Assembly: GCA_963920635.1 (NCBI GenBank)
Contig: OY987299.1
Coordinates: 21,406,901 to 21,470,900 of the forward strand
Direction of reading: 5' to 3'
DNA: 64,000 bases
Source: Pseudeuparius sepicola
Lineage: Eukaryota > Arthropoda > Insecta > Coleoptera > Anthribidae
The notes under the pieces were generated by a model, which saw nothing but the letters and a program-made list of their open reading frames with translations, made no database searches and was not told the origin of the DNA. Below, piece after piece: positions 1-64,000 of the stretch. The position numbers and the translations under genes are program-made. Numbering within the stretch: the first letter of the stretch is position 1; each line of letters opens with the position of its first letter.

Positions 1-545
1 ACACCAGTGCAGTTCAGCTCACCTATGTGCTGTACTGTACGCTTTACGCGACCGGCGCGGCGTAGTCTCTGCATATGGCTGGATGCCGTTTCCGTTTTTA
101 ACGTGGCGCGCACCTTTGAGTTGTTTCGACAAACTAATCCAGGCAGAAATTCTCGTTTTTCGTTAAATCAGTGCCTACGATACAAGCAAAAAATTATAAG
201 CCAAGTTTAGGAATCCTTGATAATACAGCAATTCTAATTTTAAATTTCCAATTATGAAGAAAAAGGTGTAGGCACCTACACAAATGCCTATGCCACAGTG
301 GTGTATGGCCTCAAAAGTTAATTATTTAAATTGCAAAATTACTTACCGATGGATTATTATCCTCAAACATTTTAGTTTTGTCGGTCAGGGAAGTACCGCA
401 AACCGCACAGCTACGCATAATAACTCGAAAAGTATCTAAATACCACATACTGACACCTGCTATCACCGTGTCAGTTACTAAAATATTGTGTCAAAACTTG
501 GTTACTACTCAGGGCGATTTCCGTCTCACCTATTTTTTATACACA
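1..545. other. no gene recognised
   Basis: I see no convincing coding exon here. The first 200 bases are open in one frame but resemble no family I know. The first exon of the CFAP20-like gene, which should lie upstream of 3092, was looked for here and not found. Confidence 0.4.
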
Positions 546-547
546 TA

Positions 548-1271
548 CAGGGTGTTCGAAAAATAGACGGAGATATTTTAGAGGGTGATTCCCTGTTAAG
601 AAATATGAAAAAAAGTTTCTATAAACATGGGTCCGGAAATGCAGAGTTTTCAAGATACAGGATGTTAAATATATTGCATGTCACTAGACAAAATTGGTTT
701 ATCAATTTTTGCAAAAAAAATCACAAGTGCCTTTTAAAACAAATAATCAAAAGCATTTCTAGGAAAGAGTGTTATTGCAACTTTTCCAATATCATAACAT
801 AAAGTACACTACAACCAATTTTGTCCAGTGACATGCAATAAAACGGTTTTTATTTATTTTTTTCTCGAAAACGAAGTGAGATAGGAAAACAATACAAGAG
901 GGAAAGAAGTTGTATTTTTAGATGCTTAATCAAACAAAAAATATTAAAGTTACAAAAAAGGTAGTGGCGTACATTTTTTTGATAATAATATTCGCTAAGG
1001 TGCCCCCCGGGACGCCACTGGACTTAATAAATTTAATCTAGTTAGGGCGAAATTAGCCTCTTAATACAACAAATAACATTGCCAAATTTCAACAGAATCG
1101 AGTAAATAATTTTTAAGACATTAATAATTTCATGTTTTATTTTTTTTTATTTAACATCCTGTATCTTGAAAACTCTGCATTTCCGGACCCATGTTTATAG
1201 AAACTTTTTTTCATATTTCTTAACAGGGAATCACCCTCTAAAATATCTCCGTCTATTTTTCGAACACCCTG
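548..1271. mobile_element. TA-flanked inverted-repeat element (CAGGGTGTTCG ends)
   Basis: The first about 125 bases reappear as the reverse complement at 1150-1271. Both ends read CAGGGTGTTCG outward-in and each is flanked by TA (546-547 and 1272-1273). The arms share long stretches such as ACATGGGTCCGGAAATGCAG. No transposase is inside. A TA duplication with CAGGGTG ends is what Tc1/mariner-type nonautonomous elements usually show, so I read it as a MITE of that kind. Confidence 0.85.
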
Positions 1272-1489
1272 TATAGAGCTTTGACTCCTTCCTGGGATGC
1301 TTTAATCAAAAGTAACCCAACAAAAGCGCTCAATTTAGGACACCCCGCACAGATTTTATTTTCTGTCGCCCAGGGGGCCTCCGATGTTGAAATTGAGGAG
1401 TAATACCTAGATCTCGTGAGAAAATTTGGTTTTGACATTTCCCCTCTTTTTGCGCAGACTTAAATTATTAAATAATAAACTAAATTTTT

Positions 1490-2369
1490 ATGTTAGGCAG
1501 CGCCGGTTTTAGCGGGGTGCTAGGGCGCTAATACCTCCATTTTGATCGTCGTCTATGCAAACATAACATCTGAAACGTTCTTCTATTCATCATTTTATTC
1601 ATCTGTACGTTGAAGATTTTACTCCCACCCTGGATTTTTGGACGAAAATAAAAATTTCTAAGTGAAAATATCCTAAACGCAGAATATACAACATTGATTC
1701 AATGATTGAATATAAATTGGAAAATTGACATGTAATAATGTGTAACATGATACATTTATGGAATATTATTGTCAAGTAGCCAACTACCGATTCCTCGAGA
1801 CCTGGCTTTTCCCATGCATAAGCCCAGGCCCCCTACATTGAGAAAAGATAAAAAATACATTATACTGCTATGATTTTATAATTTTCTATACCTCTTTTAA
1901 ACTATCTGTGCTTTATATTTCTAAAAATTTTCGCCTACGGCTCATTTTAATTACCAAAAACCTCTGCTTTCTTTTGTATAGCTGGTTTAAAAAGCAATGA
2001 TTTTTATGAGCTCACACTAAAACAAATTTCGAAATTTCTGTTAGTAACAGTTGCTCTATAACAGAAGACTGAGTAGGACTTATTGGCTACAAATGTTATG
2101 AGTCATAGTGAACAAAAAAATACTACCAGTTAACAAGAATATGTTTTGCTTGAAATTTCTTTTCGTTATTTTAAACTGTTTGACCTTGAATATTTGAAAA
2201 ATGTTCGCCTGCGGCGCAATTTTGTACCACGAACATTTAATTTTTTTATATCTAACAACCTCCCAACTAAAAAGTTTAGCTTTTTGGACAAAAGTAAAAA
2301 ATGGAGAGAAGGCATTTTTTAAACTTAGCACCCGGCGGTAGTCAAGCTAAAACCGGCGCTGATGTTAGG
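1490..2369. mobile_element. hAT-like nonautonomous element with 8-bp target duplication
   Basis: The element runs from 1498 to 2361 and begins CAGCGCCGGTTTTAGC, with the exact reverse complement at its other end, a 16-bp perfect terminal inverted repeat. It is bounded by a perfect 8-bp direct repeat, ATGTTAGG, at 1490-1497 and 2362-2369. An 8-bp duplication and CAG-type ends are typical of the hAT superfamily. No transposase domain is visible in its 864 bases. Confidence 0.92.
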
Positions 2370-3091
2370 TTACGTTACGTTAATATTAAATTACGTTAAA
2401 TTGTCTTGCATAAACCCACCTTCATTTGGTGTTACCTCAATCCTATGTACGTATACCATCAAATTTCACGAAAAGAACCCATCGGTTTTCTTTGTAACAG
2501 AAACTGTCGCCAGAGCCAAGCAGTTTATCTTAGAAAAAATAAAGTGTGCCTCGAAACATGGACAAAATAAATGAAAAAGTATTTCCATCATTCAGGTATT
2601 ATGTGGATCTGCATGCCTTATTTTCAAATTAAATATTTACGCAACATCTCTATAGCTACGCGTGTCTTCATCGGTTAGTAGGTATAATTGATTTCTATAT
2701 AACTTTACTGCTACAGATAACCTTTCATTGTGTTTTTTTTTTGTTTAATACCAAACCTGTCACTAAATCTACGTGTAAACTTCTTCGCTTTGTTTTTCAT
2801 GGCTACCATCATTTTTCTAATTATTTTCCCGTGTTTAGACGTGATTCGTGTTACAACAATCGGTTAAATCTTGAAATTTTCAGCGCGTTTTCATTTGTCT
2901 TGCCCAACGGATGCGATAAACTGCTTGACTCGGGCTTCAATTTCTGTAAATCACCTACTCTCTAAATAACCCACTTCATAGATTTATGGTGTGTTCAGAT
3001 GCGGACACATGTACTGTATACTGTATTCTTTTACTCAATGTTGAAATGAAATACAATAATTATTACCTACGTCAATTTATTGTTTTCAAAG
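2370..3091. other. no gene recognised; two weak inverted coding-like stretches
   Basis: The plus strand at about 2455-2574 encodes a C-terminal-looking peptide ending ARAKQFILEKIKCASKHGQNK-like, and the minus strand at about 2960-2895 ends ARVKQFIASVGQDK, so a related motif (ARxKQFI followed by a short Lys-rich end) occurs on both strands. I do not recognise the family. It may be a decayed mobile-element gene. The sequence just before 3092 is the 3' end of the intron leading to the first visible CFAP20-like exon. Confidence 0.3.
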
Positions 3092-6000
3092 GTGAAAAAT
3101 GGCCACATCCGCAGAGTTATCGATGACGAAGTCAAATCCCTGGTGTTGGAAATATCCGGAACCAATGTTGCCACCACATTCATCACCTGCCCTATCAAAC
3201 CCAGGGCCTCTTTAGGCGTCAAGCTCCCTTTTTTGGTCATGGTTATCAAGAATATGAAGAAATATTTCACTTTCGAAATACAAATATTAGGTATAAGGTA
3301 TAACTGGCTAGTGTAGCAGTTTCTTCTGTAAGGTTTTATTATTTTAGACGATAAAGACATGAGAAGGCGGTTTAGAGTGTCAAATTTTCAATCTACCACT
3401 AAAGTGAGGCCTTTCTGTACCACCATGCCTATTGGGTTGAGTGCAGGCTGGAACCAAGTGCAGTTTAATTTAGCTGATTTTACTAAAAGGGCCTACGGTA
3501 ATGTATTTACTAGAAGCTTTTATTAATTTTGACGCATATTTTAAGTTAATTCCGATATGAAATAGACACAAACAAACCGCTCTGAGTGCTACCTATATCA
3601 GATTATGAGACGACGCCCGCCAGCTGACTGATACAAAGCATATAGGTGAAAACTACTTAATACTTTGAGATACTATAGTAACGTCAGAAGAAATCTTGTT
3701 TACATTTATTTAATGTGGAAATTAAATAATATACTTTTAGCATTATATTATAATTTTTAAAGATAGACACTAAGGTACATACCTAGGTATGTAATGTAAT
3801 AATCCTTGGTTATTTCTCTGAGGTAGGTACCTACTTACCGCAGATCAGGAATTTATGAAACATATACGGGGTAATATGAGACTTTGGAAAAATTCGAAAA
3901 ATATTAATCAGAGAGAGAATTAACCATAAGGGTAGGTACATACAGGGTGTTTTGTTAAGGGTGAAGAGGTAAAAAATCTTTTTAAGTAATGTGGTCACGA
4001 AAAATCGCTGGAAATTATTTTTAAGTTCGTAGGTCGGCCGCTAGGGGGCGTATTCGAAACAGTAAATTTAAAAAATGAGTTTTCTCAAAAAAATTACTTA
4101 TGAAGGGATGTCAAAAATAATTTCATTGCACTCCTCAGAAAATTCTAAAGAATTTTCGTTAAGGATTTTGATTGTCCAAAAAGGTCATTTAGAATTTCGT
4201 GGTCACCACTTGAGGGCGCAATTTGAAAAAGTTCCCTTTTATTGCAATTTTCTCTGAAATTTTAAATGCAATGACATATTCATTCTGTTATAATAGAAAA
4301 GTATATTAAATTTACAACCCAAAATACCCAAGGCCCAAATCGATATCTTCATTAGTTTCGGAGTTATCGCCAAAAAAATAATTATTATTAACATGTTATT
4401 TGAAAGAAGAAGGTAGGTATTTGTTATCAAAGATTTCCGTGGTCAAGCATGCCATGAAATTAATAAAAATTTGCTTGAGTTTTTGGCAAATTGCTATTTT
4501 TCTTACTTTTTATTCCGTTAAACGTATTTCTAATTTACTTACCTTACCTGTCATGTCATATTGATATGAAATTATCTCGGAAATCATCTAGCCATGAAAC
4601 AAAAAGTAGACGTCACATAAATCAAGCTTTAATAAGTTTTGTGTCAAATCTTGAATTTTTGTAAATTTTGAGTTAAAATTGTGTATTGCATTTATTAAAA
4701 AATGCCTTATACGAATGCCGAGGCTTACGATATGCTTGCCGTATATTTTTAATATTTTGAATATGCTCTACTTGCGGAACGTGACCAAACGATCTCGTTT
4801 CATGGCTTACTAGATGATTTCCGAGATAATTTCATATTCGATTCGACAGGTAATTAGGTAATTAGAAATACGTTTAACGGAATAAAAAGTGAGAAAATAG
4901 TAATTTACGAAAAGCTCAAGCAGATCTTTATTTATTTCATGGCATGCTTGACCACGGAAATCTTCGACAACAAATACCTACCTTCTTCTTTCAAATAACA
5001 TGTTAATAATTATTCTTTTGGCGATAACTCCGAAACTAATGAAGATATCGATTTGAACCTTTAGTATTTTTTGCTGCAAATATAATCTACTTTTCGACTA
5101 TAACAGAATAAATATATCATTGCATTTAAAATTTCGGAGAAAATTGTAATAAAAGGGAAATTTTTCAAATTGCTCCCTCTAGCGGTGACCACGAAATTCG
5201 AAATGACCTTACTGGACCATCATTTGATAGAACAAGGCAAGCTCTCTTCAACAAGCCCAAATTCTACCAATTCGGTTAAGCCAAACCGGAGTTAGCAGCA
5301 TTTTCTCAAGTCAAGGTTTATGCGCCCGTTACACCTCTAATTGAAGAGCTAGAGCAAAAAATTCTTAATGAAAATTGTTCAGAATTTACCGAAGGGTGCA
5401 ATAAAATTATTTTTCATATACCTTTAATAGTCATTTTTATGAGAAAACTCATTTTTCATATTTACGGCTTTGAATACGCCCCCTAGCGGCCGACCTACGA
5501 ACTTAAAAATAATTTCCAGCGATTTTTCGTGACCACATTACTTAATAAGATTTTTTTCCCAAAGCTCCAGGCTATTAGTTCCTGAGATATGGTATCTCTT
5601 CACCCTTAATGAAACACCCTGTACAATGACAGCTCTACCTAACCTATACAAATCCCTTTTGTAATTTTGTAGATGATACTGAAAAAATTTTTCTAATGAA
5701 AGTATGAAAAAACATTTCAAAAACCCCCTTTTGTTCTCTGGTATATTTCTAGGGTACCTACCTACTCGTACTTATCAGTAGATGATACTAAAAATCCCTG
5801 TGCATTTAGGATCAACATACATGGAGACAATAAGAGTACAAATACACGCCAATGTTAGGATAAGAAGAATCTACTTCACCGACCATCTCTATACCGAAGA
5901 TGAAATGCCAAATGAATTCAAACTGTTCGCGCCTGGTGCTGCCAAGAAGATGGAGAAGGCTCCTTCTAAAACGGACAAACCCCCAGAAGGTTTGGAAGAT

Positions 6001-9000
6001 CTAAAATAGCGGAAAACCTTTCTACTGATTCTGGTTGTGTTAGGTAAAGGGGAAGAAGTTCCGAAAATGCCAGAGGAGGAGATCCAGCCGCCTCCGAGTC
6101 CTGTCGGTGAAGCTGAAGAGCTCGCAGCACCTCCGAGTCCAGTTACTGAAGGGGAGGGCGAAGCACCGCCTCCAGAAGAAGGGGAGGAAGCTCCTGCAGA
6201 GGGTGCACCAGGTAGAGTATATCCTTTCAATGACAGGATTTTCATTATGCAGGGCGATTAAGTTTTATTTTCACAAACTTTAAGGAAATAATAATATAAT
6301 ACATTTATTCAAAAAACAACACTTTATTACGTAATAACCAAAATATAAACAATATCAAATAAGTAATCGAAATATATAAAACTGGCAATGTTTAAAAAAT
6401 CTTTAATTATTTTTTCAAGATGATCCCAGCTACTTCCTTCATAAAAAAATAACAGTATCATCCGCAAAATCTGTTCTCTAGATTTTAATCTAAAAATATC
6501 ATTTTAAAATTTTTAAAAATTTGCGATTTACTTACATATTATTATTTAGTAATTTTTCATTAAATTTAATAAAGGCATAGAAACCGTTTTTTATAATTTA
6601 TACAACAAAAGTTTATGATTGACGGTATATTGAATACTTTAGTTAAATCCAAAAAATACATACATATACAGGGTGACCTTATTTCGAGTCTGCATGAGGA
6701 TCTTGGTTATCTTAAGAGATACGAGGTCGGTTAAATTGGGGCAAAGTTGCGGGATTTGCTACCGAGTAATATGGTAAAAAAAATTTGGCTGGCTCTTCTC
6801 GTTTTGAAAATAATGCGAAAAAACTGAAAATTGTCGTTTTCGTTTTTATTTTTTTAAACGAAAACGAATGGTCCTGGACATTTCTAAGAACATTATTAAG
6901 GCACTTTTTTACAAGGAATCTAAAGATGATCTTGCATTTTTTTTCTCGCCTCCCTGGACAAAGATACGACGATCAACTTTTATTTTACTTATTAGCGCCA
7001 TATTATTATGCTTTACTTTGTTTTTCTTGCCGTAATATCAAATTAATTGTTTTTGCATAGAGTGCCATGGATACGTAAGCCTCATAATGTTTGACGTTTT
7101 TGCATAGAGAGCTTTGGAAACATAAGCCCCATAATGTTTGACATTTCAGCATATAATGCCTTGGAAACATAAGCCCCATAACATTTGATAGTTTAGTACA
7201 ATTTTAAATGTCACGGATACTTTATTTTACTGAAAAAAATTTCATTTTCACATTAAGGAAAGCGTGACATGATTCAAATGTATTATTCCTCAAATATAAA
7301 TGACGTCGAAGGGATATTGGACGAGCCATAAACAATTTAAAGAAACGTGTCGCATTGTGCCTTGAGGAACAAGGAGGACAAATTGAACATTTATTGTAAA
7401 ATAGGATTGTATCCCAGAAAAGGACGAATCAGAAGTGGCACTTGCTTTCGGCGCCTTTGATGTCGCGATTCCAATTTCCCCTCTCGCGCATAGGAAATGA
7501 ACTCTCCGCCGTTGACATCTGCGCATTGGCCACGCCCACCGTAGTTTGGACAGAGTAGAACTTGCCCATTGCACGGCCAGGTCCGGGCTATAGAAAATTT
7601 TGTGTTTTATATAGCAAAATTAATTTTTAGAATAGTAAAGTTTTTTTCTGGGATTAGATCTAGTTAAATTTGAATCTCCAGAAGTGATTTTAAGTAGGTA
7701 TTTTACTGACGAAAAAAATATAAATATTAATATTTTACTAAAGAGAAAAATACATTTTTTTATTGTACATGGAAATTTCACAATATTTCCTCTTTATTAT
7801 TTTATACTTACCTATATTAATTAGAAACAACTATGATTTAGGTTCAAGTGAACTATTCTACTTGGGTGGTTGAAATATTACAATATTTCAATCGACTTGC
7901 GTCCAAACTCATAGCTTGGCAATTAATTTGTTTTTTTATATAGATCCATAACAATTATTATTTGCAAAATTGGTTGACCTTCATATCACTGGTAGTAAAA
8001 AAAGGTTATTTATCAAAAATGTTTATTACTAAAATCTATAAAAAAAATTCAAAAACAATAGCACATATAAAATATAATACCTATAAATACAAAAGATATT
8101 ATAAACTACTTACGTACATATTATGCACATGCACACTATACATTATCAACTTAGCCTAATAATGACCCCTGGCAGCACTTATAAATGTAAATTTCGAAGT
8201 TTATAATTTTTATTAGTTTTATTAGAAACAATATCACGATTTAAAAATTTTAAAGAAGAATAGATTCTAAATCTTACATAAAGGGATAATAAATAGGCAT
8301 GATTAAAACTAGGGCATGGATGTTGATATGAAATGTTTTGCAGCTTATTTTTTAATTTCACACCAACATTTTCTTCTAAAGCAAACTTTGGAAAGAGGGT
8401 ACAAAAATTAACTTCGAGAGTTTTAATATAATTTAGGAAATTATCAGGAGGTGAAAATATAAATGTCCAAAGGTTTCGTTACCACTTGATTTGTATGCTT
8501 TAAAATAAGTAAACAAATCAGTATCCCCTAATGTATGACGTTTACAATATTTAATACAAACTTCACATGAATGTTGTTCCAAGCACTTTCTTAATAAATA
8601 TCCACAAACATATGATATACTATTTGATTCATGTAGTTCGAAATCAATAAAACTTAAATCAGAAAAAATAGATCTTGCATTTCCCACAACAACTTTGTTG
8701 TAAATTTGTGTATGTTCGGTGGTTACGTATGACAATAATGAATCAAAATCCTCAATACAATTAGCCCCATCCGCGTGTTGGAAATAATTTAAACAAAATG
8801 ATTTTTTGAAAGCCCTTTCGCATTGGATGGGGGTTGGATTCAAGCAATTTCCCCCTTGCTGCCTAATAGTGCCGAAAAATTTTTCGAGACAATCTTGATT
8901 TAAGCGTCGAGTGTATAAGGAACTAAACTCTAAACAATGAAATTTTTCCCAAAGACCTAAAAATGAATTTGTTGTGATTTGCCACCCTTTCAAAAATTTA

Positions 9001-12000
9001 ACTTTATTGGTAACCTCTATATTTTGTTTTAAAATTTTAATATTCTCAAAATATGTAAACATTTCCTTTAAAAAATCGACTTGGTAATCTGCTCCTTTGA
9101 AAGGTCTATTGTACTTGTATTACTGCCTGATATTTTTGAGGAATTTAAGATATCAAATAACTTATCAATTTTTTCTACAAATGACACTGTAGCGTTTGCC
9201 GAAGGGGGGAATTGTCCGAATTCAATAAAGGAATTAAGTGCCGCAGCTACCATTGCGCTGAAAACTTGGACGGCTAAACTAACCTTCAGTTTTTTAAAAG
9301 GATTCGAATTAATGTGTTCATCTGTAAATTTTGGACACAGCCGAAGAGCCAAAGGCTTATGTTTTTGTTTATTATAAATTTGGTCAATACCTATACGTTT
9401 TATTTGTACATCCTTCAGAGGTTTCGAATGTGTAATTGAAAAAATTATTTCGTGTTGATTTTAAGAGATGCGGCACATCAAAAATATAAAATATTTTTTC
9501 GCTATCGACATAAAAATGTGAAGAGTTTGGAGAGATACCAACTGATTTTGAAAATTGTACAAAATTTGATCCTTGATCAGACACTAACGCACTTACTAGT
9601 AATCCTACAGATTTAAGTTTCCTTATTGCTTCAAAAATAATAAATTTTAATTCCTCCCCTGAACAAACCGTGAAGGTGTAGGCAACTTACCTCAGAAAAA
9701 CAATCTTAGAGTTCTCGCGCTAAACTCACAGTGCCTGAATCCCGGAAAAGCATCTATACTTGAGTCATACATGATTGACAAGGATTATGATTTCCTATGT
9801 ATTTCTGAGCATTGGATGACTGATTGTGATCACTTAAGGGCTATAAACATGGGTGGTTTTTCTCTGATTAGCGCCTTTTGTAGGTCTACCTATATCCATG
9901 GTGGCTGTGCTGTCTTTGCAAACACCAAACACTCTTGTAAATCACTTAACCTTGAGACTTTCTCAATTGAGAGACACTTTGAGATCTCAGGTGCATGTTT
10001 CGACAAGTCACAAATAATAAGTGTCTATAGGTCACCATCACCTCATGGCAATTTTGATATTTTCTGCGAGGGGCTGGCCCAGGTATTAAGTAACTTAAAT
10101 TACAGACAAAACATAATATTCGCTGGCGACTTTAATGTACATTTTGGTACAAATGAGTATGAGGCAATTGCAGTAGAAGGTATTTTTAACTCATTTGGTT
10201 TGTCACGCACTATCTTTGACACCACTAGAAAAGCTTCCTGTCTGGATAATATTTTCTCTAATATTGATACCAATAACTATAAAGCAGAAGTAATAGATTT
10301 TTCCATCTCTGACCACAAACCTCTGTCTTTCGAGCTCCAGTCTGAGTCTGTGCCTGTTGAGAAGACAAACATAATTTATCGGCCTATAACCGATCAGGGT
10401 TTAATGGCTTTGTATGATTTATTTGATGGCTACGATTGGGAGTTCTTGAATGATATAACAGTTAGTCCTATTACGCAGTTTGATAAGTTTATAAGCATTC
10501 TACAGAACGCTTGTGATATAGCATTTCCCGAAAAGAGCAAAACTGTCAATATTAATTCTGACAACTCATTTAAGATACATTGGTTCACTGATGAAATACG
10601 ACAAAACAGGGAGAGTCTTAAGCTCTTAACAACTATTCACCATCGTAATTCTGAAATAGTGAGTAGTGGTGCATTGAGGAAATATAGGCGTTTTTATAGG
10701 TCTCAAGTACATAAAGCTAAGAAAAACGCAAATGACATGCATATATCCAATTCTAGAAACAAAAATAAGGCAGTGTGGGATGTTATCAGGAATAACAATC
10801 CTAGGTCAAAGGAACAATCGTCGCCATCTCTTTCTGCCCAAGATTTTAATACACACTTTGCTACTATTGCTGATACTGTTAGACAGACTCTACCTAATAG
10901 TGTCAGAGATCCACTCACCTACCTCCATGGAATTGATGGAGCTGTTTCAAGTGCGGGCTTGACCTTTTCTTTTGATTCTGTTAGTATTAACGATGTAAGA
11001 AATGCTATGGCTGGGCTCAGTAATAGCCCTAGCAGGGATGTGTATAATTTCAACATTAAAATTGTGAAAGCGTTAAAAAACTTAATTGTCTCTCCTCTGT
11101 GCAGATTGATTAATCAATGCATTGCTGGAAATGTTTTCCCTGACTGTCTTAAGATTGCTAGGGTTGTGCCCATCTTCAAAAAGGGGAATGTCTGCGAAGT
11201 TAACAATTATCGCCCAATCTCGATTGTGCCCATTTTTGGTAAAATCTTTGAGCATCTATTGAACACACAACTGGTAAAGTATTTTGAGAATAACAACCTC
11301 TTTGCTCCAAACCAGTTTGGTTTCCGAACAGGAAAGTCGACTTCGAGGGCTGTTCTAAGTTTGGTACAGCAGGTTCAGCGATCATATGATGACAATAAGT
11401 TTGTACGGGTATGCTTTTACGACCTGACTAAGGCCTTTGATTGTATTGACCATCAACTCTTGATTGAAAAACTGACCAGGTATGGCTTTAGCAGAGACAG
11501 TTCTCACTTGATTGGATCCTATCTTGGGGGTAGAAAGCAATATGTCTCGGCCAATGGTAGTAAGTCTGAATTGGTAGGTTTAAAATATGGAGTTCCCCAG
11601 GGCTCTATCCTGGGCCCAACACTGTTTTTAATTTACATAAATGATATCACATTTATAGATAACCTCAATCTCGTCTTGTATGCAGATGACACAACTTCCA
11701 TAAACATATTGGATGCTCCCAATACTGTCAACCAAAACGTTGATGATTCTGGCTTTCGTATTGAGCAGTGGTTTCTTTCAAATCGCCTCTGCATGAATGC
11801 TGGTAAAACACAAATTCTAGATTTTTCCTTGAAACCTGCAATCACTAACTTCAGCCCTGTTAGCTTTCTTGGATTGTATCTGGACAGCAGATTGTCGTGG
11901 GAAGAGCAAGTTAATCAACTTATTAAGAGGCTGAATAGAAACATGTACCTGATTCGTAATCTCCTAAACAATGTCTCAACCAAAGTACTTATGGACACCT

Positions 12001-15000
12001 ACTATGGACATTTTCATTCTCACATAATGTATGGCATACTGCTGTGGGGCCATTGCCCACATGCCACAAGAGCGTTTGGTGTGCAAAGAAGATGTATCAG
12101 ATTGATGGCGGGTATTGCATTTCGTGAACCTTGTAGAGACAAGTTTATCTCTTTTGGTATTCTTACTCTACCTAGTGTGTTCATACTCGAATGCCTTCTC
12201 TACCTAAAAAGCAACATTGATGACTTCAAAACAAACTCACATTTTCATCATTATAACACTAGAGGAGGTGAACACCTGTGCATTCAATACCACAGGGTCA
12301 ATAAAGCTAGAAGTGGTCATAATTATCATGCCATTAAATTCTATAATGTGCTCCCCGAAGTTGTCAAAGAGCTACCCACAAAATTATTTAAATCTAAACT
12401 GAAAAGTTACTTAAAGTCTAAAGCTTTCTTTAGCATGGACGAATTCCTTGTTGCAGACTTCAGTGATTTGTCGTTGTCAGTCATGGCAGGCTAAAATGTG
12501 ATGTGTGAGGCATCTGTATGTTGGTCTCCTTTTAATGTGTAATCTCCACTAGTTTATATCCTATTCATTTTTTTTTTGTTGGATCATATTTATATAATTA
12601 ACTAGGTTTTAGTGTGTATGTGTCATTTACTGCTTTTATCTTATTTTATTCTCATTATTTTATGAATCTGACTTGTGAAAATACTACTATGTATGTATGG
12701 CATCAATAAATTATAATAATAATAACAAGTATCAATAAAGAAATAAGCAACTGGTTGCTTCCACTTAGCAAATATTGCTCTAGCCATAATAGCTAAAACA
12801 TATTTAGCAGGAGCATATCTTTTTTCCTTCAATGTATTATGAAAGCCAACAATGGTATCGGAAGATCTATTGTAAAATAAAAACATTTTTAATGACATTT
12901 CGCCAATACAAAGAATGCACTGTTTTGAAGAACCCTCTAAATTTGTAGCTTTTGATTTAATAACCTCAAAAATGAAACTGTTAAGACCTGCAGTTATATG
13001 CCATTTGCTAGTTATTCTTTGAAGAGTGCTTTTAGATGGCAAATAAAGTGGTTTCATTAAAAATCTATAAGCATTTGGGCTTAGAAAATAAATTGTTAAG
13101 GAAAATTGTTTCATATCTGAAGAGTAACGATATCCCTGTGGATCTTTTTTTGGGATTTTCTAAATAATGCCTTACAAATAGTAGCATTGAAGCAGACAGT
13201 TTTTTTCTCACAAATGGCAAGAAATTGTTCGTCATTTATTTCAGTGTCGGCACTGTCGACAGCTTGCTCCAACTTCGGATGCAACTTTCTTTGGAGTTTT
13301 TTTATTTGTAACTTTAATGAATGCTTTCTCGGACTATGTGCACTCAAACTAAGAGAAGTTTGTTGACTAGCATCTAAAAATAGAATTATTCAATAACAAA
13401 ATAAGTAATACAAAAAATTACAATATATGTACACACACCCAAACTTATAATATGAAATCACTTAATATTTATTACAATTTATATTGTCGGGTTTTTCACA
13501 TTTAACTATTTTTGTTAGTAAACACTTTTGACTTTCCATGACATAATTTTTTTGACAAAAAAAATTATCGCAAATAATGCGTGATGTCATATAAGTTTGG
13601 GTGTGTATACTATAATAACAGTTTGTGAATATATATCATTACCTTTTGATGCAACTGAAAATTCGGTAATGCTGTGAAGATCGCCTATAGGTGACTGTGA
13701 CAGATGGGGTGTACTTGGTTGATCCAAAGGTTGAGCGATCGAGACTGGTTGATCAAGTTCTTGTTGAGGTTCTAACAAAGTCAAATTGCTGCATACAGAC
13801 ACAGAAGGACTCTGTGAAGAAGCCTCATCGATATAACCTAGTAAAAAAAAATAAATGCAGCAAAATTACAAGTATCAGCAAAAAATACATATTATTATCT
13901 AATAATGAAGGGGTAATTATGGGGTCAAAATGTCAAGAAAATCGGGCGGTGCATACACTAATTTCCATAATTACCAATGAAGGTACTTACATGATGAGAA
14001 CACAGTTGGTATTGCTGTTTTCTTTAGCCCAGACTTCGACTGGTTTGCAAACATACTATTTTCAAAGTGCATTGAACAAACTTTATAATTAATAAAAAGC
14101 TGTGTGGGTGTTTTTTTCTAACAAATCCTGCCGTCCACACTTTCTCGTCCATGCATAACACCTTGAAAAAAAATTAAAAACCATAGTTAGGTAGGTATTA
14201 TCAGTAGGAAACCATTTGTGGGTTTTCTGGGGTAGGTAATACTCCAGTAAAAGGGGTAGTACCTACGTAGGACATAAAATTTATAATACCTAAGGATATA
14301 ATAATGTGGTAACAAGGTAGGGACAAACGACACATAGGTATGTACCTACCTGTTTTCATCAGCAGGTATTTTGAAAAAACTTATCCCAACATTCCTCGTG
14401 TTGTTAGAACATCCACGAACACAGCAATAATTGCTGGGCCATTTCGTCACAAAACCTAAGCACAAAGTGGGTTTTCTGGGGCACAATGCACTAGTGTAAA
14501 TACAGCAACGAAGTATTCGAAGTAACAACACAAGCAGTCAAGTTGAGCTGAATACATATTGTACACCTTATCTGGTCCCTGTTTTGGATACTTTTATCAC
14601 AGTCATGATAATAATACTGGGCTTTTTTACTTAGAAATTGGTAATCGTTTTTCGTTTTATTGTTTACGTTTTATAAGGAGTTTAACCTCAATTGAACATA
14701 CTGACGCTGTCTGGCGTCTGGCGTTAGGTGGCGCGTCAGTCGTAGGCCACGAACGACGTTGCCGGACTTCGTCAGCTTTTATGCCTGACAATTTCCTTAA
14801 ATTCATTTAGCTATTTTTATCGCCTTCAATTTAATATAAACCAAAATACTATCAAGGACTAACATTTTTATAAGTAAATTATCATCGATTTCATTTTATA
14901 CTAAATTAATTTGCATTATATTTTTGTGGGTTGCCTTGGTTACCGGCTCCCGACTGGACGATCTGGCAGTACCGCAAGAACGGAATCTGTGGCGCCGCGC

Positions 15001-18000
15001 CGCGCTGTTGTCAAGCATTCCGCTTTCATAATCAAGTCCCAGAAAACAGGGGTCAGGTTGTGGGTTTTCTGGGCTCAGATAAATAGAATAAATGGTTCGT
15101 AAAACATTATAATTTTATTACCGGCACACATTAGATAATATTAATTGCTTTCATATTAATTTTATTGGTATACCTACCCAAAATGAATAAATGATAGTGA
15201 AAAATATGTTGACATGTTTTAACCTTTCTAAGGATCTGGCGGCCTAGCAATACTCTCCGTCCCCACCACCTCATAAAAATACCCCTCTGCCCTCTTAAAT
15301 TAGCCAAGTGCCACTTCTGATTCGTCCTTTTCTGGGATTGTATATTCGTCTAGGTTTCTGTAGTTCTTTGTGTTTCCAGTTTGACTCTTTTAGTGTTAAT
15401 GTGTTACCTATATAGGTACGTTTGTGATTTATTTAATCAATAAATTTAACATTAACTGAATTTTTACTGAACCGTTAAACGATATTCCAAAGCACACTTC
15501 GCAACAATGGGTAACTAGGCTTATGTTTCCAAAGCACTCTATGCAAAAACGTCAAATATTATGGGGCTAACATCTCCAAGGCACTCTATGCAAAAACGAT
15601 TAATTTGATATTTGATATTACGGCAAGAAAAACAAAGTAAAGCATAATGTGTGACATATCATTTTAACCAGAAAAAATCCTCTTTGCAAAAATGCAAAAA
15701 TCCAATATGGCGCCCATAAGAAAAATAAAAGTTGATCGTCATATTTTGTCCAGGGAGGAGAGAAAAAATGCGAGATCATATTTAGATTCCTTGTAAAAAA
15801 GTGCCTTAATAATGTTTAACTTAGAAAGGTTCAGCGCCATTCGTTTTCATTTAAAAAAATAAAACCAAAAACGACAATTTTCAGTTTTTTCGCATTATTT
15901 TCAAAACGAGAAGGGCCAGCCAATTTTTTTTTACCATGTTACTCGGCATCAAATTCCGCAACTTTGACCCAATTTAACCGACCTCGTATCTCTTAAGATA
16001 ACCAACATCCCCATGCAAAGACTCGAAATACGGTCACCCTGTACATGGTTTTTGATTATCGATAGAACTATAAATTTTATTTGTTAAGTAGCAAATATCA
16101 TCAAAACCAAATTGCTTTTCAGATATATTTTTTTTAGGTACCTACTTTTCAATGCGATTTTTAAGAACATATTCAAAAACTAAAGAAATTAAAGTTATTG
16201 GTCTATAATGTTTAGTGGCTAATTTATCTACATTTTTAAAAATAGGTTTGAGTATACCTATTTTCCAAGTATTAGGAATTTCTGAAGTTTCTATAATTTT
16301 ATTTATTAGGAACGATATGGGTTTGGAGATTAATAGACCTTAAAATTTCCGAAGTAATATTATCCATAAAAATAAACTTGACGGGTAGCGGCTTGAACCC
16401 CGATTCTGCGCACATGAAGCAAGAATGCTCACCACTACACGAACGCGACAAGATTGCCGTGTTTGTATTCGTGAAACGTTCTGTCACTTATTATTTATAA
16501 CTACACTCACCTTCACGAAAACGGAGCACTTGCAATTTGTATTAAAAAAAGTGAAATTTTAATTCTTTGTGATGTTTTTTATTACAATAAGTTAAACACA
16601 AACAACAACACGTTTTAAGTAATTTCTAACAACAATAACTGAACGTTTATTTGAAAAGGAAAAGTGTTTTGTTACAATCAGGGACCCTTTAAAGACTTAA
16701 AGTACGGGGGCCCAGCATTATACTTTCCAAAGTGAGGCCATTTCTTTCTTTCCTCATTCTAATGGTCTCAATGATGCCAAATATGCCATTTTAGTGGAGA
16801 ATCTATGAATATACCAGGAACTTTGATTGTTAGTAAAAATTGACTTGAGACTTGACTTGACAATGTTCTGTCCAGTGGCGTAACTAAGGAAGAGTAGGCC
16901 CGTGTTCAAAATATCAGGTGGGCCCCTGTGTTTTTTTATGTTTGAAAGTGGTGTAAGAATAACAAACGCTGTACAGGATGTCTCATTTTCGATACTTTTG
17001 CAAGTTACATTTATATTTTGAAATTCTTACCTCCTAGTAAAAACCCGTGTACGTCACTGAATTCTACCTTAAAAAATCTATAACGGTCGATTTTTACCAT
17101 TTCAAGAAGTTAGCGTATAACGGCTATAGGGTGTTTAAAAAACTAAAGAGGCGGCATGAAAATTCTGTACACGAGCCTTTCTTTTTATGAAAAAATAGGT
17201 CAGTGTCCCGAAAACCGCAACTCCCTATTTCTAAAAATAAACGAGATACCTCGCAAAAGTATCGAATGGGACATAGAAAATAATCCAACTAAAACTTTGT
17301 ATTGACCAACAGTTAAAAATAATGCACATTGCTCACTACAGGTCGAAAAACGCCATTTTACAGGTCAAAATGTTGAATCACCATGTACGTTCTGTACAGA
17401 GTGATCCGAACTCGACGCCCCAGGCCTACTGCGGGAACACGAAAACTGAAAATAAAATTTCGAACAGGGGCTCTTAAATGGAATGGAATGAATGGAATTT
17501 TTTCTATTCACTAGGATCGTTTTTCCGAAATCTAACTAGCCATGAAAACAATTACGATAGTCAGAAATTATTTAAGAGTATGTTAGGGTGCCTTGTGCAC
17601 CATTACATTTGTTCGACTGCAGTATTTTTTAAATTGCTTGTTACTGACTTTTAATATTCTAGTTAAAAAAATTCAAGGGTGCACAAGACAACCTGACATT
17701 CTCTTAAATAATTTTTGACTATCAATTATAAATTTTGTACAATAAAAGATATCTTTTCGTACAAAAGTTGTTGAGAATGATAAAGACTTTCAATATTTAG
17801 GGAAAAATGGTATGTTTCTGGGGAAAAAAAATAATGATGACGTCACAGCGGCCATTTCCCCAAACAACAAAAAAGCTAATTTTCAGTCATAATTGGGCCT
17901 TATAATATAAGTATGGTAAGTCAGTGCCGATTTTGCTTATTTGAGAATTTGTCGCTATATTGCACCTTATTACCAGGTTCCTCAAACCATTTGTAATATG

Positions 18001-21000
18001 TATAGGTACGTACTTGAACTTTCTTCCCTTGTTGAATGGAGCTACCCAAAGAATAACTTTTACAGATTTCGGGATGGACTAATAAGATATTAGGTCTTGT
18101 ACTTAGTTCTAATCATGTAGTTTTTCTCGGTGCTCATTATAAAAATTTTTTGATTTTATTTCTCTCTCAAGGCACAGAATAAATAGCTCCACAAAGCTAT
18201 TTATTCTGTGCTCAAGGTAGGTACCTCACAAACTTAAAATAAACTTGTAGTCGTAAATAAAAACTCTTTAAAAAAAGACCTGACTAAAGCTACCTGCGCT
18301 TAATAGTTTAAAATTTTCGAAATACGATTTGTTTCGAACTACCTACTTATACGTAATGCCCACGTAATAGGAATTGTAGGATTACTAAAGGTGAGACAAG
18401 AAAAATCTGGTTGCAATTATTGGGACTACTACGACAGGCGGCCGCATTACCTTTAATTGACATCTGGAAGTTACTTAAAAATTGTGAACCATGATGGGAA
18501 ATATTTTGCCTTCTTTGGAATCTATGGCACTGGCATGTCACATAATGGATGGCAGTTAGTCACTGACATATAACATAACCTTAGCCCACTTATGTGGTCT
18601 CCTTGGAGTATACAGAAAACAAACTTCCCCTCAAGGCTTCACTTTTCCTATGTGATAGACTGACATGCTGGGTCCCCTTATTTTATAGTCCCTAAAAAAC
18701 AAGGGCGAAAAACCCCAAATTGGTACCTATACTGTGGCAAAATGAAACAAATTTCTAGCGAAAACTGGGGAGGCGCATTTTTAATAACGGGTGTTACCTC
18801 CACGTCCCACGTGCTCTAATCTAATAAGTTCGCATTCTTCGCACAAGCATGTCCCCAATATGTTCAATTGGGTTCGCATCTGGATTTAACGCTGGCCACT
18901 CCATTTACATCTTTTAAGTAGGTACTGTTGAGTGATTCTCACGATGTGAGGCCTGAGATTATCATATCGATCAGAAGAAAGTCATTTTCAATATAATCAA
19001 CATAGGGGACAATACAATCTTGGAGAATTTCAATGTATGTAGGTACCTGGCAGCAGTTATCGAGCCTCTTACAATGATGTACAACCAACGGATCAAAGGC
19101 CACGTGTTTTGTTTCATGATTTTTAAAAAGATGTTATTGTTGGCACATTCAACGTTTTCAGTTTTTTTATACCATTTAGGTTATTTTGTAAATATAAGTA
19201 CCTCAAAGCATATACATATATACGATATCAGAAATCTATCAGAAACTATTTATTATGAATTACAAAATAGGAAAAACTGAATTTAAGAAATGCCAATGTA
19301 AACAAATTGCCTCGTCTTTTCCCCCCGATCCGCTAATGTATAGAAGCAAAACAAAACCCGTGTTATAGTATTTGTATTAGCGTAAAAGTCATCTATTCAT
19401 ATAAAAAATTATATCGTAAATAAGCTATGTGTGTATTTTAAATTATTTCAGGGTATTTCTGAATAATAAATTGAAATATTTGCTCCCTCTAACCAAGACT
19501 CAATGGGGAAAAAAGGTTTCTTAGTTTAAAGATACTAACATTTCCAATAAACTTACCATCGCACACATTTGCAAAGAGAAAAAAATTATATGAAAATCGA
19601 GGGCTAATTTCTGAAGTTGTACCGCTCCTCGAAGTTTGTAAAAATAAAAATGAAATTTATTAAGCGATGACTATAATATTAAGCCTCCATTTACTGTTGT
19701 TTTAGAAGAAGAGGGTCAAGAGCCACCGCCAGAAGGTGAGGAAGTACCAGGCGAAGGAGGTGAGGAACAACCTAAAGTAGAAGGTGAGGAAGAACCTAAA
19801 CCTGAAGGGGGAGAAGGTGAAGGAGAGGTACCTGCTGAAGAAGTGGAAGGAGGTAAGAAATATTTTTAAAAGTAGTAATTTGTTGAAATTTATATTAGGT
19901 ATCTTTTATTGGATAATTTTGATTTATTTTTATGAGCTTTCATTTAACTTCACTTATTAGTATATAGGGTGTAACTGAACTGATAGTCAAAAATGAAACC
20001 ACGTATTCTTGGAGTCAAAATAACGGCACTTCTTCATATATTTTTTCTCCTACGGGCCATAGTTTTTTTTATACAGAGCGTAGAAATTTAGAGAAAAATA
20101 CACATACTTCTTAGTATCTCTAGAAGTATACGAGATATTTTCTTCAAACTTGGCGTGTCACATGAGCGGATGAGCTGTCAAATTTAAGGTTAATATGAAG
20201 CTTCTGAGGCCCCCAATTGCGGAGATACAGGGTGTTATTAAAATTAATTAGTTCAGAAAAATATGCATACCCTGTATAATCGCATTTTTTTAATTTGTTT
20301 TGAGTGGTAAATTCAATGGTTAACAAAAAGTATCTCTTAGTATTTTTTCATATTCTTAGCCGCAATGCTGCAATAAACAAGTCATTTTAGGAATAAATCT
20401 AACAATCTGTGGATGTAAATTAAACATGGCATTATTTGAATCATTTGGCTGTCAACTTTACACTTTAATATCAATATTTTGAAAAATGATATTTTCATTC
20501 GAAGAATTGACTGATATGCACTTTTGCTATGGACTTGCCAATGGCAATAATAAACATGCGGAAACGCATAGTTGCGTGTATTGAAAGAGACGGCGGTCAA
20601 TTCGAACATTTAATAGTTTAATTTTCTAATAGCATTACGTTTCTTTTATTATCGTTTTTGCTTTTGTATTTTGTTAAATAAAGTTTAATTATTGACAATC
20701 ACAGATTGCTACATTTATTCTTAAAGTGACTATTGTTCATTGCGGCGTTGCCGTTCTTTGAAAATAATTAAGAAACGGCTGCGAATATGAAAAAATACTA
20801 AGAGATATTTTTTGTTAACCATTCTATTCACCACTCAAAACAAATTTAAAAAATGCGATTATACAGGGTATTCATATTTTTCTGAACTAATTAATTTTAA
20901 TAACACCCTGTATCTCCGCAACTGGGGACCTCAGAAGCTTCATGCCAACCTAAAATTTGACGTCTCATCTGCTCATGTGACATGCCAAGTTTGAAGAAAA

Positions 21001-24000
21001 TATCTCGTATACTTCTAGAGATACTAAGAAATATCTGTATTTTTCTCCAAACTTCTACGCTCTGTATAAAAAAAACTATGGCCCGTAGGAGAAAAAAATA
21101 TATGAAGAAGTGCCCTTATTTTGACTCCAAGAATACGTGGTTTCATTTTTGACCATCAGTTCAGTTACACCCTGTATGTATATGCTTGCAAGCTGAATTA
21201 GAACCACTTCCTGACATCCTATTGAGCTGAAATTTTGCATACACCTTTAGTTCCGGTGACAATATGCAATACTCGATATTGTAATACTTTCAAAATGGCC
21301 GCCGCTCCAAGATGGCGCGGATGATGTATTTTTGTCAACCCCCTTAATTAATATGGGTATCAAATGAAAAGGCTTGAAAAGTAGAAAACGATAAAGTCAG
21401 TAACATCACACTAAATTCAATATGGCCTCCGCTCCAAGATGGCGGATTACCTATTTGATACCCAACATTGGTATCAAATGAAAGGCCTCGTCGGGTAGAA
21501 AACAATAAGGTGAATAACTTCATACGAAATCCAATATGTCGGCCGCCCAAGATGGCGGACTAAATTTCTTTACCACTCTCCTGACTAAAAAGCACAAAAT
21601 AAAATTGAAAATAAAAAACCTTTTTAAAAACAAGCTTTTCCACGTAAGTACTAAAACGAATAAAATAATTCAATTCCAAATTGCGCCAAGTTTTTGCAAA
21701 TTCAAAAGCTTGTCGCGCGAATTATAAAGAAAAAATATATAGGCAAATAGGTACTTGCTTATCAACCAATCATTGTTCAATAAAATTAATTGGTACCTAC
21801 TTTGTTCAACATTTCGCGCGACAAGGTTTCAATTTTCAAAAACTTGTCGCAATTTGGAATTGAATTATCTTAACGAAAACCTAAACTTATTTTATTCGTT
21901 TTAGTACATGGCTTAAATAAAAGCTTGTTTTTAAAAAGGTTTTTTATTTTCAATTTTTTATATTGCGTTATTACGCTATACAAAAGTGCCTGTCAAAAAG
22001 TTACTTAGCAAAATTTGAATGTATCATTTAAATAAATATACCTACCTATACCTTATGGTTATAATAGTTGTAAAAAGTCAAAGAACGGAAAATGCACATG
22101 GGAAGGAACACTTTATTTTTTGCTATACCTAGAGAGAATTAAAGGATGAAAAATGTTCTCTTATTATAATAGAAATATCATGGATGCTAAATACAAACAT
22201 ATTACAATGACCTTAGGCAAAGAAGTACCTCGAAAACTGTTAGAGATGCTGTTTTAGAATATTTTACATTTTTATTATTTTTGGCTGAACGCTGAACTTA
22301 TTCCATGTCTTCAGTAAAAAAACTAGTTAACTACAGTGTTGTCCCAGGATACGTACCTATATATAACTATAATACCTACTTGTAAACTTTTTTTTATTTT
22401 ATGGAAAAAGTCACTATAGAGAGTTTTGCTTGTCTTGACACCATAGAATCTTAGTTAAAATTTAAAATGTAAAATATACTTGAGTAAAGTGGTCTTATTT
22501 CAGTGTTTACATAAATAATTTGTTTGCAATATCATAAGCAACCTAACCAAAAACGAAAAAGTTTGAATTAAATGTACCATTTTTAAATGTTATTGTTGTT
22601 TGTGTTGCTTATGATATAGCAAACAAATTTCTTAACATTTTCTCACACTCCTTGAAATAAGAGCACTTTATTTGATGACTTTACCCTTAAGAAAATTTTA
22701 GATTTATAAATTTTTGGCATACGCTGTGTTATTTTTGGAAAATTTAGCATGTTTAGATTGTATGGTAGGTACAAGCGACAAGCAAAACTTTTTACAAAGA
22801 GTGACTTTTTCCGTAAAATCAAAAATAGAAACGTTTACAAATAGTTATTATAATAATGTATTTAATTGCATAGTTTCTTTTATATTTGGAAAACAACAAA
22901 ATACAAAAAAGTATATATCAATAAATTGGGACGAAATGTGTATGTACTTACAAAAACAAAATAATAAATTATCTTTGCTGTCTGGAAATAAAAGCTACTG
23001 TAGCCGACAATCTATTTACAATAGTTGTTTTTGCAATTTTTCGGTTTTGAAAGTTGAATTCCGCCAGACCTACAACAAATATCCAAGTATTTAAATAATC
23101 TTTCGATTTAAATCGATTTTTCTACTACAATCATTATCTTCAATCTTTTTCTTAAGTGATGATTTTTTTTATTTATGATATACTTTTCTTGTGTCATTTG
23201 ATTTAAATCATTTACAAGGAGTTTAAATCTTTCAAAACAATTTTAAACCAATTTAGAAATCCTCTTTTGGATTTACAGTATCGTTTAAATCATATAAAAC
23301 TATTTACATCATTCTTTTCGATTTAAATCATTTATAAGTTAATAAATCTTTCGAAAAATGATTTATGCATGATAAATAATTGGAACACACAAAGTAACCT
23401 CGTAGGCCAGGGTAGATAATTTTTGAGAACAAAAAAATCTAGAACAGCATGACACCCATTGGAAAAAGAAGAAAATATATCAAAAAGAACAGAAAAAATA
23501 ATTTAAGGGCGATTTGAGGTACGGAAGTTGTAGTGGAAAACGGTTTATCATGATTTCCGGCAAAACTGCAACTCCTATCGAAAAAAGTTGAATGGCAAAG
23601 TTGTAGGCAATAAAAAGATCTACAACTTTTGTATTTATACTTTTTTCACATAACCTCAAAATATCCGCGAAAAATCGATATAACCGATTTTTTGGTTTTT
23701 AATTTTTTTCTCCCACAAAAAAATTTTTCTTTCCACAAAATTTGGTGGAAACTTACCTTCTCGTCCCGAATACGCTGTAATTTTTTCGAATCAAAATATT
23801 TATTTTTACCCCTTTTTTTATTTTAAACCGAAAAAGTAACCTCATTTTCAATCAAAAATGCCCACGTCAAAAAAGCTGCTTTTTAAAAAAAGTCGATTCG
23901 CTTTTTATTTGTTGAAACCTCTACTTTCTGATGGTGTAAAAAAAAATATACATCACTATGGAAAATTTTCTCAGAAAATGCAAAAAACGAAAAAACTCGA

Positions 24001-26209
24001 TTTCAAAAAAAATTTTTAATCATTGTTTAAAATTTTGCGGTATTTACTGAAATTTACACTTTATTTAGGTACTTGAAAAATTATGTCCATGTTATATTGA
24101 TAAACCACGAAATTGCAAATCGATATACAATGTGTCCCGGATAAGAATAAACAGCATGGGGATCTTGCAAACGGTGAGAGGTAGAACAACGGTTAAATGG
24201 GGAAAAAGTTGCGCAATTTTGAGGTCAATAAAATGGTACAAACAGATTTCTAATATCTCTTTTCGTTTTTGAGTTATTTTGAAAGAAGTGAAATTTTGCA
24301 TTTTCGATTTTATTTTTTTCTGAAGTTGTTATCACAGATAGGAAAAAAGAAAAACACTTTTTTTTCTTATGTCACTTTTTAACGGGCTTTAAGATGGCGT
24401 TTTTAGATTTATTCTACAACATTTCGTTTTTTGAGAAACCATCTTCAAATTAATTTTTTTAAATACAGGCCTGGATTTTTTTGCAGATTTTGAAAACACT
24501 TTTCATTCCAAATACCATGATGTATGACACGAAATATTTTTAAAATGTTTTAAGACAATTATAGTGAAAATTTCTTTTTTTCCATTTAAATACAGGGCCG
24601 CATTAGAAAGAAGTGAGTAAATTTTTCAAGTACCTAATTAAAGTGTAAATTTCAATAAATAGCGCAAAATTTAAAAAAAAAAATTCGAAATCGAGTTTTT
24701 TCGTTTTTTGCCTTTTGTGAAAAATTTTCCATAGTGATGTATATTTTTTTACACCATCAGAAAGTAGAGGTTTCAATAAACAAAAAGCGAATCGACTTTT
24801 TAAAAAAAGCAGCTTTTTTGACGTGGGCATTTTCGATTGAAAATGAGGTTACTTTTTCGGTTTAAAATAAAAAAAGGGGTAAAAATAAATATTTTGTTTC
24901 GAAAAAATTGCAGCGTATTCGGGACATAAGAAGGTAAGTTTCCACGAAATTTTGTGGAAAAAAAATTTTTTTGGTGGGAGATAAAAAATAAAAACCAAAA
25001 AATCGGTTATTTCGATTTTTCGCGGATATTTTGAGGTTATGTGAAAAAAAGTGCAAGTACAAAAGTTGTAGATCTTTTTATTGCCTACAACTTAGCTATT
25101 TAGCTTTTTTCGATAGGAGTTGCAGTTTTGCTGGAAATCGTGATAAACCGTTTTCCACCACTAAAAAATCACCCACTACAACTTCCGTACCTCAAATCGC
25201 CCTTAAATTATTTTTTCTATTCTTTTTGCTATATTTTCTTCCTTTTCCAATGGGTTTCATACTGTTCTAATTTTTTTTCACTTTTTGCCATTTTCAAAGG
25301 CTTTTAGGCCCTGGCCTATCGATTTAATAGACATGCGAAAATTTATATTTTATTTAAATAATTTGAAATTAAAGTTTAAATCATTTTCAAAAAGATTTGT
25401 TGCAGCTCTGAATACCGCAAACACCATCCTAATATCTCGATTCGTTAGACATATAGGGAGATTTTTGTTTTGTCGAGTTTCTTAAATGTATCAACTTTTT
25501 TGTGAGGATATTTTTGATTTTTTAAAAAATTGTTTGTGTTCATTGTTTTACGTATAGTGGTGTAGAGATATTATTTTGGTTATCGGTTTTAAAGTAACAA
25601 ATTCTCAAATGTCTCAAATTTGAGATATTGAGCACAGTAGCTACTTTTTCTCTATCTCTTTGGAACAGGATAAACCCCCCCCTCCTCCCAAATTATCCAA
25701 TTTGGGACACCCTGTACATGTCTTTTTAAATGTTAGTTAATCATTCGGACAGAATTCTTATTTATTTTATAAAACCAATGGTCGAGTAAATTAAGTCACT
25801 ACACAATTTCCTCCTAAAACAAAAGTGGTATCGAAAAGACCAATATTTCAATTTTCCTTTACCTACTTTAGAAGTTAAAGCTGAAGGAGAAGAAGGAGGT
25901 GAGGCTCCGGCAGAGGGAGAGGCATCTCCACCCGCCGAAGGCGAAGGCGGCGAGGCCCCGTCTGAAGGGGGTGAAGAACCTGCAGCCTCGGAGGAGGCTG
26001 CTCCAGCTGAAGAAGCAGAGCCAACTGAGGAGACAACTGTTACTGAGGAGCCAGCCCCAACGGATGAACCTGCTACAACGGAGGAACCAGCCACGACAGA
26101 GGAACCACCGACGACTGAGGAACCGGCGACGACAGAGGAGCCGGCCATGACAGAGGAGCCTGCAACTACAGAGGAACCGACAACAGACGCTGAGTCACCA
26201 GAAGAGTAG
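3092..26209 (+). CDS. CFAP20/Bug22-like protein with long acidic tail (5' incomplete)
   Basis: Six exons are visible: 3092-3290, 3348-3497, 5810-5989, 6044-6211, 19706-19852 and 25872-26209. All have AG/GT borders and consistent phase (each internal junction leaves one base), giving 393 residues to a TAG at 26207. The first three exons encode a CFAP20 (DUF667) domain, with family blocks [48 protein letters not shown] and [18 protein letters not shown]20 proteins bind microtubules of cilia and sperm tails and are usually about 195 residues. This protein diverges from canonical Bug22 and adds about 215 residues rich in Glu, Pro, Gly and Thr, ending in a repeated EEPATT-type hexapeptide. That suggests a duplicated, possibly sperm-specific axonemal paralogue (inference). 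The exon for the N-terminus is not in view. A poly(A) signal AATAAA lies at 26233. Confidence 0.92.
3943..5621. mobile_element. 1.7-kb palindromic TA-flanked element
   Basis: The two ends are CAGGGTGTTTTGTTAAGGGT and its near reverse complement, each flanked by TA. Nearly the whole element folds back on itself. For example GGTCGGCCGCTAGGGGGCG near 4032 faces its complement near 5480, and AACATGTTATTTGAAAG near 4390 faces its complement near 4990. The centre is around 4690-4790. No coding potential is visible. It lies in a CFAP20-like intron. Confidence 0.9.
5990..6043 (+). other. 54-bp intron of the CFAP20-like gene
   Basis: The intron starts GTTTGG, contains CTACTGAT as a likely branch site and ends GTGTTAG. 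Splicing it out keeps the frame and joins two E/P-rich stretches. If it is retained, translation ends at the TAG at 6007-6009 after EGLEDLK, giving a short CFAP20-sized protein. Confidence 0.75.
6212..6668 (+). other. start of the 13.5-kb intron; possible alternative 3' end
   Basis: If the donor at 6212 is not used, the frame runs on to TAA at 6259-6261, adding [18 protein letters not shown]-rich sequence with AATAATATAATA near 6285 follows, which could support early polyadenylation. Otherwise this is intron leading to the inverted-repeat element at 6669. Confidence 0.45.
9662..12728 (+). mobile_element. non-LTR retrotransposon (Jockey/CR1-like), 5' truncated
   Basis: The inserted body is about 9667-12723, flanked by the 5-bp duplication AACAA (9662-9666 and 12724-12728). 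Joining the flanks restores the P-type transposase reading through YFFIDTC into [13 protein letters not shown], which confirms the insertion site. The body starts directly inside an open frame leading to the endonuclease, so ORF1 and the 5' UTR are missing. The 3' UTR is short (12495-12723) and ends in an AAT repeat rather than poly(A). Confidence 0.92.
9771..12494 (+). CDS. LINE ORF2: endonuclease and reverse transcriptase
   Basis: This is a 907-codon open frame without a stop. The N-terminal 220 residues are an apurinic-type endonuclease (EEP fold): SEHW with Glu13, GDFN at 119-122 and SDH near 180. The central part is a reverse transcriptase with [37 protein letters not shown] and the catalytic YADD at 637-640. 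The C-terminal part ([29 protein letters not shown]) is shared by Jockey/CR1/BS-type elements. The frame is open upstream of this ATG to the truncation point (encoding [15 protein letters not shown]), so the true protein began further 5'. The protein would nick target DNA and copy its own RNA at the nick. The intact frame implies a recent insertion. The exact clade is uncertain. Confidence 0.95.
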   Translation: MIDKDYDFLCISEHWMTDCDHLRAINMGGFSLISAFCRSTYIHGGCAVFANTKHSCKSLNLETFSIERHFEISGACFDKSQIISVYRSPSPHGNFDIFCEGLAQVLSNLNYRQNIIFAGDFNVHFGTNEYEAIAVEGIFNSFGLSRTIFDTTRKASCLDNIFSNIDTNNYKAEVIDFSISDHKPLSFELQSESVPVEKTNIIYRPITDQGLMALYDLFDGYDWEFLNDITVSPITQFDKFISILQNACDIAFPEKSKTVNINSDNSFKIHWFTDEIRQNRESLKLLTTIHHRNSEIVSSGALRKYRRFYRSQVHKAKKNANDMHISNSRNKNKAVWDVIRNNNPRSKEQSSPSLSAQDFNTHFATIADTVRQTLPNSVRDPLTYLHGIDGAVSSAGLTFSFDSVSINDVRNAMAGLSNSPSRDVYNFNIKIVKALKNLIVSPLCRLINQCIAGNVFPDCLKIARVVPIFKKGNVCEVNNYRPISIVPIFGKIFEHLLNTQLVKYFENNNLFAPNQFGFRTGKSTSRAVLSLVQQVQRSYDDNKFVRVCFYDLTKAFDCIDHQLLIEKLTRYGFSRDSSHLIGSYLGGRKQYVSANGSKSELVGLKYGVPQGSILGPTLFLIYINDITFIDNLNLVLYADDTTSINILDAPNTVNQNVDDSGFRIEQWFLSNRLCMNAGKTQILDFSLKPAITNFSPVSFLGLYLDSRLSWEEQVNQLIKRLNRNMYLIRNLLNNVSTKVLMDTYYGHFHSHIMYGILLWGHCPHATRAFGVQRRCIRLMAGIAFREPCRDKFISFGILTLPSVFILECLLYLKSNIDDFKTNSHFHHYNTRGGEHLCIQYHRVNKARSGHNYHAIKFYNVLPEVVKELPTKLFKSKLKSYLKSKAFFSMDEFLVADFSDLSLSVMAG
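16042..16378 (-). pseudogene. non-LTR reverse transcriptase fragment
   Basis: The minus strand from about 16370 to 16140 encodes a reverse transcriptase piece with [16 protein letters not shown], then [16 protein letters not shown]. These match the fingers region of LINE reverse transcriptases (W-K-x-a-x-i-x-P-i-x-K followed by YRPI). It is only about 75 residues, has no YADD motif, and is an old fragment unrelated in detail to the intact LINE at 9667. Confidence 0.7.
16381..16450 (-). repeat. tRNA-like stretch (SINE head or tRNA pseudogene)
   Basis: On the minus strand there is an A-box-like GTGTAGTGGTGAGC and, about 35 bases on, a B-box-like GGTTCAAGCC, spaced as in a tRNA. The outer bases do not form a convincing acceptor stem, so I call it tRNA-derived rather than a functional tRNA gene. 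Confidence 0.4.
16504..19110. mobile_element. decayed Tc1-like element, split by another insertion
   Basis: 16504-16675 matches the left terminal repeat of the intact Tc1 element at 52208 (CACTCACC, ACGGAGCA, AACAACAACA, TTTTAAGTAATTTCTAA), preceded by TA. The match breaks off after TTGTTACAAT and resumes near 18715 with TGGCAAAATG, followed by sequence (18760-19110) matching the C-terminal half of the minus-strand transposase, including the complement of the PIEHV region. The copy carries many substitutions and small gaps and has lost its right end. Confidence 0.85.
16678..18714. mobile_element. 2-kb insertion inside the Tc1 relic, with internal hairpins
   Basis: The segment separates two parts of a Tc1 copy that are contiguous in the intact element. 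It starts CAGGGACCC; a loosely similar inverted CTGGGTCCCC occurs near 18668, so its exact ends are uncertain. It contains an inverted repeat at about 16977-17275 (CATTTTCGATACTTTTGC against its complement) and, near 17395, a fragment whose start resembles sequence near 50720. No coding region is recognised. Confidence 0.55.
19111..19705. other. intron sequence, nothing recognised
   Basis: AT-rich sequence ending in the TTGTTTTAG acceptor of the CFAP20-like exon at 19706. I see no element ends or coding exon. Confidence 0.4.
19965..21174. mobile_element. 1.2-kb palindromic TA-flanked element
   Basis: The ends are AGGGTGTAACTGAACTGA and its complement (the first base is T at the left and the expected C at the right), each next to TA. 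The arms pair along most of the length, for example GTATTCTTGGAGTCAAAATA near 20004 with its complement near 21120, and the GCCGCAATG block near 20358 with its counterpart near 20750. The reading frames in it are mirror images of each other and are not genes. Confidence 0.88.
21285..21560. repeat. imperfect tandem repeat, about 115-125 bp units
   Basis: Three units each begin with an AAnATGGCCGCC-like block followed by CCAAGATGGCG (about 21292, 21418 and 21532) and contain ATTGGTATCAAATGAAA-like sequence and GTAGAAAACnATAA. The units are diverged. They adjoin the hairpin at 21590-21960. Confidence 0.75.
21575..21962. repeat. hairpin with GCTTGTCGCG core
   Basis: Arms at about 21590-21720 and 21815-21960 are inverted copies (TTTTTAAAAACAAGCTTTT, GAATAAAATAATTCAATTCC and AAGCTTGTCGCGCGA with their complements). 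The layout resembles the hairpin at 58050-58382, which also carries an AAAAGCTTGTCGCG core next to a tandem array. Confidence 0.75.
22390..22825. repeat. inverted-repeat element of about 430 bp
   Basis: GGAAAAAGTCAC and GTTTTGCTTGTC near 22400-22435 reappear as complements near 22770-22815. Inside them TTTGTTTGCAATATCATAAGC near 22518 faces its complement near 22605. No coding content. Confidence 0.7.
23098..23400. repeat. degenerate GATTTAAATCA-rich stretch
   Basis: The palindrome-like word GATTTAAATCATTT and variants recur at least six times. Similar words resume at 25320-25400, on the far side of the palindrome 23403-25318, so that palindrome probably inserted into one larger repeat. Confidence 0.55.
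23403..25318. mobile_element. 1.9-kb palindromic element (TAGGCCAGGG ends)
   Basis: The ends are TAGGCCAGGG and its complement. The arms pair over nearly 900 bases, for example CCAATGGGTGTC-like sequence near 23453 against 25246, ACCGTTTTCC near 25150 against 23535, and the GACGTGGGCATTTT block near 24825 against 23862. The centre is near 24350. No transposase is encoded. Confidence 0.88.
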
Positions 26210-26232
26210 ATTTATTTTGTCTCTATTATGTT

Positions 26233-26238
26233 AATAAA
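26233..26238 (+). terminator. poly(A) signal of the CFAP20-like gene
   Basis: AATAAA lies 24 bases after the stop codon at 26207-26209. Confidence 0.7.
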
Positions 26239-26378
26239 AGTGCTTATGTATTTTTGATATTTATGTGAAGTTTCTATTTCTTTAGTTTCACTTCTCGTGT
26301 AACAAGAATACAACACAATTTTTGAAAATTTACTGGTTTCTCAGATTACTGGGGTTACATTATCAGGGGTAATATACA

Positions 26379-26532
26379 AGTGGTGTGCCTATTATCGATA
26401 ATACCTTTCATTAATTTTACCAATTATAATCCCAAAGCTGCACAGTCGTGGTATTTTCTTAGCACTGGGATTATAATGAGTGATAAATTAACGAAAGGTA
26501 TTACCTATTATTAGGCATACCACGAGTTGTAC
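26379..26532. repeat. short hairpin element
   Basis: AAGTGGTGTGCCTATTAT and ATACCTTTC on the left arm face GAAAGGTATTACC and TTAGGCATACCAC on the right, an imperfect inverted repeat of about 150 bases. Confidence 0.65.
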
Positions 26533-26694
26533 TTAAAAAGAGAATTTAACAACTGCAAATAGTTTAATAATTATTATTCAGTGTGTATGTAGCCATAATG
26601 TATCAACCCAACTTCTTAGGAATAAATTAACTACAAGAATTATAAACATTTCCCCTCTTCGAAAATGTAATTTAAAAAATAAAAATAAAAAAAG

Positions 26695-26775
26695 CAGCAC
26701 AGCCGGGATTTGAACCATGGACCTCTCGCACGCAAAGCCCCTAGACCACTGAGGTCCGATGAAGGTTTTACCCCA
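26695..26775 (-). repeat. tRNA-derived SINE-like stretch
   Basis: On the minus strand an A-box-like TCAGTGGTCTAGGGGC is followed at tRNA spacing by a B-box GGTTCAAATCCC. The acceptor arms do not pair well and an A-rich stretch follows the B-box side, so a SINE head or tRNA pseudogene is more likely than a working tRNA. Confidence 0.5.
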
Positions 26776-27291
26776 GAAAAGGACGCTAACTAGCTGTATA
26801 TAAATGTAATTACCATGTTTAAAAGTTAGAGTCCATTTGACAGCTGTCATTTCACATATCTTCTAGTCCTATATTAAATTTGGTAATGTGAAGAAGTTAT
26901 CGGGTTATCAGTTTTAGCTGCCACAATATTGGTTTAGCATAACTAGGACGTAACTAAGAGAATAGGATTTCAGGGAAAATACCACTAGTGGTATTATTGC
27001 AGAAATCATCACCTGATTGGTTAATATTTCAAAAATTATGTCATTTCATTGGTTCATATATATTAGCAGGCATTGAATTCTCCAATTAAAAATGTACTCG
27101 CTACATAAAATCATACTTTTCATCCTTACCATGCCACCTTATAAAATATGCAATGAACAATACTCTTTCAGTCCTTAGACTTGCAAACTCCCCAAATTTT
27201 AGACCTAGAAGAAAAACACAGAAAAGACAGAATCATTGAGTAAAAGAATATATATTTTAACCTTATTAAATATTAGTTAGGTATTTATGTA

Positions 27292-27402
27292 CCAAGGCAC
27301 TGAAGTTCAACTTTTTATGACTCATGTGGAATTTAGTTGCCGAGGCCTCTGGCCGAGGCAAATAAACTACATGAGTCATAAAAAGAACTTCAGTGCCGAG
27401 GT
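27292..27402. repeat. hairpin (GGCACTGAAGTTC arms)
   Basis: GGCACTGAAGTTC and TTTTTATGACTCATGT on the left face ACATGAGTCATAAAAAG and AACTTCAGTGCC on the right around a GCCGAGGC/GCCTCGGC core. It directly precedes the element copy at 27420-27795, whose right end also contains AACTTCAGTGCC. Confidence 0.75.
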
Positions 27403-27419
27403 ACATTATATTATATATT

Positions 27420-27795
27420 TTTTTGAAATCGGAAAAAAAAAGTTTTATTAGGCGAAAAGATAATTATAAGGGATCACCCGTCCATGAACTGACTACGCGC
27501 GGCGTTGCTTGACTTTGACGATCGCTATACCTAGGTCAAGTATGATGAGACACGGCACTTTATGACAGAAAATTTCGCAATGTGTACGAAAAGTTAAATG
27601 GGATTTATTGGCCTGGTTTTAAATATTTGGCCACTTTTCACGAGCGATCGCTCCGTGTCTCACGTTTGATGTTTAGATCTCGCCAGCAAGGCGTACTTAT
27701 TGAAAAAATCGTACAATAATGGGTAACTTCAGTGCCGATTTCTGAGCTTTTAATGACCATTTTGAGACACTTTACTGCCAATTTCAAGAAAAATA
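27420..27795. mobile_element. nonautonomous relative of the element at 54335-56800
   Basis: The left part (TTTTATTAGG, TCACCCGTCC, CTATACCTAGGTC) aligns with 54345-54440, and the right part (AAAAAATCGTAnAATAATGG, CAGTGCCGATTTCTGAGCTT) aligns with 56710-56780. The 54-kb copy has coding sequence between the same ends, so this short one looks like an internal-deletion derivative. Confidence 0.7.
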
Positions 27796-28494
27796 TTTTT
27801 TTACTCAATGACAGAATACAGAGAGCTCATATTGTTAAATATGACAAATGGAACCCAGCTTTTACCAACTTTTTCACAATCCAAATATTTTGTTTAGATA
27901 TAAAGTATGGTAGAATATTGTATTTTTTAATAATTTTGGCTCCATTTGACATATTTGGCAAGATGAGCTCTCTACATTAATTAACAATTAAAAAATTAAT
28001 AAACTTTTCGTCAATTCAAATACAAAAAGTTATTTTCTTGTCAACACTCTTTCTTAAAATAAAAATAAAATCATTCAAAAATGTTAATGAAATTACAACA
28101 GTTGAAGCACTGGAGTCTGAAAATATTTGAGCCAGGCTAGCAGTGGCGAAAACGGACCTCCCTATTATTGGATGTTAGTATTATAATTTTTAACGATACA
28201 ACCTGTCTTTATTGTAACAAAATTGAAGACAGAGATTCTGTATTTAGATAACATAAATAGCTATTACCCGCGATCGACGAAATGACATCAAAAGTCGCAA
28301 AGTGCTTAGATCAATTTGATTGTCAACAAAAAAAATTAAGAATAATTGATGTATAATTTTGCAAAATTCCCTTCTTTAATCGATTATTTTCATTATTGCT
28401 GTTTTTTTTTTTAATACAAAGGAATATTTTCTTGTGGTCCAAATTATAAATAAGGCAGTGGCTTTTTCTCAGAGAGAAATAACCAATAACCTTG
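27796..28494. other. no gene recognised
   Basis: AT-rich intergenic sequence between the element copy and the next inverted-repeat element. No exon or element boundary is clear. Confidence 0.35.
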
Positions 28495-28977
28495 GGCTAT
28501 TTATACGTCTGATGTATACAATAGTCGGTAACCGTCTTGTGCTCTCATTGGTGAGTTAAATCACGTGACTTCTTTGGACGTATATTTAACCCCAATTTAA
28601 CTTCATACAAGTCCAAAGTATACATTGCAATATGGCGCATATATGCCCTTCTCTTTTGGCGATGGGCACTGCCGTGTGAAAAAAGAAGGGGGCATTCGCC
28701 CCATATTGTGGCAGTCGGTAGCGATGGGCGTGGCCGTACGAAAAATGAATATCGAAATACAGGAATAATTATTATAAATAATGCACTTCCCCAAAATATT
28801 GCGCCAAATGTCGGGTGAAAATAGCATAAGTAAACATTACGCTCCTTATTGCAACGTTTACTTCGGACGTGTATGGAGTTAAATGTATGTCCAAAGAAGT
28901 CACGTGACTTAACTCGCCAATAAGAGCAGAAGAAGTGTAACAACTTTTATATGTATACGTCGGATGTATAAATAGCC
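28495..28977. mobile_element. MITE with GGCTATTTATAC ends
   Basis: The terminal inverted repeats are GGCTATTTATACRTCYGAYG at both ends. Inner arms also pair: AGTTAAATCACGTGACTTCT near 28555 with its complement near 28905. The centre carries GGCGAT/ATCGCT hairpins near 28660-28730. Open frames inside it are mirror artefacts. Confidence 0.82.
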
Positions 28978-29146
28978 ACTTTCTATAAATAAATAAAGTT
29001 CACCAGAAATAAAATATTTATTAGCATTGAAAAATTGAAAATTTTATTAAAAATTAAGGATCTGCTATACCTTGCTTTTGGAATTATGTACAAAATCAAA
29101 CATTATGATAATAACTTATCGACTATAGTAATCTTAGTTATAGTTG

Positions 29147-29690
29147 TTAGTCTCTCATTTCACCTTCCTCGTCTTCTTCTTCTGCGCCCCTTATGAAAAG
29201 CACGTTGTTACACCTTATCAGCACTTCACCCAAATTTCCTATGAAAGAGAAATGTGGCTAGAAAAAGTACAGCAAATATTTTAAATCGATTTTAAAGGAA
29301 ATCTTTACACGATGCTACACCTAGCATCTCACCTCCGAACATTCGCTGAACAAACTGTACATTAACTTGGTTAAGTAATGCCAATAAACACATCCAAGAT
29401 TGCAATGCCTCAATGTTTGGGAAAAAGGCATCTACACCTACTGAACCAAGTTAACGATACTCAATGACTATACATTTGCCAATGAAACAACAACCATTCT
29501 AATTTTATAATTTACCTGTAACGTTTCCATCAATAAGTTCGTCAGCATTGGCAAGCTGCAAATTCATGTAACCATCCACAGACACGAGATACCCCTTGTA
29601 CTCATGGCCCCATTTTAGCTTCACCAACACAGCCTTGCCAGTGAGGCTGTTGAGGAAGGGTTTAGGGTTTATGGGCATAGCAGCAGACAT
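29147..29690 (-). CDS. SNRPF: small nuclear ribonucleoprotein F (SmF)
   Basis: There are two exons on the minus strand: 29690-29516 (58 codons plus one base) and 29238-29147, ending in TAA. The intron 29515-29239 has GT-AG borders. The product is 88 residues, against 86 in human SNRPF. It begins [19 protein letters not shown], has the Sm1 motif around [21 protein letters not shown] and the Sm2 motif [11 protein letters not shown], then an acidic end. SmF is one of seven Sm proteins that form the ring on U1, U2, U4 and U5 snRNA for pre-mRNA splicing. No element lies inside the gene. An AATAAA on the minus strand at about 29048-29043 is a likely poly(A) signal. Confidence 0.97.
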
Positions 29691-30100
29691 TTTGGGTGTT
29701 TTTTCGAAATACTGTCAACAAAATACTATAAATTGTTGGTAAACGTTTGGCGCTTGGCGGGGCGGCTTTCTTCCAAGCAAAACAAGCTTTTCGTTTTGGA
29801 GGTTGTTACTTTTTATGAGGTTATGAGACAAGATGACAGGTGACAAGACAACCAGTTTGACATGACGACCTGACGACCTAAGACCATAGAGAAATGAATA
29901 TTATACTCTATGGAGCACTCTATTTAATCGTCGATGGAGCAAGGAACAATCAACGATTTAATATAAGCGTCGATGGATCAATCAACGATATAAGGCATGT
30001 TTCAGCAGAACATCAAACCGTTTGAAACGGTCAGAAGCATGCCTAATGCCCAGTTTGCAAACTGATATGAAATTCTGGCGAAACAGCAGACAGTATCTCT
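29691..30100. promoter_or_regulatory. SmF upstream region
   Basis: This holds the likely 5' UTR and promoter of SmF just right of 29690; no TATA box stands out. From about 29990 a hairpin-like fragment (GTTTCAGCAGAACATCAAACC) resembles the end of the element at 32994-33129. Confidence 0.35.
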
Positions 30101-30352
30101 GTGGGTCATTCACATGGTCCAAGCGGCACCGTCGCAATCACAAAATATATAGGTTGCAATGATAATGCGACGGTGCCGGTCCAAGGGCCAAGGCACAGAG
30201 ATCGTATAGGTATGTACATAGAGTGCTGGAGCTTCCGCCATTATGGCTAACTTGTAGGAAGCGCTGGGGCCTGCGGAGTTTGCGCGCTGTTTCGAGAATA
30301 GAAGGGAAACATTTTCGAGAGAAAGAAGGAAACTTTTGGTAAAACTTTTGCA

Positions 30353-32312
30353 CCGGGAGATAGTGACAGATTTTTTGGACGTGATTTTACTCATTATGCC
30401 TTGCAAAGGGCATTATGTGGCACATATTTTCACAATAATAAGGTATGAATCAGAGAGTGATCCTGGGTTCTTCATGTGATGCGTTTTGATATGATTTTGA
30501 TTTTATACAGGCTGCCATGTGTTTAACAATGAAGTTCAAAATCGAAAATTCCTCGGAAAACCATAGGCATACCCTTAGGGTGGGTCCAAAGGGCTATTAT
30601 TGCCACGTGATCTTGTATTTTAATAATTAATTTTTCCACGTTTCTGAACAGGCTGCCAATGAGAAGTATGCAAGTTCTTGTTATGAAAATGCTGAAGAAA
30701 AGATGGCATACCGTTTGCGCATGTCCAAGTACACTTTACATGGAATAACTCCAGGGCCGTATATAAGGGGGGGGGGGGGTTTAGGGGGTTCAAACCCCCC
30801 CATGATGGTATATATAAAATTAATTAGCACGCCCGGCGCCCGCCCAAATGGAAAAATAAATAATCGTGCTGGCCGATTGTACTGCTTGGACGATTGTACT
30901 ACTTGGATGATTGTAACATGTAACATGCCATCAAGGTCAAGCTTTTGCGTTTGGCAATATACAAAGTGAGTTTTTTTCGATGACCACTATGAGGATCACG
31001 GAAACTAGCAGAGCTAGAACAAAGGTTAAATGGGAAAAGAATTGCGGTTTTGAATGCTCAATCTAATGCCTCCTTTGGATTTTTAATAAAGTTCATGGCT
31101 CACTAGATATTTTGAAAAGAGTGATTTTTTGCTATTTCATCCGATCTCTGTAGCTCCGTTATTTCTGATTATACAGAAAAACTGTTAAAACAAAAACTGT
31201 AGATAATTTTGGGCTTAATAAGATAATCCTATCCAATTTTTGAGATATCACTTAAACTTGTGTTTTTTTTAAATGTACATCATATAGTTGGCTGTGGCCT
31301 TATCAAATCGGCCATTTTTGGGCTTTCCAAAGATATAATTATACTCGGCATAGTTATTACAAAAAATAAAAGAGCTATGGCTAATTTTCTGATTTTTTTT
31401 TTAAATTTTCACATAGTAGCTATGGAATATTTTCATAATTATTACGTTCTATTTTATAATTAGACATAGGTACTTCAAACTTTCTAATATTTTATTTTTA
31501 GCTGGTAACAAAATGTAACAAAATAAAACAAGATAGATCAGCTCTATCAAAATTTGGATAGGGAGAAATAGACCTATTTCCTGGCCGCCCCAATCCACCG
31601 ATTTGTCTGTTTTGGATTTCTTTTTGTGGGGAACAGTACAAAATAATAGCTCTGCTAGTTTCCGTGATCCTCATAGTGGTCATCGAAAAAAACTCACTTT
31701 GTATATTGCCAAACGCAAAAGCTTGACCTTGATGGCATGTTATGTTACAATCATCCAAGTAGTACAATCGTCCAAGCAGTACAATCGGCCAGCACGATTA
31801 TTTATTTTTCCATTTGGGCGGGCGCCGGGCGTGCTAATTAATTTTATATATACCATCATGGGGGGGGGTTTGAACCCCCTAAACCCCCCCCCCCTTATAT
31901 ACGGCCCTGGAGTTATTCCATGTAAAGTGTACTTGGACATGCGCAAACGGTATTATGCCATCTTTTCTTCAGCATTTTCATAACAAGAACTTGCATACTT
32001 CTCATTGGCAGCCTGTTCAGAAACGTGGAAAAATTAATTATTAAAATACAAGATCACGTGGCAATGATAGCCCTTTGGACCCACCCTAACGGTATGCCTA
32101 TGGTTTTCCGAGGAATTTTCGATTTTGAACTTTATTATAAAACACATGGCAGCCTGTATAAAATCAAAATCATATCAAAACGCATCACATGAAGAATCCA
32201 GGATCACTCTCTGATTCATACCTTATTATTGTGAGAATATGTGCCACATAATGCCCTTTTCAAGGCATTCTGAGTAAAATCACGTCCAAAAATCTGTCAC
32301 TATATCTCCCGG
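30353..32312. mobile_element. 2-kb palindromic element (CCGGGAGATA ends)
   Basis: The ends are CCGGGAGATAGTGACAGATT and its complement. The arms pair closely to about 31,000, including GTGCACATATTTT-type blocks, ATCAGAGAGTGATCC (30450 against 32210) and a G-run of 13 (30768) facing a C-run (about 31890). The centre is about 31330. Open frames at 30703-30969 and 31603-31983 encode mirror copies of one peptide because of the palindrome and are not genes. Confidence 0.9.
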
Positions 32313-32323
32313 TCCCGGTCTAT

Positions 32324-32773
32324 TTCCCGTGGTGTATGTCTGCCCAGATTTTTTTAAAATTTTTATCTACCCCTCTATTTTCGAGGTCCCTGAACACGAA
32401 TCTGACCTTAGCTTTTGGCGCTCGGACGTAGTTTCCGAGAAAATGATTGTGTCGGGCGAAAACAGCGGCCGGGCCGGACGTAAACACGGCATAAATCTTT
32501 CAAAATTTCGATTTTTGCCGCGGGTTTTCGCGAAGTTTCGATGTTGCAAAAGGTGCAAAATAGTGTGGTGATCAGTTTGAGCCAAGTTCATCTAAATTAT
32601 AACCACAATAAATATCGCCGTGAATAGTAATGAGATGTCAAAAGAAAATTTGAAAATTCATTTTCTCGGAAACTACTTCCGAGCACCAAAAACTAAGGCC
32701 ATATTCGTGTTCAGGGACCTCAAACTAATAGCCAAAATTTCAAAAAAAACGGGGCAGACATACACCACGGGAA
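32324..32773. mobile_element. 450-bp MITE (TTCCCGTGGTGTA ends)
   Basis: The terminal repeats are TTCCCGTGGTGTATGTCTGC and its exact complement. Subterminal arms also pair (GAGGTCCCTGAACACGAAT near 32381 against 32700; GTTTCCGAGAAAATG against 32661). No coding sequence. Confidence 0.85.
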
Positions 32774-32993
32774 GACCTTGGTCTCTACCCAGAAATATCG
32801 TGCGTCTCTCCCTTGATCTAGAAAATGCGCATGCACTCTGGGCCATAAGTCAACTAGATATTAAATGCGCGTGTGTAATGGGCCCCAAATTATATATATT
32901 CATTTTTGGTCATTTTGGTCATCATCGGAGCACCCTATTCATAAAAAAACACAATTCAGCACTGTATGTAATATCTACGATCTCTGTGGTCTA

Positions 32994-33129
32994 AGGTCTG
33001 TTTCGGCAGAATTTCAAACCAGTTTGAGCATGCGCAGTTTCATTTTGATGTGCCAGAAACGAAACTGCGCATGCTTCTACCAGTTTCAAACATATTTGAA
33101 ACGGTTTGAAGGTCTGCTGAAACAGGCCT
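32994..33129. repeat. short foldback element (AGGTCTGTTTCGGCAGA ends)
   Basis: The ends AGGTCTGTTTCGGCAGA and TCTGCTGAAACAGGCCT are inverted copies with three mismatches. Inside, CATGCGCAGTTTC faces GAAACTGCGCATG. A partial copy is near 29990-30050. Confidence 0.75.
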
Positions 33130-33269
33130 ATAAATTGGTAGTCAAGTCTGGTGATCATTGTGACCGCGTCGTTTTCGATTTGCATAACTCCAACAAAAAA
33201 ATTGGCGTCGTGGCGATCGTTAGTTGTGGCGATCCACAGAGATGTGCGATCTCTGTGTCTGTGTGCTGA

Positions 33270-33924
33270 TCCAAGATCCAACGAGTGACCCGACGGGACT
33301 ATGCGAACTAATATATGGGCCATCGTCACCATGGTGAGCGGTTCTAGCCTTGGGTCTACACTGCGTTGTTCTTGTTCATTTTTGGCATGGCCGTTGATTG
33401 AGGTTTCTTCCATCGACGGCATGGTCCAAGAACCATTAATCAGATTACGGTCTTGGGCATGTCCATAGACTAGTTTAGCATTGAGCCTATAGGGGGCGCA
33501 TTTATTTAATATAATGGCGTATAGTCCTTCCTGTGCTATCGAAGCATCAATCATAAAAGTAAATGACATTTTAGGAAAGAAAAAAATGTCAACTAGTGAA
33601 CTGGAAAAATAAAATCCCTAAATTGAAAGTGCACTTTTTTATTCATCTGACAAAATATTTGTATATTCAGTTTTACATAATTTTTAATTTTTACGTTCAA
33701 TATCAATCCACAAAAACAACAGTGCGTAATGTAATTAACATAAATAATAATAATAAATACGTTTATATAAATAATAAGGCAATGTAAAATCTGATCATTG
33801 AGGTAAGCTCAACACCAAGTACGAAAATGTTCACTATATTCTTCAATTATTTTAAAATCCAGTTAGAACATAATAATATACTGATACTATTAGTACTGTA
33901 TAAATTATAATATACCTACTCCTA
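33270..33924. other. intergenic, no gene recognised
   Basis: An open frame on the minus strand (33569-32991) runs through the foldback at 32994-33129 and looks accidental. The rest is AT-rich sequence containing the 3' end region of the CALML4-like gene. Confidence 0.35.
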
Positions 33925-34397
33925 CTAGTAATAGTCAGGGACTGGAGCACAAGCAATCTTAACAAAATCTTCGTATCTGACTTGGCTGTTGTTGGTCACA
34001 TTTGCTTCGCGAAAGATTCTGTCAATTTCTTTTGATGACAACCTTTCGCCCCAATTTTGCAACATATGTCTTAGCTGCTTGGCCGGTATCGTGCCCTTTC
34101 CCGAGGGATCTCCAGCTTTGAAAGCATCAACGACTTCCTTCGGTAAATTTTCTACTCGCGAATGGATATGCATTACCTCCAGAAAATCTGCGAATGTCAT
34201 CTTGCCACCCTAAAATTTAATTATGAAATTGATACATTTTTACATGTACCTCTTTGGGATTATTGCCTTTTGTTTTAAGTAACCAGCCAATTCGGAGATC
34301 GTGGGTGCAAGTCCAAGACTTCTCATTATTACGGTGAGTTCATCTAAGGATTTTATGTGGCCAGATCTTGCAAAAAGGTAAAAGCATTCCCTGAATT
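33925..34397 (-). CDS. calmodulin-like protein 4 (CALML4-like), last two exons
   Basis: The minus-strand exons are 34397-34267 (43 codons after two leading bases) and 34209-33925, ending in TAG. Together they give EF-hand sequence with CALML4 blocks: FRECFYLFARSGHIKS, VIMRSLGLAPTISELAGYL, GGKMTFADFLEVMHIHSRVE, KGTIPAKQLRHML and EIDRIFREANV. CALML4 is a calmodulin relative; several calcium-ligand positions here are replaced, as expected for the family. In vertebrates it acts as a myosin light chain in brush border and ciliated cells. The N-terminal exon was not found; it should lie right of 34397, beyond the transposon at 34435. The intron 34266-34210 appears to start with GC rather than GT. 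The other donor in view (GAG|GTACAT at about 34250) shifts the frame into a stop. Confidence 0.88.
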
Positions 34398-34434
34398 CTG
34401 AAAAAGGGATATTTGGGGGATATTTAATATTAAG

Positions 34435-37400
34435 ATATCGTCGTTTAAGATGCAATAGCTCGTAACCCACACTTTTTGCCAAAACGAGATTTCTGCGCCA
34501 TTTTACTTATGGGATGCCAGATTATGTATATGCAAAATCTCGCAAGCCACAGTTTTAAGATAAATGCAGTAGTTTATAAATAAAAAACCTCGTATCCCAC
34601 ATGCTTAAATGCAATACCACCTTAGCCACGTATTCCCGCCAAGTTTGTTGGTTGCGAGGTATTGTTGTTTAGTGCAAAACATCGCATTCCACAATTAGAC
34701 GCTATCGGTGTGGGTTACAAGGTTTTGAATTAGTGGACATAGGAAGTCGTTACAAGTAACCCACATAACCTAACCTAAAAATATTAACTTTAGTTCATTC
34801 TTCATGCTACAAATCGTTGTCCAGTTTCATCTATTCCCAAAATAAAATGAATAATAATAATAATATACGTAAACGAAGTAAATTACTTGTTGAAATGTGT
34901 TTAAAACCAACAGGTAAGCTGCAGTTTTTGTTTATTAATTTGATTTGTAAGTTTTAAGATACAACAGTTTAAGTTTGGTAGGTAGGACTTCTAGGTTAAA
35001 AAAAATGTATTAATTATTCCATTGTTAACATGAAGCCCCATTTACTATAAAGTATAAACGCATACATTATCTAAGTACCTACCTTTTTTAAATTACATTT
35101 CAATAATAGCTAGTTTATTTTTTGCAGAATGGAAATACACTGATGTTGGAAAGGTCCGCAATTCTGTGGGTGGTTCTAATAACAACCAGCCGACCATCTT
35201 AGAAAATGTGCCTCCAGATGAACATCACATTCCGGTAAATGATGTAAGACAGGTGGATGATTCGGGTGGTTCCAATAACAGTCAGCCCATCATATTGGTA
35301 ACTGTACCTCCAGATGAACAGGTTTCGAGAGAATATCCAATAGATCCTCAAATTTTTTACAATTTGGAAACTACAACACCAACGCCAATATTTGATAGTA
35401 ACAGTTTTGGCGAAACCATGCAGAATCAATTGACTAATCAAAGTACCGATGAAGTTTTTCTAGATACGAACGAAGGTAGCCAGGAATTATCTGACTTAGG
35501 AAGCGCAACTTGGAATATTTCGCAGTCCTTTAGTCATAGTGTAACCGACATGCAATTCAACGAATCACAAAATAATACAAACCTAGAGATTGCAGAGAAA
35601 GGAGCGGATGGAATTCCAAAAAGCCCCAGATTGGGACATGAGCAGGTCAGGGAACAAACATCAGCCACGTTTTCAGGGGACAGCTATAAGTCAGACTCGG
35701 CGAATGAATCCACTTATGAAGATGAAAATACAACAAATATTGACAGTGGATCAAGTAGCAGCAATGAATCAATAACAAGAACTAAAAAACGTAAAAGAAA
35801 ACCTCTAAAACAACTGTGGAAGAGGGAAAAAAATAAGATTCTGCGTGAGAAGGGACTAAAATATACTGGATTTAAGAAAGACGGAGAAACAAAAAAATAC
35901 AAACAAGTTGCTCCTAAGCCTGAAAGAAAAATGGGTGAACCCTGCGAATCCAATCTTTGTTAGAAGAGTAAACTGCGTTCTTGTTCAGATATTCCCGAAG
36001 AGAAAAGAAGGCAGCTGTTTGAAAAGTTTTGGAAAATGACGTGGGATCAGCGCAAAGTTTATGTGGTTAATAACGTAACAGTTTCAAGTGTCAAGAGAAG
36101 ATACACAAAAAATGAACAATCATCAAGAAACTTATCAATGTTTTATAATTTAACAATAGACGGACAAAAAACTAATGTTTGCAAGAAACTTTTCCTGTCC
36201 ACCCTGGGTCTAGGAGAATTTCAAGTTAGCTCATGGGTTAAAACAGCTGAACATGGTATGCACGAATCCAAAAGTTCCAAAAATGAAAATAGATCAGCTC
36301 ACCTACAAGAAAAGAAAAATACCGATAAAGAATTTATGATCCAATTTTTCAATGAATTACCCACTTTGCCGTCCCATTATTGCCGTCAAACATCATCTAA
36401 ATTATATTTGGATCAAACAGTGCCTTCAATAACTGCTTTATATAAGGAGTACGTTTCAAAATGTAATACTGAAAATAAAAATTCTATGAGTCGAAGAACT
36501 TTTGATGATATGTTCAAAGAAAAAAATCTTGGTATTTATCAGCCTAAAAAAGACAGGTGCGATCTTTGTTGTCAGTTTGAAGTTGGAAATTTAGAAGAAG
36601 GTCTATTTATTACACACATTGCAAAAAAAGATAGAGCGAGGCAAGAAAAAGCGAAGGACATGAAGTTAGCTGAAGATGAACAGGCGGTGGTTCTAATGAT
36701 GGACTTACAAGCTGTTAAAGTATGCCCTAGTTTAAACGCAAGCGCTTTATATTACAAAACCAAGTTATGCTGCCACAATTTTACAGTTATGAACATAAAA
36801 ACTAAACACGTTATGTGTTATTGGTTCAGTGAGGTGGATAGTGATCTTTCAGCTTCTACGTTTGCGTCATTGGTAGTTGACTACATTTCAAGATTTACGG
36901 ACACTAGTAAGCCACTTATAATTTACAGTGATGGGTGTACCTACCAAAATAGGAACAATATTTTAGCCAATGCTCTTCTTTTTTTGTCAGTTAGCAGAAA
37001 TCAAGCCATTGAACAGAAGTACTTAGAACGTGGGCATACACAGATGCAGTGTGATTCTGTTCACAGCAGAATTGAAGCTAAAATAAAAGAAAGCAGAGAG
37101 ATTTTTCTTCCTTCAACTTATTTGTCCATTAGCCGAGAAGCTCGTAGGAATCCCTTCCCTTACTGTGCCGAATGGATAAATTATGACTTTTTTCGGGACT
37201 TCTCTCAGAAAGGAGATCAAATGTATGGAAGCATTAGACCTGGAAAGAATAACGTAACGGATATTCGAGCAATTAAATATATACTCCTGAAGGAACAATA
37301 TTGTATAAACTTGATTTTGATGACCCATGGACAGAGCTCCCCCAGCGCCGATGCCGAAAAGTTGTTTGTCTCGTTTGGCCGCAACTGAATCCGGAAAAAA

Positions 37401-37803
37401 AAAAGATAAAAGCCCAAAAGTTTAAGCATCTGCAGGAGCTTAAACAAGTTATTCCTGCGGATTGTCATTACTTCTATGATAGTCTAAGTCATGTCTAAGT
37501 TATATTGTCAAAACCATTTAGTTTGTGCTTTTTTTTGATAATCTAACAATAAAGTTACATTACAATAAGCCACACTTTGTTAATATTTTATCGAAGCAAT
37601 AGCTCGTAAGCCACCAAAAAACCTAAAATATCAAGTAAAACAATATTTTTTTTCATTTCAAGAATATAAATTTATTTTTTGTAGCCCGACATCCATGATT
37701 TATTAGTGTAATTATATTATGTTTAAGTGTAGCTCGTTTTTTGACCCTCCTGTAAAAACATGTCTATGTGGGTTATGAGCTATTGCATCTTAAACGACGA
37801 TAT
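34435..37803. mobile_element. 3.4-kb DNA transposon of unassigned superfamily
   Basis: The terminal inverted repeats begin CGTCGTTTAAGATGCAATAG and extend about 33 bp with one mismatch (34439-34471 and 37768-37799). Flanking ATAT on both sides is either palindromic end sequence or a short target duplication. The left end carries repeated words CTCGTAACCCACA, CTCGCAAGCCACA, CTCGTATCCCACA and ATCGCATTCCACA; the right end has CTCGTAAGCCACC. It encodes one plus-strand gene. Confidence 0.88.
34847..37498 (+). pseudogene. transposase-like gene, one stop and one frameshift
   Basis: Exon 1 is 34847-34913 (22 codons from ATG), with a GT-AG intron to 35128; then one frame runs to TAG at 35961-35963 and continues unchanged past it. 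A second break near 37275, in a TATATA run, shifts the frame, which then runs to TAA at 37496-37498. The N-terminal 270 residues are polar and low complexity. After the stop come Cys pairs (CDLCCQFEVG) and an RNase H-like region with candidate acidic residues: Asp in MMDLQAVK (36702), Asp in YSDGCTYQNRN (36930) and Asp in HTQMQCDSVHS (37053). I know this family only as an uncharacterised protein common in insect genomes; the TIR context suggests it is the element's transposase (inference). A poly(A) signal AATAAA is near 37549. Confidence 0.82.
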
Positions 37804-37957
37804 ATTATATTCATTGGTTATGTTAATTTCTTGCACTTTCTTCATTTTTGATACCTACACTAGGTAAGTACTACACTGTCAAAAAAAACCAATTTTGATT
37901 TTTTTTTAAATATGTTCTAAAAGAATGTTTGATAAAGTTGAAAAAGCGATAAGATTA

Positions 37958-37992
37958 TCTATGTATCCATCTATCTATCTATCTATCTACCA
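37958..37992. repeat. ATCT microsatellite
   Basis: ATCT is repeated about six times within CATCTATCTATCTATCTACC, a simple sequence repeat. Confidence 0.8.
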
Positions 37993-38103
37993 TCTCGGTA
38001 GTGAGGTTACAGAATTACCCATTTTTGTTCAGATTGCGTACAGGGTGTCTCAAAATTGATGGATTGAGGATGCATATAAAAAAGCATAGGTATACAGGAA
38101 AGT

Positions 38104-38763
38104 CTAGGGTTACCAGATGAAAACTTGCCTACGCAGGTCAAGCCTATGAGAAAATCCGGACGTCATAATTGTCTTTCTATTTGTTGAGTTTAAAAATATT
38201 TTTTTACAGATTATTCTTTAAAATTTTTAATTTTTTTATTTTTTTTTACAAAGTAACAATTTGTCCATTATCTACTGATTGGCTGATGCTGGTTACCATT
38301 TTCTTTTTACTAATAAAACAAGGCCCAAGGGCAAAAAAATGTTATTCGCAAAAACGTACAAAGTAAAACAAGTTACAACACGCGCACTTTACAGGTAGGT
38401 ACTTTTCGCTGCTTTGCACAAAATCGTAAAACTCTGAACAGCTCATATTTTTTAAATTATAAGTAGTCATGTCATAAGTATTACTTTCACAGAAGATAAA
38501 AGCAGTCTATTTCTTTCTTTGGTCCACTGGGCAGCAATATAAGTAAAAATATTCTCTCCACATTGGCATTGTGAGATGGGATTACAAAAAGGAATTTGGC
38601 TGCTTTTAGTAACTGTGAAAAAGTTTATTATTTTGCATTATTTGTTGTTTATAACCACGCATACTTTAAAATCCGGGCGTTTATGAAAAATCCGCCGGGA
38701 CTCATCCGAACGTAGTAAAAATACGAACATGTCCGGATTAATCCGGACGTCTGGTAACCCTAG
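38104..38763. mobile_element. hAT-like MITE (CTAGGGTTACCAG ends)
   Basis: The ends CTAGGGTTACCAGAT and GTCTGGTAACCCTAG are inverted copies, and CCGGACGT recurs near both. The GGGTTACCA core is shared with the ends of the element at 45179. No target duplication is clear. The interior is AT-rich with no coding sequence. Confidence 0.78.
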
Positions 38764-41449
38764 AAAAGCCAAAGCCGACTTATAAGTGTGTCTCAAAACG
38801 ACACATCGCAGAATTAATAATACTTGTCAAATATGTCAAGTGGAGCCCATCAACTTTAAACGGTAATTCATCCATTGTAGGTCACTGCTGATCCTCTTTC
38901 TCAGTTTTAAATTAATCAATAATAATTGAAGAACGCAGTCTACTTCATTGTTTATCTGAATGATCTTATCGGGTGTGTGTGTGGTCTTCATCTCTGTAAT
39001 AATTGATAATACTTAAGTGGTAATTAAAATAAAATGATCCAGAGCAAGGATAAGAGCCATGGTCTAAAATGGATGCCTTGAGCTGTGTCTGGGGTATAGT
39101 ACACTTAATGCCTCTTTTCATTTTGATATAACTAAAAAGATTTTGTCGCATATCAAGAATATCTATTTATGAGTATATGTGATCACCTTAGGTATTTGGT
39201 TCGCCATTTTGTCTTTCTTTACTAAACATTTTTATAGTAGCTCGCTTATTATTGCGACGTGAACAATATAAACTATTTGTAGGTATCTGCTTTAATTCTA
39301 ATTTATATTGCATGTCTGACTTAACTTTCTTGTAGTTTATACAAAATTTATACAATAGCAAGCGCCTGTAGGTCGGGTAGGCATTTGTTAACAAGTTTGT
39401 ACTCGATCTGCCAGTCATCCAGAAAAATTGTGAAATTATTAAAAAACAGTGGTATAGAAAATAGGCCATGATAATATGACTGTCACTTTTTGTGTCGTAT
39501 GATCTGTTTAATTCAATTTTTTTATGAATTAAGTTCTTAAGCCTTCGAGCTCAGTAAGTTTACAAAGTAAAATAGATCTCAACTTTTATACTTGATAAAG
39601 TTAAACAGCTATCTTATCAGTTGATATTTCTGTGCAAGTAGGTACCTTCAGGTAATATTATTCAAAATTACTTATTGTTGTTATTATGTTAAATATTTAT
39701 ACCGAAATAACTCCAAACATTTTGATTATTATTTTAAATTGTTGCTCTCTTTACAAAGGGACCTGTTGATTTATGTTCTGCAAAACTACCTAGGTTACAT
39801 TTTATATCTGTAAAAACATACCATCAATATCCTGCTCTTTGAAGTAGCGAGCCTAAAAATAAATATAGGTACATATATTTATTAAAAAGATCTGCAAAAT
39901 CTATAAAAGTATAAACATCATACCATTATTTTTATAGCACAAAGGTATGTTTTTATCTGACACGTCAGAAGGGTACAGCGCCACAAAAGCTTTTACCTGA
40001 TTAGTTTACCTGTACTCTGCCTCACCTGCATTTTACCTGTGTGTGTCTGCCAGTGTTGGACTGAGAATAATTTGTCGGTATCAGCTTTATTTATTTTTTC
40101 CAATAAGCCCATCAAGGTGGTGTTTCTAAGAAAGCTATTGTGTGACTTTATTTTGCAATTATTTAACAATGTGGAAATAAATGTAGCAATATTTACATAA
40201 AAATTAAATATGAAATTATTGTGAAATCCATTACAGTTAAAAGTGTTTATATGATTTCAGAAGAGTGTTATTGTCCTTCAAATCTCGTTTTCTGTTTATT
40301 GTCAAATATCAGAAACTAGTGGGGTAGGCATGCGTTTTTTTTATAACATGTTTGTGAATTTTAAAAATCAAAGTTAATGAAACAAATATTTCGGTATCAT
40401 CTAGTTATACTAAACGTTTTAAATGTATTATTTATATTGTGTAACATAATTTCATTTGCCTGACAAAATTCGGTGGTCTGTTATCAGCCTTAAAATATAA
40501 ACTTAAAAACAGTTTTTAATTATTATTTTTACTTGAAGTTTAACCTTTATACTTCGCATAAAATTGTTTGTTATTACTTTGGTGCACATGATTCGAATTT
40601 ATTTATTGTTTTAGTGCTTTATTCATAATGCAATTTGCTATTTCTTTGGGTATGTGTAGTGATTTTCATATTTTTTAATTTTATGGTATCCTTGATGAAG
40701 TATTAAACTGTTTTAAATTGGCGAACAGGATACATGATTGAGAGAAAAAGTTCCAATAAACTATCAACCATGTTGCTTAGGAGATACAGAAAAGCTGACT
40801 AGACATTTTTTTTATTTCGAGTGTTGTATTATTATTAAATTGTAATAAGTAAATAATTTTTGTTAATATTTAATTGAAATAACCCTGTCAAAAATATGGT
40901 TTGATTAAACAACATCTATATTGGTGGTGTGCTCTGGGCTCTGGGTATATCAAATAATGACATAGGTATCTACAGTTTTGTTCCAAGAGTTGTTCAGTGT
41001 CACTGTGTGTGCCTGCAGAAACTTTTTTCGCAATCACAAATGCCCTATTTGCCTGTGAAATTAGCTTAAAGGGAAATATAAAATGTCACAAAATACCCCA
41101 CGATATCTCATTTATAGGCAATTTCACTTGTTATAGTTGAGCATGCTATTGTTTCGCATTTTATAAATCTAGTCACAATGTGTAGTCATTAAATCATTTG
41201 TTGTTGGAAGTGTGTGTGAAAAGTTCAGTACGCACCAAATTTGTAATTTCATTATTATAAAGAGGAACAAATATCTAAAGTGATGATCGCACCTATATAC
41301 TAAATGTAGGAAATAATATGCTGTGTCTAATTTTTGCCGGGTTTTTATATAAGTTTCCTAAATACTGAGCATTTGGTGTACCCTGGCAAAGGCTGCACTT
41401 TCTTGTCATTCAACTTTTCTTATATCTTAATTTACAAACTTTGTTTCAG
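38764..41449. other. gene-free stretch upstream of the SLC25A42-like gene
   Basis: 2.7 kb of AT-rich sequence without recognised elements or coding exons. It probably includes the promoter or a noncoding 5' exon of the carrier gene, since 41450 looks like a spliced exon start. Nothing specific can be pointed to. Confidence 0.4.
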
Positions 41450-44400
41450 ACAATGTCAAAATTCCCAGTGGACTACTCACCCAAACACAAATGATGCCTT
41501 GGTAACGCAAGTCTTCCAATCATGGCCAAGAAAAGCCATGACAAATACAAGAATCTAAGCAATACTCAGATCGTACTGACTAGTCTTGCGGCTGGCGCGA
41601 CTGCGGGCGCATTGGCCAAAACGACTATAGCACCGCTCGACAGGACTAAAATTAATTTTCAAGTAGGGTAAGGCTTTTTGTTGACAGTTCCTTGAAAATC
41701 AGTTATATCAACAAAGTTGCAAGTAATTTTCTTGCTCAAAACGTCAGGGAAGTGTCATTTTCATTTTAACATCCAATCCATTTGCTGTATTAGTTAAGCG
41801 TGGGCTTACAAATGATTTACTATGCTATCTCTATAAGTTATAATTTATAACGTTTATGGATTTATAGATCTTACCGTAATTTGCCAGTGTGTGGCATTAG
41901 CTTTTTTTGCGGAACAATTCCGAACCAGTTCTGAAGTAATAACTGTCAATATCAGTGGTGACTTTGAATTTTAGAATTTCTTTGATCCAGTCATATTGGC
42001 GGTTACTAGTTCATATCCAACACATACTAATAGATATCTCCATTTCAACTCCAATCATCATATTAGTGTTAAAAAAGGAGTAACTAAAAGTTTGTATGAC
42101 AGGGCTAGAACGATTTGTTCTAATAACACAAAATTTGAGGAGGAAATTAAACATATAAAATATGTTCTTGAGAAGAATAGTTATCCTATTGAAATTGTTG
42201 AGCAAGTTTTTCAGGATTGCCAACAAAATAACAATGCTAATAGAATAAGAGAAATAAATCTGGTGGACCGACCAGTAAATTTAATTATTCCTTATATTCC
42301 TGGACTATCAGATAAGCTAAAACACATGGGCAATCGTTTTAATGTCAGAACAGTATTTTAAAACCAAAAATACACTAAGATCGATGCTAGTTAAAACGAA
42401 ACCATTTAATGAGGTACAAAATTCAAAAAAATTGCATTTATAAAATTCCTTGTGAATGTAGAAAGTTCTATGTTGGGGAGACTTGTAGGCCATTTAACGT
42501 TCGTTTAAAAGAACATAAAAATTATATCAGGCAAAATCAAATTTCTAAGTCAAAAATATGTGAACATTCTTTTAATAACAATCATTGGATATTGTGGGAT
42601 AGGTCCAAACCAATTCTCAAAGAAGAAGTAGGAAATAGACACTGCATTTATTCTAGGAAATACGGACAACTGTGTTGCTGAATGTTCAGTGGAATTCAGT
42701 AAAATATTATTGCCACTTATTCAAAGATAAATTAGTATAGATAATTAGATAGAACACAGGTGGCTAGGCTATTGTTTCTGTTGTCATGACATTTTAACCT
42801 GAAATTTATTAACCTGTCACTTCACTTTGACGTGGCCACGATACACAGATAACGGTATGCCAGCTAGGAGAAATTAAACTCTTCTGCGCATCTACGTCAC
42901 TTCGACAAAAGCGCGGCCAACTTATAAAAAATAGTCCTGAAATTAACAACTTTTTCAAGTTGCCTCGAAAATTCATAAATTCTTAACACTGAATGAACGA
43001 AACTTTAAAGAAAAACCCAATTAAAAATTAAATAGTCAAATTTCTGTTTAAAAATGAAAGTAAGCCAGGATTTTGTCGAATAAGCGTCACTGTTGACGTC
43101 ACAGCACCTGCGCGCGGACATACCATTTTCTGTTTATCGTGGACGTGGCATGATCTTTGAGGAAGGAGGAAGATTTAAGCCTGGTTCATGCAACTTCTTT
43201 ATCTTTTAATTTTACTTTATCTTTAAGAAATAACCAATGGCATTTGTTCCTTGATTTGAACTGACCAATGACATTTAATATTTCTTAAAGATAAATAAAT
43301 ATTAAAAGATAAAGAAGCTGTATGAAGCAGGCCTTATTCTCCGAAAGCTCAGAAAACAAATTTGTTGAAGTTATTTTTTGAGTTACACGTTTAAAGTTTC
43401 GTTCATTCACTGTTAAGAATTTATGAATTTTCCAGGCAACTTGAAAAAGTTGTCTTTCGATCAGTTTGGTGGCGAAAAACCCAATTAAAAATTAAATAGT
43501 TCATATCCAGTTTGGAATCGCTCCGTGAACATAGCTGTTCTCGTAAGGATAGGACAGGAATACAATTTGATACAGGGGGCCGATTTTTCAGTTAAAATGT
43601 GTCAATTTTTGATATTATTATGAGAAGATTAGTAGGCAATGACTGCGTCACTAATTTTTAGTGTCATCTAGCTCTGATATCCACTGTCACACACGAGCTG
43701 ATTAGAGTATCCATATAAACAAGTATATAATCTTATAAATATACAGGGTGATTCTGTCTTAATGTAAAAATGTAAAATATGCAAATTTATGCAGTCGGTG
43801 TCGTGAAAATTGTAGGGTCTTAATTGATTCCACAAAAATTGGGGAAAACATTTTTATGTTTTATTTTCAATATACATACAGGGGTACATATTCACGAAAG
43901 ATTTGCCACCTCCGCTAAGTTTTGTGTTTTTCGATTTTGAAAAAAAAAGTATTTACAAAAGTTGTAGGAAATTCTTAACAGTCGCTGAATTAATTAATGA
44001 GAACAAGAAATACTGTCAAATAGTCGAAACAATGGTTGCGTTCAATACACGCCCAAATCTGTAATCGCTGCCAGCGCTTTACGTCAATGTGCATTGAACG
44101 GTCAGAACTGACTGATAGCGATTTCATTTTTACTAGATTTTCTTGTAGCGGACTTATCATGTTTCTATCGTTTTTTTATCGTTCCTGCTCTCTGTTATTC
44201 TGAAACGCTTAACCCCGAAATTCTTGTTGAGGTATCGTTAATATTGTTTATTTTCCCAAAAAAGAATAATTATTCACGCAATAAATAAATAAAAAAATGA
44301 AAGGTTGGAAAAGTGGTTATAACTGCTTCTTGTATCACAAACTGTGTGCAGTTGTTTATTATTTCTTGGTCGTCATTATAAAAATTAGCCAAAATGGTAA

Positions 44401-47400
44401 AATATAGAGTTATTTTAAAAACGAAAATAGAAAATATCGAAAATAAATACATAAACATAACCTACAAAAAAATCTGATGACAGGCAACACCAAGTTATAA
44501 TCTGTATGCGCTGTCAAAGGTTGACAGATAGCGCTACCTAGAGATTACCAAAATTCGGCCTGCATTGAACGCAACCAATGATGTCCATTGCAATCGCCAT
44601 TTGTAAAATTCGAAATATTTCACTAGATTTTGATTGGCGAGGATTTCAAAAGACTGATAATATACATGCTGTTGCATTAAACAAAAAACAAGTTTAGTTT
44701 TCCCCATTTACCAAAAGCACGGTGTATACATTCTGATAAGTGCGCCAATATCACAACAAAATCTTCTACAACTTCATAGGTATTTACAATTTTTTTCTAG
44801 GATGAAAAATACAAAACTTAGAGGTGGCTAATCTTTTGTGAATACCCCTGTGTTTTATGATGCTGATGACAGAATTAAGAGCAAAATACATTCGGATTTC
44901 TATTCACCTCTTCTCATATTTGCAGAGATAAGCCATACTCAACGAAGAAAGCACTGCAATTCATAGTCAAAACCTTTAGGAAAGAGGGTTTCTTAGCGTT
45001 ATGGAGGGGGAACAGTGCGACAATGGCAAGGATCGTGCCCTACGCAGCCATACAGTTCACAGCGCACGAACAATGGAAAAGAGTATTAGGAGTAGATCAG
45101 CAAAGCGGGTAACTATTGTGTATGTACACGGCTGCAGCTTCATGTCCTGGAAAACAGATGTCTCTCTGATGTACACGCGGGTTGCCACTGGGTCACTAAA
45201 AATCACTAAAAGTCACTTTTTTAATCAGTAGTCACTAAAAAGTCACTTTTTTAAAGAAAGGTCACTAAAAGTCACATTAATACGCAAAACTGAACACACC
45301 GGTAAATTCGAATTTAAAGAAAGAGAGACAAAAATAGTTTTTTTTCTTTTTTCCCACCAAAAACAAAATGAATCACTTATTTCAGAAAATAAATCAAAAT
45401 CTATTTAAATTTGCCAGTGTGTGTAGTTTTTGCCCCAACCCAAAACTCTAACATTTTGATTGTGTCGCATTTTGCCTGTAACTTTATTGCCTTGTCGCCG
45501 ACCTACCTTTAAAATTTCCGTTTTCGCGCTATTTCGCTAGCCCATTGGATAGCACGGCCAACATTTATGGGTTAATGTTCATGTGCTCTGTATTTATAAT
45601 TGAATTTATTCCATGATGTTTATCGTATCACAAGTTTATTCTAGTAAAACTTAAAACTTGCCAATAAGAACCAGTGAAACTAGAAAAGAAGGTAAACAGG
45701 GCGTTAATAATTATAGCTTACTTGATTTTAAAATTTTAAAAACAAAAAGTTAATATAAATATAGTCCCTGAAAGGCGTCGTTTGGAAAATACAAGGTGTT
45801 GATTTTTTTAAAGAAGTTTTCCTTTAATAATTTGAAAATGCCAAGTCATATCAAATTCAAATTTGGTGCACAATTTCAATGCATTAGAGTGTACTTTTAA
45901 GCCAAAAACTTTTTTTATCATTTTAGAAGAGGCGTGCGCAGGGTTAACTTGCTCCGTGGTTTAAAGTTAAAGAAAAAGTTAATAAGGCACAGATTTTTTT
46001 CAAATGTATAGGTAATATGATTTTCCCACTTGGCACTTAACTCTTAACTCTAAACATAAGACGCCTCTCAACATTTTTCAATTGAATTAGCCCATTAGCC
46101 GTTTCCGAAAAATATTATAAAACTTTGGAATATCGATTTTTGACTAATTTCAGAAAAAAGTATTGAATTTACACTGATTTTTTTTGTTTATTTATTTTTT
46201 AATTAAAAAGGCAGCTATTAACAGCTGTTTAAATATTTTGAAACACTGTATTTTCAAAATGAAGCCATTTAAGGAAGTTTTTGTTTTAAAATAAAGTAAC
46301 GAACTTTTTTTGTACGTTAGAATATTTTTGTTTTCCATATGGCATGTAAGAATAGTAGTTTGTCAAATGATAAATCAACTTTTATTTGGAAATTTTTGCT
46401 CTAGTTTGGAAATTATGACAAAAAAACATTACTTTTTTGCGGACATAGAATTTGAACCTAAATATTTTTCTTTTCAATTAATGTTTGGTACACTCTAACA
46501 AAACACTTATATCTAGGTCGACTCGTAGCCCTTTCTTTAAATTTCTTGTCTAATTTTAAATTGCAGGCCTTTGAATATGTAAGTAAAAATTCTCTTATTT
46601 TCAAAAATTCCGTAACTTACAAAAAAGTTCAAAAAAACGATCTCAACAACCTTAAAGTTTGTCTGTTTGCTGGTATATTGATTTTTTAACTTTCTAGTCT
46701 TTAATAACGAATGGACTTTCATATCTAAATTATTTTTTGAAAGTAAAAAGTTTGAGTTTTTTTAACGTAAAAATTGTTTTGCAAGATTCAAGGTATAATA
46801 AACGATCAACTGTCTATTGCAAACAATTATTTGAACACTTAAGTATATATATTTTTTTCATTTGTAGTTAAACTTTTACCTCAATCGCAGATAAGTTTGG
46901 GTTCAAAGTTTAACTACAGATGAAAAGGCGGGTGCTTATGGTGTTTATTATACCTGAGATTACCTGGGATTTTTTATTTATATTTCTTTTGTTTTATATT
47001 TCCTGATGAGTTACTCTATATATGTTTAAATAAAAATTACAAAATCTGATACATGTCATTTGCTACTGTCACACCAGTACCTATCTACATATATTCCAAA
47101 ACAGTTTCAAATATTTAATTTATTCCTTTGGGAAGACATGGCCGAAAGTCACTAAAAGTCGCTTTTTTACCGTAAAGGGGCCACTTAAAAATAACATTTT
47201 TTCTCAGAAATGGTCACTAAAGTCACCTTTTTAAAGCAAAATTAGAATGGTAACCCTGAGTCACGCGCGGCCCTTGAAATCGTTCCAATACGTGCGGACG
47301 CAAAGGCGTTCAACTGACAACGTTGCAATTACCCTTCCCTCTCTCGCGCGGTTTGAAAGCCAGCGATAACCTTAAAAGCATAAGTGACGGCAAATCTAAC

Positions 47401-50400
47401 ATCTTATTACGCGAAATTACCTTACGTGACATTGCCAGTTACAGTGCAAAAAACAGTAAATTCGGCACTGTTAGGTTGGCCTTAGATTGCCTGAATAATA
47501 GTGGAAAATCTTATGACCCTGTCCTATGGAGAGTAGAGGTAAGGAGCACCATCTTATATGGGTGTTCGGCTCAAAAACTGTCGTCTTAAAGCATTAAATA
47601 AGGATGGCGCTCGTGTTCTCTCCGGGTATGACCCAAACTTAGCGGTTGTAGTAGAGATGGGTAATTCGTTCATTTTACTAGGACCATAACATATCGATTC
47701 ATTTCATTCGGTCTTAGTTCGTTCGATCGTCGGCCGTTCGATGTGTGGACTGTGGAGTGTCAGTAATAATCGACTGCTACATGATTGGATCGTTTCGATA
47801 TGTTGAGATTCGGTCAATCAATACTTTAAAGTGATCGAATCACAGTGATTCACGATTGACACATCTCTAGTAGAGTGGAAAGTAGCAAAGTTCAGAGTGT
47901 AGATTTGGTACCCGGGGGCTACAGCAGCACCATCTTAATTTAATGGTTTTGAGGGACAATTTTATAACACAGAGATGGTCCTCCTTACCTCTACCCTCCA
48001 TACCCTGCCCACGGACATTGCCGGCTTTTTTCGCAAAAGTCTTTCGACAACCTCGAATAGAGCCGTTCTAAAAATCGTAGAAGGTGGTGGTAAATCTCTT
48101 AATTGGGTGTCGTACTTTCCGCCGGTACCAAAAAGAACCTCAAAAATCTGATATCTAAGAGAAATTCACGATTCACGATTAACCACTTTCGAGAAACGGA
48201 ACGGCTGTAGAATCAACGAAACCGACAGAAAATCCTCTGAAACCACTATTGGAAATTGCTTGTTTTTTCTCATTTCTCGATTTTTCGGGGGCCCGGGAAG
48301 CATCAGAACCTCACCCGAAGACTCCAGGGAAGCTTTAAAAATTGAAATAAACCAAAGATTTGGTTCGCGGTTAAGATAAAGAAGTGTAATAAACCAATGT
48401 AAAAAACCACTACGAGATTCTTCTACAATAACACAATTACTTAGATATTATACTTTATTTAACTAATAAACACTTTGACAATCAAAGAAATCCGCGTAAT
48501 TTCACGTTACGTGAATCTCAAAACACCAAGAAACTATGTAAAACTTTAAATCCACTTTATTATAATGATAATGCAGCGATTTATTATCTAACCTATTTCC
48601 GTTGACTGGCGTGTTGATACGTGAGTCAACGCAATTTTTATTTTCTACGGGGAGGAGCGGGTCGGTACGAGGGAATGTAGGGGAAGTTGTTGATTTGAGT
48701 AGCCGTGGAATTGGCGCAACGTTGCCGCACTTACCGGAAATTCTTGATTTCTTGCTTATTTCTCATGCCTAGTGGAACGATTTATGAGGCCACGCGTGTA
48801 CTCACGCAGCAGTTTTTTTGAATATTTACTTTTTCCACCTCCAATATTTCAGGAGGCGTACAAATTTTTCACTATCATCTAAAATCATTTCGAATATAAT
48901 AATTGTGAATTCCTTTTTCTACAACTAAATCACTAGATGAAGCCATAGTGATCATAGTCCACTTTTCGTAAGGAAAATGTATTTTAAAGTGTGGAGTTAT
49001 GAAAATGCAGGTTTGTGATTGACTAAACGGTGTGTGGTTAGTGGTTATGAGTTCATAACTATACATTTATGGCCCCTAACGGGTAATCACTTGCGAATTT
49101 AGAAAGGGTATATTTTTCAGTAGTCTTGGAAAAAATATTTTACCTCCTTTTGATTCGCTAGTTTAAATGTGGCTTTTATAAAAAAAAATCCTAGCTATTG
49201 TGTTTTAGTGATCTAAGGTGTTGGGTTCCTTGTTTTATTGGAATTTGTGACATGCATTTGAATACCAGAATAGCGAGTTCTTTTTTTTGCAAACACACCG
49301 AATAGATAATTTTTATTTTATTTACTATTCTGCGGTAAAATATGTTCTTTTGGTTATTGTAGTAATCAATTCTTCCAATACCTACTTTCAGGTTGAAATA
49401 TGAGAATGTGAAAATCGCTAAATTCAACACTGAGCCATCAATGTGTTGATTGTGTTGGGTTCTCTTTCTATAACAATGGTGTAAAATGAGATACTACGAA
49501 TTTAGATGTTCGCGCGTTAATATTATTTCCTTTTGCAGCAAATCTCCACAGCGGCTATTCCTAGCCGGTTCTTTGGCGGGCGTGACGTCCCAATCTTTAA
49601 CCTACCCACTTGACATGGCGAGGGCCCGAATGGCCGTCACTGCCAAGCATGAATATGCCACCTTGTGTCAGGTAAATCGTAAACGTTAAAAAAACTACTT
49701 GATATTTAATAAGCAATTTGCCAGGTTTTCCACAAGATTTATGTGAACGAGGGCTTCAAAACATTCTATAGGGGATTTGTTGCGACGGTCACCGGCGTCA
49801 TCCCATATGCCGGTGTGTCATTTTTTACTTACGACACTCTCAAAAGGCTGTTCAAAGGTAAAGGGAAGATGCCCAGACAAAATATAACTTGACAAATTTT
49901 TCTTAAGAAATAAATCTTGGAATAATAGTAGGGGAGCCCAAGAGGGGATTTTGGAATTTACTCAAGCGCGGCAGATTAACATATGGGGGGATACCTTGCA
50001 CCCTGTTGAGTACCTCCACCATATCTAAGCCCTCTATACAGGGCCGCGCGTGTAGGGCAGCCGATAAGAATAGTAAAAAAAAATCGATAGATGGATATAC
50101 TCGAGCGCGTCAGATTAAGATATGATGGGTTAATTACATGCTGAAAAGTGTGCATTTCAATAATCTGACGATTTGAGCATGACGTGAGGGGGTGGGAGGG
50201 TCACAAATTTGCAAAAAAAAAACGTTGCCTCGACTTTCTCGAGCGCGGTCGAATATTTTTTTATTTTGAAGGAAATAATTCAAGGATGACGGGAAAAATA
50301 TAATCTGCCGATTTCCACAAGCCGAAGTAACAAAAATCGTCGATAAAGTTTAGCACGTGCAGCTAGCTGCAGTGAAGCATGTATTCCCCACTACACGCCT

Positions 50401-53400
50401 CTCTTTCCCTTTCACTCTTTCTCTCGCACCGTCCCCACACGCCAGCCATCACAGCTGATCACAGCACTCGTGGTATTATACCGTACTTTCACCGTTTTAG
50501 TAGACATAGGTGAATAGGCCGGGCGTCACTGTGCGTCCAGCTAGGTTTGTCAGTCGTTGGCGGGGGGAGTACACAGTAGTCCCGCACCGCTTATCAGTCG
50601 AGTTTTGCGAGCAAAAAACACGCCCCGCCCCCCGCCAAAGACTGACAAACCCAACCGAATACACGGCGGGTGCCGCCCAGCCATGGCTATGTATACTAAA
50701 ACGGTGAAAGTACGGTATGTACAGGGTTATTCAAACTCGAGGTCCCTGGCCTATTGTGGGCAAACGAAAAGAGAAAAAATATATCTGCTTCCGGGGTCTT
50801 AAATGGGACCAAACGAAGACTAAATTAAGATAAAATTGAGAATATTTGACAAACGACGCTCTGCGTCGCGACGCCCTTCGAATTTTTTTTTAATGAACCT
50901 ACATGTTTTATTTGATATTTGGATAGATCTGCTTTTTATCTATAAGTTTGATTTCAGACGTTTTGTCAAATTCTGTTTAGTTTAAGAAATATAGGTAATA
51001 AAATATTTGAAAAGTCCACGTTCAACACCCTGTAATATAGAAAATAAATTATTAAGAGCCTATGTTTTATATACAAAAATTCCTTAATTTTTAACAGACA
51101 ACATATTTCTCTTAGAAAACGCAAATATTCATTAAAAAAAATTATGAAAAATTTTTTTTTCAAACCGTCAGATTAAGAAGATCGTCAGATTATGGACCAG
51201 GACATCAAGCTGAACCGTCTATATGAAAATCTGACGCGCTCGAGTAAATCAAAATGGCGATTTTTTTTTGCATTTTCAAAAAGCCGCCACGAGCTGGCGT
51301 CACATCCGAATCGTCAGTCTATTGAATAGGAGCTTCTTTCGGGTTCACTTAACATCCCTTCTGAATATCTGACGCGCTCGAGTAATTTTTTTTCTTCCCA
51401 TTTTTAACCCTTCCGTACGGCCGCCCCCATGCAAACCGGCAGATTAACATACCTACGTCATCGGAGACACGTGGGGCATATACACTATCAATATATGACG
51501 CGCTCGAATATCTACATGTGACTATTTTTTTTTACATTTGTGAAAGCCTGTAGACACTCCCACCACCGGGGGAAGGGTATATATCATATAACCTTTTTTT
51601 TTCTTTCTACCATCTAATCTTCAAAATCCAATAAGGTCCCCACGACGCTCGAGTAAAACCCCATTTAGCATCCTGGGCTCCCCGACTATAAGTTGGCCTG
51701 TTTGGTTTTGACGGGATTGCCATGTGTACACTTAAATTAAACTATGTTATAGTTGTGTATTAGTGTAATCATTTTGAAGAATGGGACACGAAACGTGTGT
51801 GGTATCCAAGAAACACCGATGCTGACAACAGAATCAGTATATGATTTGGTATTCTATTTTGTTGAATGATTCGCAATCCCATTTGTTATTATTGGTCTAG
51901 TTATATTTTGCCTGGTGAGTTTGACGCAACTTTCATTCGATGTTTTCTGTAGAGCGAGTGAGCTGTGATAATCGATTAAATGCAGTTGCCTCTCTCGGAT
52001 TCGGTGCCGTAGCCGGGATGCTGGGTCAGACAAGCAGTTATCCACTCGATATTGTCAGGCGGAGAATGCAGACAGATACAAAGGGGAAGTACCCCGATAT
52101 GTGGACCACAATCAGGACAGTTTACACGTAAGTTTAGTTGACACCGCTTTTCTTAGTAACTCAACAAATCAGTATCATAATATCAAAGGAATAGGAATAT
52201 AATAATACACTCACCGGCACGAAAAACGGAGCATTTACAATTTTTATTTAAAAAATGTGAAATTTTAATACTTTGCGATGGTTTATTATTATAATAAGTT
52301 AAACGCAAACAACAACATGTTTTAAGTAATTTCTAATAACAATTGGGCGCTTTTTTTTAATAAAAAGTTTTGTTACAATTTAAAAAATTAGAACGATAAA
52401 CCCACATTGGTGTTGTGGCAAAATGTCCTTAAATGAATCAAAACTTAAACGATTTTTGAGCAAAAACTAATGAGGAGCATTTTTAATAACGGGTATTACC
52501 CCCGCGAGCTCGAATGATTGCATGCATTCTCCGTGGCATGCCTAAAATCAAATGGCGAATGTCCTCTTGAGGAATAAGGTCCCATTCCTCTAAAAGAGCT
52601 TGTTTCAACTGATTTATGGTTAAAGGAGCAGGAACACGACTTCGCATTCTTCGCCCAAGCATGTCCCAAACATGTTCAATCGGGTTCGCATCTGTACTTA
52701 ACGCTGGCCACTCCAAAACAGGAATGTTTACATCATTTAAATACTGTTGAGTGATTCTTGCGGTATGAGGTCTGGCATTATCATGCATCAGAAGAAAGTT
52801 ATTTCCAATAAAATCAACATACGGGACAACAAAATCTTGGAGAATTTCATCAATGTACCTGGCAGCAGTTAAGGAGCCTCTTGGAACGATGTACAACTCA
52901 GTGTGTGCCTCCAGAGAAATTCCAGCCCACACCATTACTGAACCTCCTTGGTATCCTACTCTAGGACTGAAGGTACATTCTGCAAAACGCTCTTGTGGTC
53001 TTCGCCATACTCTCTCGCAACCATCTGGAGATCGCAGGCTAAACCTGGACTCATCAGTAAATAAAATTCGCCCCCAATCATTTTCACCCCAGTGCTCATG
53101 ATTTCTGGCAAACCGAAGTCGCGCAACACGATGACGCCTAAGAAGCTCTGGACCTGTTGCAGGTCTACGACTGGTAAGATTGGCTTCTCCAAGTCTTCGT
53201 CTAACTGTACGTTCGCTTACATTGGTATTCCGAACATGATGAAGTCTATTTCTGATTTCTACAGCTGTAGCACGACGATCTCGTAGACTTTGCAAGAGGA
53301 TGAAGCGATCATCATGAGCGTTAGTTTTTTGTTGGGGACCAATTCCAGGTCGTCTGGTGTAAGCTCTAGTTTCCAAAAAACGTGTATAAATACGGTGCAC

Positions 53401-56400
53401 AGTGCTATTGGATACGGCATATTGTTGGGCAACATATCGCTCAGTTCTTCTGTCTTGAAGCAACGCAACAATAGCAGCCGCTGTTTCAGGATTAACAGCC
53501 ATATTTTTACTTTAAATAAACGCAGTACAGCTTTGAACTGTTTCACTTCTTTAAACTCAGACTTGTCAAAACAATAAAAACAAAAGAAAAGTCATGGCCA
53601 ACTAAGACTTGTGTACTTTTTAATTTTTGGAAATTTTTATTCAAAACAGTCTAGTCTTGCTTTTCAAATAAACGTTTAATTGTTGTTAGATATTACTTAA
53701 AACATGTTGTTGTTTGCTTTTAACTTATTATAATAATAAACCATTGCAAAGTATTAAAATTTTACATTTTTTAAATAAAAATTATAAGTGCTCCGTTTTT
53801 CGTGCCGGTGAGTGTATATTATAGTGTCTGGTGCCTCCAGTAAGAATTTGTTTATTTAGTCCCTTAAAAATTACATTTTTTGGCTTATTTAATAATTTTA
53901 AAGATTTTAGCTTGACCATAAAGTGTGGCTTCTTGTTGAAGTTACTCTTTCATGAAAACTTGTAGCTTCCTTTTGGCGATTCGATTTATTTCCTGCATTT
54001 ATGCTGTTATTTTTGTATCTCAGTAAATATTTTATCTCGATGTTTTTTGGGGTGAAAGGCAAATGACGTCATAAACACCCATTCATTGAACGGCCAACAG
54101 GGGATTCACTAGTATTCGGTACCGTGTGTCCGTGTGGTGTGATTTACGATTTACCGTATCCGTATATATAGTTCTTTAATTAATACGTAAAATTGTGGAA
54201 TTACTACAATTTTTAGGTTTTAAACGGAAATGAGAATACTTGTATACTTGGGCTGTGGTCCGATTCGAGACTGTCAGTGCTCACAGCGCTCAGGTCGCTT
54301 ACGACCGGTCTGATTTGTTAGTGCGCTGATATTCTGATCTTTTAAATTGGGAAAAAATAAATTTTATTAGATAAAATAATTTAAACGTCACCCATCTACG
54401 AGTCGACCGTATTGCCATATTGCTCTACCTAGATCGAGCATAATATGGTAAAGCATACTTCTCAAGAAGCATTTTCTGGCTGCTCTGTTCAAGTAACTCT
54501 ATATGGAAAATATTTTTGACCAAAACAATGGGCTCGTAACTTCGGACAAAAATATTAATTTTTTTTTATCTATCGATAGAAAATGAGAAAAAAATCGACC
54601 CCTGTCTTTAATTTTTTTCATATTTATTTTGCTTTAGATTTGCTGTAATTTTATGAATAATACTTTCCCGCCAAAGGTTGTGACGTAGTTGCCCTTCCTT
54701 ATACAAGGCGTATTTCATAAATTTTACTGGAATTCTGATATAGTTTGTTAGCATATTATGGTATTATTAAATACCTGTTGTAACTTTTATTAAAAGAATT
54801 TATTATTGTTAATATCTTTCAATATAATTTCAATGCAGTTCATGGTAATTAACAAAAATATTATCCTTAAATTAATACATTCTATACGACCCTGGTCGCC
54901 AGGTAAACGGCCATGCAAGTTTGGCAATACTGCTTATTTACGACGATTCATTTGACACTCAACGTTTGACGTGTGAGAACTTACTTATAACAGTTCAAAT
55001 TTGCACTGCAAGTTTGTGTTATTATTTGAATAGTAGTCTTTTACATAGCAAATCGAACTTTTCAAAGTATGGAGCAAGGATTAGTGAAGGCGACATCGGA
55101 CAATCTGCCATATTATGTGGAATTGGAAATGGTGTGTTCGTTTATTAAACTCGGGGGGACCTCAGAGGATCGGCCATGCTGCGGCTTTGCCGCCGCGATG
55201 TTCGCCCGCTTCGCGGCCTCACGTCCGTCCCGCTCGGGATTCGCCGTCCAAATCGATGCCGTGGGTTTACGTCCCTGCCCGCCTCTCCGGTCTCTCTGCT
55301 ATGATTGTAGAACGTTTCTTCTTTTTAGGTTGTGAATATTTGTCATTAACAAAAAGAAAATGAAAATATCACTTTAGACATGAATTATTATTCAAACTTT
55401 ACTATAAAAAGGTAACCAATTAGGGAAAAAATGAACACAACATAATTTACAGTTTATTGAGCAATAATTTACAATACAACTTAACTGTTTAACTTAAATA
55501 TATTTCATAAAATTAAAGGCCTCACACAATAACCATTATGTGATCTAAAAGGTATATTAATTGATGGTTTACCCTCGAATGTACCTATATTGAGCGTTGC
55601 AAATTCTCGAATTCGTCTTATCCTCTCTACATGAATTGGAAGGGAAGCAATTCGTTTGCTTTTTATGTAGCGTTGAGGCACAACTTTCTTTTTCAAGATA
55701 ATCTTGCTTCCCACAGTTTTGAAGAACATCCAATTCTTACCATCAGGCTCAAGCTAAAATAAAAAGAAAAATGTATCTTACTACTCTTATACAAAAATTA
55801 TTGCAATAAAAGTTGCTCGATTAAAGAGTAGGTAAGTAAGAACTTAAATATGAAATAAAATTTTGAATTTATAATGAAAAAAATTGATTTACGAGTACAA
55901 GAATATAAACTATAAATACTTAATATTATTATAAACTTTTAAACTCTATATGTAATAAAAATTATTAACGGGTTACTTTGAGGTTTATTACATTCAGGTA
56001 GATGTAGTCTTATAACCCCAAGACAGTAAGTATTAAAAAAAGAAGTAAAAGTGCTTCAAACTATCTACAGATAATATGTACTTACGTTGAAATGGTCTTC
56101 GCAACAATACAAAAACGGTTTCTTCATTTGAAGGCCAACTGTTTCCAACCACCGTTTTCGGCGAATTTCGTCGGTGTCGATAAAAACAATTTTCCAGAGT
56201 TTCTGCTGGAGTTTTCACAAGAGGGAACGAACAACCTCCATGACTATTATAACGACGCGCAAACTAGTAAATAACTAAAAATCACTTGCTTATTTTCTGC
56301 TAACGCATTGGGCAAAGGGCTGATAATCTTCGCAGGTAGAAACGTTTTCAGACAACTATTGATAGTTTGATAGCGGTTGTATTTATAAAGGTTAAGAGGC

Positions 56401-57517
56401 CATGTCAGGTTATTTTATTTGACGGAAGACGAAGAGGGGAGAAGGCGACGTTGCCGGTTCTTAAATTAATGCTAACTACGTCACAGCCATTTCATTACGT
56501 ATTCAACTCAATTTTGCAACTAAACTACCGCGAAAAAATTTTTTTCTTTAGGGTTTCCGGACGTTTAAAGGCGATATCTCTAGCCATTGCAAAAATATAA
56601 AAAATGTGGTATACGAGCCCATTCCACAATGAGGCTGAAAAGTTAAATATACTTTATTGGGCGGGTTTTGTTGTTTGGTTTTCACATCTCGCCTATGCCA
56701 ACTGATAGAAAAAATCGTATAATAATGGCTTTAGTGCCGATTTCTGAGCTTTTAATGATAATTTTGAGATTCTTTAGTGCCGATTAAAAAAAAATTGGCA
56801 TTTGCGTGGCCTATTATTTGCTAAAAAATCCAAAAAAACTTTTTTGAAAATGTGTGCATTTCAAATTTTTTCCTTGATTTTTAACCACAAATGTCTACAT
56901 ATAAAATTTTTATTTTCTATTTACAGTATTATACTGTACTTTTTGATGAAATTTTATACAGACCTGTTTTTGGGGATACTAAATACTAAATACATTGGTG
57001 TATTCTGTTTTAACAATTATTATAAATTCGTCAAAATCAGTAAAAAAATGTCATAATTTCATATGGTCAAGCCTGTGTGTATAAGTATGTTGGAACACAA
57101 AAAGTGTATTGTTAAAACTATGTTGAAAAAATGCACAATAACTAAACTATAGATTTGACAGCTTCTTTGATTTTACAAGGCACGAGGAGTATTTTATTAG
57201 TGTCCAACAAGACTAGAATGAAAAAAATACAAGGAAAATGGAAATTCAGTTTTTTCCTCGCCCTATATAATTTTATGAGGATATTATTTTAAGTACTTTT
57301 TAATATTCAATTTTAGAGCCTACAATATCAACGATAACATGTTTCTTCTATCTTTCACAGGAATGAAGGAATAATAAAAGGCTTCTACAAGGGCCTATCG
57401 ATGAATTGGATTAAAGGTCCGATCGCTGTAGGAATAAGTTACGCCACATATGACTCAATAAAGGACCTACTCAGGAGTGCTGTCGTCAAGTGTAGCCCTA
57501 GTAAAACGGTGTTGTAG
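41450..57517 (+). CDS. SLC25A42: SLC25A42-type mitochondrial carrier (coenzyme A transporter)
   Basis: The coding exons are 41522-41667, 44926-45108, 49539-49671, 49725-49857, 51953-52127 and 57361-57517, all GT-AG and in phase, giving 308 residues (human is 318). The three carrier repeats each carry the PxDxxR/K signature: PLDRTK (38-43), PLDMAR (133-138) and PLDIVR (229-234). Family-specific blocks are [58 protein letters not shown] and [21 protein letters not shown]25A42 moves CoA into mitochondria in exchange for adenine nucleotides across the inner membrane. The first exon starts after TTTCAG at 41450, implying an upstream noncoding exon. A poly(A) signal AATAAA is at 57585. Introns 1, 2, 4 and 5 are loaded with transposons; intron 3 is 53 bp. 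Confidence 0.96.
41453..41494 (+). promoter_or_regulatory. upstream ORF in the carrier 5' leader
   Basis: An ATG at 41453 opens a 13-codon frame ([13 protein letters not shown]) that stops at TGA before the carrier ATG at 41522. A further ATG-ATG with a near stop follows. Such short frames can lower downstream initiation (general knowledge; not shown here). Confidence 0.4.
42000..42715 (+). pseudogene. Penelope-like retroelement fragment (RT end plus GIY-YIG)
   Basis: The first part encodes the C-terminal region of a Penelope-type reverse transcriptase ([26 protein letters not shown]). After a break the sequence encodes the linker and the GIY-YIG endonuclease typical of these elements ([27 protein letters not shown]). 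The two parts are joined by [15 protein letters not shown] sequence in which one extra A in an A-run near 42427 breaks the frame. The reverse transcriptase core is missing. It lies in intron 1 of the carrier gene in the same orientation. Confidence 0.85.
42900..43500. repeat. inverted repeats in carrier intron 1
   Basis: AACTTTTTCAAGTTGCCT and TGAATGAACGAAACTTTAAAG at 42945-43012 face their complements at 43398-43462, while AAAAACCCAATTAAAAATTAA occurs directly at both 43013 and 43478. Nested inside is a second hairpin at 43181-43335 (AACTTCTTTATCTTTTAA against its complement). Confidence 0.75.
43879..44850. mobile_element. inverted-repeat element (CAGGGGTA ends)
   Basis: CAGGGGTACATATTCACGAA at the left faces TTGTGAATACCCCTG at the right, and AAAACTTAGAGGTGG near 44813 faces its complement near 43910. 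No coding region. It sits in carrier intron 1 about 75 bp before exon 2. Confidence 0.7.
45179..47256. mobile_element. 2-kb element with GGGTTRCCA ends and AAGTCACTAAAA repeats
   Basis: The ends are GGGTTGCCAC and its near complement TGGTAACCC. Both ends carry several copies of TCACTAAAAGTCAC or close variants (five or more at 45190-45275, about four at 47145-47230), in the same orientation at both ends. No coding sequence is recognised between them. A hAT-like origin is possible but no clear target duplication is seen. Confidence 0.7.
47257..49538. other. rest of carrier intron 2
   Basis: Apart from the small MITE at 47652-47869, inverted blocks AGAGGTAAGGAG (47536) and CTCCTTACCTCTACCCTCC (47970) suggest another decayed foldback around it. 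48600-48770 is richer in GC (GGGGAGGAGCGGGTCGG). No exon is recognised. Confidence 0.4.
47652..47869. mobile_element. 220-bp MITE (TAGAGATGGGTAA ends)
   Basis: TAGAGATGGGTAATTCG and the complement of GATTGACACATCTCTA bound a 218-base stretch rich in GATTCA and CGATC words. The arms are imperfect. TAGTAGAG occurs at both borders and may include a short target duplication. Confidence 0.6.
49931..51683. mobile_element. 1.75-kb element with CTCGAGCGCGTCAGATTA repeats
   Basis: The ends GGGGAGCCCAAGAGGGG and the complement of CCTGGGCTCCCC form the terminal repeat. The word TACTCGAGCGCGTCAGATTA or close variants recurs near both ends: at about 49967, 50100 and 50236 on one strand and at about 51230, 51367, 51490 and 51648 on the other. 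No transposase is encoded. It occupies nearly all of carrier intron 4 and holds a nested hairpin at 50479-50717. Confidence 0.82.
50479..50717. mobile_element. nested hairpin MITE
   Basis: TACCGTACTTTCACCGTTTT at the left faces AAAACGGTGAAAGTACGGTA at the right, and GTTTGTCAGTCnTTGGCGGG faces CCCGCCAAAGACTGACAAAC. It lies inside the element 49931-51683. Confidence 0.8.
52208..53814 (-). mobile_element. Tc1-like transposon, structurally complete
   Basis: The element is 1607 bp, begins CACTCACCGGCACGAAAAAC and ends with its complement, flanked by TA at 52206-52207 and 53815-53816. The terminal repeats pair for about 150 bases. It encodes one intact transposase on the minus strand. It lies in carrier intron 5, just after exon 5. 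Confidence 0.95.
52483..53502 (-). CDS. Tc1-type transposase, intact DD34E
   Basis: The 339-codon frame has no break. An N-terminal paired helix-turn-helix region (about 1-110, with [19 protein letters not shown] and a second HTH ending [12 protein letters not shown]) should bind the terminal repeats. The catalytic domain has Asp150 ([10 protein letters not shown]), Asp241 ([11 protein letters not shown]) and Glu276 ([10 protein letters not shown]); 34 residues separate the last two, the DD34E spacing of Tc1. Length is typical of the family. The usual SPDLNPIE is STDANPIE here. With matching ends present, the copy could be mobile, or was so recently (inference). Confidence 0.96.
   Translation of the reverse strand: MAVNPETAAAIVALLQDRRTERYVAQQYAVSNSTVHRIYTRFLETRAYTRRPGIGPQQKTNAHDDRFILLQSLRDRRATAVEIRNRLHHVRNTNVSERTVRRRLGEANLTSRRPATGPELLRRHRVARLRFARNHEHWGENDWGRILFTDESRFSLRSPDGCERVWRRPQERFAECTFSPRVGYQGGSVMVWAGISLEAHTELYIVPRGSLTAARYIDEILQDFVVPYVDFIGNNFLLMHDNARPHTARITQQYLNDVNIPVLEWPALSTDANPIEHVWDMLGRRMRSRVPAPLTINQLKQALLEEWDLIPQEDIRHLILGMPRRMHAIIRARGGNTRY
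53817..54334. other. carrier intron 5, nothing recognised
   Basis: AT-rich sequence between the Tc1 element and the next repeat. No exon or clear element end is visible. Confidence 0.4.
55069..55158 (+). pseudogene. N-terminus of a YqaJ/SWIM-type transposon companion protein
   Basis: [16 protein letters not shown] followed by a hydrophobic stretch resembles the start of the YqaJ-nuclease companion proteins found in insect ISL2EU-type elements. The similarity stops where a GC-rich segment begins; no nuclease motifs follow. It is a truncated relic and the assignment rests on about 30 residues. Confidence 0.4.
55150..55315. other. GC-rich segment of unknown origin
   Basis: About 160 bases (CGGCTTTGCCGCCGCGATG, CGTCCGTCCCGCTCGGG) with GC content far above the neighbourhood, interrupting the YqaJ-like frame. 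It could be a small insertion or SINE part; no ends are clear. Confidence 0.4.
55505..56225 (-). pseudogene. THAP domain joined to a DDE-transposase C-terminus
   Basis: Minus-strand exon 1 (about 56210-56085) encodes the second half of a THAP zinc finger ([24 protein letters not shown]) and ends at a GTAAGT donor. Exon 2 starts after TTTTAG near 55753 with [17 protein letters not shown] and [11 protein letters not shown], the end of a THAP-type region. It then passes directly into [17 protein letters not shown], the conserved end of DDE_4 (IS5/PIF/ISL2EU) transposases. The catalytic middle is absent, so this is an internally deleted transposase. The first THAP cysteines are out of frame upstream. 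Confidence 0.65.
56801..57360. other. 3' end of carrier intron 5
   Basis: AT-rich sequence ending in CTATCTTTCACAG before the last exon. No element is recognised. Confidence 0.4.
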
Positions 57518-58049
57518 ATAAACGCAGTCAATAACTATTAATTATTAACTAAACCCTTACATGTAATTTTTGATTTTATAAAAAAATAAAATATTTATAT
57601 ACAAGTGTACTATTGTACTTTTTATTTTTACGGAATAGATATATGTACATATATATTATATCTTAAATTATGTGTATAAAATGTTTGTTGTTATTGGATT
57701 GTTGCATTGTTTTTTTTTTTAATAAATGTTGAAGGTTTATTTTGTTTTATTTGACTATCAGATCATAAATCTCTGAGCATCAACATCTAGTGTTGTTTTT
57801 GGATTATTTTTGTGTGGGAAAGTTTTATCTCTTTAAAATGCAGCTACGGTTCTTACATTTACAAAATGTAGTAGTAGTAGATTCTTTATTGACTGATGAG
57901 GACATACAACTGTACACAAATCATTCAATGCGTCAGCAACACGTTAAAAGTAATCATTCAAAGACGCACAGTTACAAATTACAAATACCACATATTAAAA
58001 CTATTAAATATAACCTAGTAGCTAATAGCAGAGCTGGGCAGATCTATTT
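57518..58049. other. 3' UTR and flank of the carrier gene
   Basis: AATAAA at 57585-57590 is 67 bases after the stop and is the likely poly(A) signal; another AATAAA occurs near 57720. No further gene is seen before the hairpin at 58050. Confidence 0.55.
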
Positions 58050-58382
58050 AAATAAATTAAAAGTAAAAAAATATTTTTAAAAAAAGCTTTTATTTAAATG
58101 CGCTAAAAAGAATAAAATAATCTTTTCTTTTAAAACTTTTACTATCAACTTATAACGTCATTCCACAATTTATATGATATAAAAGCTTGTCGCGAGATTT
58201 AAGTAGTGGTATTTACTTAGTTTGAAAACTTAAATCTCGCGACAAGCTTTTATATCATATAAATTGTGGAATGACGTTATAAGTTGATAGTAAAAGTTTT
58301 AAAAGAAAAGATTATTTTATTCTTTTTAGCGCATTTAAATAAAAGCTTTTTTTAAAAATATTTTTTTACTTTTAATTTATTT
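58050..58382. repeat. near-perfect hairpin with GCTTGTCGCG core
   Basis: Arms at 58050-58208 and 58228-58382 are almost exact inverted copies, including TTTTATTTAAATGCGC, ACGTCATTCCACAATTTATA and AAAAGCTTGTCGCGAGATTT, around a 20-base loop. The near identity indicates recent formation or gene conversion. Confidence 0.9.
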
Positions 58383-58503
58383 TGTAATTTTTAGTTTGGC
58401 CAGGTGTCTGAGTCTATTCATCTCAGTTAACGCATCATTGTTGCAAGGTCGTTTGCCGGTTAGTTTAGAACAGTCTAGCTCTTCAATGAGGAGACCTTCT
58501 AAT

Positions 58504-58985
58504 GACCATCTTGGGTGTTCCGCCATGTTGGATTTAGAATGACGTCACACATATAATCATGCATTGTCATCCAAATTAAACGTGTGTACAAAATTTCAGC
58601 TCGATCGGTTGAAATTTAACTAGTCCGCCATCTTGAGTGTTCCGCCATGTTGGATTTAGAATGACGTCACACATATAATCATGCATTGTCATCCAAATTA
58701 AACGTGTGTACAAAATTTCAGCTCGATCGGTTGAAATTTAACTAGTCCGCCATCTTGAGTGTTCCGCCATGTTGGATTTAGAATGACGTCACACATATAA
58801 TCATGCATTGTCATCCAAATTAAACGTGTGTACAAAATTTCAGCTCGATCGGTTGAAATTTAACTAGTCCGCCATCTTGGGTGATCCGCCATGTTGGATT
58901 TAGAATGACGTCACACATATAATCATGCATTGTCATCCAAATTAAACGTGTGTACAAAATTTCAGCTCGATCGGTTGAAGATATC
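58504..58985. repeat. 122-bp tandem repeat, four copies
   Basis: The block CCGCCATGTTGGATTTAGAA starts at 58520, 58642, 58764 and 58886, a constant 122-base period. Each unit also has TGACGTCACACATATAATCA, AAAATTTCAGCTCGATCGGT and CCGCCATCTTG. Copies differ at only a few positions, so amplification is recent. Confidence 0.95.
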
Positions 58986-59023
58986 TGCTTCAAAATTGAG
59001 TTGCAAGATTCCACCCGAACAAA

Positions 59024-59054
<31 letters not shown>

Positions 59055-59068
59055 CATACATACATACA
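59024..59068. repeat. CATA microsatellite
   Basis: CATA is repeated about ten times, directly after the tandem array; probably the tail of the same repeat unit. Confidence 0.9.
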
Positions 59069-59084
59069 TTGCAAGTTAAATAAA

Positions 59085-59292
59085 AGCTTTTAAAAAGATC
59101 GTTTTAAAGATCGCGATCTAAATCTTTTTTGTTTCACTAAAGAACGATCTTTTTTAAAAAGATCGTTTCAAAAAGATCTGATCTTTGATGATCTTAGATC
59201 ATTTTAAAGATCTAAGAACGTTTAAAAGATCTAAGGTCGTTTTAGAGATCTAAGATCGTTTTAGAGATCTTAATCCTTATAAAGATTAAGAT
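59085..59292. repeat. degenerate GATCTAAGATCGTTTT array
   Basis: Words built from GATCTAAGATCGTTTTA and AAAGATCGTTT recur about twelve times in 200 bases with AAAGATC on both strands. It resembles in style the GATTTAAATCA stretch near 23100. Confidence 0.75.
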
Positions 59293-59762
59293 CTTTTCCT
59301 CATTTATTTTCGTTCATTTTTGAAACGGTTCTGTGATTTTTTTATATATAAAATAATGTTTTATTTTTGAAGAATAAAAAATAGTGCTCTAGGTTGTTGT
59401 AGGAATAAGGGCTTTTGTTTTTATATCTACATATTTGTAAAATATGTTATCATTTGTTATAAGTAGTTCGTTTTTAAATTGAAACGTTTCTGTGATTTTT
59501 TTATACAAAATAATGTAGGTAGAAAGGTGAGGTATCTATTTCTATTCTCCTCCCCCCCTAATTCTGTGCATGTCGCACGGTCGACGGATCTCAAAGCAAA
59601 GTGATGAGATCAGTGCATTTAAAACGTTCGTTCAGATCGTGTAAACCCGTGTAATCCCGCCTTCACCAATCCAATCCACAGAGTATCTCTGCGCATGTGT
59701 AGTGCGCCCCAATATATATTTATTTATTTGGTCATTAATTTCCGCACACCCTATTCTATGTA

Positions 59763-61088
59763 CAGTGTCCTCCAAAAAGTTCGCACCAAAGGGGGGAAAT
59801 TTTAATTAATGTTTTATTTTGAAATTTAGTTCTGGGGTTACCTTTTGCTTCAAAAAAATGACCCACTCAAACGTAGTCATGTAACTTGTGACTTACGTTA
59901 TCTGTCAAAAAGACATTTAAAAAAACTTATATCCAAAAATGGGTTTATTTGTTAAAATATCAAAAAGTTTTACTTGCAAAAGTTGTTTCTTTTTCAATTT
60001 TACGTAAGTGTACCAAATTTGAACAGATTGAAAAGATTTAGTTTTTTGACAATTTTTAATATTTGTGAACTTTCTGAAAAATTTAAAAACTTGTAACTTC
60101 GTAAAAACTTTTTATATCACTATATATTTATCATTCTATTAACTTTTTATTAATAATTACCGATAAGAATAGGTATTTTTCAAAAGAAAATGATATGAAT
60201 GCTTTAATAATTCTGTTTGCTGCAAAGTTGATGTACCGTCTAGCATTTAGGGTATAAATTTAGGTACATTGCATTTTCCAGTTCTAAAGTGATGCCAAAA
60301 TAATAAGAAATTAAATTATAATCAAACTGTTTTACGTATCTAAGCAAAATTCTTGACTTTTATGGAACAAATAATTATTACCTCTAAGTTTAATTTCACA
60401 TTAATCGATATTGATAAGTAGGCCATGGAGAGAATTGAAGCATTTGTTTTTATTTGACAGTTTAATTAATGCGGAGAATAGTAAAAACAATTGCTTAGAT
60501 AGGACGTAAAATAGTTTGATGATAATTTAATTTATTATTATTTTTTGCATCAATTTAGATCTGAAAAACATAATGTAACTAAATTTATACCCTAAATGCT
60601 AGACGGTACATCAACTTGCAGCAAACAACAGAATTTAAATTAAAGCGCTAATATGATTTTCTTTTGAAAAATACCTATTCTTATCGGTAATTAGTAATAA
60701 AAAGTTAATAGAATGATAAAGCTAGTGATATGAAAAAGTTTTTACGAAGTTCAAGTTTTTAAAATTTTCAGAAATTTCATAAAAATATTAAAAGTTGACA
60801 AAAAACTAAATCTTTCATTAGAGCGTTCAAATTTGATACACTTACGTAAAATTGAAAAAGAAACAACTTTTTCAAGTAAAACATTTTGATATTTTAACAA
60901 ATAAACCCATTTTTGGCGATATATTTTTTAAATGTCATTTTTGACAGATAACGAAAGTCACATGACCACGTTTGAGTGGGTCATTTTAAATCTTTTTTTA
61001 AGCAAAAGTTAACCCCCAGATTAAATTTCAAATTAAAACATTAATTAAAAATTTCCCCCCTATGGTGCGAACTTTTTGGAGGACACTG
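59763..61088. mobile_element. 1.3-kb palindromic TA-flanked element (CAGTGTCCTCC ends)
   Basis: CAGTGTCCTCCAAAAAGTTC and its exact complement form the ends, flanked by TA. The arms pair through most of the length, for example AACAACTTTT with the GTAAGTGTA block (59990 against 60840) and GCTAGACGGTACATCAACTT near 60599 against its complement near 60240. The centre is near 60430. Confidence 0.9.
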
Positions 61089-61136
61089 TACATAGAACAG
61101 GGTGTGCGGAAATTAATGACCAAATATATAAATATA

Positions 61137-61843
61137 CAGAGTGAGTCACATCTAAAGGCAGAGCCGAAAACACAAGGGAGAATTCGCTAAAAGAAGCACA
61201 TATGCGTAATAAACATTAGCTCAAAAATGCTTGGTTCTCAATATACAGCGTGTTGAAACTTTTCCAAAAAGAACATATATATTTTTAATTTTTTTCAAGC
61301 CCGTTTGGAATTCCAACAAAATGTGATCCATATTATGGGTTGTCATTTTGTGCAATAATTTGGCCCTGTTCAGATGAGCAGTGGCGTGGATACAAATAAT
61401 TTTATTTTAAATGCCAGCGCATAATCACCTTGGCACTAGTTTAAAAAATCCGAAATTACGAAGAAACTGTACCAGAAGTAAAAAAATACCAAGAGGCACT
61501 TTTTGTTCCAAATTGAATGGGCTAAATTTTGCACAGGACCGTACTACTTTTTTTTTACAATTATTTACAGTAACTATTTGTATCTACGCCGCTGGTCATC
61601 TGAACGGGGTCAAAGTATTGCACAAAATGGCAACCGTCCAATGCATAATGTGTACCAAATTTTGTTGGAATTACTAAATGAGCTCGAAAGAAATTAAAAA
61701 AATATGTTACTTTTGGAAAAATTTCAACACGCTGTATATGGAGAATCAAGCGTTTTTGAGCTAATGTTTATTAAGCATACGTGCTTATTTTGACTAGTTC
61801 TACCTTGTGTTTTCGGCTCTGCCTTTAGATGTGACTCACCCTG
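61137..61843. mobile_element. 700-bp TA-flanked inverted-repeat element
   Basis: CAGAGTGAGTCACATCTAAA and the complement of TTTAGATGTGACTCACCCTG are the ends, flanked by TA. AATATACAGCGTGTTGAAAC near 61240 faces its complement near 61722, and GGTCATCTGAACGGGGTCAA near 61594 resembles the complement of CCTGTTCAGATGAGC near 61367. Confidence 0.88.
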
Positions 61844-62159
61844 TATATTGGGGCTCATTACACATGCGCATTTAATATCTAGTTGACCTATGTCCCAGAG
61901 CTCATGCGCATTTTCTAGATCAACGGAGATATTCACGATTTCTGGATAGAGACGAAATGAGTGAATGCAAGCTATTGGTCGAGAAAAAATTTTCCTTCTT
62001 TCTCTCTAAAATGCTTCCCACCTTTTCTCGAAACAGCACGCAAACTCCGCAGGCCCCAGCGCGTCGTACAAAATTAGCCAGTCAAGGAAGTAAGAACAGC
62101 AGAACTCATACGATCTCTGTGATCCAATATTTTTCTGTCTCAATAATGACATGACGTCA

Positions 62160-62340
62160 GTTATCACGTGACCCCGAGTCGAACATGGCCGCCGTATGAA
62201 GGCGGTTCGCGCTGCGGAATTTTAATTATCAGAAAGGCTAAAATCCGGCTCGACCAAACGTGCTTTCGATGTGTGCATGCAGAAATTGAGCCACAGAGTT
62301 TAATTCCAGCACCGATTCGCAAAAAGGTCAGTACATCGAA
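62160..62340 (+). promoter_or_regulatory. possible noncoding first exon of STAT
   Basis: This short stretch is richer in GC than its surroundings, contains a CACGTGAC E-box at about 62165 and ends at a donor-like AAAAAG|GTCAGT near 62327. It lies 240 bases before the first coding exon, which opens after a splice acceptor. It is a candidate 5' leader exon; no direct evidence. Confidence 0.3.
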
Positions 62341-62567
62341 GCGTTTATTCAAAATCTAGGATGTTTGCGTTGAGAACAAACAAGTTAATTTCCAATTTTC
62401 TGTAGTCACCGCTTTCTGTGACCTTGAGGCATGATTTACGTTTAGTTTTGCATTTTCCGGAAAGCGTCTTTTGACGGTCTGTATCTTGTTCAAATAAATA
62501 TGTTTTGTCGGAGATAAAAACACTGATAAGATATTTGTTTTATATAAACAGTTTATTCCTTTTCCAG

Positions 62568-62703
62568 CTAGAAACATGGCTCTGTGGGCTAAAGCCCAAC
62601 AACTTCCACCCAACAGTCTACAGCAGATTAGAAGCATTTATGGAGAGAATTTCCCTATAGAAGTGAGGCACTGCTTGGCACAATATATTGAGGACAATTT
62701 TGG
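62568..62703 (+). CDS. STAT transcription factor, first coding exon
   Basis: The exon starts after the acceptor TTTTCCAG; ATG is at 62576 and the donor is GG|GTTTGT at 62704. It encodes MALWAKAQQLPPNSLQQ followed by YGENFPIEVRHCLAQYIEDNF. AQQL, LYG/IYG-x-x-FPIEVRHxLAxWIE is the N-terminal interaction domain of STAT proteins, closest to STAT5-like and insect STAT. STATs are activated by JAK phosphorylation in the cytoplasm, then dimerise and drive transcription. The coiled-coil, DNA-binding and SH2 exons must lie to the right of the window. Cys replaces the usual Tyr in VRHYLA. Confidence 0.9.
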
Positions 62704-64000
62704 GTTTGTATTCAAGAATATTTCTAGGCTTATCATCAAGTTGTCATTATTTATCTCACTGCCGACTGCCCACAAATGTGTACACTCAGTATCCTGTTAG
62801 GGACCACAGGTCGCAGGTACTGATGTCACTATTTCCTGCACTATACCAGAGAATAAATAGCTTCACAACAGAAGCCTCCTTAACGGCATCGACATGTATG
62901 TGTCAAAAATTTCAATTTACAGAAAAATATCCAGTATTTTAAACATAAATTTGGTTGTAATACAATCTCTTTGCAAAGTAAATTAATGTGAAGTCAAATA
63001 AAATGCACTATGCTTATCTCTGCAGAAGATATTTCGCCTAGAAGCGAGTCTCCTTTTGACAAATAAATGTCACTAAGGAATTGTCTGTATTACTCGTTAG
63101 TCTGGGACCTGGACCAACACTATATTAAAGACCTGTGCATAGCGCTGTTTCAAGCGATCGCCATTGGCGCTACACGACGAAACAAATTTACACGGTGGTT
63201 CTAGTTAAAACACCATTGTTGCAGAATCTTTTATAAAATAAAAACATGCAAATATGTCTGTTACAACGAAGTTAATATTCAAAATAAAATAAAATATTTG
63301 TTTGTTATGTCCCTCTAATTTGACAAGTTCACATGGCATATTTCCAGACATTTTCTAAGAAAAGTGAGTCTAAAAAGCAAGCAAGAGTATTTGGTACCTT
63401 TTGGTTTGAAACACAGTCCATGGCTAGTTGTAGTATGTGAAAGCATAAAACACATTAGATTTGACAGTTTCTTCTTTATATGGAGGCCTATTGGTTCGCT
63501 TTGAAGCTATAAACAAAATTTTCTATTTTCATTCCTGCATACGTTAAAAAATACTCTTTCAAAATAATATCTTTAATTTTCGCTTCTTCAGCTGGTTGAT
63601 CAGATCATACCCTAATTCCAAAATAGTGTTTGTTCTTCTGAAATTCACCTAATGGTCTGTGCAACCATTTTCTTCATGTGCGCGAAAATTTCATGTTATC
63701 ACAAACAAATCTACCTCGGAAAGCCGTATTAATAGGATAAAACTGCCAAATACTAGATGCAAAGACAATTCGTTACCGTAAAAAGAAGGTAAATCGTAAT
63801 AAAGCCGGATATTTAAAATTTTGGATTTTTTAAACGTCAGAAACTGACATCCCAATACCCCCAGAATGCCCTCCTATAACCTATAATTTTTTTCGTCGTG
63901 TAGCGCCACCCCAATCCGTGAACAACAATGAAATATGACGGCATGCTCGGGTCTTTAATATAGTGTTGGTCCAGCTGTGACTATACCTACTCATCTTGCT
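62704..64000 (+). other. STAT intron 1 (runs past the window)
   Basis: No second STAT exon is seen to the window end. The intron contains the inverted-repeat element 63109-63974. Confidence 0.6.
63109..63974. mobile_element. 866-bp inverted-repeat element in STAT intron
   Basis: CTGGACCAACACTATATTAA and its exact complement bound the element (25-bp match through AAGACC). GGCGCTACACGACGAAACAA near 63168 faces TTTTCGTCGTGTAGCGCC near 63890. No coding sequence and no clear target duplication. Confidence 0.82.

What the first reader, a model, noticed from the sequence alone, without database searches (positions are those of the whole stretch)
6667..16043. Four-layer transposon nest inside one intron
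Seen directly: a TA-flanked CAGGGTG element (6669-16041) is split by a P-type element (7413-15336, TSD ATTGTAT), which is split by a LINE (9667-12723, TSD AACAA), all inside the 13.5-kb intron 6212-19705 of a CFAP20-like gene. Each layer has its own target duplication, so the order of events is readable and the layers can be dated relative to each other.
Basis: seen in the sequence. Interest (0 to 1): 0.75.

Follow-up and report, generated by a model that had tools for sequence, protein, structure and literature searches.

The report
Four nested transposons in one intron
Inside one intron of a cilia-protein gene, four different mobile DNA elements appear to have jumped into one another in turn, and undisturbed copies of the outer ones elsewhere in the genome show the order; it is a clear example of an ordinary process.

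Summary
The nest is real. A CAGGGTG long-inverted-repeat element (TA duplication) was split by a P-superfamily transposon (7-bp duplication), which was split by a LINE (AACAA). In the window's own 769-Mb genome, 8 of 9 other CAGGGTG copies fetched are contiguous across the P site, and 33 of 34 other P loci examined are contiguous across the LINE site, none carrying the LINE. That makes four transposon layers plus the intron. Private substitutions fall inward: 8.3%, 3.1%, 0.19%, 0.10%; the last two do not differ significantly, so only nesting orders them. The inner LINE is 5'-truncated. The P copy is damaged: a catalytic Asp is Gly, as at two other loci. Its 7-bp duplications resemble those of Galileo rather than the 8 bp of the Drosophila P element. 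Nested transposons are commonplace, so interest is modest.

The parts
6212..19705 (+). Host intron of a CFAP20-like gene
   Evidence: CFA20_dom PF05018 in window:3050-3316, 3332-3526 and 5782-6009; GT/AG ends read from the sequence; no transcript evidence
6380..6666 (-). Layer 1 (oldest): decayed LINE reverse-transcriptase fragment, 3' part
   Evidence: Joined-flank search, translation, alignment with 6 relatives
16044..16368 (-). Layer 1 (oldest): same LINE fragment, 5' part
   Evidence: best seven other rows match 1-324/325 of 16044-16400 at 77-78%; contiguous with the left part at 18 other places
6667..6668 (.). TA target duplication, left copy
   Evidence: Single TA at the junction in 6 of 6 uninterrupted relatives fetched
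16042..16043 (.). TA target duplication, right copy
6669..7412 (+). Layer 2: CAGGGTG element, left arm (contains a 47-bp tandem repeat at 7049-7188)
   Evidence: 80 genome match rows, 40 of 1564 candidates scored; tandem repeat
15337..16041 (+). Layer 2: CAGGGTG element, right arm
7406..7412 (.). P-element target duplication ATTGTAT, left copy
   Evidence: 8 relatives have the homologous site once and read ATTGTCT
15337..15343 (.). P-element target duplication ATTGTAT, right copy
7413..9666 (-). Layer 3: P-superfamily transposon, 3' part of the transposase gene (GTP-binding domain, RNase H C-part)
   Evidence: PF21788, PF21789; 45 genome match rows
12729..15336 (-). Layer 3: P-superfamily transposon, 5' part of the transposase gene (HTH, RNase H N-part; THAP seen in a relative)
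   Evidence: PF12017, PF21787; THAP PF05485 in relative L036
7413..7444 (+). P terminal inverted repeat, left
   Evidence: Perfect 32 nt
15305..15336 (-). P terminal inverted repeat, right
12902..12904 (-). Transposase codon aligned to catalytic Asp230 of Drosophila P transposase; Gly here
9662..9666 (.). LINE target duplication AACAA, left copy
   Evidence: Single copy in uninterrupted P copies
12724..12728 (.). LINE target duplication AACAA, right copy
9667..12723 (+). Layer 4 (youngest): 5'-truncated LINE with an open endonuclease/reverse-transcriptase frame and an AAT-rich 3' tail
   Evidence: RVT_1 E 9.4e-28; 33 of 41 genome match rows (window included) span it nearly end to end at 99-100%, 40 of 157 candidates scored; truncation

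Best explanation
Four transposable elements entered one intron, one inside another. First, a LINE (now decayed; only a reverse-transcriptase fragment was found) came to lie in the intron. Second, a CAGGGTG long-inverted-repeat element, apparently non-autonomous, inserted at a TA inside it and duplicated the TA; cut-and-paste by a Tc1/mariner-type enzyme is inferred. Third, a P-superfamily transposon inserted near the middle of that element, duplicating 7 bp. Fourth, a 5'-truncated LINE inserted, by target-primed reverse transcription (inferred), into the transposase gene of the P copy, duplicating AACAA. Shown: the three inner insertions, their duplications, their order and the decline in divergence over the first three layers. 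Inferred: the enzymes and the mechanism of each step. No function for the nest is implied.
For: Layer 2 in layer 1: flanks joined at one TA are contiguous across the junction in 18 of 50 genome match rows, while the window's own copy is split into two rows; 6 of 6 fetched relatives carry a single TA there; the joined frame reads on across the join and aligns across it to the inner LINE's reverse transcriptase. Layer 3 in layer 2: 8 of 9 other copies contiguous at the site; both ATTGTAT copies in the window have an A where all 8 have C, as expected if that change preceded the duplication. Layer 4 in layer 3: 33 of 34 other P loci examined contiguous (L040 with a small deletion just beyond the site), L057 deleted across it, none with the LINE. 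Private substitutions: 50/606, 45/1436, 9/4853 and 3/3056; old LINE versus CAGGGTG p = 4e-6, CAGGGTG versus P p = 7e-21.
Against: P copy and inner LINE do not differ significantly in private substitutions (p = 0.39), so divergence does not independently confirm that step. Pfam found no reverse-transcriptase hit in the decayed window pieces or their join; that identification rests on relatives and the alignment. L010 does not continue across the P site. Among 15 P copies with both ends found, L051 has no matching duplication and L048 a mismatch. The copies compared were among the best-scoring, not a random sample, and 10 of the 44 other P match rows were not examined.
Confidence: 0.96

Rival explanations
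1. The inner elements are integral parts of one composite element that moves as a unit.
For: The layers lie contiguous in the window.
Against: Uninterrupted outer copies at every level: 18 places, 8 of 9, 33 of 34. Each inner layer has its own duplication.
Confidence: 0.01
2. The nest is an assembly artefact that joined repeats from different loci.
For: All elements are multi-copy, and no reads could be examined.
Against: Every inner junction carries a matching target duplication, and the 7-bp duplication carries on both sides a base absent from the 8 relatives compared. A misjoin would not be expected to produce this.
Confidence: 0.02
3. Only three transposon layers exist; the reverse-transcriptase similarity beside the CAGGGTG element is unrelated to its insertion.
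For: No Pfam reverse-transcriptase hit on the decayed window pieces or their join.
Against: Joined flanks align contiguously at 18 other places, with a single TA at the junction in 6 of 6 fetched; a frame from relative L072 hits RVT_1 at E 9.6e-30.
Confidence: 0.02

Closest known systems
Galileo (P superfamily, Drosophila)
   Same: 7-bp target duplications with occasional 8-bp ones and a near-palindromic target (Galileo GTANTAC; here roughly RTNNNAS from 12 copies); THAP domain and DDE and D(2)H motifs (PMC4168063 passages)
   Different: Galileo has long inverted repeats; here they are 32 bp. No tree was built against Galileo, so branch membership is not claimed.
Drosophila P element
   Same: Catalytic residues align to PDB 6p5a; HTH, split RNase H and GTP-binding domains
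   Different: Drosophila P elements duplicate 8 bp and are 2.9 kb (PMC7776569 passages); here 7 bp in 12 of 15 copies with both ends, and about 4.57-4.89 kb without the LINE.
Tc1/mariner-type non-autonomous elements with TA duplications (recalled)
   Same: TA duplication and inverted-repeat ends; no transposase frame noticed in the ORF list
   Different: Arms of about 460-530 bp; the mobilising enzyme was not identified.
Interruption-based transposon chronologies (recalled; only a search listing seen)
   Same: Order inferred from which element interrupts which
   Different: Nothing in kind; this is a single locus.

Membership tests
P superfamily of DNA transposons | RNase H-fold transposase with DDE aligned to D230/D303/E531 and a GTP-binding insertion | tested here: met
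   Family: PF21787, PF21788, PF21789; alignment of relative L036 to 6p5a, residue numbers counted by me along it. The window copy itself has Gly at the first position.
P superfamily of DNA transposons | THAP domain | tested here: met
   PF05485 in relative L036, split over two frames: one above the cut-off (41.8 against 23.9 bits), one below it (20.9)
P superfamily of DNA transposons | Terminal inverted repeats and a 7-8 bp target duplication | tested here: met
   32-bp repeats; 12 of 15 copies with a perfect 7-bp duplication, one (L052) with 8 bp, one with a mismatch, one with none
Drosophila-type P element | 8-bp target duplication | tested here: not met
   An 8-bp reading that uses the terminal G fits 2 of 15; one further copy (L052) has a plain 8-bp duplication
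Non-LTR retrotransposon (LINE), inner | Endonuclease plus reverse transcriptase, 3' repeat tail, target duplication, 5' truncation | tested here: met
   RVT_1 above cut-off, endonuclease hits below cut-off; tail and duplication; truncation
Non-LTR retrotransposon (LINE), outermost | Reverse-transcriptase domain | tested here: met
   RVT_1 in relative L072 and alignment of the joined window frame to the inner LINE; no Pfam hit in the decayed window pieces
Tc1/mariner-mobilised element | TA duplication | tested here: met
Tc1/mariner-mobilised element | Mobilised by a Tc1/mariner-type transposase | not tested
   No autonomous partner was sought

The most novel reading that the evidence does not exclude
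A recently expanded P-superfamily lineage with 7-bp duplications, apparently outside Drosophila, in which full-length copies with a mutated catalytic Asp (window, L035, L052) were themselves mobilised in trans by intact relatives.
Probability: 0.3. Interest if true: 0.4.

Novelty: new member of a known kind. Interest (0 to 1): 0.3.

Why it matters
It gives three insertion events in fixed order on top of an older LINE at one locus, with the uninterrupted state of each outer element found elsewhere in the same genome, so relative element ages can be checked without a molecular clock. It also shows a young P-superfamily family with 7-bp duplications and a very young LINE family in an unnamed animal genome. 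It does not change understanding of transposition.

Tried and rejected
Rejected: an 8-bp P duplication using the terminal G (fits 2 of 15). Rejected: the inner LINE as a full-length element; I first took the shared query start for its 5' end, but searches show that 11 of 11 other fetched copies extend upstream, 7 of them to a common end about 1043 nt further. Not supported: an RNA structure downstream of the LINE's ORF1/ORF2 overlap (z -0.28).

Trans-mobilisation of catalytically dead P copies is kept only as a possibility. The Asp-to-Gly change is shared by window, L035 and L052, but L052 does not group with the other two on the tree, and the window-L035 grouping itself has support 0.739; recurrent mutation or gene conversion is not excluded.

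Host order: only 2 of the 17 protein hits name an organism, a click beetle (50%) and the dragonfly Ladona fulva (45%, shorter coverage) ('click beetle' and 'dragonfly' are recalled).

Not obtained: a genome-wide search with the joined CAGGGTG/P site, one with the joined P/LINE site, and one with the P part 12724-15336; the tool answered 'busy' each time. The paper searches were not aimed at this locus and no claim of absence in print is made. PMC4168063 and PMC7776569 were seen as passages only; other papers only in search listings.

Rows dropped: the CAGGGTG alignment holds the window and 8 other copies, L008 being left out because no right end was found; the right ends of L002, L004 and L010 were found only with mismatches and may be misplaced, L002 was much more divergent (191 of 1184), and L010 was kept although it does not continue across the P site. 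The P alignment holds the window and 14 of 20 copies fetched at length; in 6 no right end was found in the stretch. The LINE alignment holds 12 of 41 match rows. The old-LINE alignment holds the window and 6 of the 18 spanning places. Of 44 other P match rows, 34 were examined.

Full report
The window lies in an unnamed 769-Mb assembly of 16 contigs. Of 17 protein relatives of the P transposase, two name an organism: Ignelater luminosus (50% identity) and Ladona fulva (45%). The host is probably an insect; its order and species were not established.

Observation. Three host frames hit CFA20_dom, so the CFAP20-like assignment holds; the intron ends are read from sequence only.

CAGGGTG element and P element. 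A search with the left arm gave 80 match rows, 40 of 1564 candidates being scored. Of nine other copies fetched, eight run straight across the P insertion point; L010 stops matching at it. At the site all eight read GATTGTCT, while both sides of the P element in the window read GATTGTAT. The A is therefore on both sides, as expected if it preceded the duplication. The P duplication is 7 bp: of 15 copies with both ends found (window included), 12 have a perfect 7-bp duplication, L048 has one mismatch, L052 has 8 bp and L051 has none. Across the 12 perfect ones the target is roughly RTNNNAS, close to Galileo's GTANTAC (PMC4168063 passages).

P element and inner LINE. Of 34 other P loci (20 fetched at length, 14 as 400-base pieces starting at the site; 34 of the 44 other rows), 33 are contiguous across the LINE site (L040 with a small deletion just beyond it) and L057 is deleted there; none carries the LINE. 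The inner LINE has relatives at 99-100%. All 11 relatives fetched continue upstream of the window copy's 5' end, 7 of them to a common end about 1043 nt further.

The missed layer. The flanks of the CAGGGTG element, joined at one TA, read in one minus-strand frame, with stops, through a reverse-transcriptase region; what I recall as motif A spans the join. The joined frame aligns across the join to the inner LINE's reverse transcriptase, 38 of 122 positions identical. The right flank matches other places from its first base. The joined flank is contiguous across the junction in 18 of 50 match rows, while the window itself appears as two separate rows. Six of six fetched relatives have a single TA at the junction, which also supports the TA duplication. 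Pfam gives no reverse-transcriptase hit on the decayed window pieces or their join but RVT_1 on a 234-aa frame from relative L072.

Dates. Private substitutions of the window copy are 50 of 606 (old LINE), 45 of 1436 (CAGGGTG), 9 of 4853 (P) and 3 of 3056 (inner LINE). Differences from the column majority are 72/606, 53/1436, 12/4853 and 5/3056 (same calls). Conditional binomial tests: old LINE versus CAGGGTG p = 4e-6; CAGGGTG versus P p = 7e-21; P versus inner LINE (3057 used) p = 0.39. The comparison copies were among the best-scoring, so these are relative measures, not absolute ages.

State of the P copy. The family has P-superfamily domains, and relative L036 aligns to 6p5a at the residues that PMC7776569 names as catalytic, D230, D303 and E531 (positions counted by me along the alignment). 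The window copy has Gly at the first Asp, a 15-nt deletion private to it among 15 aligned copies, and its last long frame is broken where 11 of 14 other copies have an open 317-aa frame. Among 34 other loci the codon is Asp in 31, Gly in 2 (L035, L052) and unreadable in 1 (L048). Gly copies at three loci suggest mobilisation in trans, but L052 is not grouped with the other two on the tree, so this stays unproven.

Verdict. The finding is correct and deeper than reported: four transposon layers inside an intron, with target duplications at the three inner insertions and an order demonstrated from uninterrupted copies. It is an ordinary kind of event.

Noticed in passing
L012-L022, just upstream of the stretch matching window 9667: The LINE family has an ORF1 with weak zinc-finger-like matches below cut-off and a U UUU UUA heptamer in 11 of 11 copies. 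In L017 it lies at the ORF1 stop where the ORF2 frame opens, and no ATG precedes the endonuclease region; in L014 the ORF1 frame ends earlier. A -1 frameshift is possible, but no downstream structure stood out.
   Followed up: partly
window 1-64000: TACAGGGTG occurs 37 times with at most 1 mismatch against 6.8 expected; other inverted-repeat elements have similar ends, such as 546-1273 and 3941-5623.
   Followed up: partly
window 23431-25277: A long palindrome (89%) whose interior, 24154-24319, is about 69% similar to the CAGGGTG arms.
   Followed up: no
window 52198-53823: Tc1-like element with an open 342-aa transposase frame and inverted repeats of about 147 bp at 94%; an 84% similar piece of its end lies in the host intron at 16497-16678.
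   Followed up: partly
L030 and L041 (G000:C1 near 51587145-51587153): Two P copies abut head to tail, separated only by 7 bp.
   Followed up: partly
window 13424-13614: Imperfect inverted repeat inside the P element (arms about 65 nt, 77%); whether it is a small inserted element fixed in the family was not tested.
   Followed up: no
window 14215-15076: Internal copies of a GTGGGTTTTCTGGG-like sequence resembling the P terminus (three close, a fourth weaker); possible transposase-binding sites.
   Followed up: no
window 35058-37388: Two adjacent long frames (301 and 474 aa), the second with a DUF7869 match below cut-off; perhaps another transposon gene.
   Followed up: no
window 58506-58979: Nearly perfect 122-bp tandem repeat, 3.9 copies at 99%.
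   Followed up: no
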